From assembly GCA_030789695.1 (NCBI GenBank), contig CM061132.1:33132418-33196417 (forward strand): DNA of 64,000 bases, given 5' to 3'. The translations under genes were made by a program, and so were the position numbers. Of this stretch, positions 1-64,000 are shown piece after piece. The notes below the pieces were generated by a model. The model saw nothing but the letters and a program-made list of their open reading frames with translations. It searched no databases and had not been told where the DNA came from. Positions within the stretch are counted from its first letter, which is position 1. Every line of letters begins with the position of its first letter. This DNA comes from Scilla litardierei (lineage: Eukaryota > Streptophyta > Magnoliopsida > Asparagales > Asparagaceae).

Positions 1-672
1 GACATGCTCCATTTGAAATAACAATTTCATGAACCATAACTCAAACCGCTTGTATAGAATAAAACGTATCAACATCCAACACTGAACTTATTTACTCATT
101 AAATTGAAGCTTTAATGAAAAGAACATATAATTACATGCATGTCATAAGGAAGCTTGATAGCATCATCATTATTTCCAAAACGAAATATTTCATGAAACA
201 TCCACATAATTACATGTACCAATAGCATACTAATGGGAACATGAATTGCATAAACAAAATTAACTTGGGACAAAAATACACTATAACAATTACTAAGCAA
301 GATTAGCATATGAATCTGTCTAAACTGTCAGTACAAAAAGAATGGCTCTGCAGACATATTTACAGCCAGAATTAGCTTTTGATACCTCTTCAAAGTTGTA
401 GATAATTTTCTGTAGTTTTCTGTAGTATCCTAGATAGTATTTTTCTGATTTTTCTACTATTTTATATTATTTTTATAAGTTGTTGTCATATGCTAAGAAA
501 AATTACAGCAACTAAATTTCCTAGTAAAACTACTTTCTAACATAGTATCAATACCAAAAATTTATAAAGCTTACCAACTTAACTAAGAATCCAATTCTAA
601 AACTAAATGCTACTAAAGTGGTAGAAATTCTTACTTAATGAAACTAACATATAGACCAACTACAATCTACAC
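1..672 (-). mobile_element. Left piece of chromovirus-like LTR E (non-coding)
   Basis: AT-rich sequence with no credible gene. It ends at the TACAC target duplication (668-672) of copia element A, so it was contiguous with 24618 onward before A inserted. It is assigned to LTR E because the far piece (24618-25660) ends in a clear LTR terminus. The other end of E is not seen and probably lies left of the window. Assignment to the same LTR is inference; the contiguity is directly supported by the duplication. Confidence 0.5.
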
Positions 673-848
673 TGTTTTAATTTGTAAAGAAAAGAGTAAC
701 CATGGCTATGAGCCATGGTCCTATATTTATTTATCTCTTATGGGATATGAAGAGGCATGGAGGCCAAAGGTCCCCATTACTCCAATAAGTGGGGAGTAAT
801 AGAGGGATAAAGTGGTGGTGAGGCTAAAAGCCTCCCTCACTCACAACA
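673..848 (-). repeat. 3' LTR of copia A
   Basis: 176 bp, matching 24462-24612 over most of its length with a small extra segment near 750-775. On the minus strand it starts TGTTGTGAGTGAGGG and ends in CA. It contains inverted repeats, including ACCATGGCT-atg-AGCCATGGT (about 700-720). The purine-rich stretch just above 849 and the GATGAGGGGGAG tract near 1011-1025 are candidate polypurine tracts. Confidence 0.88.
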
Positions 849-1019
849 CTCCCACTTATCCATCCATTACTTTGGTCTTAGCGTATAAAGCTAGGGGGTG
901 GATACTTCTGGATCCTGAGTAATCATGTTTGCCTCGTTAAAACCTTAGCTGTAGAAAACCCAGTGGGAAAAACCAACAGCTTAAGGGAAAAGAGTGCAAC
1001 ACACAAGTTACTCCCCCTC
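849..1019 (-). other. 3' untranslated region of copia A
   Basis: Sequence between the decayed RNase H end and the 3' LTR. It contains a polypurine tract (minus-strand GATGAGGGGGAGTAACTTG, about 1007-1025) and no ORF. Nothing else is seen here. Confidence 0.6.
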
Positions 1020-4000
1020 ATCCGTACAAGCTTCAGGCTTGTAGGTCTTTCAGCTGTCTCATACCGATTCCTTTTACAAGTTTTATAAAAATACATCTCG
1101 GTAAAAATTTAGTAAAAAGATCAGCTAAGTTGTTGCAGGACTGGATCTGTTGAATCTTGACCTACTCGTTCTTCTGTAGATCGTGCGTCCAGAAGAATTT
1201 GGGAGAAATGTGTTTCGTTCTGTCACCTTTGATGTAGCCCTTTTTGAGTTGTGCTATGCATGCAGTGTTGTCTTCAAACAAGACAGTGGGCTCAAGATCA
1301 CCAGTCTTCAGGCCAGTGGCATAAAGGATATGTTGGATGACGGAGCAAAGCCAAAACTAATATTTGCTCGCTTCATGGATCACAATGAGTTCAGCGTGGT
1401 TGGATGATGTTACTGTGGTGGTTTGCTTTACAGATCTCCATGAGATAGCAGTCCCTTCATAGGTAAACACAAAACCAGTTTGTGATTTTGCTATGTGAGG
1501 ATCAGATTGGTAACCTGCATCAGCATAACCAAGTAACTGGGAGGAGGAAACTCTGTGGTAGTATAGTCCCAGATCTATAGAACCCTGGAGGTAGCGTAGA
1601 AAATGCTTTACTCCGTTCTAGTGGCGCTTTGTAGGCACAACATTATGTCTGGCAAGTAGATTAACTGCGAACGCTATATCGGGACACATGCAGTTTGCCA
1701 GATATAGAAGTGCTCCAATGGCACTGAGGTAGGGTACTTCAGGACCCAGTAACTCCTCCCCCTCTTCCAGCAGCCGGAAGGGGTCCTTATAAATATCCAG
1801 TGATCTCACGACAATAGGAGTACTTAAAGGATGACATTGTTCCATTCTAAACTTGTTTAAAAGTTTTATTGTATAATCTGATTGGTGTAACAGGATTCCA
1901 CCTCGTAGGTGTTCAATCTGTAAGCCAAGACAATACATTTTTTACCTAGGTCTTTCATTTCGAAGGCTTTCAGATATCTCATTGATCTCTGCGGGAGATC
2001 CTATGAGATTTACCACAACGATGACAAATCATGTTCCCGTTCTTTTGTTAAAGATACACGGGCAGACTTCATTGTTTTTGAATCCTTGCTGTGCAAGGAA
2101 AACACTTAGTCTATTATACCACATCTTTCCTGATTGCTTTAGACCATATAATGATCTTTGAAGCCTTACCGAGAAGACGTCCCGAGGTCTCTCTTTCATC
2201 TTTGGAGATAAATTAAACCCATCTGGAAGTCTCATATAGATTTCTTTATCTATATCGCCATTTAGATATGTAGTCACAACGTCCATGAGCTGCATTTCTA
2301 GGCTTTCCATAGATGATACACTAAGCAAGAATCAGAAAGTGATCGTATCCATGACCAAGGAATATGTATCTTCATAATCCATCCCGGTCTTTGGGAAAAA
2401 CCATGTGCTACAAGGCGTGCCTTGTAGCGTATGATCACATTTTCTTCATTTCTTTTTCTGATGAAGACCCACTTATATCCCACAGGTTTAACACCTGCAG
2501 GTGTTTGGATTACTGGTCCAAAGACTTTGCATTTCAAGAGTGAGTCCAGCTCTACTCTTATTGCATCGTCCCACTTTGGCCAATCATCTCTGCGTTTACA
2601 TTCCGCTAGAGATCGTGGTTCGACGTCATCGTCGTATTCAGCGACGTGAACGGCAATAGCAAACACAAAATCGTCGTCGACGACTGTGCTATTTCTGTCC
2701 AGTACCTCTCCAGTACGTACGTAATTCAATGATGTTTCTCCTATTGTTTCCTCTGCAGGGGAAATAAGAAGAGGAGAGGTCACTGGTCTGAGCTCAGCCA
2801 ATTCTGCTGCCGGTGGATTGCATATATCTTTGGGGATGTCAAGCCTAGCTGGCGTGCTGGCAGCAGGGACGTATGAACGAACAATCTTCTGGTTGTCTGT
2901 AAATTTATCCGGTAGAAGGTGTACTGTGTTCTGAATGTGAAGGATCTTCAGGATATCATCTTTACACAGATTAGTACACGGATCATAAAGAGACAAAGAC
3001 TTATTATCCCAAGAAATGGTCTCTGAAGCATCGGGCTTCTTAGACTGTGTGCCCAGTTTTGGAAAAGTTTTCTCATCGAATTCACAGTCATCAAGACGTG
3101 CCTTAAATGCGTCCTCCGTAAGAGGTTCCAGGTATCTAATAATAGAGGGTGAATCTAACCCAGTATAGATACCAAGATGGTGCTGAGGACCCATTTTGGT
3201 CCTCTGAAGTGATGCTATTGGGACATATACCACACAATCAAACACTCTCAAATGAGAGATATCTGTGGGTGTACCATATGCTAGTTGCATCGGGGATAAT
3301 ATATGGCCACCAAAGGGCCTTATCCTAATCAGCGATGCCGCATGCAATATAGCATGACCCCAAGCATCCACAGGCAACTGTGATTGCATGAGCAATGGAC
3401 GTGCAATCTATTGTAGTCTCTTTATAAGAGACTCTGCTAATCCATTCTGGGTGTGAACATGAGCTACATGATGTTCAACTTCAATACCCGTTGCCCGGTA
3501 ATAGTCTTCGAATACTTGCGAAGTGAATTTGCCCGCATTATCAAGACGCAATTTCTTGATATGATTATCGGGAAAATGAGCCCGCAACCTAATTATTTGT
3601 GCCAATAGCTTTGGAAAAGCTAGGTTGCAAGTGGACAATATGCACACATAAGACCATTTTGTTGATGCATCAATCAGTACCAAGAAATACCGAAATGGGC
3701 TACTTGAGGGGTGAATAGGCCTGCAAATGTCGCCATGAATTCTCTCTAGGAAGCCAGGAGACTCTAATCCCACTTTCAGGAGGGAGGGTCTTGTTATTAT
3801 CTTTCCTTGAAAACAAGGGGGACATGGAAATTCACCCTTTTGAAGAATCCTCAGGTTCTTCAAATTATGTCCTCGGGATTCAAAGATAATGCGACGCATC
3901 ATAGCTGATCCAGGGTGACCAAGTCTATTGTGCCAGAGTTGAAACTCTGGCAATGAAAGGCACTTCTGGTGCTCAGTCATATTGGCTTCTATTGGTTGAA

Positions 4001-4373
4001 TATATGTTTGGTAGAGACCCGACGGGAGTCCCTTAAATCGTTCGTGGATGGACTTCTGGCCATCTTTTTGACGAGCCACATACATATATTCAATGTTTTC
4101 TTCATCTCTAGTTTCTGATATCCGTTAAAATGAATATCTTTGAAACTTAAGAGATTTCTATTAGATTTTGGAGAGAATAATGCATTTTGTATCTTAAGTC
4201 TCGTGTTATTTTGGAGTAATATGTTTTCTTCCCCAGATCCTTCGATTATGTTGGACAGTCCTGAAATCGTAATAACAGGACCGTCAAATTTGTTTAAGCT
4301 ATTAAAATTGCATGGATCGCGAAGGATAGTGTGCGTTGAGGCACTGTCCACTAGGCACTCACACTTCATCTAT
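1020..4373 (-). pseudogene. pol: Copia A pol pseudogene (PR-INT-RT-RNase H)
   Basis: Broken copia polyprotein on the minus strand. Protease lies at 4369-3989, with CLVDSASTHTIL in place of the usual DSG-type active site. GAG-pre-integrase (LWHNRLGHPG and a CPPC pair) and the integrase core lie at 4085-3408, with Asp in HGDI, Asp in LDNAG and Glu in GLAES still visible. RT starts in the 3395-2298 reading frame (WPKWDDAIRVEL, VGYKWVFIRKR) and continues at 2328-2029 (YLNGDIDKEIYM, RSLYGLKQSGKMWYNRL). RNase H follows from 1938 to about 1020 (SSNHAELI, NLADLFTK) with several stops. The RT catalytic YVDD box is missing: the region near 2025-1985 reads VIVVV-NLIGSP. At least three frameshifts are present. 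Confidence 0.9.
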
Positions 4374-4612
4374 ATATAAGCAAAATGAAAGTTTATTGAA
4401 GTAAATGAAAAACTTACATTAAAATAAAAGTGCTTTCAATTCAAACTACAGATGAAGCTACAGAAATTAAATGCATAGATATAAGGTAGGGCTCAATCGA
4501 GCAGGTCGTCATTTTCGAAATCTTTTGCAGTGAACTTGGTGAGCGGTTGAATAGCCGCCAAGTTTGTTTCAGGCTGAGACTTCTGGCTTACCTGATACAG
4601 TTCTAGGAGGTG

Positions 4613-5517
4613 TCAAGGATTGTGGCAATTTCTGGACCAATGTCCAGTCATGCCACATTTATGGCATTTATCCTCCCAGTTCTGCTTAGTTATTGACATT
4701 GGATCAATGTTCTTACGCTTCCTTGTGAAGTTTCTCTTTCCTTTGTTGTTGTTGTTGTTGGTCTGGGGTGGTGCTCCTCTTGCTGGCTTCATTACAGCTT
4801 TGCCTTTGTTCTTTCTAGCCTTCTTCTTATTTTTCCACTTCTGAGGAGAAACATGGTGGGCTTCAGGGATATGGGCAGTACTAGCAGAGCGCAAATTATG
4901 AGTGGCAAGCAGTAAATCTCTATTCTGCTCTGCCCTAAGAAGGGAAGAGATCAAATCAGAGAACTTCGTGAAGTTACGTTCATGATACTGTTGCATAAGG
5001 ATTGCATCTTTCTCGTGAAACGAGGTAAATGTCTTTTCCAACATGCAATGCTCAGTCACTTCTTCACCGCACAACTTCAAGCATGAGGTGATATTATGAA
5101 GTACGGAGTTATACTCAACAAACGACTTATAGTCCTAAAGTCTGAGGTTTTCCCACTCATAACTGGCACGTGGTAATATCACATCAATTTGATTTTTATA
5201 ACGTGCCTCTAGCGCTTGCCACAACTCCAAAGGGTCTTCTACCGTTAAGTATTCGGCCTTTAAAGTCCGATTTATGTGTCTCCTGATATAGATAATGGCT
5301 TTCGCCTAATCTATATCAGAGACAACGATAGGAGAAATTCTAGATGGTTGTGCCACTTCAGGGGCACTGATAGCAGGTGTCTCGGCCACTACGGGGCCAG
5401 AATCGAGTGGAGAAGTGCCATTGAACGCAAGTGGAACTTCAGGTCCACTCGCCGGCTAAGATAGTTCTTTCCTGCTGCATCAAGAACCTCGAACTCGACG
5501 CTTGCCAATTTTTCCAT
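4613..5517 (-). pseudogene. gag: Copia A gag pseudogene
   Basis: Copia-type capsid/nucleocapsid protein. The start at 5517 gives MEKLASVEFEVLDAAGKNYL and then a stop after about 40 codons. A shifted frame then gives AKAIIYIRRHI and EDPLELWQALEARY, typical of the UBN2-type gag domain, and continues as an open stretch from 5080 to 4613. A zinc knuckle CHKCGMTGHWSRNC (CX2CX4HX4C) stands near the C terminus. One frameshift and more than one stop make it non-functional. An Asn run and a basic Lys-rich stretch precede the knuckle. Confidence 0.88.
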
Positions 5518-6540
5518 TTTAATCTATGCAATTTAAATAAGCATGTATTAATAATTAAACATCATGCTTAAAAAGAAATAAATAAGATAAAATGTGGGGA
5601 TCAGCCAGATACCCAAAACATAAATGTCCAAAGTCCATTTTACAGTCCATAAAGAAGAAAAAGAAAAATACAATTTGGAAACCCTATTTGGGTCCTAGAT
5701 ATATGCAATCTCCTCCATCTTCATAGGTAGTGACACTGGTCTTTGGCATTATACATAAATTCCTCACTACAAATTTCTCTCAAAAAAGAAAAAGAAATTA
5801 CAAAGAGAAGGAATATAATAAAAAGGATATCTAAAAAATGGCCGATCCCTAAAAATGGATTTTGAATTATTTAAACATCCACTCAGTTTATATATGCAAC
5901 ATGCAAATAATAATAGCACAATATCACAGACATTACAAAAATCATCAAGCCCAAATTTTGGAAAAAAAATTTAATTCAAGTTAAAAGGATTAGTTGGACC
6001 ACAGGGAAACGTCATTCATCTTTAGGTTAGTTAACTAAAGACAGAGCGGTCTCAGGATCCGTTTAGTCAATTTAACTTAAATAAATGTTTTATCCGATGC
6101 TTAATAATTGAAAAGTAGCATATTTAAATAACATAATCTGCAAGTCCTGGGGGCTAGCGGTGGGCAGCAGGCCCGATAGCTAAATAATAATCATAATAAT
6201 TTCGAATGTGATTAACTGGGCTTATCGCCCAAATAAACAGGCAAAATAAATTATTATTATGATTTGGGCTGAAGGCCCATAAGCAAAATAATACTCTTTT
6301 AATAGTCAATGTTATGAACTGGGCATCAGGCCCAATAAACAGCCCAAATAATTTATTATGCAGTTTTGGGCTGCAGGCCCATGTGCTGTATTATCAAAAG
6401 TAATTTTTACACAAACCCTAAAAACAAACTTTTAGGATATTAGTAAGGGAATGTGAAAAGCCCCGAAACCCCTCATTTTACAGATCTTGTTCTCCCCCTT
6501 CTCACCTTTTCTACGTAATACAGCCAGCACGGCCGGCGCA
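5518..6540 (-). other. Leader of copia A, proximal part, with GGGC-N5-GCCC hairpin series
   Basis: AT-rich 5' leader with no gene. From 6162 to 6380 it contains five small inverted repeats of form GGGC-N5-GCCC (6162-6174, 6218-6230, 6266-6278, 6321-6333, 6368-6380), spaced 47-56 bp apart, usually extended to TGGGC...GCCCA. These resemble paired site II/TCP-type GCCCA motifs. The rest shows only simple AT-rich sequence. Confidence 0.65.
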
Positions 6541-6768
6541 ATGAAGGATCCCCCGTCCGAGGGAAGGGGTTGTGCACAGAGGCCCTCCCCGTCCGGGGGG
6601 TGACGAAGACAGACCCCCCCGTCCGGGGGGCGGCGAAGGCAGAGCCCCCCCCCCCCCCCCCCCCGTCCGGGGGCGGCGTAGGTCAGGCCCCCCGTCTGGG
6701 GAGCAGCGCACGTCAGGCCCCCCCATCCGGGGGGTGAAGACAAGGCCCCCCCCGTTGGGGGGGCGGCG
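6541..6768 (-). repeat. GC-rich hairpin array in copia A leader, proximal half
   Basis: About seven imperfect units of roughly 30 bp, each built on CCCCCCGTCCGGGGGG (C-run, short loop, G-run) joined by GGCGAAGGCAGAG-like linkers. One C-run reaches about 19 bases. The array continues at 23943-24090 on the other side of element B, so B inserted inside it. GC content is near total, unlike the AT-rich leader around it. Apparent GC-rich ORFs here are artefacts of the repeat. Confidence 0.85.
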
Positions 6769-7099
6769 TGGTCGCGTCCGGATGTACACCTGAAAAACGA
6801 CTTGTAGTTTTACCGCAAGCGCATGGTGAAGCGACGAGCGGGTATCAAACTCAGGGAGGACAAATGACAGTATCTTATTTAAATCACCTAGCTATCGAGA
6901 GAACAAGAATAGTTTTGGTGCAATAGTCATCGTCAAAATAGCAAGAAATATCAATATAATAAAAAAACATCCAGGGATAGGAAATCCACACTACGGACCA
7001 TCTCTCATCCTTGTGAATCATAAATTGCATTGTTGCTAAGCTTGAATATAGGCGAACTAGTCGCAACTTAATTTAGAACCAAGTTTACGCTCTCACGCT

Positions 7100-7440
7100 A
7101 TTGCCTGTCTATAGCAAACCTAGGATAGGGCCCACTCTCGTGCAAACCCTAGCCTAAGCCGCTAGCGTGAAGAACGACATCATTGTTCAATCGCGTCTTG
7201 AGTGCACTCTCGTGCAAAATCGAGCTACGATCTAGGTTACGATAGTTCGTATTCGTCCAATCTCTTGCAAACAAATATTAGTATAGATTCATAATTAAAA
7301 ATCCTAGATTTGGTCCAATCTCTTGCAAACCAACTCTAGAGAAATCCAATTATCAATCTAAATCAAATATCTAGGCCTTCCTATCAATTGGGATCCAATC
7401 TCTTGCAAATCCCAATCGATATGAATTCCTAGCTACTCGT
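7100..7440 (-). repeat. Constant-loop hairpin series in B 3' LTR
   Basis: The plus strand repeats CCAATCTCTTGCAA (minus: TTGCAAGAGATTGG) at about 7257-7270, 7317-7330 and 7395-7408, and a variant CCACTCTCGTGCAA near 7132-7145 and 7205-7218. Each is flanked by different sequences that pair with each other, e.g. ATTGGGAT...ATCCCAAT around the third. The same series occurs in the other B LTR and in element C. Confidence 0.75.
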
Positions 7441-7870
7441 AATAAATCGCTCACAACCTAACCATTATCAATTCTAGCAACAAATCTACAAATTCATCAC
7501 AATTCAGAGATAAGGTCCATAGGGTTCATCCCCATGCCCTAGAACGACGATACTACTCACTAAGCATCATGCAAATCTCAGAAGTAACAATAATAATCAT
7601 AGCACAAATCATTGCAAAAGAGGAACAATTCATAAAAATTGGGTTTTTAATAAGGAAGAACAAACCAATGTTGTCGCCAATGATCTCTAGCTGAGATTTC
7701 ACGAAAGAATAGCCGTCAAAAACCTAAAAGAAAGTCTAAAAATAGTTCAAGTCTCTCCCCAAACTATATCTAAAACAGGGTTTAAATACCGTCTAAAATC
7801 GTCTAAAAATTCGTGACAAAACTGCCCCTGCACAGCCCAGAATTCGCAATCCTAGCAGCAGTCGGAGAGG

Positions 7871-8237
7871 GTCAATCGGCCGAGTGACCCTTGTCAATCG
7901 ACCGAGTGACAACCCGTATAAAAAAATAGTAACTTCGTGGGTTCTCAGGCTCTGTCTCCGGGGGTGGCTCGGTCGAGTAGACTTCTTCACTCGGCCGAGT
8001 GAGCATTCATGCTCGGCCGAGTGGGCCTCCTCAGAATCTCTGTAAATTCCAGTAACTTGGGACTTTCTCTGGACGAATTCACTGTACCACTCGGACGAGT
8101 GAACGTTCCTACTCGGCCGAGTAGGCTTTCCTGACTCGGCCGAGTGAACATCTGAAATCTTCGTTGTGTATCTGTTTCACTCGGGCGAGTGTGATCTGTC
8201 ACTCGGCCGAATGAGCAGTCTTGCTCGGCCGAGTGAG
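7871..8237 (-). promoter_or_regulatory. CGGCCG palindrome array in U3 of B 3' LTR
   Basis: About ten copies of CACTCGGCCGAGTG or one- to two-base variants (TCGACCGAG, TCGGGCGAG, TCGGACGAG) within 370 bp. On the minus strand the array precedes a GGGTTTAAATACGG-like TATA region near 7770-7785. Position upstream of the presumed start site suggests a U3 regulatory role; this is inference. Confidence 0.7.
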
Positions 8238-8540
8238 GTGCTTTTGAGCTCTTTTCTTGGTCTTTTCGCCTCCTCGTCGATCCTATTGATTTCCTTCTTT
8301 TTCTGCTCATCCTCCATCGCTGATAAGTCCTCAAATAAGCCGTGGGCAACACTCCGAAGTGCGTGAAACTCCTTTGATCTCAATTTCTCTCCAAATCGCT
8401 CCATATCTCCTGAAATACGACAAAAACAAGAAATAGTGAAAAGCAACGTGATATCGTTGAATAATCATGAAAAACACGATATGAGCGATCAAAATGACAT
8501 GAAAACATGTAGAAAAAAGGTGTAAAATATGTAGTGATCA

Positions 8541-10412
8541 AAATCCCCCAAGCTTACCTCTTACTCGTCCTCGAGAAAGATGAGTAAAAGGCGAACCCGA
8601 AGGGTAAAACTGATGAAAATGAAAAAGAAAAAGAAGATAGAAAAGAAAACAAAGAGAGAGATGTGCTAGATTATTTTCTCAAGACGTGGGTTTTGCTTAC
8701 TCATATAGCGCACAATGAATATAAAACATCTGCTAAAGATTTTTATCTCGATATCATGGTATAATGATGCATTCAAAATAGAAAACCCAAGAATATCAAA
8801 ATAGTATGCAACATGGAATCATTCTAGAATTAACATCGTCTGAAGCATCTAAGGCGGTATACATAATTATAGACCACACACTTTTCAATTGAATGCTTTC
8901 TATTTGGAGTATAAGAAGTATCACACAATATGAAGCAATAAGAATAGAAAGGTATGGTTTTCATGAAATGCATGCTAAGATTCAATTCTTAGATTTCGTA
9001 AAACTTTTAGCAATCATACCGAGTATAGAAAATTACCTAGCTTAGGTTGTTATGCACAGTCAATTAATCACTCTCTCACACATCATTGGATCCTCTCCCC
9101 CAAGCTTATCTATAAGCGTGGTGGCATTAGATAAATCAATAAGTACATTCCCCATTTTTGAAGCTCCAAAAAATAAAAACAAAAGAGGGAAGAAAGAGAG
9201 AAAGAGTATGAGATGGGATCATGTATAAGCTTCTTTTCTCTTTTCTTTTATTCTTTTTTTCCTTTTTTTAATAATCAATATATACAACTGTGATCCCAAA
9301 TCAAAATATAGAAAGATATACATGTATTTTTTTCTTTTTGATTGGGGGGGTTGGAGCATGGACTTTATATAGCGGGGGAAATGCCAAAATAGGATCCGCT
9401 AAAAGGAGATTTACCAATGAATATAAGTATAGAAATAATGCTCAAAATATGTGGAGAAAGAAATATATGTAACACTCGGTTCACTCTATAAGACGTGCAC
9501 GACAACTTTTAGCAGAGTAATGTAATCTACTCAGTTTAATCTCAGAAAGTAAACTAATCCAGTTATATCAACCTAGCATACATTCAATCAACCTGAAAGT
9601 GAAGCGTACAATTTTCATGCAATAAGAAGTGATATAAGAAAGCAAAGCAGTACTCCAAGTATAGGCAATCAATGCGTGAAGCTTGGTGTGTTTTCTACGA
9701 AAAGTATACATACAAATCAGCAGACATCAGCTAATAAAAGAATTTCATCCATATCCATACGTGAAAGTGCGGGTTTACTATCTAGAATGCATCGCAAGAC
9801 ATATCATATGATATCTGAAATAAAAACGATGGCATGACAAGATAGTATGCATATAGAGATAAGCTAACAACACGTCATCATCATCACAAAAAATTCATCT
9901 CTAGCAAAAAGATGAAAGAAATAAGGATAAAAGAGAATAAAAATTACTATGCGATGTAGCACACTCAAGAAATAAAAAAACGTGATGCATGATAAAAAAT
10001 GAAAAAGTGGGTGAAAATAAGTGTAAAAACAAAGAAATGTGGGAAAATAAAAAATAAAAGGCGACAAAAAATGAAAAGTGCATGAGAACTCACTCCCCCA
10101 AGCTAAAGTGCACAGTGTCCTCAATGTATAAAGTGTGGCACAATGAGAGACGAAATATGGGTGGGGAGGGTGAGGATGCATGCATGATGAAAAGAAAATA
10201 AAAGAAAATGATATGGGAATGCAGATGATGCATGCAGAGATCAGAAAGGTCAAATTATGAGTGTCCCCAAAAAGTACTCTCTCTCCCAAAAAAGATATAG
10301 ACAGATCAGACCAAAAAGTGACCATAACAGTGTGTGGAGGAGGGGTGCAAAATCAGCAGGCTCAGAATAACAGGAAACAGCAGTAGAAATATGGAAGGCA
10401 TCCAGTATGTGC
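8541..10412 (-). other. Non-coding 3' region of B with repeated polypurine tracts
   Basis: Region between the accessory ORF and the 3' LTR, homologous to 60260-62247 of element C. No coding sequence is supported. It holds three AGCTTGGGGGA-type tracts on the minus strand: next to the LTR (8541-8556), at about 9094-9107 and at about 10091-10104. The first is the expected polypurine tract; the others are internal copies. Long A/T and pyrimidine-biased stretches give spurious ORFs. Confidence 0.7.
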
Positions 10413-12405
10413 CTACGTGGGAGGTGGTGCACCAGCACCGTCCTGTGGCGGAGGTGGTGGTGGAGGTGGAGGTGGTGGCTGCCGGGTGGGTGTGGGTGGC
10501 AGAGGAAGACACGCAAGAATCTGATTCAAGCAAGCCTAAATACTAGGAAGTATAGCTACGCGGGTCTGGACAGCACTGACGATAGCAGAGAGGGCCCTAA
10601 AATCTCCTCTAAGTCCACTCACTGCCCCCACGAGAGCACGAATGCTCTAAACGAGTGTGTCAGGGGCAGGTGGAGCAGAGGGTCAAATAGGTGAAGCATA
10701 TGGCTGCCCCGTACGGCTACCGTAAATGATAGGTGCAGCTATAGGGTGTGGAAGTGGTGCTGTACTCGCGAAGTGATGCCCAGCCTCAGTGGGAGGCTGG
10801 GACACATGAAGGGTCGAGGAGGATGGAGCAGCAGCAGAAGCGGAAGCGGAAGCGGTGACAAACGACGAGGCGAGAAGAGAGGTCAGTGACGCAGACATGG
10901 GGACAGATGTCACGACACTCTCAGAGAAGCTAGGGGCGGTGGAGACCGAAGTTTCGACGGCTGGGGAGGGCATGAAGTGTGTAGGAATATGACTCCCCAG
11001 GAGTCGAGAACAATAGTCGGGAAAGGGTCTCCACTGTGGAGGTAAAAGAGGGCTCGCTGCTCTCAACTATGGTGGGGGGACGCTCGGGGCTCGCAGTGGT
11101 GATGGGGTCTACGGAGATAGGCACAGTGGTGGAGGAGGAGGATGACTCAGCTAAAGTGCTCCCGACACTAACAGACATGTGGACAGAAATGGCGGGAGGT
11201 GCAGGCAGATTTGGTGCAGGCTGAGGAATCACGGGGTCAACGGGTGGAATGAGGGACTCCTACTGAGCACCCTCAGGCTCTAGCACGTAGGTAGTGGGGA
11301 TAAGGAGATCCATCGCTGGAATCCAGTCTCTGCCAGCGGGTCCAATATGTGTCTTAGCAGGGCTCGGGAGAACCATGTAATCCGCGCCGAAGGGACCGTG
11401 CAGCCACGCCCAGTGCTGACGACTATGAGGACGAAGCATCCTCATCCGGGCCATAACATCTATGGAAAGATACGTGGGGCCCTGTGGTCGATGCAAGTCA
11501 TCAAGAAGGTCAACACCGGTCATAAGGGCCAAGAGGGTAATCAGGCCGCCGTAACAGATAGGCGTACGAGCGCCGTCAGAAATAATAATGTGGTCGATGT
11601 ACCAACTGGTGATATCAATCTCAACAGTGGGAACCATATCGTCGCTAACCCTATCTAAGACCCTAGGGCGTGTCATCGCATAAAGCATGTAGAGCTCTGG
11701 CATCGACAAAGTCCCGGGCTCGTACCTTGCAAGAAAAGTGGTCGCCATAAGGTGTTGTGCAATGCGTAGGCAGGGGTAGAGGATAGCTGATGTCTTGGCC
11801 ATACTAGGGTCAAAGGCTAGTGGGGATCCTGTGATCCGAGTCCAAAAGGTGTGGGTGTCGAATGACGGGGGTGGGATGTGCGTGGGAGCGTAAGCTCAGC
11901 CTGGGTCTGGGACAGCGGGCCACTGTAAGGACGCTCTAAGCATGTCAAGAGTGACCTCTCACTCTCGATCCATCAAACGAAAGGAACATCCTCCAGTGGT
12001 CTGGGCAATAGAACTAAGGACCTCGAGTGTCGGGGGGATATAAGTGTCTGCCGACACCGAAAAAAAGTCACGCCAACCCACGTTGTCATACAACGTGAGC
12101 AGCCTCTCGAGTATCCCTAGGTGATCTAAGTCAGCTAGGTATGCAAACCTAGAGGGTACGATCGAGCGATGGGAGATACGCTCAAATCTGGCGCGGTGTG
12201 CATCATCTCTGAACATAATCCACATCGCATCGATAGCGGGGGTGGGCTGTGCCTGTGGTGGAATGGGAGCAGTAGGAGGTGGCTGTGTGGGTGGTGGCGG
12301 GCTAGGTGGCAGGGAGTCCGCCCTAGCGAAAGAGGGGCCAGGGTCGTCTGGTCTCTTCCGCTTGGAAGCGGGCGCCCGAGTGCGTGGCCTAAGGCGAGGC
12401 GGCAT
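10413..12405 (-). pseudogene. Accessory post-pol ORF of B (ATHILA ORF1-like), broken
   Basis: Homologue of the intact ORF at 58187-60097. It starts MPPRLRPRTRAPASKRKR, a basic NLS-like N terminus, then a Pro-rich stretch, then FRDDAHRARFERI and LTLYDNVGWRDFFSVSAD. The reading frame breaks at stops near 11957 and 11900 (positions where C has TGC and CGA), near 11258, by a frameshift near 11000-11060, and at a later stop near 10548. The tail ends PPPPQDGAGAPPPT before a stop at 10413-10415. The conserved block MTRPRVL...GGLITLLALMTGVD is clear at 11680-11500. No signal peptide or convincing membrane segment is seen. Function is unknown; the position has been called env-like in Athila elements. 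Confidence 0.85.
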
Positions 12406-12735
12406 GTGTGCCGCGAGTCGTGCCCACCCAAATGGAAACGCGAAGTGCTATATAATGGAATGAGTGTACCTGAGCACGACGCGAGAGCAAAATACGCAGA
12501 GTGCAAAGAAACGCCTCCTCCGCGAAGCTCCAAAAGCGTCCTGAATCTCCCCAAAGCTCCCCCAAGCTAACCTGAAACGTAAACAATCAAATCAGCGAAT
12601 GATAATCAAAATACATGGGGAAGATGGGGGATAATATATATATATTGGAATTAATTGGAATTTGGGGCGCAATGGGCATACGGATAGGAGAAATGGGTGA
12701 GAAATGAGGATTCTAGGTGAAATGGGGGAAATCAG
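12406..12735 (-). other. 5' flank of B accessory ORF, proximal part
   Basis: Non-coding sequence directly upstream of the accessory ORF, homologous to about 57860-58186 in element C. It contains another GTTAGCTTGGGGGAGC tract (12557-12572, minus). It ends at the insertion point of solo LTR D, whose target duplication ATCAG is 12731-12735. The rest of the upstream region resumes at 17302. Confidence 0.7.
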
Positions 12736-13422
12736 TGTCACGCCCCGCTTCCTAAAACGACGGAAGCAAAACGTGACTAAGGCCTGCTTAGGCCGGAGCT
12801 GTGAAGCTCGGACCCAATAAGCATCTGTATGGGTACCATTTTAAAATTTTCAGGTTCTTGCATTTATAAAATCTGGAACAACAAAAGTACAGAAGGAAAA
12901 GGATGCATTCATTTTATAATAGAGATAATATCCGGAGAGTACAAAAATCTAATAAGGAAAGCCTAAGCATGGCTGCAACGCAGAAAAGGAAGCTAATGGT
13001 GCTACACACCCAACCTAACACAGAAAGCAAAATGGTGCTATACACCCAAACTAGAAAGTAGTAACCTCTGGGAGTCCGCAACGGTGGGGAACGTCTAAGT
13101 CTGGTCCTCGTCAGGTACGTCCTACAGGGTGTCTTCCTCTGGCAGGTCTGTCTCGTCAACGTACTCTGGCTCAACACCTGACGTACAACACCCAAAGAAA
13201 GGAACTATACGTCAGGTACAGTCTACACAAGAGGGTTAGACTCTACTGCAAGTGTACTGAAATTTTAAGCAATGATTTACTGGTTGATTAACATGATAGG
13301 GTTATAACATGGCATTAAAGAAAGTAGCATAGCAGGAAAAGTAAACACGACATGATGTAGCCGTAGCGTGTGCTACCTACTACGGGACTAACCTAAACGG
13401 GTCAAGACAAGACGTGATAAGA

Positions 13423-13455
13423 TAGGACAAGACAAGACAAGACAAGACAAGACAA
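13423..13455. repeat. (GACAA)n microsatellite in LTR D
   Basis: Six or more tandem GACAA pentamers. The complementary (CTTGT)n lies at the homologous place in G1 (about 40486-40505) and G3 (about 49966-49995), so it is an old feature of this LTR family. Confidence 0.85.
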
Positions 13456-13557
13456 GTGTGACTCGAAGGGTTCATGCCTTACGGTTTGAGGGGGATCAGA
13501 CCATCTCCCCGTGCGCACGCTCAACCTTACCCCAACCCAAGTGCTCAAGACAAGACA

Positions 13558-13840
13558 AGTCCGTACAAGGGATCACTCACTCTAGCTTGGTGAGTGCCCT
13601 ATTACCCGCAGGCTGTGTATCGTACAAGGGATCACTCACTCACTGGTGAGTGCCTATTGCCCGTAGGCTGTGTATCCGTACAAGGGATCACTCACCCACT
13701 GGTGAGTGCCCTATTGCCCGCAGGCTGTATATCCGTTCAAGGGATCACTCGAAGAGTGCCCTATTGCCCGCAGGCTGTGTATCCGTACAAGTGATCACTC
13801 ACCCACTGGTGAGTGCCCTATTGTCCGCAGGCTGTGCATA
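13558..13840. repeat. Tandem repeat of about 57 bp with hairpin core in LTR D
   Basis: Five units of GTACAAGGGATCACTCACC...GGTGAGTGCC...GCAGGCTGTGTATCC. The core CACTCACC-cact-GGTGAGTG is a hairpin with 8-bp arms in the better copies; one unit is shortened to CACTCGAAGAGTG. G1 and G3 hold diverged three-unit versions (about 40210-40380 and 49700-49865). Confidence 0.85.
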
Positions 13841-15591
13841 ACAAGACACGACACGACAAGTAAGGAATTGTTCTTCTAAGGGGTCCACACGCACACACAC
13901 ATAGAAAAACCCTAGGTGACAGTTGTTGTGTTGCGCTTAGACTTCGTCGTCAAGTCTAAGCTGTCAAGAGGGGTCCCGGACGCTATCATTTCACGTCCGG
14001 TTCTCTTTGTTCACGTTTTAACAATTCTAAGAGTCTATGGCCTAAACACGGCCGAAGGTACAAATGAGTACACTTGCCTGCGGTGGCGAGTGCGTCGTCT
14101 GTCCGGAGCGTCCCGTCAAAGTGTCGCGTCGGTGATGGTCCGTCTGAAACAAGTCAAGTGACGGTGTCAGGTCACACTCAACATAAATCCTATTAAGGTA
14201 AGTTTCTAAGTTAAACATGGCTACCCTAACAGTCACAAGTCCCATCCTTTTGATTCGTCCCGCCTAATCGACAACTATCCTATGTGCACAAATATTCAAG
14301 CCCATTTGTCGATGTCTAAGATTGAACAACATTTTAAAGGAGAATAAATGTAAATTTAGTTATCGTTGATGACTTTTAGATTAGGTTTTAGATTCGCTAT
14401 GGTGTGGGTTCATCCTAACGAGCGCTACGCTATGGAACGACTGGTTCTCTGCTTTGATTAAAACACATGCTTGAATTAGGTTCATTTGACAGAATTAGAA
14501 TATTAACTATTCTTACGACGTCTAATGATTCAATTTTATTAGGTTGTCGACCCTAGGGGAGTTCATAACATATTATTACCAACGGTTTTAATTTAATCGG
14601 CATACTGTACAGTAACATTCTGACAGCTAAAATCCTATTTACTAACATGAAGCTTAGGATTAAACTGATGTGATAATAAAGTCAACTTCTGATACAAACC
14701 CACATGTATTAACATTATAAAGGAAGTTATAGAATACTGCTACCCTATTATAGGATACCGATATGACATCACCTGCTAACACGTTAACTTATCAGTGCAT
14801 TCCAATCTAATCATATTTTACTTGCTATTTGGTTATACAAGCATTAACTCATATTTCAATAAGTAAAAATAGGTCACTGTCACAATTTTATATTACACTC
14901 TAATTTAAATAAGTAAATTGCTTATAACATATATATAATTATCATAATTATATTATCATAACTATTATAGTAAGAGTTACCACTGGCACGTGCAATCATC
15001 CACTAGCAGTTGAGTTATGCCTAGAGTGCTTATAACTATTATCATAAAAAGCAAGGTTCACTTACAGTTCACGTGCAAAGATATAACCCACGTTGCTTTC
15101 GGTTCTTCTTCCTTGCTGCCACTTGCAGGTGGGCACGGCGGGCGTCGACAGTCCAGGCAACGACGGGCGTAGGCGATACGGCGGCCCCTTTGCTGTGGGT
15201 TGTTCAGGGGAAGGCATGTCGGTCTGAAGGGGGCCTGGGCTTGTGTCGAAGAGGAGGATGGGTTGGACCGTCGGCGAGTTCGAGGGAGGAGGATGGCGCG
15301 ACTTGGAACGGAATTAGGCAGAGGCTATGTGCGGCGTCCGGACTGAGAGTTCGGCAGTCGCGGTGGCTTCGATGGAAAGAAGATGGCTGAGCGCTGGACT
15401 GGGTCGCACGAGTGAAGGGGTCGACACGCGGAGGAGGCGGTTGCCAGCGGCCTGGGCGGGGGATGGCCGAAGGACGGGCTCGCAATGGCTTCGGGGGTGA
15501 CTGCTGCGCTGGGGAGAAGGGAATGGGTTGCCGGTCGTGGAGGGGAGGAGAAAGGGCATGCAGGGCTGTGCACGGTGGTCGGGAGCGTTAC

Positions 15592-16441
15592 CAAGGGCGG
15601 AGGGACTCCATGGGCTGACCTGGGCTACAGCCCGGGTCAGGTTTGGGTAAAAGCTTTTATATATGCAAGTAAAGCGTGAGGCCCAACCAATTAGCCCAGT
15701 CTCTTTCTGAAAATGTCCAGCCCAAACCGGTAAAAAAAGAAAATGTATAGCCCAAGCATCATGTGCTCGATACTGCGCATAGCAAGTGAATTGGGTCTGT
15801 ATTTTGACCACGGGTCCCACACCAACGATGGACCAGCCAACAAATTGAGGAGATTTAGTCTATTGGTTGCCTAACTAATTAGTAGTTAGAATAACTAGGG
15901 CTACATCAGTTTTCTTTCGCAGAATTGTCCTCCTATTAAAAAATTCTCACCTTCTATATCTCTCTTAAATTCTGTCCTCTTCCTTTTTATTTCTGAGATT
16001 TATTAGCAAAATAGAAGTTTAAAAATCAATCAAATAACTTCTTTGCGATTTAAGACTGAGAAGAAGTGTGGCATGTGTTCAAAAAGGTCTGATGCATCTG
16101 CCGATCTGCGACTGCCGAAAGGAGGTATTTTTTAAAATTAATGAATTTTAACCATGATAATGCTAGGATTTTTAATTAATTTGCACTTGAACTTGAAGTC
16201 CTAATTTTTCCAGGGGTTCGATTGATTTTTGCCCCATTTTGTCTAGCGGTTAAGTATTTAAGTAGGTTTCTGCTCGCCATGCTTGGCGATTATGAAAAAT
16301 GAAAATTGCATCTTTTTAATTTGTTTCCTTTGAAGGAAACTATTGATTGTTTTGATGGGTTTCTATTAGGCTAAAAAATTCTCCAAAAAATTAAGTATTT
16401 ACGGTAGCCCAGGTCAAGAAAAAATCCTGGCTCCGCCCTTG
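15592..16441. mobile_element. hAT1, non-autonomous hAT-type element
   Basis: 850 bp with terminal inverted repeat CAAGGGCGGAG at 15592 and CTCCGCCCTTG ending at 16441, flanked by a perfect 8-bp duplication AGCGTTAC (15584-15591 and 16442-16449). An 8-bp duplication with a CA-starting TIR fits hAT. No transposase is encoded. Confidence 0.88.
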
Positions 16442-17301
16442 AGCGTTACCGTCGAGTCTAGGGCGGAGGATACTGCTGGAGCTAAGTGAAGGAGGGGGGG
16501 TCTGGCCACGGCGTGGAGGGGCTAGTGCACGGATGTGAGAGGGTATGGCTTTTTAGTTGAATGGGTATCGAAATGTAAACCTCTGTTCATGCTTTTGTTG
16601 ATGGGAGAAAAAGAGTAGGCCTGTGTTTTTAGGGTGTAGGGTTGCAGGTAGCTTTAGGCTCTCTTTGTTTTGAGGACGGGTTGGGTACGTCTGTTGCTAG
16701 CTTGTAGGGAGATAGGTTAGAGGGGAAGAGTGGTTAAACGTGGGAGAGGTTATGTGGAACGTGGGTAGAGATAAAAAAGTTGTTAAGATTTTAAGGGGTA
16801 AGCTTACCCTAATGGTTTTGATTTCTTGAGGGATTTGTTCATATCAAAACGATTTGATTCTCATAGAAACCGTACCCAGTAAACAGACCGACATGAACTT
16901 CAAAAGAAACCCCCTTATTATTTTTATTTAATAATCGAAAGCCATTAGGAAGGGAAAGTTTTTGTTTGTTTTTTCCATAATAAAAGAAATACGCACAGAC
17001 TTGTGTTACAGTCTTGGTGTTAGGATTTAATAATAGTCAGTTTGGTTTAAAAAACAATTAACATTTAAAACTAGTTAGAGTTGGAAAGAAAAATTAATAA
17101 TAAGATTATTACACTTTACCCTTTAGTATCCAAAAATTTCAAACCAAATATCCGGGCGATCTCACCTTCGAGAGGGTCGTGAATACGGGGGTCTTTCGTG
17201 CATCTGAGCTACGGAGAACAATAATAAATATCAAAAAAAAAAATTACGCATACAAAAAATATACGTGCTAAAATTCGTACTGTCGGAAAGTGACCGTTAC
17301 A

Positions 17302-18077
17302 ATCCGACGGCGGGAGGGACGGCGCCGGCGGTGTGGGCGTCCAGGCGGCATCGGCGACCAGAGGCGGTCGTCGGTCGGTGGCGAAGTGGTGGCTCAGGCG
17401 TTGCGCTATAGGATTTGGGAAATTTGGGTTTTCGAAAATCGTGCAGCGCCCGCAGCGTATATAATGATATAGCGACTCGGCCTAGTGACGCGTTCACTCG
17501 GCCGAGTACCACTATGATAAAAAAATTTCGAAATCTCCCCAATAGTTACGACTCGGTCGAGTAGTTGTCCTACTCGACCGAGTGGACAAGTTCCACTTGG
17601 TTGAGTAGCAACGCCACTCAGCGATTTTTAGAGCGTGGAGGGTATCAGATTCACTCGGCCGAGTGACAAGTCACTCGGCCAAGTGGAAAATTATACTGTA
17701 ATTCGCAGAAAATAACAGAGAGTTGGTCTGTAGGATTTTCCCTGATCAGTACCCTACTCGGCCGAGTAGGGTCTTTGCTCGGCCGAGTGACATGTTCACT
17801 CGACCGAGTGGCTTCCTGTTTTCTGCAACGGCTCTCTGTTTTCGCGACACTCTCTGTTTTTCTTTCTTCAGTCAGGCTCTTCCTTCTCCTGGGCCTGAGC
17901 GCATTCCTGGAGCGCTCTCCCTTGCCATGGTTATCCTCCATATGAATGATTTCTCGTTCTCCATCTCCTGTCATTAAAAATATAGCACGTTGTCACGATT
18001 TTTATAGACACTAGACTCTAAACACTAAGCAAGATCTAAAACAAAAATAGAATTCAAAATAAAAATAATGTAAAACC
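17302..18077 (-). promoter_or_regulatory. Internal palindrome array and promoter-like region of B
   Basis: Non-coding sequence between the end of pol and the accessory ORF, now separated from that ORF by solo LTR D. CACTCGGCCGAGTG and variants recur at about 17473-17509, 17549-17590, 17652-17686 and 17754-17811. On the minus strand a CATTATATACG TATA-like site follows at about 17457-17467. The layout parallels 57304-57650 of element C, where the TATA box is better. A promoter role is inference. Confidence 0.6.
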
Positions 18078-18095
18078 GTCGGGTTGCCTCCCGAC
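18078..18095 (-). other. Conserved post-pol hairpin in B
   Basis: GTCGGG-ttgcct-CCCGAC on the plus strand, just after the end of the pol tail. Element C has the same stem and complementary loop at 57022-57039. The core GGGAGGCAACCC is common after pol in Athila/Tat-type elements. Confidence 0.6.
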
Positions 18096-18140
18096 AAGCG
18101 CTCGTTTAAGGTCTTGAGCTCGACCCCTTATGATATTCGT

Positions 18141-21100
18141 TTAGTGCGTGATGTTTGGCGCATACGAGATGCGCCCGTCAAACTTGTCGGGAAAGCCACT
18201 TGGATTTGGTTGTTGATGCTCGTGGGCTTTCCTCTGTTTCCCATCATCATGGGTAGTGTTGGGGCATAAGTCCCCCAAGCTTGAGCTTGTGCCAATCTTA
18301 TTCTTCGCCGGTGATGCCGATCTTTTATCCGGCGAAGCTTTCTTCAAATTGTTGGCCGTGGAGAGCATGCATAGCTCTCTAATCCTTGCGACATCAGCAT
18401 CGTCTTTGTCATCGTCCATGGAGCTATCTGGTGGGTCTTCCAACTTTCCTCCAGCACTAGAAGATTGGCCTTCTTCAAGGCCGTCATCGTGTAAGGCTCC
18501 GATAGAGTGTGGTATGGCTTCATCGATCACCTCATCAAGGAGGTATGAAAGATCATGGGGGCGTCCCTTGAGTAGATATATGCTATTCACTTCACCGGTA
18601 GGGGCTCCTTCGGAATAATGCTTGAGCCGTTGTCCATTTACCTTGAATGTGGCTCCGTCCTTTCCTTCCAACTCAAAAGCTCCTCCCGGTTGTATGTGCT
18701 TAATGGTGAATGGTCCGGACCATCGTGATCCTAGCTTTCTGGGAAAGAGTCGGAGTCTGGAATTGAATAGGATGACTTTGTCTCCGACCTTGAAGTCCGT
18801 AACGGTGATACGTGCATCGTGGAGGATTCTAGTCCTTTCCTTGTAAATTCTTGAGCTCTCGCAAGCATCTCGCCTAATCTCGTCAAGCTCATTGATGTCT
18901 AAGAGTCGCCTCACTGCCGTACTTGTAGTCATAATTGAAGGTCTTGATGGCCCAATAAGCGCGGTGTTCCAACTCTACCGGCAAGTGACAAGCTTTCCCG
19001 TAAACAAGTCAGTATGGCGTGGTGCCAATGGGAGTGCGAAAGGCCGTGCGATATGCACATAATGCATCATTCAATTTCATGGACCAATCCTTTCTAGATC
19101 TATCGACCGTCTTTTCTAGAATTTGTTTGATTTCCCGGTTCGACACCTCCACTTGTCCACTCGTCTGAGGGTGGTATGCCATGCCAATTCTATGATTCAG
19201 CCCATACTTTTTCAACATTGCTTCAAATTTGTTTTCTATAAAATGGCTCCCCCCTCGATTATCAAAGTACGAGGCACTCCAAAACGTGGGAATATGTTTT
19301 GCTTAAAAAATTTGGATACCACCCGTGCATCATTGGTGGGGGTTGTAATGGCTTCAACCCATTTAGAGACGTAGTCCACGGCTAATAAGATATACTTGTT
19401 TCCTTTGCTTGACGGAAAAGGCCCCATGAAGTCCACTCCCCAACAATCAAATAGCTCAATCTATAAAATGGGCTTCATCGGTATCTCATTCCGTTTTGAT
19501 ATATTTCCGGTCCGTTGGCATCTATCGCAATTCTTGCTAACGTCATTCGTATCCTTGAACATGGTTAGCCAAAAGAACCCGCACTGCAATATATTAGAGG
19601 CGGTTTTAGAGGCGGCGTGATGTCCCCCACATGGCATACTATGGCAATGCAAAATGATTGATGTGCCCTCCTCCTTAGAAACACACCTCCGTATAATCCG
19701 TCCTTGCATATCTTGAAGAGATACAGATCTTCCCAGAAATAGTTTCGGACTTCGTGCATAAATCTCCTTTTTTGTTGCGTGGGTATTCCACATGGTTTTA
19801 TCCCACAAGCCAAATAATTAACAAAATCCGCATACCAAGGCACCTCTCCGGGTCTTATGGCGAATATCCTCTCATCGGCAAAAGTGTCATCGATTGGTAA
19901 GCTTTCATCTTCCTTGTCAAGAACAAGCCTAGACAAGTGGTCCGCCACAACGTTGTCCGTGCTATTATTGTCTCTAATCTATAAGTCAAATTCTTGCAAC
20001 AAAAGTATCCATCTTATTAATCTTGGCTTCACCTCTTTTTTACTTAGTAGATACCTCAATACCCATGGTCGGTGTGCACAATTACTTTGGATCCAAGGAG
20101 GTAGGAGCAAAACTTCTCAATGGAGTAGACAACCGCTAAAAGCTCTTTCTCGGTTGTGGTGTAATTTTTCTGTGCGTCGTCCAATGTTTTGCTTGCATAG
20201 AATATTGCATGAAGCTTTTTGTCCTTCCTTTGTCCTAGCACCGCTCCAATTTCTTGGTCACTTGCATCACACATGAGCTCGAAGGGAAGGCTCCAATCCG
20301 GCGGTTGTATAATGGGTGCGGAAATGAGAGCTTCCTTCAATGTATTAAATGCTTGCAAGCACTCTCCTGAAAAGACAAATGGAGCATCTTTAGCAAGTAA
20401 GGCGGTAAGAGGTCGGGCAATCAAGGCAAAATCCTTGATAAAGCGGCAGTAAAACCCCGCATGACCAAGAAAGCATCTAATGCCTTTAACATTAATAGGG
20501 GGGAGCTTTTCGATTACCTCAATTTTCGCCTTATCAACCTCAATCCCTCTAGAAGAAACAAGGTGCCCAAGAACTATCCCCTCGGTGACCATAAAATGAC
20601 ATTTCTCCCAATTAAGAGTAAGATTATTTTTTGGCATCTTTTAAGAACTTTAGTAAGATTAGCCAAACATGAATCAAACTCACTTCCATAAACAGAAAAA
20701 TCATCCATACAGACTTCCATAATATTTTCAATATAATCAGAAAAGATGGATGTCATGCACCTTTGAAAGGTGACGGGAGCAATACAAAGACCGAAGAGCA
20801 TCCTACGGTAGGCATATGTGTCGTAAGGACATGTGAAAGTAGTCTTTTCTTTGTCATATTCATGAAAAGGGATCTGAAAGAATCCTGAATACCCATCCAA
20901 ATAACAAAAGTATTTATGTTTAGCAAGGCGCTCTAGCATTTGATCAATGAATGGCAATGGGTAATGGTCTTTTCGGATGGCTTTATTTAATTTCCTATAA
21001 TCAATACACATCTGCCATCCCGTGACAGTCCGCGTAGAAATGGGTTCTCCCTTTTCGTTTTTTATGACGGTCATCCCTCCCTTTTTAGGGACGACATGAA

Positions 21101-22010
21101 CATGGCTAACCTATCTACTATCTGAGATATGATAGATAATTTCGGCTTCAAGCAATTTAAGAATTTCCTTCTTAACCACCTCCTTCATGTTGGGGTTCAA
21201 CCGCCTTTGAGGCTCTATAGAGGTGGCTTCAGTGTTTTCTAAGTGGATTCTATGCGTGCAAAGCCTAGGGCTTATCCCTTTAAGATCGGAGAAGGTGTAG
21301 CCAAGGACATCCTTGTAACTCCTAAGGACATCTAAGAGTCTTTCAAGTTGATCATGGTTGAGATGGGCATTAACAATCACCGGATAGGTCAATTTATTAC
21401 CCAAGAAAGTATACCTTAAATTCAGAGGCAATTGTTTAAGTTCTACCTCAGGGGGCGATGTACCACCTACTTCCTCTTCTTGTGAGAGCTTGGCTTCTTC
21501 TGTAACATCTGAGTTTAGTTCCTGCTCTGGGAGTGGGCTCTCGTATGCAGTCTCAGATTCACTTCTTGGTGAGGACGGTGCATCGGAACAGACACTGCTC
21601 GACTCCGTGTAGGCATCGATGGGACTACCACTTTGCTCATGTTCAAACCTGAGATCAAGAGACGTGTCAGTGGGTTCATAAATGTAAAAGTGAGGATCGT
21701 AGAGTGTACTTCCCTGAATCTCGGCATGCCAAGTGGACTCCTCGGGAGTATAGCACTCTTCAATGCATGCTCTATTGTCTTCTAAATATAACTTGTCGTC
21801 CCTCACATCGACTCTGATGTTGCCCTCGATAGTCCCCTCCGGAGAGATTTGATCCATCACAAAGCTAGCAAATAGTTGCTCAATGGGGTCCACGATATCA
21901 ACGTCAAAGGCCCTTGTGGTTTGGACCTCATCAACAAGTTCCTTCAGAAGAGCTGTGAAGGAATCATCATCTCCCGGGCTAGACTCAGTTCTCAACATTG
22001 CGTCTCCCAT
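18141..22010 (-). pseudogene. pol: Athila-type pol pseudogene of B (RT, RNase H, INT)
   Basis: An open stretch of 299 codons (22010-21111) holds an acidic linker and then the region before RT. A stop at 21101-21103 replaces a Trp codon (DSR-stop-VSHVHVVPKKGG). RT runs about 21085-20590 with IDYRKLN and the catalytic box as CMDD (20711-20700). RNase H follows (FLGHAGFY, MCDASDQEIGAVLGQ, TTEKELLAVVY). The integrase zinc finger (CDRCQ) lies near 19550-19640. The core is at 19436-19236 ([12 protein letters not shown]); the second catalytic Asp is replaced in LIIEGG. The third acidic residue is in [10 protein letters not shown] (about 19160). A C-terminal W-SGPF block lies near 18730, then an acidic tail. 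Several frameshifts and stops are present. No protease active site or gag knuckle is found upstream. Confidence 0.9.
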
Positions 22011-22145
22011 GTTACCTGTTAAGATCTTTTGGAAAATATTGGGAGAGCTCGTAAATTAGGCATCAGATAGAGTCAAAAATAAAAATAAAGAAAGAAAGAA
22101 GGTACGATATAATCGGGTGATCAAAATCGAACACCGTCAGAAGCG

Positions 22146-22164
22146 CTCCCCTGCAACGGCGCTA
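22146..22164 (-). other. Primer binding site of element B
   Basis: The minus strand reads TAGCGCCGTTGCAGGGGAG, 17 of 19 bases matching the complement of the plant tRNA-Asp 3' end (TGGCGCCGTTGCCGGGGAG). It lies 6 bp inside the 5' LTR end. Confidence 0.85.
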
Positions 22165-22170
22165 AAAACT

Positions 22171-23942
22171 TAGTCGCATCCGGATGTACACCCGAAAAAC
22201 TACTTGTAGTTCTACCGCAAGCGCGCGGTGAAGAGGCGAGCGGGTATCGAACTCAGGGAGGACAAATGACAGTATCTTATTTAAATCACCTAGCTATCGA
22301 GAGAACAAGAATAGTTTTGGTGCAATAGTCACAATCGTCAAAATAGCAAGAAATATCAATATAATAAAAAGCATCTAGGGATAGGAAATCCCCACTACGG
22401 ACCATCTCTCATCCTTGTGAATCATAAATTTCATTGTTGCTAAGCTTGAATATAGGCGAACTAGTCGCAACTTAATGTAGAACCAAGTTTACGCTCTCGT
22501 GCTATTGCCGGTCTATAGCAAACCTAGGATAGGGCCCACTCTCGTACAAACCCTAGCCTAAGCCGCTAGCGTGAAGAACGACATCATTGTTCAATCGCGT
22601 CTCGAGCACACTCTCGTGCAAACTCGAGCTACGATCTAGGTTATGATAGTTCATATTCGTCTAATCTCTTGCAAACGAATATTAGTATAGATTCATAATT
22701 AAAAATCCTAGTTTTGGTCCAATCTCTTCCAAACCAACTCTAGAGAAATCCAATTATCAATCTAAATCGAATATCTAGGCATTCCTATCAATTGGGATCC
22801 AATCTCTTGCAAATCCCAATCGATATGAATTCCTAGCTACTCGTAATAAATCGCTCACAACCTAACCATTATAAATTATATCAACAAATCTACAAATTCA
22901 TCACAATTCAGAGATAAGGTCCATAGGGTTCATCCCCCTGCCCTAGAACGATGGCACTACTCACTAAGCATCATGCAAATCTCAGAAATAACAACAATAA
23001 TCATGGCACAAATCATTGCAAAAGAGGACCAATTCATAAAAATTGGGGTTTTAATAAGGAAGAAGAAACCAATGTTGTCGCCAATGATCTCCAGCTGAGA
23101 TTTCACGAAAGAATAGCCGTCAAAAACCTAAAAGAAAGTCTAAAAATAGTTCAAGTCTCTCCTCAAACTAGGTCTAAAACAGGGTTTAAATACCCTCTAA
23201 AATCGTCCAAAAATTCGTGACAAAACTGCCCCTGCGCAGCCCAAAATTCGCAATCCTAGCAGCAGTCGGAGAGGGTCACTCGGCCGAGTGACCCTTTTCA
23301 CTCGGCCGAGTGACAAACCCTGTAAAAAACAGTAACTTCGTGGGTTCTCAGGGTCTGTCTCCGGGTGTGGCTCGACCGAGTAGACTTCTTCACTCGGCCG
23401 AGTGAGCATTCATGCTCGGTCGAGTGGGCCTCTTCAAAATCTCTGTAAATTCCAGTAACTTGGGCCTTTCTCTGGACGAATTTCCTGTACCACTCGGGCG
23501 AGTGAACGTTCATACTCGACCGAGTGCGCTTTCCTAACTCGGCCGAGTGAACATCTGAAATCTTCGTTGTGTATCTGTTTCACTCGGGCGAGTGTGATCT
23601 GTCACTCGGCCGAATGAGCAGTCTTGCTCAGCCGAGTGAGGTGCTGTTGAGCTCTTTTCTTCGTCTTTTCACCTCCTCGTCAATCCTATTGATTTCCTTC
23701 TTCTTCCGCTCATCCTCCATCACTGAAAAGTCCTCAAATAAGTCGTGGGCGACACTCCGAAGTGCGTGAAACTCCTTTGATCTCAATTTCGCTCCAAATC
23801 GCTACAAATCTCCTGAAATACGACAAAAACAAGAAATAGTGAAAAGCAACGCTATATCGTCGAATAATCGTGAAAAAAGCGATATGAGTGATCAAAATGA
23901 CATGAAAACATGCAGAAAAAGGTGTAAAATATGGAGTGATCA
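22171..23942 (-). repeat. 5' LTR of Athila-like element B
   Basis: 1772 bp, equal in length to the 3' LTR and closely similar. The terminal CA has become TA at 22171-22172. It carries the hairpin series (about 22540-22830) and the palindrome array (23276-23640). A TTTAAATACC TATA-like site lies at about 23186-23196. Confidence 0.9.
23276..23640 (-). promoter_or_regulatory. CGGCCG palindrome array in U3 of B 5' LTR
   Basis: About ten CACTCGGCCGAGTG sites, several perfect (e.g. 23276-23290 and 23300-23314), including paired copies. Upstream of the TATA-like site in the element's own orientation. Confidence 0.7.
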
Positions 23943-24090
23943 CAGCGCAGACCAGGGCCCCCCGTCCGGGGGGGACGCAGACCAGGCCCCCCCATCCGGG
24001 GGCGGCACAGACCAGGCCCCCCCGTCCAAGTAAGAGGCCCCCCGGAGGGCGGTGCAAACAGAGAACCCCCCTTCGGGGGAGGTTGCGGCC
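23943..24090 (-). repeat. GC-rich hairpin array in copia A leader, distal half
   Basis: Continuation of the 6541-6768 array: about five units of CCCCCCGTCCGGGGG with linkers such as GACGCAGACCAGG. Interrupted from the other half by element B. Confidence 0.85.
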
Positions 24091-24449
24091 AGCGGAGTGT
24101 CCTCAAACCCGGGGGGAGATGAACGTGTTATTTAGGGTTTTTTTAAATTTTTGATATTTATCAAAAATGTTGCAGATTTATACAAGCCTATAGAAAATCT
24201 GTGTAAAATTATAGCTAACAATATTTTGTAATTCTCTACAGGATCGATAAGTTTTACCTCTAGATCAAAGATCTAGGGACGATCATAATAAGAAAAATCC
24301 GTAGATCGAAATCCCGCTCCCGATACGCCTAAAAGATCGCCGCAACGGTTTGCTGCAAGCCGGATTGCCGCAACAATATATTCCTTCGCACGTAGGAGGT
24401 TAATTTTTGAGGGGAGACAGGAGGAAAAGCTCAAAAGATGAGAGCTTCG
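24091..24449 (-). other. Leader of copia A, distal part
   Basis: Non-coding leader between the GC array and the PBS. I see no gene or repeat of note, apart from short direct repeats around GCCGCAACGG/GCCGCAAC near 24340-24375. Confidence 0.6.
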
Positions 24450-24461
24450 ATGCTGATAACA
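24450..24461 (-). other. Primer binding site of copia A (degenerate)
   Basis: The minus strand TGTTATCAGCAT directly abuts the 5' LTR and partly matches the initiator-Met site TGGTATCAGAGC. Confidence 0.6.
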
Positions 24462-24612
24462 TGTTATAATTTGTAGAGAAAAGAGTAACCATGGCTATGA
24501 GCCATGGTCCTATATTTATTTATCTCTCATGTGATCCACATTACTCCAATAAGTGGGGAGTAATGGAGGGATAAAGTGGCGGGGAGGCCAAAAGCCTCCA
24601 TTACTCACAACA
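24462..24612 (-). repeat. 5' LTR of copia A
   Basis: 151 bp. Minus strand starts TGTTGTGAGTAATGGAGGC and ends TATAACA. Flanked on the right by TACAC (24613-24617), identical to 668-672. Confidence 0.9.
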
Positions 24613-24617
24613 TACAC

Positions 24618-25223
24618 TTTTTTTACAAGTTAATAGATTTCTCATTCTCCAAATTTTCAACATGTCATAAAAGTACTAATTCTAAGTATGAAAACATATT
24701 GAAACAAACATACTAATCCTATTACAACATGCTACTACATTAAGCAAACTTCATGGAAGCAAAAAAGAAAACTACTAAGTTTTATAAGTATCATTGCATG
24801 GTTCCTACTCAAATTTTCATATGACATGCTAAATTTACTATTTTACTCATGATTTTAAAGCTAAACTAAAAACCAATCCTAAAAGTGAACCTTACTAAAA
24901 ATGGTAGAAGTTTCTACCTTCAAGAGTCCTCCAAAAATGTCCTTGGCCCTTCCTAGTCCTTGATGAACTTGGGCCTCCATGGCTTCTCCTACTCCTCCAA
25001 GACATCCCTCTTCAAACTCCATGAATTCCAAATCTCATCAAAACCCCAAACTTTCATCTTTCCCCCAAATCTCTCCTCCTCTCTTCAAATTTCCAGAATG
25101 ACCTACAGGTACCCGATGAAGAAAAGAATGATGCCAGAGTGTGCAGAGTGGAGGTGAGGTAGCCCTATGTGTGTTTGGACACCCCATTCACCCCCATAAG
25201 ATTTCGGCCATGGCATGAAAAGA

Positions 25224-25257
<34 letters not shown>

Positions 25258-25660
25258 GAGGAGGAGAGTTTTTGTTTTTTGATTTCTCTGTTTTTGATTT
25301 TTGCTATTCTCCCAAAAATCCTCATCCACTCATTAGTCAAAGCCAAGAGCCAAGTGTTTAAATGCATTCATGCAAGATGACAACTAGCTATGGTATGTGT
25401 CATCCTAATATTTTTTTCCAAAATTGTATTTTATAGAAATTAGAAATACATGATTAATACATCATACCATTCCAAATACATAGTATTTAATCCAAATACT
25501 TCATTTATATAATACAAATGGTGTTCCAAAAATTTATTTAAAAATAATTTAGTTATAAAAAATTATGGAAAATTCATGAAAATACTCAAAAACTTCATAC
25601 GTACAAATACGTCCAAAAATACGTACATTATATACGTATATACGGAGACGAGGTATTACA
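24618..25660 (-). mobile_element. Right piece of chromovirus-like LTR E
   Basis: Ends at 25660 with minus-strand TGTAATACCTCGTCTCCG, a typical chromovirus-type LTR start. The AT-rich U3-like sequence contains repeated ACGTA/TACGT words (25590-25645). A (GA)n run lies at about 25221-25262. No gene. It interrupts a TE gene at 25661. Confidence 0.7.
25221..25262. repeat. (GA)n microsatellite
   Basis: AGAGAG run, followed by GGAGGAGG, within LTR E. Confidence 0.9.
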
Positions 25661-27347
25661 CTTAGCTCCGACGCCCCCAACAACTCCTCAAGCTCTTTGA
25701 GGTTGGTATCCTCCTCCTCTTCGATCCTCTCAGGCATCCCCGCTAGGGCGGCCTTCTCCTCAGCTTCAGATTTGTTGGCCAACACCACGGCCCATGCGGT
25801 GTCCAACCTCTCGGCCTCGGCTGAAATCTCAGAGATCCGAGTTTCCATCAACCTCACCCGAACCTCAGCCTCCTGAACCGCTTCCTTAGCAGCCTCAACT
25901 ATTGCATGCTTTTAAGCGAGGCTTGCCTCTGCATCGGCAAGTGCCACGGACTAGTGCCGCAATGACAGCCTAACCAAGGACAACTGCACCAAGGGGAAAA
26001 CCTAAGGGTCAAGGGCACCCACCAAAGAATATGCACCAGGTTGCACGTGACCGTACCTTCTGACCGTAGAGCACTACAAAGGTAGCCAACAGTCACCCTT
26101 CACCTCATCTAGCACGGACCGGTCCTGGGGCAGGCAGGAGTTCTCAACCAGCCGAGCAGAAACACCACATTCATTGAAGACTGACTCTTTCAATCCCATC
26201 GGATAGCGAGGACAGAGCTGTTCATCCTTCAGCTATGGAAGGTTGGCCTCAGTTGACCTAAAGACGCATAAGGACCGCTCATAATCTGTGGGAAGCGAAC
26301 TTGGACAGACTGAAGAGAAGCCATTCCAAGGCCACTTGTCCTCGTAGTGCTGAGAGTGTGAGGGGGGTGAGGGGGCCTCGAAGGCTGGAACGACCCTAGC
26401 AAGAGCCCCGCCTAGGGTAAGGACCCGTGCCTTCTTCTTCTTTGCTCTCCCTTGGTCTACCGACGAGCGCTCCATTGCCCTCCTCTTACCACTGCCAGTC
26501 AGACCTCTCCCAACCTGAGATGACCCACCTTGCTGCTCCGAGCAAACAGCCAAGACGTGCTTGGCTAGGCTCGGGTAGGGAAATCGGCAGGACGTGCGGG
26601 GGTGAACCTCGGACGGCCTTATCTAACAAGACAGAGATGACGAGATGACTAAGGGTTAAGAAAAAAGTCGGACCCAAGAAAAGGGAACTTACAGATAGGC
26701 CACACGGTCATCCTCTGGACATGATCTGTGAATAGGACCTGGATGTACCTCTCACTAGCTGGGACCACAGTCAATTTGTAGATAGCCTCGAGCTCCACAT
26801 CGATAAGGCTCCTCCTCTCCAGAGTTAGCGAGCAAGGATTACCCCAGGGAACCAGGAAATCTACCTCCTCGGGGATGGTCACAAACACATAGTACTCTTT
26901 CCAATGTTTCACAGAGGATGGCAGCCCCAACACCAAATTCACGCCCTTTTGAGCGGTAATGTAAAGCCAGACGCCCAACTTGTGATGGCACAGATGGTAA
27001 AAGTGGCAGAAGAGGGGCAGGGTTGGCTCAACTCTATGGAGCGAGCACAACACAAGGAACCCCACCAGAGACCCAATGGCACTGGGGCTAAACTAACAAA
27101 GGGCGAGCCTGAATGCAGACAGAAATACGGCCACGAAGGGAAGAAGGGGGAACCGCAACCCAAACGAAAAGCTCTTAACATACACCCTGACCTCACGATG
27201 GCCAGGGAAGCAGATCCTCTCATTCATCGAGGGGGCCCTGGCGTGATGAGGGGTATGCAGGAATGAGGAACAAAGCTCTCCCATAGAGGTAGCGCAAGCC
27301 ACTGACAGCTGCCCCATCACCTCTAGGGGAACACCTAAAGAACGAAG
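25661..27347 (-). pseudogene. Transposase_28-like (putative gypsy-type transposon) gene fragment
   Basis: A decayed TE-encoded protein on the minus strand. The N-terminal part (about 27250-27095) reads DERICFPGHREVRVYVKSF then FGLRFPLLPFVAVFLSAF. The next frame gives GFLVLCSLHRVEPTLPLF and VNLVLGLPSSVKHWKEYYVF (27065-26850). This order matches the plant Transposase_28 (PF04195) family found in large gypsy-type elements. A basic linker (26553-26400) and a coiled-coil-like EAEEKAALAG/LEELLGASEL segment (25857-25665) follow. There are several frameshifts and stops. LTR E cuts it on one side and element F on the other. Confidence 0.75.
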
Positions 27348-29284
27348 TGTAAGGTCCCCAGCTATGAGGAAAACACTAAAAGGAGGGTTGAATAGTGTTT
27401 ATGCAATTTAAAATGATAATTACACCAAATTAAATTCCTAACCAACAATTAATGCGAAATGAAAATAAACCCTAAAAATGAAACAATGCAAACGCAAGGA
27501 TGTTACAAGCGTTCGGATTACCCAAGTCACTTCCTGACTTGTTCCTGGTAATCATACGTCCCTTCCACCCGGATACCACCGGATACTTAAGTTAGAACCC
27601 TAACTTGAGGTTTCCTTTAAACCCACTTTTAGCAACCCTATAAGTGAAATCGAAGTACACTCGATGTCCTTGACTCCCACAACTTGGGAGCAAGCAAATC
27701 ACTCTCACAAACCGAGAGTTAATCTAACAACGAAATATATGAAAATTGAAATTGCAACACTTACAATCACATATGCATTGATGTAGAACTTGAAGGAGCA
27801 AAGTGTGTTGAAGTGTTGATGTCTCTCTTGGAAGAGAGGAAAGCCTTTTCTCTTGACAGCGTCAAATGCCTAGAATATTTCTCTTTGGTTCTAGGTTGGA
27901 GAGCAAGAGAATGAAAGATAGGAATTCTAGGGCTTTAGGAATTGAGAGTTTGAAGATGAAAGCTTAGGGGATCAATAGATGAATGAGTTAGTACGTAAGT
28001 AACCTCTCAATGGAATAGTATATGCTGCCTTTATTGTTTCCCCAAAGCCCGCAAACTAAATCCCCAAAAACCCCTTTGAAATCCATGGAGAAAAAGCCAG
28101 CGGATAGAATTTACACACGCGACAGTCGACTGTTGAACAAAACACAGTCGACTGTTGCACTGTGTCAGAGGGTAAGTGAGAATTCAAACGGTAACTTACC
28201 ACGTGAACAACCGACGGATGAAGAGAAGACAATCAACAGTAAATCCAACAGGCGACTGTAAATCCTTCTACAGGCGACTGACAGCACTAAGGGTAAGCTG
28301 AGAAAATCTCAGAAAATACTGGGAAGATATGACAAGCGACTGATGTGGAAAACACAGGTGCATATGCCATGGGCAGGCGACTGTGAAACCAACATCAGTC
28401 GACTGTCACAAACCCTGACATTTTTCAGAGAGTTGAGTCGGCAGAGAAGCTTACGGACAGACGACTATTGAAGCATTGTTAGTCGACTGTTTCATGGACA
28501 GTCGATTGTAAATACAACATAAGTCATCTGGCACTAAAACTTGAAATAGTCGAGAGAGTAAGTTCTGTAGAAGAATCATGGACAGGCGACTGTAGAAGCA
28601 TTTACAGTCGACTGTGCCTTGGACAGGCGACTGTAAATACAACATCAGTCGACTGGCCAGATGAAATGGAATGATCTTTAGGCTGAAGATAGACAGGCGA
28701 CTGATTACCAAATCACAGTCGACTGTCTCTTAGACAGGTGCCTGTAAAATGTACATCAGTCGCCTGAAAGAGTTAAAGCTTAGAAAGCCCAAAAATCAAC
28801 TGATTAAGTATGTGCATAATAGTCGACTTTAGAACAATGCACAGTAGACTTTTTTTAGACAGTCGACTGTAAATCGTTCAGTAGTCAACTGTTGAAATCA
28901 CAACATGCACATTCTTGAGAATTATGAATTGGAGTCTAAGGAAAAGTGATCTAATGATTTCCTATGACTGAAATGATGATGTATGTGTGCTCTAACATAG
29001 TTTAACTTCTAAGCTACATACTAGAAGAGAAAAAGAAGAGTACATTATGTTGAACTCTCTCTTCTATCCAAAGTATGAGCTTGAAATCTTTTAGGAGCTT
29101 TAATCACCATCTTTGATCATCCAATCCACTTGTCTTGCTTTCATTGGTCTTTGAGTGTCATCCATTGCTAATTGATCTTCATGATATGCTTAGGCAATGA
29201 ATTAACTGCAAATAGGGGATTAGTCACAAGTATTTATGTTTGCTCATCATTAACACTAAGTAGGGAGAAGTCCAATACTCAACA
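27348..29284 (-). repeat. 3' LTR of copia F
   Basis: 1937 bp. Minus strand starts TGTTGAGTATTGGACTTC (29284) and ends GGGGACCTTACA (27348). Matches the remaining 848 bp of the 5' LTR. It contains the GTCGAC palindrome array. Confidence 0.9.
28122..28900 (-). promoter_or_regulatory. GTCGAC palindrome array in U3 of F 3' LTR
   Basis: Perfect ACAGTCGACTGT at 28122-28133, 28144-28155, 28603-28614 and 28714-28725, with more than ten variants (CAGGCGACTG, CAGTCGCCTG, TAGTCGACTGT). They often alternate as GACAGGCGACTGT then ACAGTCGACTG with about 15-nt spacers. The array lies upstream of the TATA position in element orientation (ACTATAAAGG in the 5' LTR copy, CAATAAAGG here). Confidence 0.75.
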
Positions 29285-30310
29285 TTCTCCCCCTTTTTGA
29301 TGATGACAAACAAACATAAACAAAAAGATAAATAATTGTGCTTAAAGAAAACTTACTCCTCCTACATAGATTCCAATCAAGTTAGTCAATGAATATAAGG
29401 GCATCTATTGATCAAATGAAGTAAGTATGTAAGATATGAATGAATGTAATGATTTTTAATCTTCAAATTTAGGATTTTATAATCCAAATTCATTTTATCT
29501 TACTCCCCCTGAATCTAAGGCAACTTCAATCTTAGATTCAAGTTTAGAATTAGAATTTACTTAGCACGTATATTATGATATGTTTATTTCTCTCCCCTAT
29601 GGCATTATCCAAAAGGTGGGAGTAGAATAACAACAACAATCGTGCTAAATAAGTACTAAAACTATAATGAGAGTATAAAGATAGGATGTATATTCAATTT
29701 GATGCCAACATATAATCGAAGGAAAAACTAATCACGAAAGGGTCATCGCATTGACATACATGCCAAAAACTCGTAAAAACGCAAGAAAACTTAGTTGAGT
29801 AAAGGAATGAGAATCCAATATCAGCATTTCAATCCAAATGCGAAAAACGTCTCACAAAACATCATGAATATGATATAGCATACAAAGAGACAATTTCACA
29901 ATATTCACACATGATATTAACATAAACAATGAGACAATGTGTGAAGCAGTATAAAAGAAACGTCATATATATATAATCCAAAATTTACATGGAGTACAGA
30001 ATGTAAAGATACAACTCCAAGTACATTAAAAGTATATGAACGTCATACATACATCATCCATACATCAGAACTAAAAAATACAAACTGACACTCAAAAGCA
30101 ACTCTCAACCCTAACAAAACAAATCTTGGTCTAAGGGTGAGTGCTCTGAGCGGAGTGTCAATCTATAACAGCATCTGAGGAGCGAGCCAAACCAATCTCG
30201 AACTCATGTTAGAATCCTCGGGTGGAGGAGCAGCAAGAGCAGGTGAGACATCCTGAGGAGCCGAAGAAGCACCCGGCTCAAGAGTAGTACCACCAGGATG
30301 CTCCAAAATC
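29285..30310 (-). other. 3' untranslated region and polypurine tract of F
   Basis: The minus strand ATCATCAAAAAGGGGGAGAA (about 29285-29304) next to the LTR is a strong polypurine tract. A second tract, AGATTCAGGGGGAGTAAG, lies at about 29500-29518. The rest is AT-rich without a supported gene, except that the accessory ORF's frame may run a little below 30311. Confidence 0.7.
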
Positions 30311-31640
30311 TCAGAGACGACAGGTGGAGGAGGCTGAGTAGGCTAAGGAGAAAAAAAAGGATCTGAGGTGATTAGGGAAAGGAATTTCCTGATACTGGAA
30401 CGACAGAAAGAATAACTCATATAAACAAGAAACTTTCTTATCCAAAAGGTCACGAGAGGGTGTAGCGGAGGAAGATGGCTGATCAGCTAGAGGAATGGTG
30501 GATGACAAAGGAGCAGAAGTAGATTGCCTCTTCTTGGATGCTGACTACAGAGCCGAAGTGGACTTCGACTTTGCAGAATCATCTAGAAAAGTGCTAAGAG
30601 GCATAGGCTCGTAGGGAGTCAAATCAATTCCAAAGTGACGAAATACAAGAGTAAGGAGACCACCATATGGAATGTGGGAAGATGTAGTAGTAAACTCGAC
30701 CTTATTCATCCGATCAAGAAGGACGCCGACCCAGTTTACTAACATACCAGAAAGATAGCATACATGCACCGAAGGATCTCCTGAGAGCGCTGATCGGAAG
30801 AGCCATATTTTGGCAGGATGTTGGACTTCACCACAAGGTGAACAGCCCAACCCCTAGCCGTGAACATGGAGGCCCTGACTCCAGACAAATAGAAGGAAGA
30901 AATCGATGTGAACATGTCCTGAAGGACATTCTGATCAAGATCTCCAACATCATAGATGTAGATGTCAGCAGGAAGGGAGCCAGAAGAGGGGATCCTAAGA
31001 ATGGTCCCAAGAGAGTAGGGTCAAGACGGATACAGGTCCCCTGAACCACAATGTCTATCTCCCATGTGTCAACATACTCACTGCGAATGCGGTTGGCATA
31101 AAATAATTTGACCAGTAAGGGATAAGCACGTGGGAAGTCGATATGGGAGAATCGAATGAGATCACCCAAGTGGGTCGAAGAGAGAATCTCTGAGAGTCTC
31201 TTAGCAGTGAATGACTGATATACAATAAAACGCTCTCGAAGGAGTTTTATCCCTAGCATGGCATTGAACTTTGCCAGACAAGCATCGTCTCGGTAAATGG
31301 GTACTAGATGATCAGCAGGAGGAGTCACATGAGGATTTTGCGCCTGGATAGAAGCTGGAATGGACTCGGGTTGGGTGACTGCAGCCACCCGAGTGAGTTC
31401 TACCTCAGAGACAGGCTCATTGATACTAATACCAATGGTCTTCCGCAGACGCTTCACAAGAGGTTCATTATAGGCTTCTTCTTCAGAGGAGGAAGAAGGG
31501 GAATAGGAACCTGAAGTGTCGGAGGGAGGATCAACGTTCTTGGTGCGAGCTTTGTGGGGTCTCTTGGTTTTGACAATGGTCAGCTTATGGTTCTTAATGC
31601 GTCTAGTAGCAATAGCCTTCCCTTTGGTCTTAGGAGCCAT
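30311..31640 (-). pseudogene. Accessory post-pol ORF of copia F, broken
   Basis: Starts at MAPKTKGKAIATRRIKNHK; residues 4-35 are strongly basic and a second basic cluster VKRLRKTIG follows at 62-70, so nuclear localisation is plausible. Residues 115-130 read IYRDDACLAKFNAMLG, matching FRDDAHRARFERI of element B. The frame is lost near 30975 and resumes as GWAVHLVVKSNILPKYG, then VNWVGVLLDRMNK and IPYGGLLTLVFRHFGIDL (30740-30630). That pairs with AAWFLDRIIV...CGGLITLLALMTGEDF of element C. Stops near 30745 and 30543 also break it. No signal peptide or membrane segment is evident. Env-like by position only. Confidence 0.75.
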
Positions 31641-31978
31641 TGTACAAACCAAAAGCCACGAAAGAACACACAAATCGAATCGGCGAAAGAAAATGATAAC
31701 TAATCCGAGGAGAACGACAGAGACGAAATCATAGACTGTCAACCTATCAATCGAATGATCGGAAGGAGAGATCTGAGACTGTGGCTTCAAATCGGAGAGA
31801 GATCGACGGATACAGTGGAATTTCGAACGAAGGAAGACGAGGGAGAGGCATAGAAAGAGAGAGAAAATAACTGATCGAATCGACGGCTCTCAAAGATATA
31901 AGAAGGGGTCCAAAGAATCTGGGACGTTGGATCGAAAAATCTACAACACAGATCATGTTAACAAACCGCTACAGCAGT

Positions 31979-32310
31979 AGACAGTCGACTGATGAACAAT
32001 CTTCAATCGAATGGAAGAAATGATATAGATTGGCTTGGGTTGACAGACAGTCGACTGGTGCGTAATTCACAGTCGCATGTTGAAGAGACATTCGACTGTA
32101 ACTAACTCATCAGTCGACTGACAGAGAAGCAAAAATATGAAGATAAAAACAGAGATCACTGAAAATTTGAACAGGCGCCTGATGACCAAATTGCAGTCGC
32201 ATGTCATAGGGATAGTCGACTATAAAATCTTAATCAGTCGCCAGTGCGAAAAATACAGTCTGCTATTTGATAAAATAGAGATGGATAGTCGACTGTCGAA
32301 GGAATGACCG
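31979..32310 (-). promoter_or_regulatory. Internal GTCGAC palindrome array upstream of F accessory ORF
   Basis: Copies of the LTR motif, ACAGTCGACTG and variants, at about 31980-31991, 32046-32057, 32069-32080, 32090-32100, 32109-32121, 32216-32224 and 32284-32297. They lie 340-660 bp upstream of the accessory start codon in element orientation. A minus-strand TATATC (31900-31895) lies between. No ORF covers this stretch. Confidence 0.7.
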
Positions 32311-32593
32311 TCGTCTGTCCTGCTCCAGAAATACACAGTGAGGTTAAAATCTAGAGGATAGAGACAACTCACCCTAAGACCTATACTCTAACACCAATCT
32401 GATCATGAAATCATTATCAAAATATTATACATTCGCGTATACATCTCGAAAATCAATCCAAACAATCGAAATCATCAAAATATCAAATACATCTCTTAAA
32501 ACAAATATATGTAAACCATATAATTTATCAAAAGAATAGAAGTAAAAATGATGACATGAGTTCAAGTATGATAGAACATGAAAGTATGAACTC

Positions 32594-35500
32594 CTATATT
32601 TCAGATTCACCCATAATCCCTAATTCTCCACCCAACCTCATAAATGAATCTTCTTTAAGACGTTTAGTGAAGATGTCGGCGATTTGTTTTTGGGTTTCAA
32701 TGTACTCTAAGAAGATGTCCTTATTAGCTACATGATCATTGATAAAATGGTGTCTCACATCTATGTGTTTGGTACGGGAGTGATGTACCAGATTCTTGGA
32801 AAGACAAATAGCACTTTGGTTATCAACTATGATAGGGCAAGTATCACAATTGACACCATAGTCCTTAAGAGTATGTATCATCTAAAGAACTTGTGCACAT
32901 GCAAAACCCACGGCAATATATTTCGCTTCAGTCGTGGACAATGATACCGAGTTCTGTTTCTTGGAAAACTAAGAAACTAGGGAATTTCCTAGAAAATGGC
33001 AAGTACCACTAGTACTATTCCTATCGGATTTGCATCCAGTAAAGTCGACATCACTATATGAGATTAACTCATATGCGCTAGATATAGGGTAAAGTAACCC
33101 ATAATCTAGTGAATGATTGAGGTAACGAAAAATTCGTTTAATCGCAATCAAGTGTGACTCCTTAGGTCTAGCTTGATATCTAGCACAAAGGCATACGGAA
33201 AACATAATATTGGGCATACTGGCAGTTAAGTAAAGTAAGCTACCGATCATACATCGATATAGACGAACGTCTACATCTTTTCTGTTCTTATCCTTGTGTA
33301 GATGGGTTGTTGTACTCGTGGGGGTCCTTTTGGTTGAAGACGATTCCATCCCGAATCACTTGATAAGCTCATCGGTGTATTTGGTTGTATGTATGAAAGT
33401 CACATCCTTCATTTGCCGAATTTATAGTCCAAGGAAATAGTTGAGCTCACCCATATGGCTCATCTCGAATTCATCCTTCATAGACTTAAAAAATTCTAGG
33501 CAAAGATTAAAATTAGTAGAACCAAATATAATATCGTCTACATAAACTTGAATTAATAGGATGTCATTTTCATAATCCTTAATAAAAAGAGTTGAATCAA
33601 CTTCACCCATTTTAAACCTAAATCCAAAAGAAAGGTTTTGAGTTGATCATACCAAGCTCTAGGAGCTTCTCTCAACCAATATAACGCTTTCTTAAGTTTG
33701 AAAACACGGTTTGGAAATTTTTCATGAATAAAACTGGGCGGTTGAGAAACATAAATTTCTTCATTAACAATACCATTTAAAAATACACTTTTAACATCCA
33801 TTTGAAATAGTTTAAAATTCTTATGAGATGAAAAAGATAAAAGCAATATAATAGCTTCTAATCTAGCAACGGAGGTAAAAGATTCTTCGAAATCAAGTCG
33901 GTAGCCTTGAGATACTAACCTTGTTTTGTTCCTTGTGATGACCTTGTTCTCATCAGTCTTGTTCTTAAAGATCCACTTGGTCCCAATCACTTGGTGACCA
34001 CTTGGGAGAGGAAAGAGCTTCCAAACTTTATTTCTCTCAAATTGCATGAGTTCTTCTTCCATTGCCACTCTCCAAGAGCTATCTTCACACGCTTCTTGGA
34101 TGTTCTTTGGCTCAATGGTAAAGACGAATGTGCGGTGAGAGAATTCTTCAATTCTTGACCTCATTTGAACACACACACCAATATCTCCAATAATTTGGTC
34201 GGAGGGTGATTACGAACGGTTGGGTAAGCTTTGGAAATCCCTGCATCACTTGGAACATCTTCAACAATCTCATTAGTAGTGTTAGTCTCAATAATAGAAT
34301 CATTAATCTTGACATTACTAAGAGAATCACATAAAACATCTACACTATCATCAACAATATGAGGAAAATCAAAATCTTCATAAAATGATACGTGTAGTGA
34401 TTCCTCAATCATTGAAGATGTTTTGTTGTATATCCGGTAGGCTTTGCTATGTGTGGAATATCCAACAAAAATTCTTTCATCAGATCTTGGCTCAAATTTA
34501 TATAAGTTACCAAAGGTGTTCTTGATAAAACATTTTGAACTAAAAAACGAAAATATTTAACTTGTGGCTTTTTGTCATAAAACAACTCAAAACAAGTTGT
34601 GTTCGTTCGGGGTCTCACTAGGATCCTATTAAGCACATAACATGTCGTGTGCATCGCCTCTGCCTAAAATTGTAGACCAAGATGATTATCATGGAGCATG
34701 GTACGGGTACACTTAAATAGGGTCCTATTCTTTCTCTCTATAACACCAATTTGTGGTGGTGCACGAGGAAAAGAAAAGTTATGGGTTATCCCGGTGTCAT
34801 CACAAAACTTTGTAAAAGACTCATTCTCAAATTCTCCTCCATGATCACTACGAATAGTGATAATGGTGGATCCTAAGAAATTTTGAATCTTCTTTGCAAA
34901 TATGGTAAACTCTTTAAGGGCTTCATTCTTATTGGTTAAAAATGAAACCCAAGTAAATTAGAGAAGTCGTCAATAACAACTAATCCATAATGAGCATTAC
35001 CTAAAGAGGCGGTTCTAGTAGGCCCAAACAAATCTAGATGAAGTAATTCTAGGGGCCTCTTAGAAGTTATGCATTCTTTAAGTTTGAAATATGATTTACT
35101 AAGTTTACCTCTTTGACATGAATCACAAAAGTTTTTCTTACTAAAAGCAATTTTTGGAAAACCTTTGACAATATCATGCTTAGTTAACTTATATAAGTAC
35201 TTAAAATGAACATGACCAAAACGGTGATGCCAAAATTGTTGTTCATTTGTATTAGCAATTAAGCAATGTTCTATGGTTTTAGGCAAGCTCAAATAATAAA
35301 TATTTTTACGTCTAATACCGGTAAATAAAACATGTGAATCAAAATCAACAATTTTACACATACCTTCTCCAAAGTTAACTTTGTAACCTTTGTCACAAAG
35401 TTGACTAATGGAGATAAGGTTATGACATAAACAACTAACTAAATAAACATTTGTAATTAGTGGTTTGGAAGGATTACCGACTATACCTACTCCAATGATG

Positions 35501-35650
35501 GTTCCCTTTTGGTTACTTCCAAAGGTGACTGTGGCACCATCCTTGATGCTAATCACTTCGGATAGCAATGATGGATCTCCTGTTATGTGTTTGGAACAAC
35601 CACTATCGAGTATCCATCCTTTTCTTTTAGAGCTAATATAATCTTTATTG
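32594..35650 (-). pseudogene. pol: Copia F pol pseudogene (PR-INT-RT-RNase H)
   Basis: Protease active site WILDSGCSKHITGD lies near 35620-35580. GAG-pre-integrase FWHHRFGHVH and CDSCQRGK and the integrase core follow, with Asp in LHLDLFGP, Asp in RSDHGGEF and Glu in GVIERKNRTL (about 35060-34730). RT begins near 34090 (WRVAMEEELMQFERNKVW, TKWIFKNKTDENKVI) and keeps YVDD at 33544-33533. RNase H ends with STTEAKYIAVGFACAQ, SRTKHIDVRHHFI and QIADIFTKRL. Frameshifts near 34935, 34420 and 33600 and several stops break it. Decay is lighter than in copia A. Confidence 0.9.
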
Positions 35651-35727
35651 CTCTCTTTCTTTTTCTTGGGCGCCTACATAATATACCATAAGCTCATGGT
35701 ACCCAATTTTTGTTAGGTCCAAGGGGA

Positions 35728-38061
35728 TTAGCCCTTTGAAAGCCAAGTCCAAGTGGACTTCTGCTTTCCAACATAGTTACCACTATTTATTACTTCATTA
35801 AAGTAGGAATCAACATAAGCATTCCTATCATGTAAACTAGTGTTCTTAGGACCCAAAATAGTGTAAGTTTTGGGAGTCCGTTTACTAGTTGCATGCACAA
35901 TTGATTGATTTCTATGTGGTGCATGCTTCATAGGAACATGAATTCGAGCATAAGAATATGGAGGTAGATATGCATTAGACATATGTGGGTTGTATGCAAA
36001 CTTGGGAGCATGCATGTTGTATGAAACATATGGAGCATGTGTGACATGAGGTGGATGTGCTTACATGATAGAATGATGCGTATGACCATATGAGTGTGTA
36101 GGGGCACGTGCATGAGTATTTCTCATGTGTGGATTTGCACATGTCCATGGGTGTGGAACATAAAAAGTGTCATGTGTGTCCACTTGTGAAGTAGGATATT
36201 TCCTACATGGATGAAGGTTGGTGTACATGTAAGCATGGCCTCTCTTTTGGTTTTCACCCTTAGTGGGTTTCTTGCCAAAAGGAAGTGATTGTGAAGTGGT
36301 GGCTTTCGTGGTAGGTTTGCTACCTATAATGTTTTTGACACCACTTATGGATGCACCGGAGGATAGCCTCACAAAATCTATAGCACCACTATAGGAAGTG
36401 CGAGTATTGGATGCATTCGCTTTCACATAACCAAGTCTGACACGATGTGTAGCCGGAAATTGGTTTGCGAGCAAATCATCCAATTGTCCTTTCCCTTTGT
36501 TAAATCTCAAAACTTGGGAGAACATGAGCTCATATTTTTCTTTAAGAGAAGAAATATTGGTATCCAATGTGAACTTGCGAGTTTTGAGCTCGTGCACTTG
36601 GGTTTTAAGAGAATCATTCTCTAAACCCAATTATGTGTTTTGTGAAGCTAGATCACTATTATCCTTAGGATACGTTTGATCTAGTTGAGATTTGAGGGCA
36701 GTCACCTCATCTCTCAATAGGAAATTTTGAGAAGCCAAATTTGCTTTCTCAAGAGTAAGTGTATCAACAATTGTGTCATTGTTGATAATGCATGGTATGG
36801 ATGATTTGCTAACATTCAATTTATTTAAACTAGTATATCTAAGCATGAGATATTGATACTTAAAAAATAGTTCTTCGTTAGCTATACATAGTTCTTCTAT
36901 AGTTACCTCGGGTTCATCCATGTCGCTATCACTCTCATCAGAGAGTGGATCTTCTCGTGCCATGAAGCACATGTGGGCACTTTCACCCTTCTCATCCTCT
37001 GATTCGCTTGAGGAATCTCTGCTTGAGTCATCAAACGCACCGACAAGTCCTTTCTTCTTGTCCTTCTTGAATTTGTCGGACTTGTGGTACTTTGGAGCCT
37101 TCCACTTCTCATTGTTTCGGAGCATTGGGCAATCCTTCTTGATGTGCCCCGGCTTGTTACACTTAAAACAAAGAGATGTAGAGTTATTAGTGGAATCAAA
37201 TTTATTCTTAGAGGGAAATTTACCTTTGCAAAAGAAGCGTTGGAACTTCTTCGCCATTTGCGCTATTTCCTCCAAGTCTATCTCTTTTTCTGATTCCTCA
37301 CTTCCAGAGGATGAAGAATTATCTTTGAATGCTAATGCTTTCTTCTTTGCCTCCGTTGGGCTCATCATAGCTCGTATCTTCAGTCGGTTCTCTCGTATTA
37401 CTTCGTAAGACATGAGAGTACCGATGAGATTTACTACATTGTAATTCTTCATGTCGTTGACCTCCTCGATGGCGATAGCTCTTCTTTTCCATTTGGAGGT
37501 CATTCCCATTATGATCTTTCTTACTTTATCTTGCTGGGAGTAGACTTGCCCAAGAGCTTCGAGCTTATTGGTGATGTCGTTGAACCGTCTATACATTGTT
37601 GTTATGTTCTCATTTTCCTACATGTGAAACATATCGAAATTATGTCCAGCAACATATAGTTTAGACAGTTTTACCTTATTCGTTTCCTCTTGGGTAATGA
37701 CGAGATGGTTCCAAATTTGATATGCACTCTTACATGTGCATATCTTGTTGAACTCATCCGGATCCAATGCACAATAAAGAGTGTTCATTACCTTGGCGTT
37801 GTTGACTTCGGCAGACTTCTCGGAGGGCGTCCATTTGTCGAAATCCTCTTTGGAGGGCTCGACGTATTTCTTGTGAAGGGTTCTCCAAAGAGAAGCACTC
37901 CTTAGGAATGTCTCCATCTGGCATTTCCAATAGTCGAAATTCGTGCCATTGAAACGTGAAGGACGCACCGTTGATTGTCCTTCGAAGACTGTGGACGCAC
38001 CATCACGATCGTGATTGTTATACGAAGTCGGTGGAGGAACTTTGTTGTTGTTGGATGCCAT
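35728..38061 (-). pseudogene. gag: Copia F gag pseudogene
   Basis: Start chosen at ATG 38061 (MASNNNKVPPPTSYNNHD), 10 bp after the PBS; a longer in-frame reading runs into the PBS. The gag domain (FDYWKCQMETFL, WTPSEKSAEVNNAKVMN) is followed by one TAG near 37618, after which the same frame continues through 36631. A zinc knuckle CFKCNKPGHIKKDC lies at about 37171-37130. An acidic, Ser-rich segment and a coiled-coil-like region (VTIEELCIANEELF, LLRDEVTALKSQL) follow. A second stop near 36631 and a frameshift near 36060 precede the final His-, Tyr- and Pro-rich segment (36015-35728). Confidence 0.88.
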
Positions 38062-38070
38062 AGCTTTAAA

Positions 38071-38088
38071 CCAGTGCTTTGATACCAA
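38071..38088 (-). other. Primer binding site of copia F
   Basis: Minus strand TTGGTATCAAAGCACTGG, 11 of 12 matches to the initiator-Met core TGGTATCAGAGC, 1 bp inside the 5' LTR end. Confidence 0.88.
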
Positions 38089-38089
38089 T

Positions 38090-38937
38090 TGTAAGGTCCC
38101 TGGCTATGAGGAAAACACTAGAATGGGGTTGAATAGTGTTTATGCAATTTAAAATGATAATTACACCAAATTAAATTCCTAACGAACAATTAAAGCGGAA
38201 TGAAAATAAACCCTAAAAATGAAATGCAAATGCAAGGATGTTTCAAGGGTTCAGATTACCCAAGTCGATTCTCGACTTGTTCCCAGTAATCCTACGTCCC
38301 TTCCATCCGGATATCACCGGATACTCAAGTTAGAAACCTATCTTGAGGTTTCCTTTAAATCCACTTGTAGCAACCCTACAAGTGAAATTGAAGTACACTC
38401 GATGTCCTTGACTCCCACAACTTGGGAGCAATCAAATCACTCTCACAAACCGAGAGTTAATCTAACAACAAAATATATGAAATATTGAAATTGCAACACT
38501 TACAATCATATATGCCTTGTCGTAGAACTTGAAGGAGAAAAGTGTGTTGAAGTGTTGATGTCTCTCTTGGAGGAGAGAAAAGCCCGGTCTCTTGACAGCA
38601 CCAAATGCCTAGAAGATTTCTCTTTGGTTCTAGGTTGGAGAGCAAGAGAATGAAAGATAGAAATTCTATGGATTTAGGAATTAAGAGCTTGAAGATGAAA
38701 GCTTAGGGTTTTAATAGATGAATGAGTTAGTAAGTAAGTAACCTCTCAATAGAACAGTAGAGGTTGCCTTTATAGTTTCCCCAAAGCCCTCAAACTAAAT
38801 CCCCAAAAACCCCTTTGAAATCTGTGGAGAAAAAGCCAACGGATTGAATTTACACACGTGACAGTCGACTGTTGAACAAAACACAGTCAACTGCTGCACT
38901 GTGTCAGAGGGTAGGTGAGAATTCAAACAGTAACTTC
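38090..38937 (-). repeat. 5' LTR of copia F, truncated
   Basis: 848 bp equivalent to 27348-28195 of the 3' LTR. It carries ACTATAAAGG (TATA at 38774-38769, minus) and a perfect ACAGTCGACTGT at 38861-38872. It stops abruptly after CAGTAACTT, where sequence homologous to G3 (from about 47105) begins. Confidence 0.88.
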
Positions 38938-41176
38938 TTCTTGCGCAAGGCACATCACCCTTCCCCTTCGATCTACACCCAGGTCGCCCGAACTCACCGG
39001 TGTCCCCCCTCCTTGCGAGTGATCCCTCCGGTGATCTTTCCATGCATGTGTCTACTCCGGCACCCTCATCCATGTGCACAACCCCCCAGCAACCTGCGGC
39101 ATCTCCCCTCCTCCCTTTCGAGCCTGCACCAGCCCCCTCAAGGCCGCAGACCCTCTCTTCACTTCTTCCTACTCCGTGCACACCCTCAGCCATGGTCCAG
39201 CTCGCTGCAGACCACCGGCCAACCCCCAGGCCACCAACTTGCTGTCGCTGCCTCCCCTCCGACCAACTGCAAACCCCGACGATCCGTAGACGCCGCTGTC
39301 CGCTTCTCCCCTCACTGCCGCAACGTATTCCCACGCAGTAGACATCATTAGACGTCGTACGCATAGTCAATGCCCCTTGCTACGTTCCGTTACACCGCAG
39401 CGACAACGGTTAGTAGATCTATTCCTTAGCATGATATAACCCACACCATAGGTTAGAGAACTTAATAAAAACTGGTTATTAGACGTCGTAGGGATTATCT
39501 TTAACATTTGATATGTCGTAAAAGAACTAATTTTGTTATATGTCTAATCAAACCAAAGAACTTATCTCATCTAGCATAGTGCTCATCAAGATGAACCCAA
39601 CGACACCAATTTCATCAAAATCAGACAAGTATACAATTTGTTAAGAATTTTTGAAGTTCAAATGTTAAATCGTCTTTTTCACTTAAAGCTGAATAACAAG
39701 AATTTGACCCATGAAATGAGGCTCACTAAAAATACCACGACAACCCATACTTAATTTGTGACCCATTGACATAAAATATCGCATGTTTAATATTCAAGAA
39801 TAAATAACGAAAAATAGTTGATTGCATCATGTTTAATAAACAACTCTTTTTAAATTCGTTGTTTAAATTGTTTTAGAATGTGGTGATTCAGGATGAATTC
39901 TGAATTTGACGTGACCAGATGCTCCACGGTATAGTTGCACACACACATTTTCCATTACGACCACCCGGACACCCGAAATCATCAAATCAGGCAAGTGTGC
40001 GAATTTTCATAAATTATTATAGTATTAATGTTAATTGCATTTTCTGCGCACGTGTGGACCTTATTAAGTGAATTAGTAATGCAAGTGTGAGTGTGTGTGG
40101 ACCCTTAATAAGTGAATTGATAATGCATGTATGCAGGTGTGTGGACACTCATTAAAGGAAAATTGACGATGACATGAAACTCTTGAACTACTTTGAACAC
40201 ACTTGATTGTATTGAAGCCAGCTGCGAATAAGGCACCCTCCTAGTAGAGAGAGTGATCCTTTGTCCAGATAAGCTAGCAGCGAATAAGGCACTCTCCTAG
40301 CAGAGAGAGTCATCCTTTGTCCAGATAAGCTAGCAGCGAATAAGGCACTCTCCAAGGCAGAGAGAATGATCCTTTGTCCAGACTTGTCTTGTGCACTTGG
40401 GTGGGGTAGGGTTGAGCATGCACACGGTTTAGAGGGTTGATCCCCCTCAAACAGTAAGGCGTGAACCCTCTTGACACACACCGTCTTGTCTTGTCTTGTC
40501 TTGTATCCAGTAGCACAAGCTACGGCCATTGCCATGCCACGTTTACTTTCTTGCACTGTCTTTTCCTTTCCTGCCACGTCTATATAAATTGTCATGATCA
40601 TTACTTTACTTTTAAAATGTTGTAGAATTGCCATGCTAGTAGTTTCATGCTTTGCCATGTTTTAAATAGCCATGTTTAAACTATGCTGAGACCTTGTATA
40701 AAATCATTAATGCTTCATAATTTATTACAATTTGTACAACTTGCCTTGGGTTTCTCACTTTCACTTGCAGACCCTTGCTGACATACATTCATTGTTTTTT
40801 TGAATATATGTCAGATCATCAGCCAGGTGACCAGGAGGACTTGTTAGGGATAGTTGAGCATGAGGACCAGGAATTGTTGAATCTGTGAGTCACCTTTGTA
40901 TTCTTTTACTTTTGTTGTATGGGTCATAAGACCCACTCTTCCTTTCCTTCATTGTTGTAATTCAGTTTGAGATGTTGAGATTGTAATAATAAAAATATTT
41001 TTTTGCTTATCTGTGTTATTTTTGAGTATGCATGCAAGTACCTGCAAAGCTTTCCACAGACGCTTATTGTGCTAAGTCAAGGAGGAAAGAAAAAGCAAAA
41101 GTACATCCTCTCTTCTTACACATGCGGACCCACTCATGTCCTCGCTCCCAAGCATAATGGAAAGCGGGGCATGACA
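38938..41176 (+). mobile_element. G1, truncated chromovirus-like LTR (likely 5' LTR)
   Basis: Plus-oriented LTR ending GCGGGGCATGACA at 41176. From 38938 it aligns with G3 (47105 onward) but lacks the first 760 bp or so. It holds a three-unit hairpin repeat (about 40210-40380), a (CTTGT)n run (about 40486-40505) and a TATATAAA box at 40581-40588. Proline-rich ORFs at 38872-39351 are side effects of biased composition in the LTR and are shared in broken form by G3. Confidence 0.75.
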
Positions 41177-41607
41177 GGTTTTAGTGGTGGCCTATACAGG
41201 TCGATGCATGTGCAAAATACCTTAGAAACAGCATAGATAGTGTTGCAATCTTGACTCTCAACACCACCTTCCTTCAATTTCCTACCCCAATCAAATTCAT
41301 TATGTAATCCTAGCCTAAGATTCCTAACCCGCAGTAAATCAAATAAGTATACCCTTGAGTTTTAATCTTCCTTAACAGTACCTTTTACGTTAAGGACCAT
41401 AGAAATCCATTGTAGCGTATTCACACAATCATTTCCTAGTCGTATTTACATTTGGTCATCCTATTCTAATATTTACTCTTGGTTCATGTGATCCCCTCAT
41501 GACAGTCATCATTATCCTTTCGAATCCTTCACATTACAGTCCTGATTTTACTTTCGATATCCTTTTCATTGAATTCCTCGCCAAGTTTAATTTCTTTGAA
41601 ACCGTTA
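41177..41607 (+). other. Decayed internal region of element G, left part
   Basis: Follows the end of G1. No PBS, gag or other coding sequence can be recognised. It ends at CGTTA (41603-41607), the target duplication of solo LTR G2. Confidence 0.5.
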
Positions 41608-41900
41608 TGTAACGACTGGTTTTTCATGTATTGGATGATTGGTATATTATATGTGATTTGGTAGATTTTCTCCTTGAGTGTGTTTTCCTCTCCGTAGTTC
41701 TTCGATTTCGTTCGTTTCGTTATGTTTTTCCTAACTTCTTTCTGCGATCGATGTGCTGAGGTGAGTCACTCATGACGAGCTTCTTAACGTCGATATCTTA
41801 GAGTTAGAATGGGCCTAGGAGACTTAGGAATCCTTCCCTGAGCTTCGCGCTCCATATCGGAACTTTTCGTGCACCTTAGTTGGTTCAAGAAGGAGAACCA

Positions 41901-42410
41901 ACCGACTAGATTTCAATCTAGTCGGTCAGGAACTCTTCTGGAACAGACTAGTTCATTAAATCAATTATTCAGAAGTTACTGTTTACTCTTAGTCGGTCTA
42001 AGAACAACCACCGACCGACTAGATTCGAAACTAGTCGGTCAGAACTTGCTCTCAGACCGACTAGTTCCTTTAATAATTTTTCCCCTAAAGTTACTGCTCA
42101 TGGTTAGTCGGTCTAAGAACACTTTTCGACCGACTAGATTGCAAACTAGTCGGTCAGCCATTGTTTTTTAACCGACAAGTTAATGATCATTTCAATGCTA
42201 AGTCACAGTTCACCGTTAGTCGGTCCATGAACACCCACCGACGGACTAGATCCCAAACTAGTCAGTCAATGCTTCTTCTTTGACCGACTAACTCTTAGTT
42301 CATTTTTCCTTCAGGAGCTACTGTTTGCGTTTAGTCGGTCCATGTTGAATGACCGACCGACTAGATCCCCAACTAGTCGGTCGACCACCCTTCTTTGACC
42401 GACTAACGAC
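41901..42410 (+). promoter_or_regulatory. GACCGACTAG hairpin array in U3 of G2
   Basis: Five inverted repeats: ACCGACTAGAT-ttca-ATCTAGTCGGT (41901-41926), GACCGACTAG-N8-CTAGTCGGTC (42013-42040 and 42128-42155), a diverged one near 42237-42269 and another at about 42354-42382. Half-sites TAGTCGGTC and GACCGACTA lie between them. The last ends about 40-70 bp before the TATA box. Confidence 0.8.
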
Positions 42411-42450
42411 CCTCGAAACCCTAGGTTTTGGGCGGCCGTCGGACTCTTCC

Positions 42451-42458
42451 TATAAATA
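42451..42458 (+). promoter_or_regulatory. TATA box of G2
   Basis: TATAAATA in context CCTATAAATAGATCC, placed just after the palindrome array. Confidence 0.7.
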
Positions 42459-44301
42459 GATCCGATCAGTTTCTTTTCTTTCTTTCTCTCCTCTAACCCT
42501 AGTTCTTCCCCATTGATTCCCCTACTACCCTAAACCCTTCCTCCTTCCTCTTGAGCCATTTCCTTCATCCCCCGAGCTCCCCTCACCCTCCATTTACACC
42601 GACACCTCCCCTTAGGCCGCAGACCCTCTTCAAAACCCCATCAATCTCCATTTTCTCCAGTTTTCCCCCATTTCCATATCTGAGCCGTGGTTCTCCGGGT
42701 CATTCATCTGTTGCCGTGTTTGTTCGGCATCGATCTACCGCTTCTATACGGTAGTGTTCGATCCTTTAGTTTTTCGCATAACCCACATTTGATATTGTGA
42801 AACCCTAATAAAAATGGATGTTAGACATCATAGGATTCAATTATAAAACTGGATTTAGATATCACTTCTAATGTTGTTTCTCCATAACAGTGATCCATTC
42901 CGTAGATTAGCTTTTGTGACGAATCCTCGTTACTCATCAACCCCGGTACCAGGCAAGTGAAACTTGCTGTCTCTTGATTTGGGCCATGTATTTAGGCCAT
43001 TACCTTGCTTTAGCGTAAAAGAGACTAGACAGTGAAAGGATAGCTGTCTAGACGCCATTTGATCTAGTTTGACAACGAAACTAGATCCGACACCTTTACT
43101 TGCTTCATTCATTTTACCTGTCATGTTTAAATTCAATTAACGGTACGTAATTTATCTGTACATGCCATGCCATCCATATTGAATGTTGCATTCGTAGCAC
43201 ACGCTACAATACTTGTACATTCTGGCTCGCCCAGGAATGTCCCGTTTACGGATAATTAATCGATGACGGGGGTGACCATTGGGTACTGGTGCTCCCCAGC
43301 CTTGGCTCACTCGTGACTGGTGCGCTCCGGTATGATATGTGGTATCATTCATGATTAATGTTTTGTCTCGGATCGATGACGGGGGTGACCATTGAGAACT
43401 GGTGTTCCCCAGCTTTGGTTCACCCGTAACCGGTGCGCTCCGATATGATACGCGGTATCATTCGTGATCCTTGCCTTGTCTCGTGTCTAGATGGAGCGTT
43501 TGTTGGCTCGTGTCCATAATACAAACGACTCGCAGGTGGGGTTGGACAAAAGAGTCTAGCTGGGCCTGGGGGTAGCTCCCCTTCGCCTATGCAGCTTGAG
43601 TCCTTAGGTTTGATCTTTGTATCGCAGTAGATGCACGACATGATTTACTTGACTTGTACTTGCCCATGTTTATACTTGCAAAACTTGTTATCCATGCCAT
43701 GCCTGCTAATTGTACTTTACTTTACTTGTTACCCATCCTATAACTGCCATGTCATGCATACTTTCTAGAACTGCTAGGTTGTCTTCCTTATGTTTCCTTG
43801 CCAAGTCTTTTAGACTTGCTGACATGTGCCCCTTGCTCTTTTGGGTGACACATGTTAGATCCCGAGCCTGAGTTGGTTGCTGAGGACGTGGTGTTTGCTG
43901 ATGCTGAGTCAGAACCCGCGTTCGTCGTGAAGTACGAGGACACCGGAGATCAGTCGTAGAGACTGTTTGTGTTCTTTGCCTTACACTACTTTTGATGTCG
44001 GTGCGTAGCACCAATACTCTGTTGTGTTGTCTTTTGTTGGCCTTGTTCTGGGCCTGGACTCTTTCCTTTTAGCCTGGTGGCTTTTGCTGTGATGTTGAAT
44101 ATTATTGTGGACAAATTCTGAGATTGGTTATTTTATATCAGTCACATTTCTATATTATTATTATTTTTGTTCCGTTGCGGTTACAGGGACCTGATATGTT
44201 TTGATTTGACGCTTATCAGGCGTGCAGCTTCACGGCACCACGTCTGAGCGGACCTTCTCGCGTCTCGCCTCCATTTTAGGGAAGCGGGGCGTGACACGTT
44301 A

Positions 44302-45971
44302 GGATATACCTAGATCTCATACTTATCAGCCGACTTAAATTCATTCTTTGATTTTGAAACTTTATTCGCCGTAATCTTTAGCCACTATCTTATAACGATT
44401 TTCTAACCTATGTCACCCATACTCACATATTTATCTTAATTCTAAATATGGAGATCCCCATCCTTAAACCCTACTTCTATTTCACGGATTCAATATAGCA
44501 TTTTCTTTCCCTACTACAACGTATTTCAAATCAACCGACCATATACAAATTTAAATACTTTTTATGATAAATAGAACTCCAACTATTTCAGTGTATCAGT
44601 TCTGTATTCATCGTATTTATACTTTAAATTTTTTTATTTAAATCTATCGCCATTTACAAAAAAATCACTACATCCCTATACTCATTACTCATTCATCTAT
44701 TAATTATCTTCTGTTTTAACTCATACCATCTGCTCACTATTCTTATATACGTTATAAAGTTATTATTATATTTTACGCATGTCTTTCATTCTCCTACTCA
44801 AGCATTCATAACTATTTTTTATACCACCTAATCAAGCTACCTCCCTCTCCATGTTTCATCTGAAACCGTTCATCACAACCTTGATTCGTTACACCATTTA
44901 ACTATAAACCCTACACTATTTCTTAGTTATCACATTAGTGTGTGTCTTTATTTATTACAACCTTAGCGAGATTTGGTTTAAATTTGGGTTATAATCCTTG
45001 TAGATGTTCTCTTCTTTTTAGTCCATCATCAGCAGTGTTAAATTTTTGTTATACCTTATATTGTTAGAATATTAGATATGATTACGATTATAGGAGATTA
45101 TATTTACGGATAAGTGTAGTTGAGATAATGTAAGTGTGTAGTTGTATTAGTTGATTATGAACACAAAGAACTTAGATTAATCTATTTACAAGGTGATAAA
45201 TAGAATGATGTGTTCAAGATTTATATGTTATATTTGGGTAATACCCATGCATAACAGCTTCAATAGAGTCTCATTTTATGAGTGGTGCATAGGAAGGGGA
45301 GTTCATTAAGGATTTGAAATTCAGATCAGTAGCAGCTAAGAGTAGTTATGCAAGTATAATATAATTTATAGTGACAATGAAGAGTGATTTGTGAGCATGA
45401 AAATTGTTGATTATAAATGGTGATGTATGCTAGGTGTATTTATACTTGTTGTAATATATTAGTAGTTGGTAGAGTACCGTTATATCGATTACTTAGTATA
45501 AGAATAAGATTAGAGTTGGATGATGTTACAATTATAGTGCTACAAGTTAGGTTATGCAATGAACAAGAGATGACATATTACGGATAAGACAACTTATGAG
45601 AATGAATAGTTTTTGGAGAACTTAGTTATAGAGGAGATTGTACCTTAAAGATTTCTCAGGAAAATGTTACCGTCCTAATAGCATGATAATTGAAAAAGTG
45701 AGGAATTTGCAAAGAGGTATTGATTGAGGATAGTTAGTATTTATTCTTTCAGAGGTTGCTTTGTATAAAGTATTGATTGTTTAAGACAAGTATTACGAGG
45801 TACATACTTAATGGAAATGTTGGATCTATAGTTTAGTTTAAGGATATGCTCATACTTGTAGCATTATTCAATAGTGAGACCTGAAGTGATCTTTTATCTT
45901 AGGAACACTTGATTGAGGTCATGGGTTTAGCAACCCGTGTGTTAGAATATTGGGGTTGCAGTTATGAATGA

Positions 45972-46024
<53 letters not shown>

Positions 46025-46343
46025 TGTGCGCGTGCATTATTATTATTCACTCACCCTTGACCCCTGCACAATGTGGGTAGCCGTCACTAGCTTTTGCTTG
46101 CACATCGATGGTTAAGGGCATCGATGGTGCAAAGTCATCCGTAACCCCCCCCCCCCCCCTTTTGAAATTCAATCTTAACCTCGTCACTTGCATCACTTCC
46201 TACTTGTCTCATTTCTTCGTCAGAAGTATTTCAGATCATAGTTTGTCTCATAGGAAATTCATGTGATAATATTATCGACGTCTGGTTAACGAACTCAATC
46301 TTAAGAAATTCCGAGGATGGAATTTTTCTTAAGGTGTGTAGAA
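44302..46343 (+). other. Decayed internal region of element G, right part
   Basis: AT-rich with no credible ORF. The last 60 bp (CGAGGATGGAATTTTTCTTA, then AGGTGTGTAGAA) resemble the 3' end of chromovirus pol and the polypurine tract that precedes the LTR. A (GT)n run lies near 45975-46030 and a C-run near 46146-46160. Confidence 0.6.
45975..46030. repeat. (GT)n microsatellite
   Basis: More than 20 GT units ending in GCGCGTGTGCGCGTG. Confidence 0.92.
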
Positions 46344-49300
46344 TGTAACGACCGGCATTTCGGTAAAACCCATTTTTACTCTTATTTTTATCCTTGTCGT
46401 ATTTTTTTGTATTCGTAGCCAAGACGTATACGTATTACGTATTCGTACTACATACGCGTATTAGCTATAATTATTTTTGATATCAATTATCCTATAAACT
46501 CATTAAATCTAATATTTCAAATCTGTTTTCGATTTCAAATCTCCCTTCCATATTCAACCGGGGAGACTTTTATTTCTTTTTTAATTAGCTAATAATCCCA
46601 TCTTAATCACAATTAATCCTTTGTTCATTTCCTTTTTCTCCTAATCTTTGCATCCCTCTTATTTAATCAAATCTTTCTTTTAATCCCAAACCCAATTTAC
46701 CCTTGACCAGCCGCAATATTCATTTGAGTTTTCATTCATACCCATTTGCATGCAAATTCAGAAACCGGGTTTTATTTTCTCACACACAACCCAAACACAA
46801 GCCTCACTGGGCTCCACACACAACCCAAGCCCTACAAATTTAAGCCTAGTTAATTATAAACCTTAGCTCTCACGTGCTAAGCCAAAGTTTTCTCCATGGG
46901 TTTCACATGCGCCCCCTCCCTTTTTCAACCCTACATATAATAAACTAAACCCCAAGGCATCTCTCCAAGCCTCACGTGTTTAACTCAGCCGCCCCTATAC
47001 TAAAAACCCTACAAAACCCTAGACTGCTTTCTCTTCTCCTTCAAGCCAGCCGCACAAATAAACAACCCAGTTTTTCTCATTCACAGGTCGAAAACCCCAT
47101 CACCCCGTTGCTTCTCCTTGCACAAGGCACATCACCCTTCCCCTTCGATCTACACTCAGGCCGCCCGAACTCACCGGCATCCCCCCTCCTCGCGAGTGAT
47201 CCCTCCAACGATCTTGTCCACGCACGCGTCTACTCCGGCGCCCTCATCCACGCGCACAACCCCCCAGCAACCTGTGGCATCTCCACTCCTCCCTTTTAAG
47301 CCCGTACCAGCCCCCTCAAGGCCGCAGACCCTCTCCCCACTTCTTCCTACTCCATGCACACCCTCAGCCAGTGGCGTAACCAGGATTTCTTTTTACACTG
47401 GGCGAAGATAAAGATTCTACAAAAAATAATATTTAAAATTACTATTGACTTTCTACTACGAATTTCATGTTAAATAATGGTCACCATGTTGCAATTTCAG
47501 TAATGACGGAAGTTTATCACATCTAAGAATATGCTTTAGGTAATTATATAACTAATCTAAAAAATAATCATACTTATTTTTTATGTTAGGAAATTTTTTC
47601 TATGGAAATAATTAGCATACTTGTAAGTCCACACTAAAAATGGTAATATTAACCAATGATAATATTGAGAAATGAAGATGAAAAAGTCCATCCCATATAA
47701 ATGTTTTACTTGGATTGAAATATAAACAAAGACATGAAATCTTTATTACAAATCAAAAAAAGATATCAAAAAACATCCTATATTAAAATAAATACCAAAT
47801 TCAATGCAAAATTCGGCTTTGCTTCCTAAAAAAATAAAATACTGAATTTACATTGAATAGTAACGCAGCCCAACCAAACTAAATTGGCAGTTTGCGATTT
47901 TAGACCATGAATAATAAATTGAATGGATCTGATCGTCAAAAAGGGGAAGGGAATGTTTGCATGCACTAGCCAACTAATACACATATTGTTCAATGGAAAT
48001 TTACTATATTCACAACTTTGTTGATCTGTATCTTCCAAAGGGTGTAAACATGTAATCAACATATTGCAATTAGAACATTGACATGGTGAAATATGTAAAA
48101 CGTCGAAAGGTGTAAAAAGAAAATGGCTAAATTAAATTGTAGGAAACATTGGTGTCATACTGCAATTAGAATCGTGACAGTGTCAAATATGTAAAAAGCC
48201 AAAAGGTTTAAAATGAAAAGGGGAAATCAAATTGTAGGAAACATTGGTATTGTACTGCAATTAGAATATTTGGCAATGTCAACTATGTAAAAAGTCGAAA
48301 GGTTTAAAAAGAAAAGTGATAACTTAAATTGTAGGAACATTGGTGTAACAGTGCAATTAGAATATTGACAAGGTCAAATATGTAAAAAAACGAAAAGTTT
48401 AAAAAGAAAAAGGGGAAATCAAAGTGGGTCAAATATGTAAAAAGCCAAAAGGGTTAAATATGTTAAAAACCAAAAGGTTTTAAAAAATTAAAAAGGGAAC
48501 TTAAAATTGTAGGACCAAGGTTTCGAAACAGTGATCAGTAGTTTTTTAAGCGCTCCTCATGACCATCCACTCCACTACAAGGTAATGTTCCTATGCATAA
48601 ACAAATTTTCTTTATTCTTGCCCTGGGCAGCTGCCCAGGGCAATCCTAGTGTAGTTACGCCCCTGCCCTCAGCCGCGCTCCAGCTCGCTGCAGACCGCCG
48701 GCCAACCCTCAGGCTACCAGCTTGCAACCGATGCCTCCCCTTCGACCAACTGCAGACCCCCAGCGATCCGTAGATGCCGATGTTCTCTTCTCCCCTCGCT
48801 GCCACAACGTGTTACCACGCAATAGACATCGTTAGACGCCATACATGTCGTCACTGCCCCTCGCTACATTCTGTTACACCGCTGCAACAATGATTAGTAG
48901 ATCTACTCCTTAGCATGCGATAACCCACACCCTAGGTTAGAGAACTTAATAAAAACAGGTTATTAGATGTCGTAGGGATTATCTTTAACATTTGATATGT
49001 CGTAAAAGACCAAATTCTGTTATATGTCTAATCAAACCAAAGAACCGATCTCACCGTAGCGTAGTGCTCGTTGAGATGAATCCAAAGCCACCAAGTTCAT
49101 CAAAATCAGACACGTCTACAATTTGTTATGAATTTTTGAAGTTCAAATGTTAAATCGTCTTTTTCACTTAAAGTTGAATAACAAGAATTTGACCCATAAA
49201 ATGGCGCTCAGTAAAAATACCATGACGACCCATACTTAATTTGTGACCCATTGACATAAAATATAGTATGTTTAATATTCAAGAATAAATAACGAAAAAT

Positions 49301-50107
49301 AGTTGATTGTAGCATGTTTAATAAACAACCCTTTTTAAATTCGTTGTTTAAATTGTTTCAGGGTGTGGTAATTCAGGATGAATGCTGAATTTGATGTGAC
49401 CAGATGCTCCACGTTATATTCTCCCACACACGTTTCCCATTACGACCACCCGGACACCCGAAATCATCAAATCAGGCAAGTGTGCGAATTTCATAAATTA
49501 TTCTAGTATTAATGTTAATTGCATTTTCTGCGTGTGCATGTGTGGACCCTTAATAAGTGAATTGGTAATGCATGTGTGTGTGTGGACCCTTAATAAGTGA
49601 ATTGATAATGCATGTGTGCGTGTGTGTGGACACTCATTAATGGAAAATTGACGATGGCATGAAACTCTTGAACTGCTTTGAACACACTTGATTGTATTGA
49701 AGCCATCTGCGAATAAGGCACCCTCCTAGTAGAGAGAGTGATCCTTTGTCCAGATAAGCTAGCAGCGAATAAGGCACTCTCCTAGCAGAGAGAATCATCC
49801 TTTGTCTAGATAAGCTAGCAGCGAATAAGGCACTCTCCAAGACAGAGAGAGTTATCCTTTGTCCAGACTTGTCTTGTGCACTTGGGTGGGGTAAGGTTGA
49901 GCCTATGCACGGTTTAGAGGGTTGATCCCCCTCAAATAGTAAGGCATGAACCCTCTTGACACACACCGTCTTGTCTTGTCTTGTCTTGTCTTGTAGCCAG
50001 TAGCACACGCTACGACCATTGCCATGCCACGTTTACTTTCTAGCACTGTCTTTTTCTTTCCTGCCATGACTATATAAATTGTCATGATCATTACTTTAAT
50101 TTTAAAA
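46344..50107 (+). mobile_element. G3, chromovirus-like 3' LTR, interrupted by H, carrying hAT2
   Basis: Starts TGTAACGACCGGCATTTCGG after a polypurine-like tract. From about 47105 it aligns with G1. hAT2 occupies 47369-48665. TATATAAA lies at 50071-50078, equivalent to 40581-40588. At 50108, where G1 continues TTTTAAAATG-TTGTAG, LTR H begins, so the last 560 bp or so are displaced beyond the window. Confidence 0.78.
47369..48665. mobile_element. hAT2, non-autonomous hAT-type element
   Basis: 1297 bp starting CAGTGGCGTAACCAGGATTT and ending GTAGTTACGCCCCTG, flanked by a perfect 8-bp duplication CCCTCAGC (47361-47368 and 48666-48673). G1 has one uninterrupted CCCTCAGC at the homologous place. 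There is no transposase. About 48060-48490 holds roughly five diverged copies of a 95-bp repeat built on TTGTAGGAAACATTGGTGT and GTCAAATATGTAAAAAGCC. Confidence 0.93.
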
Positions 50108-50707
50108 TGATCACTAACTAGCTTTGAGGGTAGGCCTGTCGAAAGGTTTTGATTGGGTGTCACTTGAAGCGTACGAGTAGAGTAATAACCAAGAGAGGAT
50201 TCGTCTCTCCCGGTCAATGGGAGGTAGTGTTGGAGAGTTAGTTCGGTCTTTAGTAAAATCTCTGATCAGAGTATGTTGGAAGAAGTCCAACATTTTTTGA
50301 CTAAAGATCGATAGAAACTAACCGGATTCAAGTTATTGGGGGAGACAGTTTGACCGTACCCTAGACTTGATCTACACGACATAGTTTAGACGAAGAGACT
50401 AAAACTATGAAACTCATCACGAACACAGTCAGGGTGGTCCCGACAATTCTCATGTCGAAGAGTTGACATGCATTTATATTTTATATATTCACACACGTCT
50501 TCTTTGTATTTTTCCGTTGTTTTCCGTCGTTCCGTCTCCACTTTCTTGTGATTTTAGTTTTCTTTCACTTCTTTGTGTTTTTGTATGAATGCATGAGTTT
50601 TCCAGCATTGGGGACATATAATGAAGATATCATGAGCCCCCAGAGCAACGGGAGGAGTCACGCATGATCCAGAGGGCAAAACGATGAAGATTGCTATATC
50701 TCAGCCC

Positions 50708-51155
50708 TCAACCGATCGGGTGGACACAGCCACCCGATCGGTTGATGCACGTGTATCCAACCCGGATAAAGGAAGAAGAGAAGAGCAGCTCACCCAATCG
50801 GTTCAACGATCGGGTGAGATCACAGAGCTCTCTGTCATTTGGGATGAATTCCAACCGATCGGGTGACATCTCACCCGATCGGTTCACCTGTAGCTGAAAT
50901 TTCCAAACGACGAACCAAAGAACTCACCTGATCGGTTCAGTGATCGGTTGAGATCTACAGAGCTCTCTGTCTTTTTGGGCATAGTTCCAACCGATCGGGT
51001 GATATCTCACCCGATCGGTTCATCTGTAGCCGCATCTCCCCAACTCTCGAACCGGTCATGCCACCCGCTCGCCTCAGCACCCGGTTGAAGCTTCTGAAGC
51101 CTGATAGCCAAAGCGATCATCAGCTCAGGTTGATGCTTCAACCGATCGGGTGACC
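50708..51155 (+). promoter_or_regulatory. CCGATCGG hairpin array in U3 of H
   Basis: Inverted repeats with arms of 16 bp (TCAACCGATCGGGTGG 50708-50723 and its complement 50730-50745) and 14 bp (50853-50866/50871-50884 and 50989-51002/51007-51020, arms AACCGATCGGGTGA). Degenerate pairs lie near 50790-50818 and 50925-50953 and single sites near 51138. The array ends about 60 bp before the TATA box. Confidence 0.82.
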
Positions 51156-51214
51156 TCAATTTCTGCGGTTTTGTTGGGTATTTGGACCCGAACCGTTAGG
51201 GTTTCACAGGGGAC

Positions 51215-51222
51215 TATAAATA
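51215..51222 (+). promoter_or_regulatory. TATA box of H
   Basis: TATAAATA in GGGGACTATAAATACACG, after the hairpin array. Confidence 0.7.
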
Positions 51223-52385
51223 CACGATATTGGCCGACTTGATGAGGATCTCTTCTATTTTTAGGGCTGTTTCAGCCCCTTTGTTGGGAGCCCTAGGTTA
51301 GCTTAGATTAGGATTTGTCTTCAATAAATCTTGTAAAGGATTGGTGGATTCGAAGGCAAGATAAGTATTTCTCTTCTTATTTCCATTGTTTTGTGTTATT
51401 TTCATTTTGCTTGATGGTGAATGTTTGTTTGTCTCTTTTATTGCTTATTTTTATGTTCTTCACCATTGAGTAGTGTTTGATGAACCCTAATATGTGTTAG
51501 AGTAGGATTGAAGCTTGGGATTTCACATTTTACTTGGTTGCATGGTATGTGTTAGATGGAATGTGTCAATGGGGATTTCTAGCAATCTAAGTCCAATTCG
51601 CATGGCAACGTACTAGTTGTGTTGGGGATTGGGGTCAGGTGTCTTGTCCAGTCAAGATCCGCTTTGATGTATTGCTAGAAATCACATTCGACCTATTTGG
51701 TCATTAGGGTTACGCGGGGGCGTTTTATTGTCATTGGCAGGAGAAAGACCACCTCTGACCGTCAGGCCAAGGGGGAATAAATTTGGCGGTTGACTCCCTA
51801 GCCACAGCTCACACCCCTAGCGTAGACATTGAGTCCTCGCGTGTGGGAACGGCTTGGACGAAATGTTGGGAGTTATCATTGTGGCCTTAATGCTCACGGT
51901 TGCGGAAGGTGTTAATGGACATGGGAATGCCCACCGTCCGAAACCGGGTAGACCTAGCATACTGGGCATCGACCGGAATATCGGGCCTATGGACGCTAGG
52001 TACCACCTTTAGGGGCAATGTCTCACCCTGGGTCAAGTCAAATGCCAAGTGTCATGAATGCTCTAGCCTGTGTTAGCGGGGATTCATTTCTTGTCGTTTT
52101 CATTTATTTCTTCTATTTCTACACTTCCACCCATATCATCCGCGTAGCTAGCACACAACCTAGGCGAGGCTAGTAGCCATTCAAGCCATCCACCTCCCTG
52201 AGTTCGATAAACCTGCACCCTACACTAACCGTGCACTTGCGGTAAAATGACACCGCGCCCAAACCGTAAACGGGGTGCCGGTCATGAGTCAACCACATAA
52301 TTATGATTCTGAAACAGGGACGTGAACTATTGCTAGTGGTCACTGTCGTATAGGGATTCGAGCCCAACCTGTAGTAGGGTCAGGC

Positions 52386-53807
52386 TGTAGGGTCACACAC
52401 AGAGTGCGGCCTTCGTCCAATAATAGGTAGAATCATTAGGGAGAATATGCATTTGATGCAAGGGATAGAAAATTGCATTTGATGCAAATGATAATTTTAA
52501 GCCTAGATAGGGACTAATTTGCATATGATGCAAAAGGGGTTAAATAGGTCTTAAATTGTTTAAGACCATATTTAATATTATGAACGCTTGAAAAAGGTTA
52601 CCTATAAGATGGGAATGTCCCGCTCTAAACACAGGTTCGAACGGCGTCCAAATCAGATGCCAAAGGCCCAAGTTACGCTCAATACAGACCAAAGGGGCCT
52701 GACCCATGCCCAAACTGGATGTGGGTCAGACCAGGACTGAACCAGGCCAGACCACTCAGGTCTGGCATGGACGCCTGGCCCGGCCGACCCTGGGTACCCG
52801 GCCCAGGCCCAGGTCCAGGCCTAGGCAGTGCCCAGTCAGCAGGGTTTTTGAGCAGTGGGGCCTACATGCTGGGCCCCACATCTGGGTGCAGAACCCTAAG
52901 GGCAGTTTGCAATTTTGACGGCCGATTTGGACGAAAATCAGGCCATGGGCTAACCTTTGGGCGATCAATTGGAGGGTCAAACGGACTCCAATTGACTCGC
53001 CATTTTTTCCTATGAATTCACCATTGAACGTCCTTCGATTTGGTAGGTTGTACCAAGGTTGAAGCTCAACGGTGAGGAAGTTAAAATTCACGAAAGTTTG
53101 CCCTTTGTGAAAGGCAAACTAACTTGATTTAATTAACTCAAATTTAATAGTCCCACATCGGTTGTGGAGAAAAGGGAAGAGTCAGCCCTTTGTGAAATAG
53201 GGGCATCCCCCTTCCTCCAAACTTGTCTCAAGCTCAAGATGTGAGCGTCTCCCAAAAACGTTGGAGCACGCTTGGATCAAAGCCTAAATTAATTCTGCTG
53301 CTCCCTATATTTCTGCCTTACTCCTAAAGGGATCTAGCAAAGCCACGAAGGAGTTCGGATTCGGATCCGAAATCTTGGCGAAGACTCACTCGCGTGAAAC
53401 TTTCTTCGACGCGAGGTTGGCTCGACGATACGAGGATTGCTTGCCTCGGGATGCGGAGCGGTTCGAGGAGCTTTCCGAGGAGAGGTTCGGCGTGGGACAT
53501 GGATCGGCTCGAAAGACGGTGTTGTACACCTTGCCTGCCCCAGGGCAAGGTTCCGGGTATGTTTTTAGAAGCTTTTGTTTTAATTATTCGCATTAGGTTA
53601 GATCCTTCTTGGGATGGTCAGATCCATCCCGAGTCGGCAAAGATCTTGGCTAAGGGTCTTGTATCTTAGGGGTAAGTTAAAATGTTTAACTGCATGTTAA
53701 TTAGATTAACCTGTTTATTTTTCTGCTTCGCATTTTATGTCTATGTTCCGTCCGACTTAGGACGGGAATAGAGTTTTTGTGCCCTCAGGGTTCCTCAAAA
53801 CCCTACA
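52386..53807 (+). repeat. 5' LTR of element I
   Basis: 1422 bp, TGTAGGGTCACACACAGAGT to CTCAAAACCCTACA, followed after one base by an initiator-Met PBS. It contains AGTCCCACATCGG (about 53150), a motif common in plant LTRs, and an 11-bp copy of GCATTTGATGCAA-type repeats near 52450-52530. The second LTR is outside the window. Confidence 0.8.
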
Positions 53808-53808
53808 G

Positions 53809-53820
53809 TGGTATCAGAGC
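53809..53820 (+). other. Primer binding site of element I
   Basis: TGGTATCAGAGC, a perfect match to the plant initiator-Met PBS core. Confidence 0.93.
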
Positions 53821-54636
53821 TTAGGTTTGCGTAACGATCTAGCACTGCGATTTTATTAAACATTGAAATGCATTTAAAATACTTTTACAATGTTTTAAAG
53901 TTATGAGATAATTTTTAAAATATTTTTAGATGCCTTTTAAAATTTATGTGATATTTTTTAAAGATAACTTTAAAAGCCTAAAATTTTTATGCAATAAATA
54001 TTTTAAGTAGCATGCAAATTTTGTGATCTTTTAAAACAAGTTTTTTTTATTTTATGAGATAAAATAAAATGTTTTAAAAATTTAAATGTTAAATTTAAGT
54101 ATGCATGCTAAAATTGTTTATTTGATAAACATTATTCTATTTAATTGTTAAATAGTTGTACACTCTTTTATGCGATAAAATTAGTGTAATTTTATGTTAA
54201 TGGCCATGCAAATGTTGTCACTTATTTGATAACACAAGACAACCCTCTTAGGTAGCCATTAAGAACTCGTTAAAATTTATGAGATAAATTCTAATGACAT
54301 AATATGTTTTAATAAAACATTAACAACACTTTAAGACCTAATTCCTGATTAGGGTAGTCCCTTTAATGAAAATTTTAATTCTAATTGTTATGTAATTAAT
54401 TCTCATTAAAGGACTTTGCTTTTAGTGTTGTTAATAAATTTATTAAAATCCTAATAACGATTAGGATAGCACGTGAACCTTATAGTTGATAAGGATTTAA
54501 TAAAAGTTATTAAACAAATCCTAAAATTTTGAATTTAAGGATTCAACTAGTTGATAGGATTATTAGTTGTTAATAAATTAATCCTTTTAGTCTATGGCAC
54601 GCATATAAAAATAACAAGCTTTATTCAATGGACCAT
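53821..54636 (+). other. AT-rich leader of element I
   Basis: Non-coding leader with recurring GTTTTAAA/ATTTTAAA words and several imperfect copies of TTAATAAA-containing segments (54240-54580). No gag is reached before element C interrupts at 54637; the left flank of C is ACCAT (54632-54636). Confidence 0.7.
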
Positions 54637-54931
54637 TGATCACTCCTTATTTTACACTTTTTTCCCGCATGTTTGCATGCCATTTAGATCGCCCAAATCA
54701 TGTTTTTCACGATATATCGACGACATTGCGATGCTTTTCACGATTTGTTGTTTTTGTCGCATTTCAGGTGATTTGGAGCGATTTGGAGTGATCTCGAGAT
54801 GCGCTTACTCCAGAGGGTCACCGACGACCTCCCCAAGGGGTATTTTACTGTTGGAGAGGAGCGGAAGAAGAACGGACGTCGCAGGAGCGACGAGGAGGCC
54901 AAAACAAGCTGTTTGGGCATTTTTGGTGTCC

Positions 54932-55315
54932 CACTCGGCCGAGTGGAGGAGTCACTCGGCCGACCAGCGAGACACCACTCGGCCGACCAGATCGGATACG
55001 TTTCATACGTGCACTCGGCCGAAAGACGGAGACCACATCGGCCGAGTGACGAGATCCTGTCCGCCCGAGTGGCGCCCAGACGAAGCTATTCAAAAATCGC
55101 CAACTTACTATTTTTCGTCTGCCTGAGCTTCAGAAGACCCACTCGGCCGAGTGGATAATCCCGACCGCCCGAGTACCAAGAAGCCATCGGCCGAGTGACG
55201 ACAACTCACTCGGCCGAGCCGCCCCCAAAGTGAAGACCCCTGAAGATCAAGACTTACTAGAAATTTACAGGGTTTCTCACTCGGCCGAGCGACTTTTGTC
55301 ACTCGGCCGAGTGCG
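54932..55315 (+). promoter_or_regulatory. CGGCCG palindrome array in U3 of C 5' LTR
   Basis: About twelve sites, among them perfect CACTCGGCCGAGTG at 54932-54945 and about 55139-55152 and 55301-55314, with half-changed copies (CACTCGGCCGACC, CATCGGCCGAGTG, CCGCCCGAGTG). It ends about 80 bp before the TATA-like site. Confidence 0.75.
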
Positions 55316-55794
55316 ACGCGCTGCCTGTAGCGAAAATTGCGGATTTCAGGCTGTGCAGGGGTATTTTGGTCACAGTTTTTGGACGATTTTGGGGGGTATT
55401 TAACCCATGTTTTTACCATAGGTTAGAGAGCTTTTCTCTTAGATTTTTGCAGCTTTTTAGATTAAATTTTTAGCTTTATTCTTGTGATTGGAGAGGAGAC
55501 AAAAGTTGATTTTTGTTGGATTAATTGAAGAACTCCATTGGTTTGCCTCTCTTTTCTCTAAAAATTCTATTTTTATTGCTTATCTCAATATTGTGATGAA
55601 TTCTCTTGTCTATTTCATTGATTGTTTTTGTGTTTGTGCTATGAATTGTGAGTAGTCTCCACATCTTGGGGCGTGGGGATGAACCCTACAAGCCCAATTT
55701 CATATTTGTGATGAATTGGTAGAAATTTTGCTAGAATTGTTGTTAGGGATTAGTTTGGGAGCGATTTACTACGGATAGCTAGGAGTTCATACCG

Positions 55795-56084
55795 ATTGGG
55801 ATTTGCAAGAGATTGGATCCCAATTCGATAGGAAACCCTAGAAATCCGAATTGGGTTGGAATCGAATTTCCGTAGTATCGGTTTGCAAGAGATTGGACCG
55901 ATACTAGGGTTCCCGGTTGCAATTCCGTGCCGATACCCGTTTGCAAGAGATTGGACGGGTAGGAACTATCCCAACCTAGGTCGTGGGCCGAGTTTGCACG
56001 AGAGTGGGCTCGGTGCGCGATTGAACGATGATGTTGATCCTAATGCTAGCTTCCCTAGGCTAGGGTTTGCAAGAGATTGGACCC
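55795..56084 (+). repeat. Constant-loop, variable-stem hairpin series in C 5' LTR
   Basis: Five copies of loop TTGCAAGAGATTGG (one as TTGCACGAGAGTGG), each between different complementary arms. They are ATTGGGAT/ATCCCAAT (55795-55824, 8 bp), AGTATCGGT/ACCGATACT (55874-55905, 9 bp), TACCCGT/ACGGGTA (55934-55961, 7 bp), CCGAGT/GCTCGG (55988-56013, 6 pairs with one G-U) and GGGT/ACCC (56063-56084, with outer CTAG pairing). A sixth, degenerate copy may lie at 56104-56135. Repeated in the 3' LTR at about 63405-63695. Confidence 0.85.
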
Positions 56085-56458
56085 GAATCTAGGATAGCTA
56101 TAGACCGGCAACAGCGCGAGAGCGTGAGCTTGGTTCTACATTCAGTTGCAATTAGTTCATCCAAAATCTTATTCTAGCAATTTTGATACCGATGAACCAC
56201 ATTGACGAGATACGGTGAGTAGCGGGAATTCCCCATTCCCTAGACGTTCTTTATTTGATTTGATATTTCTGTACTTTGTCTGACGATTGTGACAGGATCG
56301 CCAAAGGAAAATTTCTCTCTTCTTAAATAGCCAGGTTGATTAGAACAAGCACGGTCATTCGTCCTCCCTGTGTTCGATAACCCGCTCGCCGCTATACCGT
56401 GCGCTTGCGGTAAAACTACAACCGTTCTTTGGGTCACATTCCGGAGCGATCAAGTTTT

Positions 56459-56475
56459 TGGAGCCGTTGCCGGGG
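56459..56475 (+). other. Primer binding site of element C
   Basis: TGGAGCCGTTGCCGGGG, 16 of 17 matches to the tRNA-Asp complement, 6 bp inside the LTR. Confidence 0.88.
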
Positions 56476-56479
56476 AGTT

Positions 56480-56980
56480 ACACTAAATTTGAACGTCGGC
56501 AACATCGAGGTGGAGCTTCACATTCCTAAGGCTATGAAACACATGCCTTACCACGAGGAGCTTGACTACATGGACCTCCTTGATGAGGTAATTGAGGAGG
56601 CGATCCCCCACTCGATTGGCGGTCTTTTCGATGAGGATTTCGAGGAAGGCCCGGATTTAGGCCGAGATGAGAAGATAGATGATTCCCCCGACCTCTCCGC
56701 TGAAAATGATGAAGGCGACGCTGATGTCGCAAGGATTCGAGAGCTCTGCAAGCTCTCGAAATTGAAGTCTCCGAAGAAAGCTCCGCCGATACGGAAATCG
56801 GCGTCACCGGTGAAGCCGTTGACCGGAGCAAACGCTAGCTTGGGGAAGCCTCCCCCAACACTATTCGAGACGGGAGACCACCGAGGGAGAATACGCCGCC
56901 GCAACTTCCGAATCCAAGCGTTCTCCCCGGAAAGTTTGATGGGTGCATCTCATATGCACCAAACATCCCGCATTAATTGA
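56480..56980 (+). pseudogene. C-terminal pol tail remnant of element C
   Basis: Open frame reading VELHIPKAMKHMPYHEEL, then LLDEVIEEAIPHSIGGLFDE and DADVARIRELCKLSK, which align with the acidic C-terminal tail of B pol (LLDEVIDEAIPHSIGAL, DADVARIRELCMLS). Nothing of the catalytic domains remains. It could be translated from an ATG at 56534 as a peptide of about 149 residues. The frame has stayed open despite loss of the rest of pol, which may be chance in a young element. Confidence 0.75.
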
Positions 56981-57021
56981 AAATCATAGGGGGTCGAGCT
57001 CACGACCTTAAACGAGCGCTT

Positions 57022-57039
57022 GTCGGGAGGCAACCCGAC
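57022..57039 (+). other. Conserved post-pol hairpin in C
   Basis: GTCGGG-aggcaa-CCCGAC, 40 bp after the pol tail stop. Identical stem in element B (18078-18095). Confidence 0.65.
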
Positions 57040-57303
57040 GGTTATTGCTTTATTTTCACTTTTCTTTTATTTTTGTTTTAGAAATTTTTAGTGTTTTGAG
57101 TCGTTCGCCCAAAAAATTTGTGATAACGGGTCCTATTTTTCCTGACAGGAGAGGAGAATGAGGTACCCATCATTAGGAGGATGCACGAGACGACGAGGAG
57201 CGCCCCAGGAAGGTGCTCGATGCTTAGGAGGAAGATGAAATCGACTGGAGGAAGAAAGACGGAGTTTAGAGCCCAAACGAAGACAAACAGCAGAAGACAA
57301 GGC

Positions 57304-57631
57304 TCACTCGGCCGAGTATACTAGTCGCTCGGCCGAGTACACAAGTTCGTCCGGCCGAGCCGCTCACGAACGAGGGAAGTCTGCTATACCCAACTCTCTG
57401 TTTATTTTCCTGATTTCAGTATAACTGCTACTCGGCCGAGTATATACATTCACTCGGCCGAGTAAAACGGATACGCTCCTAGGGCAAGTCTTGCCGAGTA
57501 GCTTGAGCCACTCGACCGAATGGACTTACTCCACTCGGTCGAGGCTGGCAAGGCCACTCGGCCGAAGCGTTAGCGGGTAAGGATTTTCCATTGATCTCGC
57601 TCGGCCGAGTGACTCAGTCACTCGGCCGAGT
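57304..57631 (+). promoter_or_regulatory. Internal CGGCCG palindrome array upstream of the accessory ORF
   Basis: The LTR motif recurs here: CACTCGGCCGAGTA (57305-57318), GCTCGGCCGAGTA (57327-57339), TACTCGGCCGAGTA (57429-57442), CACTCGGCCGAGTA (57451-57464), CACTCGGTCGAG (about 57532-57543), then GCTCGGCCGAGTGACTCAGT and a final CACTCGGCCGAGT ending at 57631. A TATA box follows 13 bp later. This is a second copy of the U3 arrangement inside the element. Confidence 0.8.
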
Positions 57632-57643
57632 CGTAACTTTTCC

Positions 57644-57650
57644 TATAAAA
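57644..57650 (+). promoter_or_regulatory. TATA box upstream of the accessory ORF
   Basis: TATAAAA in TTTTCCTATAAAAGGGGGCG. It lies 537 bp before the start codon at 58187. Between them are possible splice signals, including GCGCAG followed by GTTGTTTC at about 58001-58014, so the mRNA may have a spliced leader; that is inference. Confidence 0.6.
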
Positions 57651-58186
57651 GGGGGCGGGGTCGGGCTCGTTTTTCGAAACGACACATACCGCAGCGCCCC
57701 GACCCTTCAGCTCGCTCGCCCGAACCCTTCGCCTACTCGCCCGATCGACGTCGCCGCGCCGCCGCTCGGCCAGCCACCGCCGGCCGAGCCGCCACCGCTC
57801 CTCGCCCGAGTTGCCGCCGGCGGCCACGTCTCCGGCCACCTCCGGTATCGCCTATTTAGCATATTTCTCATCTTTTTGTGTGTTTTTCAAGGATCCATGC
57901 GTTAAACGAACCCCAAACCCAAATCGATTTCTATATCTATCTATTATACCCCTAATGCTCCATACGTTTTGAATATTACTCGCTGATATCTCCATTTCAT
58001 GCGCAGGTTGTTTCTGGGAGCTTAGGGGAGCCCAGGGGAGCTTCTAGGGACTGATTCGGGCTTCGCGGAGGCGTTGTCTTCGCACGCTTCCATTGCTTTG
58101 CACTCACGGCGTGTCGTGGTATACTCTTTCCTTTATTTTGCACACGCCGCACTTTTCACGCTTTTCGGCGCGCGCTCGGGGCCCAT

Positions 58187-60097
58187 ATGCCGCCCCGGAC
58201 ACGGCCGCGGTCGAGGAGAGCTTCCGCCAAGCGGAAGCGGTCGGATGACGCCGGCCCCTCCCACGAGTTGGAGGACTCTCCTCCGCCTTCTCCACCACAC
58301 CCCGTTTACCCTGCAGGCCCCACACACCCCGCACAGCCTGCAGAGCCCGCACAGCCCGTACACCCCGCACAGCCGCTCCATGCCGCTCCACAGCCACCAC
58401 CTCCGGCTCCACTTATCGGGCCGCTGGGGATCACGTTCCGGAACGACGCACACCGCGTCTCTTTCGAGCGTATTTCCCAGCGCTCGATCGTACCCTCCAG
58501 GTTTGCACACCTTGCCGACCTAGGACGCCTGGGGGTACTAGAGGGGATGCTCACGTTGTACGACAACGTGGGCTGGCGAGATTTCTTTCAGGTGTCGGCG
58601 GACACGTCTATCCGTCCGACACTTGAGGTACTTAGTTCGATCGCCCAGACTGACGAGGGATGCTCGTTTCGGTTCATGGACCGGGAGTGCCAGGTCACTC
58701 TCGGTATGATGAGAGCCTTTTTCTCGTGGCCCGATGTCCCCGGGGCCGATCGAGGTTACGCCCCCACCCATATCCCCCCACCTTCCTTCGACGCCGGTGC
58801 CTTTTGGGCCCGGATTATGGGTCTTCACGCTGCCTTTGACCCTAGTAGGGCCAAGGCCTCGGCTATTGTCCATCCCTGCCTCCGTATAGCTCAGCGCCTT
58901 ATGTCGACGACCTTTTTGGCCAGATATGAGCCGGGCACGATGTCCACGCCAGAGCTCTACATGCTCTACGCGATGACACGGCCCAGAGCTCTATCTAGGG
59001 ATGGCGATGAGCTGGTCCCCGCCGTCGTGATTGATGTCGCGGCTTGGTTTTTGGACCGCATCATTGTATCGGTGGGCGCTCGCTCACCGATATGCTGCGG
59101 CGGCCTGATCACCTTGCTCGCCCTTATGACCGGCGAGGACTTCCCTGACGACCTGCGACGAGCACCGGGCCCCACTTCTCTGTCGATTGATGTTATGGCC
59201 CGGATGAATATGCTTCGTCCGCACGGTGAGCGACACTGGGTCTTGCTGCACGGCCCTTACGGTGCCGATTACATGATTCTTCCGAGCCCAGCTCGGACTC
59301 AGATTGCACCGGCCCATGTGGACTGGTTCCCTGCGATGGATGTTCTGATCCCAGCCGCTTACGTGCTCGAGGCCGAGGAGGCCGAGCAGGCCCACGCTGC
59401 CCACGCTGCCCCCGCAGACCCTGTTGCACCTGCCGAGCCTGCTGCCCCTGTTGACCCCGTGGCCCCTCAGCCTATCCCCGATGTTTCCGATGCTCCAGAC
59501 ACCTATGTCCACACCTCTGTCGGTGTCGGGAGTACCTTAGCTGAGCCCACTTCCACTACTTCCACGCCTGTCACCACCACCACTGGCCCTCTGTCTACCG
59601 AGCCCGTTTCTTCTGCCCCACCCGAGCGCCCGCCGACCATAGTTGAGTGCGGAGAGCCCTCTGTCTCCACTGCTGCTGTATTTTCCGAGAGTGTCGTGGC
59701 GTCTGTCCACACTTCTGTGCCACCGACCTCTCTGGCCGCCTCGCTGCCACTTTTGTATTCTTCTTTTGCTGCGGCTGCCTCCACTTCTCACCGTCCTGCC
59801 CAGCCTCGAACTGAGGCCAGGCCCCCACTTGCGAGCGCAGCCCCTTTTGTTCCCTTGCCTGCTGAGCCCGTCACCTACGCCACCAGAGTACGCCAGCCCC
59901 GACCTGCACAGCCCCGACCGGTGCGTCCCTCTGCACCACCTCCCCCTGACACTGTACTTCAGAGCATTCGTGCTCTCGAGGGGGCGGTGAGTGGCCTCAG
60001 AGGCGACCTTCGGACCCTGTCCGCCACCGTCACTGCGATGGCTGGCCGCTTTGACCTGCTCCCGCACATTCACTACTATCTTACCCAGGTCCTGTAG
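58187..60097 (+). CDS. Accessory protein of element C (ATHILA ORF1-like), intact 636 codons
   Basis: Role unknown; ORFs at this position in Athila elements have been called env-like and resemble the ATHILA ORF-1 family. Residues 4-19 (RTRPRSRRASAKRKRS) look like a bipartite nuclear signal. A Pro-rich, low-complexity stretch follows (30-78). The conserved core spans about 82-395 with FRNDAHRVSFERI, LTLYDNVGWRDFF, FRFMDRECQVTLGMM, LARYEPGTMSTPELYMLYAM, AAWFLDRIIV and GGLITLLALMTGEDF. A Pro/Ser/Thr/Ala-rich linker (395-575) leads to a coiled-coil-like end (VLQSIRALEGAVSGLRGDL). No signal peptide, no clear membrane anchor and no Cys-rich ectodomain are seen, which argues against an envelope. The same ORF in B is broken by stops and a frameshift; here it has none. 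The TAG at 60095-60097 stands where a CAG would continue 53 more Pro-rich codons to a TAG at 60257. Start chosen because the B homologue begins with the same MPPR. Confidence 0.82.
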   Translation: MPPRTRPRSRRASAKRKRSDDAGPSHELEDSPPPSPPHPVYPAGPTHPAQPAEPAQPVHPAQPLHAAPQPPPPAPLIGPLGITFRNDAHRVSFERISQRSIVPSRFAHLADLGRLGVLEGMLTLYDNVGWRDFFQVSADTSIRPTLEVLSSIAQTDEGCSFRFMDRECQVTLGMMRAFFSWPDVPGADRGYAPTHIPPPSFDAGAFWARIMGLHAAFDPSRAKASAIVHPCLRIAQRLMSTTFLARYEPGTMSTPELYMLYAMTRPRALSRDGDELVPAVVIDVAAWFLDRIIVSVGARSPICCGGLITLLALMTGEDFPDDLRRAPGPTSLSIDVMARMNMLRPHGERHWVLLHGPYGADYMILPSPARTQIAPAHVDWFPAMDVLIPAAYVLEAEEAEQAHAAHAAPADPVAPAEPAAPVDPVAPQPIPDVSDAPDTYVHTSVGVGSTLAEPTSTTSTPVTTTTGPLSTEPVSSAPPERPPTIVECGEPSVSTAAVFSESVVASVHTSVPPTSLAASLPLLYSSFAAAASTSHRPAQPRTEARPPLASAAPFVPLPAEPVTYATRVRQPRPAQPRPVRPSAPPPPDTVLQSIRALEGAVSGLRGDLRTLSATVTAMAGRFDLLPHIHYYLTQVL

Positions 60098-60259
60098 CGT
60101 CTCCCACGCGTACCCCCGCCCACCCAGCAGGTTCCCACTGCCACTTCCACACCCACTCAGCCTGCTACCACTTCCACACCCACACCCGCTCAGCAGCCTG
60201 CCCCACCCCCACCACCACTTCCGCCTCAGGACGGAGACGGCGCAGCACCACCTTCTTAG
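60098..60259 (+). other. Former C-terminal tail of the accessory ORF
   Basis: In frame after the TAG: RLPRVPPPTQQVPTATSTPT, then a Pro-rich run ending PPQDGDGAAPPS and a stop at 60257-60259. Element B has the same type of tail (PPPPQDGAGAPPPT), so the tail is ancestral and the upstream TAG is probably a C-to-T change. Confidence 0.7.
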
Positions 60260-62247
60260 GCACCCTTGATGCCATCGATTATTTTTGCCGTTGTGCTGCC
60301 CGTTTCTGCTGGGTCCTGTTGCATTTTTGTCCCCCCCCCCTCCCCTCACTTATTTTGGGATTCTCATTCTGCTCGTATCTTTATATATCTTTTTTGGGAG
60401 AGAGGGAGAGTTTTTGGTGCCACACCTATATATCTGTATCACTCCTATATCTGCATGCATCATGACCACTTCATATTTTTTTATTTTCTTCACTTTTATT
60501 TTCTTTTTTTCCACACATGCATGCACCCTCCCTTGCCCCCCCCCCCCCCCACATTACTTGTCTCTCGGTGTGCCACACTTTGCACATTGAGGACACTGTG
60601 CCATTTAGCTTGGGGGAGTGAGTTCTCACGTTCTTTTTCGATTTGCCACCTTTATTTTTAGTTTTTCACACCATTTTCCGCTTTTGCACTTATTTTCATC
60701 ATTTTTCTTTTTATTTTACCATGCATCACGTTTTTCTTATTTTCCTATGTGCCGCATTGTAAATAGTTCTATTTTCCCTTTATCTTTATTTCCTTTTTTT
60801 TTCTTTTTCATCTCATGCTAGAGATGACTTTTCTATGATGATGATGACGTGGAGTTAGCTTACTCTATTTGCATGCTTTATTTGTCATGTCTTAGACTTT
60901 ATTTCTGATATCATATGCTATGACTTGCCTTGCATCTAGAGATAGTGACCCACACTTTTTCGACATGAAAATGGATGAAATTTTATTATTAGCTGAGTCT
61001 GAATATTCATATGTATGCTATCACAGAAAACACACCAAGATTCACGCATTGAATGCCTATATCTGGAGTACCGATTTCTTTTCCTATATCACTTCTATAT
61101 GCATGAATTGTACATTTCACTTCAGGATGATTGAATGATGTTAGCTATGATAAATCTGGATTAGTTAGCTTTTTTGTGATCGAAACTGAGTAGATTAGAT
61201 TACCCTGCTGAAGTTGTCGTGCATGTCTTATAGAGTGAACCGAGAGATATATTTATTTCTTTCTCCACAAATCTTGAACATCATTTCTCTACTATTAAAA
61301 TCATTGGTGAATCTCCCCTTAGCGATTCTATTATATGGCATTTCCCCCGCTATTAATTCCTAGCTCCAAATTTCCCGAATTCAAAAAAAAGAGAAAATAT
61401 TCTTGTATATCGTTATCTCTCTTTGAGTTGGGATCGTTGTGTATGTATGCTATTTCAAAAAAACAAAACAAAAACAAAAGAAAAAAAAAGAGAAAAAGAA
61501 AAAGAAAAGAGGAAAAATCCTCAATAAAAGATCCCATCTCACTTTCTTTCTTTCTTCTCTCTTTTCGTGTTCATTTTCATTGCTTTTGGAGCTTTATAAA
61601 AATGGGGATGTGAATATTTTTTATGCCACCATGCTTATAGATAAGCTTGGGGGAGGGAATCCATTGATGTGTGAGAGAGTGACTACTTGACGTTGCACGA
61701 CAACCTAGGCTAAGTAATATTCTATACTCGGTGAGATTATTTCTAGCTTTACGAAATCCAGAAATCTAAGCCTAGCATTCATATCATGAAATCCACACTT
61801 TTCTATTCTCTCTATTCTATTGTGTGATACTCTCATACTCCTCATAGAAAGCATTCAATTGAAAAGTGTGAGATCTGCGATTTGTATACCGCTTTAAATG
61901 ATTCAGACGATGTTAATTCTAAAATTATTCCGTTTTTCATGATTATATTGTTGTTCGTGGGTTTTCTATTTCTATTTGCACTATTATACTATGATATCAA
62001 AATAAAACTCTTTGACATGTATTTTTCATTCAGTGCATGCTATATGAGTAAGCGGAACCCACGTCCTGAGAAAATGATCTAGCAGCTTACCTCTTCGCTT
62101 CTTTCTTTCTTCTTTATTTTTATTTCGTTTTTCATTCTTCTCCATTTTTCATTTTTCATTTTTCGTCGTTTTCGTTTTCCGAATCCACCGGGTTCGCCTT
62201 TTACTTATCTTCCTCGAGGACGAGTAAGAGGTAAGCTTGGGGGATTT
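60260..62247 (+). other. Non-coding 3' region of C with three polypurine tracts
   Basis: Pyrimidine-rich upstream and AT-rich downstream, without supported genes. AGCTTGGGGGAG-type tracts lie at 60606-60621 (preceded by TTGAGGACACTGTGCC), 61643-61658 and 62232-62246; the last abuts the 3' LTR and is the expected plus-strand primer site. An A-rich purine run lies at about 61455-61520. Confidence 0.8.
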
Positions 62248-64000
62248 TGATCACTCCTTATTTTACACTTTTTTCCCGCATGTTTGCATGCCATTTAGAT
62301 CGCCCAAATCATGTTTTTCACGATATATCGACGACATTGCGATGCTTTTCACGATTTGTTGTTTTTGTCGCATTTCAGGTGATTTGGAGTGATTTGGAGT
62401 GATCTCGAGATGCGCTTACTCCAGAGGGTCACCGACGACCTCCCCAAGGGGTATTTTGCTGTTGGAGAGGAGCGGAAGAAGAACGGACGTCGCAGGAGCG
62501 ACGAGGAGGCCAAAACAAGCTGTTTGGGCATTTTTGGTGTCCACTCGGCCGAGTGGAGGAGTCACTCGGCCGATCAGCGAGACACCGCTCGGCCGACCAG
62601 ATCGGATACGTTTCATACATGCACTCGGCCGAGCGACGGAGACCACATCGGCCGAGTGACGAGATCCCGTCCGCCCGAGTGGCGCCCAGACGAAGCTATT
62701 CAAAAATCGCCAACTTACTGTTTTTCGTCTGCCTGAGCTTCAGAAGACCCACTCGGCCGAGTGGATAATCCCGACCGCCCGAGTACCAAGAAGCCATCGG
62801 CCGAGTGACGACAACTCACTCGGCCGAGCCGCCCCCGAAGTGAAGACCCCTGAAGATCAAGACTTACTGGAAATTTACAGGGTTTCTCACTCGGCCGAGC
62901 GACTTTTGTCACTCGGCCGAGTGCAACGCGCTGCCTGTAGCGAAAATTGCGGATTTCAGGCTGCGCAAGGGTATTTTGGTCACAGTTTTTGGACGATTTT
63001 GGGGGGTATTTTACCCCTGTTTTTACCCTAGGTTAGATAGCTTTTCTCTTAGATTTTTGCAGCTTTTTAGATTAACTTTTTAGCTTTATTCTTGTGATTG
63101 GAGAGGAGACAAAAGTTGATTTTTGTTGGATTAATTGAAGAACTCCATTGGTTTGCCTCTCTTTTCTCTAAAAATTCTATTTTTATTGCTTATCTCAATA
63201 TTGTGATGAATTCTCTTGTCTATTTCATTGATTGTTTTTGTGTTTGTGCTATGAATTGTGAGTAGTCTCCACGTCTTGGGGCGTGGGGATGAACCCAACA
63301 AGCCCAATTTCATATTTGTGATGAATTGGTAGAAATTTTGCTAGAATTGTTGTTAGGGATTAGTTTGGGAGTGATTTACTACGGATAGCTAGGAGTTCAT
63401 ACCGATTGGGATTTGCAAGAGATTGGATCCCAATTCGATAGGAAACCCTAGAAATCCGAATTGGGTTGGAATCGAATTTCCGTAGTATCGGTTTGCAAGA
63501 GATTGGACCGATACTAGGGTTCCCGGTTGCAATTCCGTGCCGATACCCGTTTGCAAGAGATTAGACGGGTAGGAACTATCCCAACCTAGGTCGTGGGCCG
63601 AGTTTGCACGAGAGTGGGCTCGGTGCGCGATTGAACGATGATGTTGATCCTAATGCTAGCTTCCCTAGGCTAGGGTTTGCAAGAGATTGGACCCGAATCT
63701 AGGATAGCTATAGACCGGTAACAGTGCGAGAGCGTGAGCTTGGTTCTACATTCAGTTGCAACTAGTTCATCCAAAATCTTATTCTAGCAATTTTGATACC
63801 GATGAACCACATTGACGAGATACGGTGAGTAGCGGGAATTCCCCATTCCCTAGACGTTCTTTATTTGATTTGATATTTCCGTACTTTGTCTGACGATTGT
63901 GACAGGATCGCCAAAGGCAAATTTCTCTCTTCTTAAATAGCCAGGTTGATTAGAACAAGCACGGTCATTCGTCCTCCCTGTGTTCGATAACCCGCTCGCC
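62248..64000 (+). repeat. 3' LTR of element C, cut by the window edge
   Basis: Aligns from its first base with 54637 onward and stops about 60 bp short of the end. It holds the palindrome array (62542-62924) and the hairpin series (about 63405-63695, same stems as the 5' copy). Confidence 0.92.

What the first reader, a model, noticed from the sequence alone, without database searches (positions are those of the whole stretch)
41901..55315. Unrelated LTR families each carry a family-specific palindrome array just upstream of the TATA box
Seen: Athila-like B/C use CACTCGGCCGAGTG, copia F uses ACAGTCGACTGT, chromovirus-like G2 uses GACCGACTAG hairpins and Athila-like H uses AACCGATCGGGTGA hairpins. 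Each array has 5 to about 15 copies in 350-780 bp and ends within roughly 30-100 bp of a TATA or TATA-like box (42451, 51215, 38769, about 55395). LTRs D, G1 and G3 show a weaker version with hairpin repeats. The motifs differ in sequence but share size, self-complementarity and place. Inference: convergent use of dimeric-protein binding sites as U3 activators, or sites for protection from or targeting by silencing. I know of no named system that joins these families.
Basis: partly seen in the sequence, partly recalled or inferred. Interest (0 to 1): 0.88.

Follow-up and report, generated by a model that had tools for sequence, protein, structure and literature searches.

The report
Phased palindrome promoters in plant retrotransposons
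Very different families of jumping genes in this plant genome carry clusters of short mirror-symmetric DNA sites, neighbours set about two turns of the helix apart, both at their main promoter and at a likely second, inner promoter, which points to a sequence-reading protein that may be made by the elements themselves.

Summary
Palindrome arrays sit 5' of TATA-like boxes in LTRs of Ty3 (Athila-like B/C and H; chromovirus G2) and Ty1 (copia F) elements; CACTCGGCCGAGTG occurs 130,572 times in the 3.68-Gb genome versus 1 for the reversed control. 'No named system' is wrong: Bousios 2010 described such repeats in Ty1 Sireviruses, in U3 and before the env-position gene, calling them Sirevirus-specific. 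New here: (1) the same anatomy in Ty3 elements; (2) neighbouring dyads about 21 bp apart, two helical turns (99 of 100 and 47 of 50 listed doublets at 19-23 bp; weaker for CCGATCGG); (3) Ty3 internal arrays end 11-14 bp before a TATA, upstream of a 3' ORF; 7 of 7 elements with such an ORF have an internal array, 0 of 3 without; (4) LTR and internal arrays mostly share only the motif, while a U3 array moved between Ty1 and Ty3; (5) motifs are conserved between elements but not after insertion. Best reading: phased sites for a dimeric DNA-binding protein serving two promoters. Whether the 3' ORF (PF03078/PF20167) or the host encodes it is open. RNA hairpins are less likely, not excluded.

The parts
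41900..42406 (+). G2 (Ty3 chromovirus-type LTR) U3 array, 17 GACCGACTAG half-sites, as GACCGACTAG-N8-CTAGTCGGTC dyads
   Evidence: similar LTR followed by Ty3 gag and RT in L010 and L024/L029
42451..42458 (+). TATA box (TATAAATA) 45 bp after the G2 array
50708..51153 (+). H (Athila-like LTR) U3 array of CCGATCGG dyads
51215..51222 (+). TATA box (TATAAATA) 62 bp after the H array
54636..56390 (+). Athila-like element C, 5' LTR (98.3% identical to 62247-64000)
54932..55313 (+). C 5' LTR U3 array, CACTCGGCCGAGTG
55397..55403 (+). TATA-like box TATTTAA, 84 bp after the array
57305..57632 (+). C internal array, same motif; spacers share one short segment with the LTR array
57644..57651 (+). internal TATA box TATAAAAG, 12 bp after the last palindrome
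58187..60094 (+). C 3' ORF, 636 codons, PF03078 (ATHILA ORF-1), basic N-terminus
62542..62923 (+). C 3' LTR U3 array
23277..23638 (-). Athila-like element B, 5' LTR U3 array
17474..17810 (-). B internal array; TATATA 11 bp after it (about 17463-17458)
11038..12405 (-). B 3' ORF (PF03078), 60% identical to C's over this stretch, interrupted
7873..8235 (-). B 3' LTR U3 array
28122..28892 (-). copia F 3' LTR U3 array, ACAGTCGACTGT
31981..32318 (-). copia F internal array; only a weak TTATATC 80 bp after it
30831..31640 (-). copia F 3' ORF as it stands; relative of the PF20167 proteins in L010 and L023, itself without a Pfam hit
38861..38894 (-). copia F 5' LTR remnant of the U3 array (similarity to the other LTR ends at 38936); TATAAAG at about 38774-38768

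Best explanation
The arrays are DNA-level promoter modules: clusters of dyad (two-fold symmetric) binding sites for a dimeric sequence-specific DNA-binding protein, with near neighbours set two helical turns (about 21 bp) apart so that bound dimers face the same side and can cooperate. Each module feeds a promoter. One copy in U3 drives the full-length RNA. In elements with an extra gene downstream of pol, a second copy, with the same motif but mostly unrelated spacer sequence, sits in front of that gene and in Ty3 elements directly abuts a TATA box. Shown: motifs, spacing, TATA side and distance, two locations, link of the internal array to the 3' ORF, motif conservation in the replicating lineage. 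Inferred: protein binding, activation, and that the boxes are used. Committed guess for the protein, about 0.4: the element's own 3' ORF product (PF03078 in Ty3, PF20167 in Ty1), acting on its own promoter and on U3 as an activator or anti-silencing factor, so that motif and protein drift together by family; elements without the ORF would borrow a factor from elsewhere. A host transcription factor is nearly as likely (about 0.35).
For: Spacing: CTCGGCCGAGN{0,30}CTCGGCCGAG 90,144 versus 26 control; of the 100 places listed 31/52/16 are at 21/22/23 bp and 1 at 38. CAGTCGACTGN{0,30}CAGTCGACTG 32,684 versus 18; of 50 distinct places listed 39 at 22, 7 at 20, 1 at 19, 3 at 39-40. Both tallied by hand from the first places on contig 1; many are copies of one another. 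Against random placement: 58 of 98 gaps (random mean 9.5, max 21 of 2000 runs), 43 of 72 (8.7, max 19), 8 of 26 for CCGATCGG (1.8, max 8, so weaker). Half-site spacing: ACTCG-N2-CGAGT 54 of 57, CGACTAG-N8-CTAGTCG 40 of 40, CAGTC-N0-GACTG 24 of 31. Internal array in 7 of 7 elements seen with a 3' ORF and in 0 of 3 without; 4 further internal arrays, picked by their doublets, all lead to the ORF. Motif-masked LTR versus internal arrays of one element: z 1.3 (B), -0.7 (L016), 0.4 (F), 3.5 (L022), 6.3 (C). Differences between close elements: motif 49 of 850, spacer 222 of 1409, P 1.6e-13; between the two LTRs of one insertion 45 of 1039 versus 61 of 1626, P 0.48. PF20167 in L010 and L023, PF03078 in B and C, called related in PMC11728184 (passages).
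Against: No binding, expression or methylation data. Ty1 internal arrays (F, L023, L010) have no clear TATA (0 of 3). Arrays also occur in elements without the 3' ORF (L024/L029, L013, L021/L030), so the ORF is not needed in cis. Beyond near neighbours the phasing fades: CTCGG gaps of 55-59 and 69-83 bp are common, and only 8 of 26 CCGATCGG gaps are at 19-22 bp. Profile comparison of the Ty1 and Ty3 3' ORF proteins found no clear relation (hhalign probability 3.7, E 0.012, with only 3 and 2 sequences). The structure model was useless (mean pLDDT 31). C's LTR and internal arrays share a short segment. For CTCGG neighbours two hairpin measures lean slightly towards pairing (see rivals).
Confidence: 0.7

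Rival explanations
1. Host transcription factor only: each family exploits a host dimeric factor; the internal array gives the 3' ORF the same expression pattern as the genomic RNA.
For: Needs no new protein; LTR-only arrays exist without the 3' ORF; the same motif serves Ty1 and Ty3 elements; Bousios 2010 mainly recovered stress-related plant factor sites when comparing the RMs with PLACE (section 9).
Against: Does not by itself explain why motifs differ by family within one genome while the geometry stays the same; no host factor was identified here (no motif database was at hand).
Confidence: 0.35
2. RNA hairpins: palindromes act in the transcript, as siRNA precursors or structural signals, as argued for maize Sireviruses.
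For: Predicted RNA of six arrays is far more stable than mononucleotide shuffles, z -9.5 to -13.7; the maize literature links palindrome-rich LTR regions with small RNAs (PMC5311732 and PMC10760457 passages); in G2 and H neighbouring sites form inverted repeats around a short centre (pairing tests not run on them). For CTCGG neighbours, spacers are slightly more complementary than shuffled (0.94 versus 0.70 of 3 outer pairs) and pairing-restoring variants are 13 versus 9.5 expected (P 0.13).
Against: For AGTCGACT neighbours (55 unique pairs) pairing-restoring variants are rarer than expected (6 versus 12.1) and spacers are not complementary (0.75 versus 0.77); no G-U excess in either set (GT 19 versus AC 25; GT 29 versus AC 97); centre-to-centre distance is alike in motifs whose loops would differ in length; internal arrays lie 5' of their own TATA, though the full-length RNA would contain them.
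Confidence: 0.15
3. Passive tandem amplification: arrays grew by slippage and the regular spacing is a by-product.
For: Unit-like repeats of about 115 bp in G2 and 22 bp in B; shared direct variants of neighbours somewhat above chance (25 versus 18.9, P 0.08; 17 versus 12.2, P 0.08).
Against: Between close elements motifs differ about a third as often as spacers; same motif in LTR and internal arrays with mostly unrelated spacers; similar spacing with unrelated motifs; spacers within listed doublets vary.
Confidence: 0.07
4. Sites of host silencing (targets of a host repressor or RdDM) rather than activators.
For: All four motifs hold CG pairs; palindrome regions are small-RNA hotspots in maize (PMC5311732 passage).
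Against: A replicating lineage should lose such sites, but they are kept and placed at promoters.
Confidence: 0.08

Closest known systems
Palindromic repeated motifs (RMs) of Sireviruses, Bousios et al. 2010, PMC2829016 (section 9 and passages read)
   Same: 8-32 copies of an element-specific palindrome per element, in U3 upstream of TATA and before the ENV-position gene in 9 of 9 elements that have it, none internal in 4 of 4 that lack it. Copia F and the L023-type copia look like this kind.
   Different: Described as Sirevirus-specific; here also in Ty3 Athila-like (B/C, H) and chromovirus (G2) elements. The paper supports but could not conclusively identify an internal promoter; here Ty3 internal arrays abut a TATA. 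The two-turn spacing and a Ty1-Ty3 exchange are not in the parts read.
VANDAL/VANC anti-silencing system, Hosaka et al. 2017, PMC5735166 (abstract and passages)
   Same: Arrays of short motifs in non-coding parts that differ between related elements; an unrelated element (AT9TSD1) carries VANC6 motifs, as G2 shares its array with Ty1 elements.
   Different: DNA transposons (recalled); the paper's text does not use the word palindrome (0 occurrences); VANC binding was shown, here no binding protein is known.
Grande gene23 of maize (Gomez-Orte 2013, seen as cited in PMC7264820)
   Different: Antisense orientation; no palindrome array mentioned in the parts read.
Foamy virus Tas (LTR promoter plus internal promoter), PMC8670036 (start of abstract in listing)
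   Same: Two promoters, LTR and internal, that both need one factor.
   Different: Here the factor is hypothetical; no homology tested.
Maize Opie/Ji LTR palindromes CACCGGAC...GTCCGGTG and small RNAs (Bousios 2016, not held; seen as cited in PMC10760457 and PMC5311732)
   Same: Palindrome clusters in the LTR cis-region.
   Different: Read there through secondary structure and small RNAs; Ty1 elements.

Membership tests
Sirevirus palindromic RM (Bousios 2010) | at least 8 copies of one palindrome per element, clustered in U3 5' of TATA | tested here: met
   for B, C, F, G2 (17 half-sites), H (9 sites with up to 2 mismatches)
Sirevirus palindromic RM (Bousios 2010) | further copies before the 3' (ENV-position) gene when present, none when absent | tested here: met
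   7 of 7 with the gene, 0 of 3 without; elements cut by the ends of their stretch (L012, L014, L018, L019, L025, L028) left out
Sirevirus palindromic RM (Bousios 2010) | carrier is a Ty1/copia Sirevirus | tested here: not met
   B and C carry PF03078 and B RVT_1/RNase H; G2-type LTR precedes Ty3 RT in L010. F and L023 carry RVT_2; Sirevirus clade not tested by a tree
Sirevirus palindromic RM (Bousios 2010) | CGG-CCG signature (12 of the 13 RMs of the paper) | tested here: inconclusive
   present in CTCGGCCGAG; order CCG-CGG in the CCGATCGG and tight GACCGACTAG dyads; absent in AGTCGACT (as in the paper's Tnd-1)
Sirevirus palindromic RM (Bousios 2010) | RM clusters bound a CpG island | not tested
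   -
VANC-like anti-silencing | element-encoded protein binds the motif and removes methylation | not testable with these tools
   needs EMSA/ChIP and methylomes
VANC-like anti-silencing | motif arrays in non-coding regions, differing between elements | tested here: met
Foamy-virus-like dual promoter | LTR and internal promoter share the factor's sites | tested here: inconclusive
   same motif at both places, with TATA in Ty3 elements; promoter use and factor not testable

The most novel reading that the evidence does not exclude
Plant Ty3 and Ty1 retrotransposons run the same regulatory circuit: the 3' ORF in env position (PF03078/PF20167) encodes a dimeric DNA-binding activator or anti-silencing factor that reads family-specific dyads phased two helical turns apart in U3 and in its own internal promoter; elements without the gene (G2 chromovirus, gag-only copias) parasitise it by carrying the dyads only, and whole U3 arrays pass between superfamilies.
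Probability: 0.33. Interest if true: 0.92.

Novelty: new variant of a known kind. Interest (0 to 1): 0.74.

Why it matters
It turns what was described as a Sirevirus-specific feature into a promoter design found in both LTR superfamilies, with arrays in 13 of 20 sampled stretches of a 3.7-Gb genome. It adds a quantitative rule (near dyads two helical turns apart) and a selection signature, and offers a concrete, testable function (regulator, not envelope) for the unexplained 3' ORFs of plant retrotransposons.

Tried and rejected
Considered and rejected or weakened: chance palindromes; RNA hairpins as the main role (mixed for CTCGG; RNA stability itself is high); tandem duplication alone. Homology of the Ty1 and Ty3 3' ORF proteins was not shown: BLASTP best E 0.046 over 37 residues, hhalign probability 3.7. 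Led nowhere: protein search of the F 3' ORF in the large database (3679 candidates, none at E 0.001); PDB sequence searches (one chance-level row each); structure model of the C 3' ORF domain (mean pLDDT 31; no fold search made). Not obtained: genome-wide PF20167 loci and the doublet listings for CCGATCGG and GACCGACTAG, because the genome search machine did not answer.

Limits: the sample is 20 stretches of 10 kb, the first of six sets of pseudo-random places drawn (contigs 1, 2, 4-7, 9-11), plus targeted pieces. Related copies are not independent. The 33 arrays of the TATA table were picked by me, include both LTRs of several elements, and the box pattern allowed TATTTAA after I had seen it in B and C; three flanks were shorter than 130 bp; one miss (L024 H array) comes from an array end set too far 3' (its TATAAATAG follows the last palindrome). 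The five close pairs were chosen from the 15 for high flank identity (0.84-0.92), and two share the C LTR. The G-T/A-C asymmetry of CTCGG neighbours (29 versus 97 cells) is unexplained; in the six window arrays it sits at the two outermost positions.

Full report
WHAT WAS CHECKED. The window lies in a 3.68-Gb genome, a plant's by its elements. Self-comparison gives LTR pairs for the minus-strand Athila-like element B (6771-8540 and 22173-23942, 94.1%), the plus-strand element C (54636-56390 and 62247-64000, 98.3%) and copia F (27342-28197 and 38084-38936, 91.4%). Pfam supports Ty3/Athila for B and C (PF03078; RVT_1 and RNase H in B) and Ty1 for F (RVT_2, Retrotran_gag_2). All four motifs are present in arrays far above dinucleotide shuffles. 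Genome-wide the 14-mer CACTCGGCCGAGTG occurs 130,572 times against 1 for the reversed control.

UNBIASED SAMPLE. In 20 pseudo-random 10-kb stretches, 5 of 164 locally clustered 10-mers (4 or more in 800 bp) were palindromic against an expected fraction of 0.2%, and all five were CTCGGCCGAG or CAGTCGACTG (overlapping 10-mers are not independent). A de novo scan for repeated dyads over the window and the 20 stretches found 11 clusters, 10 of them known motifs (none CCGATCGG); the mirror-repeat control gave 2 low-complexity keys in one stretch. By motif scan, 13 of the 20 stretches hold at least one array of three or more sites of the four motifs (with CGACTAGTCG standing in for GACCGACTAG).

SPACING. 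Within a site the half-sites keep one distance: ACTCG-N2-CGAGT 54 of 57, CGACTAG-N8-CTAGTCG 40 of 40, CAGTC-N0-GACTG 24 of 31 pairs found at 0-20 bp. Between neighbouring sites, CTCGGCCGAG lies at 21, 22 or 23 bp in 15, 29 and 13 of 98 gaps and ACAGTCGACTGT at 22 or 18-19 bp in 31 and 12 of 72. Genome-wide, of the 100 listed CTCGGCCGAG doublets with 0-30 bp between them, 99 are at 21-23 bp, and of 50 distinct listed CAGTCGACTG doublets 47 are at 19-22 and 3 at 39-40. For CCGATCGG only 8 of 26 gaps are at 19-22 bp. In the G2 array half-sites alternate at 18 and 24 bp within a unit, which puts successive dyad axes 21 bp apart. Against random placement the first two families clearly exceed 2000 simulations; CCGATCGG equals the simulated maximum (8 versus mean 1.8). 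Two helical turns is the common denominator of near neighbours; longer gaps are not well phased.

PLACE. A TATA-like box lies within 130 bp on the sense 3' side of 25 of 33 arrays and on the antisense 5' side of 0 of 33; six of the 25 are TATTTAA, all in CTCGG LTRs. Distances are family-typical: 84-98 bp (CTCGG LTR), 75-87 (AGTCGACT LTR), 44-45 (G2), 55-58 (Ty1 GACCGACTAG), 13 and 62 (CCGATCGG LTR), 11-14 for the four Ty3 internal arrays. The three Ty1 internal arrays have no clear TATA.

TWO PLACES PER ELEMENT. B, C, L016, L022, F, L023 and L010 have an array inside the element, before a 3' ORF. In L022 the ORF is known only by a short start (MPPRRAKP, no Pfam hit), and its tie to the H-type LTR is by order and motif. 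Four further C-type internal arrays, picked by their doublets, show array, a TATA-like sequence 11-13 bp on (3 of 4 by the strict pattern, the fourth reads TTTATAAG), and an ORF beginning MPPR about 0.6 kb downstream. Three elements without such an ORF have no internal array: the G2-type chromovirus in L024/L029 (gag, a 1000-residue pol ORF, then the 3' LTR array), the gag-only copia in L021/L030, and the L013 copia. This repeats in Ty3 elements the rule that Bousios 2010 reported for Ty1 Sireviruses (9 of 9 and 0 of 4; PMC2829016 section 9).

SAME MOTIF, DIFFERENT BACKBONE. With motifs masked, LTR and internal arrays of the same element are not alignable above shuffled spacers in B (z 1.3), L016 (-0.7) and F (0.4); L022 (3.5) and C (6.3, a short segment) show some relation. 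Internal-internal comparisons of the Athila elements give z 15-38 and LTR-LTR comparisons 3.9-210 (the lowest, B versus L016, stays within its null maximum). Conversely, the Ty3 chromovirus G2 arrays match the LTR arrays of Ty1 elements outside the motif (z 6.6 to 17.6) but not those elements' internal arrays (z 0.1 to 1.3): a U3 array moved between superfamilies, direction unknown. The AGTCGACT motif also occurs in copia groups whose U3 spacers show no relation (F versus L013b and L021, z 0.5 and 1.7).

SELECTION. In 15 of 15 between-element comparisons (not independent) motif identity exceeds spacer identity; in the six LTR pairs of single insertions it does so once. In five close pairs motifs differ at 49 of 850 positions and spacers at 222 of 1409 (P 1.6e-13); in the six LTR pairs 45 of 1039 and 61 of 1626 (P 0.48). 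The motif is therefore constrained while the lineage replicates and drifts after insertion, as expected for a cis-element of the retrotransposon. Caveat: the motif mask favours consensus-like columns; the LTR pairs carry the same bias and show no effect, but are less diverged.

DNA OR RNA. Palindromes make the RNA stable (z -9.5 to -13.7, mononucleotide shuffles, six arrays), so a hairpin role cannot be excluded. Against it as the main role: for AGTCGACT neighbours compensating variants are fewer than expected (6 versus 12.1), G-U pairs are not favoured, and spacers are not complementary. For CTCGG neighbours the result is mixed: spacers slightly more complementary than shuffled (0.94 versus 0.70), mirrored variants 13 versus 9.5 (P 0.13), but A-C cells exceed G-T cells (97 versus 29), which is not a sense-strand wobble pattern and is unexplained.

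WHO BINDS. The 3' ORF proteins have a basic N-terminus, then a conserved domain: PF03078 in C and B, PF20167 in L010 and L023. The F protein is a distant relative of the latter (39-41% over 105 residues) although its RT is 70% identical to that of L023; these two elements carry different motifs. For B, C and L016, which share a motif, the 3' ORF (60-65%; 48% in one B piece) diverges about as much as a neighbouring ORF (54-75%). This contrast rests on one pair with different motifs. PMC11728184 (passages) calls the two Pfam families related and predicts nuclear localisation for a sunflower Athila 3' ORF protein; it also suggests RNA-silencing modulation for other additional ORFs. This fits an element-encoded regulator but does not show one; my hhalign test found no clear relation and the structure model failed.

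LITERATURE. No paper on palindrome arrays in Athila-type LTRs or on a plant retrotransposon-encoded transactivator stood out in the listings (25 of 148 listed; 5 of 5; 12 of 104; 12 of 17), open-licence PMC only and judged by titles and abstract starts. PMC10760457 (passage) cites studies of palindromic cis-arrays in TEs of several organisms, which I could not read. The VANC comparison rests on the abstract and passages of PMC5735166; the foamy virus comparison on an abstract start; the review PMC7264820 was read in two of three parts, and tells of a nuclear accessory protein of maize Grande with its own promoter.

VERDICT. Observation right and genome-wide; interpretation partly right; precedent exists in Ty1 Sireviruses; the extension to Ty3, the spacing rule, the internal TATA boxes, the array exchange and the selection signature are the new parts.

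Noticed in passing
54636-64000: Element C keeps both LTRs, an ORF resembling one near the end of B's coding part, the internal array with TATA and an uninterrupted 636-codon 3' ORF, but no gag or RT was seen: probably a deleted derivative that kept the 3' ORF unit. In L022 (7304-9822) a protease-containing ORF is followed by the internal array and a 3' ORF start without RT between.
   Followed up: partly
6549-6763 and 23958-24081: A further palindrome-like array, CCCCCCGTCCGGGGGG with about 30-bp spacing, flanks element B on both sides, so B probably inserted into it; similar arrays in L018, L019 and L020. It may belong to the Ty1 element at 2301-5134.
   Followed up: partly
13560-13836, 40215-40382, 49709-49867: LTRs D and G1 carry 56-57-bp tandem units each with a hairpin (for example CACTCTCCTAGCAGAGAGAGTG); different design from the two-turn dyads.
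   Followed up: no
28122-28892: In copia F the palindrome often has G for T at position 5 on one side only, and neighbours share variants directly rather than mirrored.
   Followed up: partly
CTCGG arrays of the window, L014, L016, L018, L028: Deviations from symmetry between neighbours are lopsided in the element's sense strand: A-C mispairs 97 versus G-T 29. Unexplained.
   Followed up: partly
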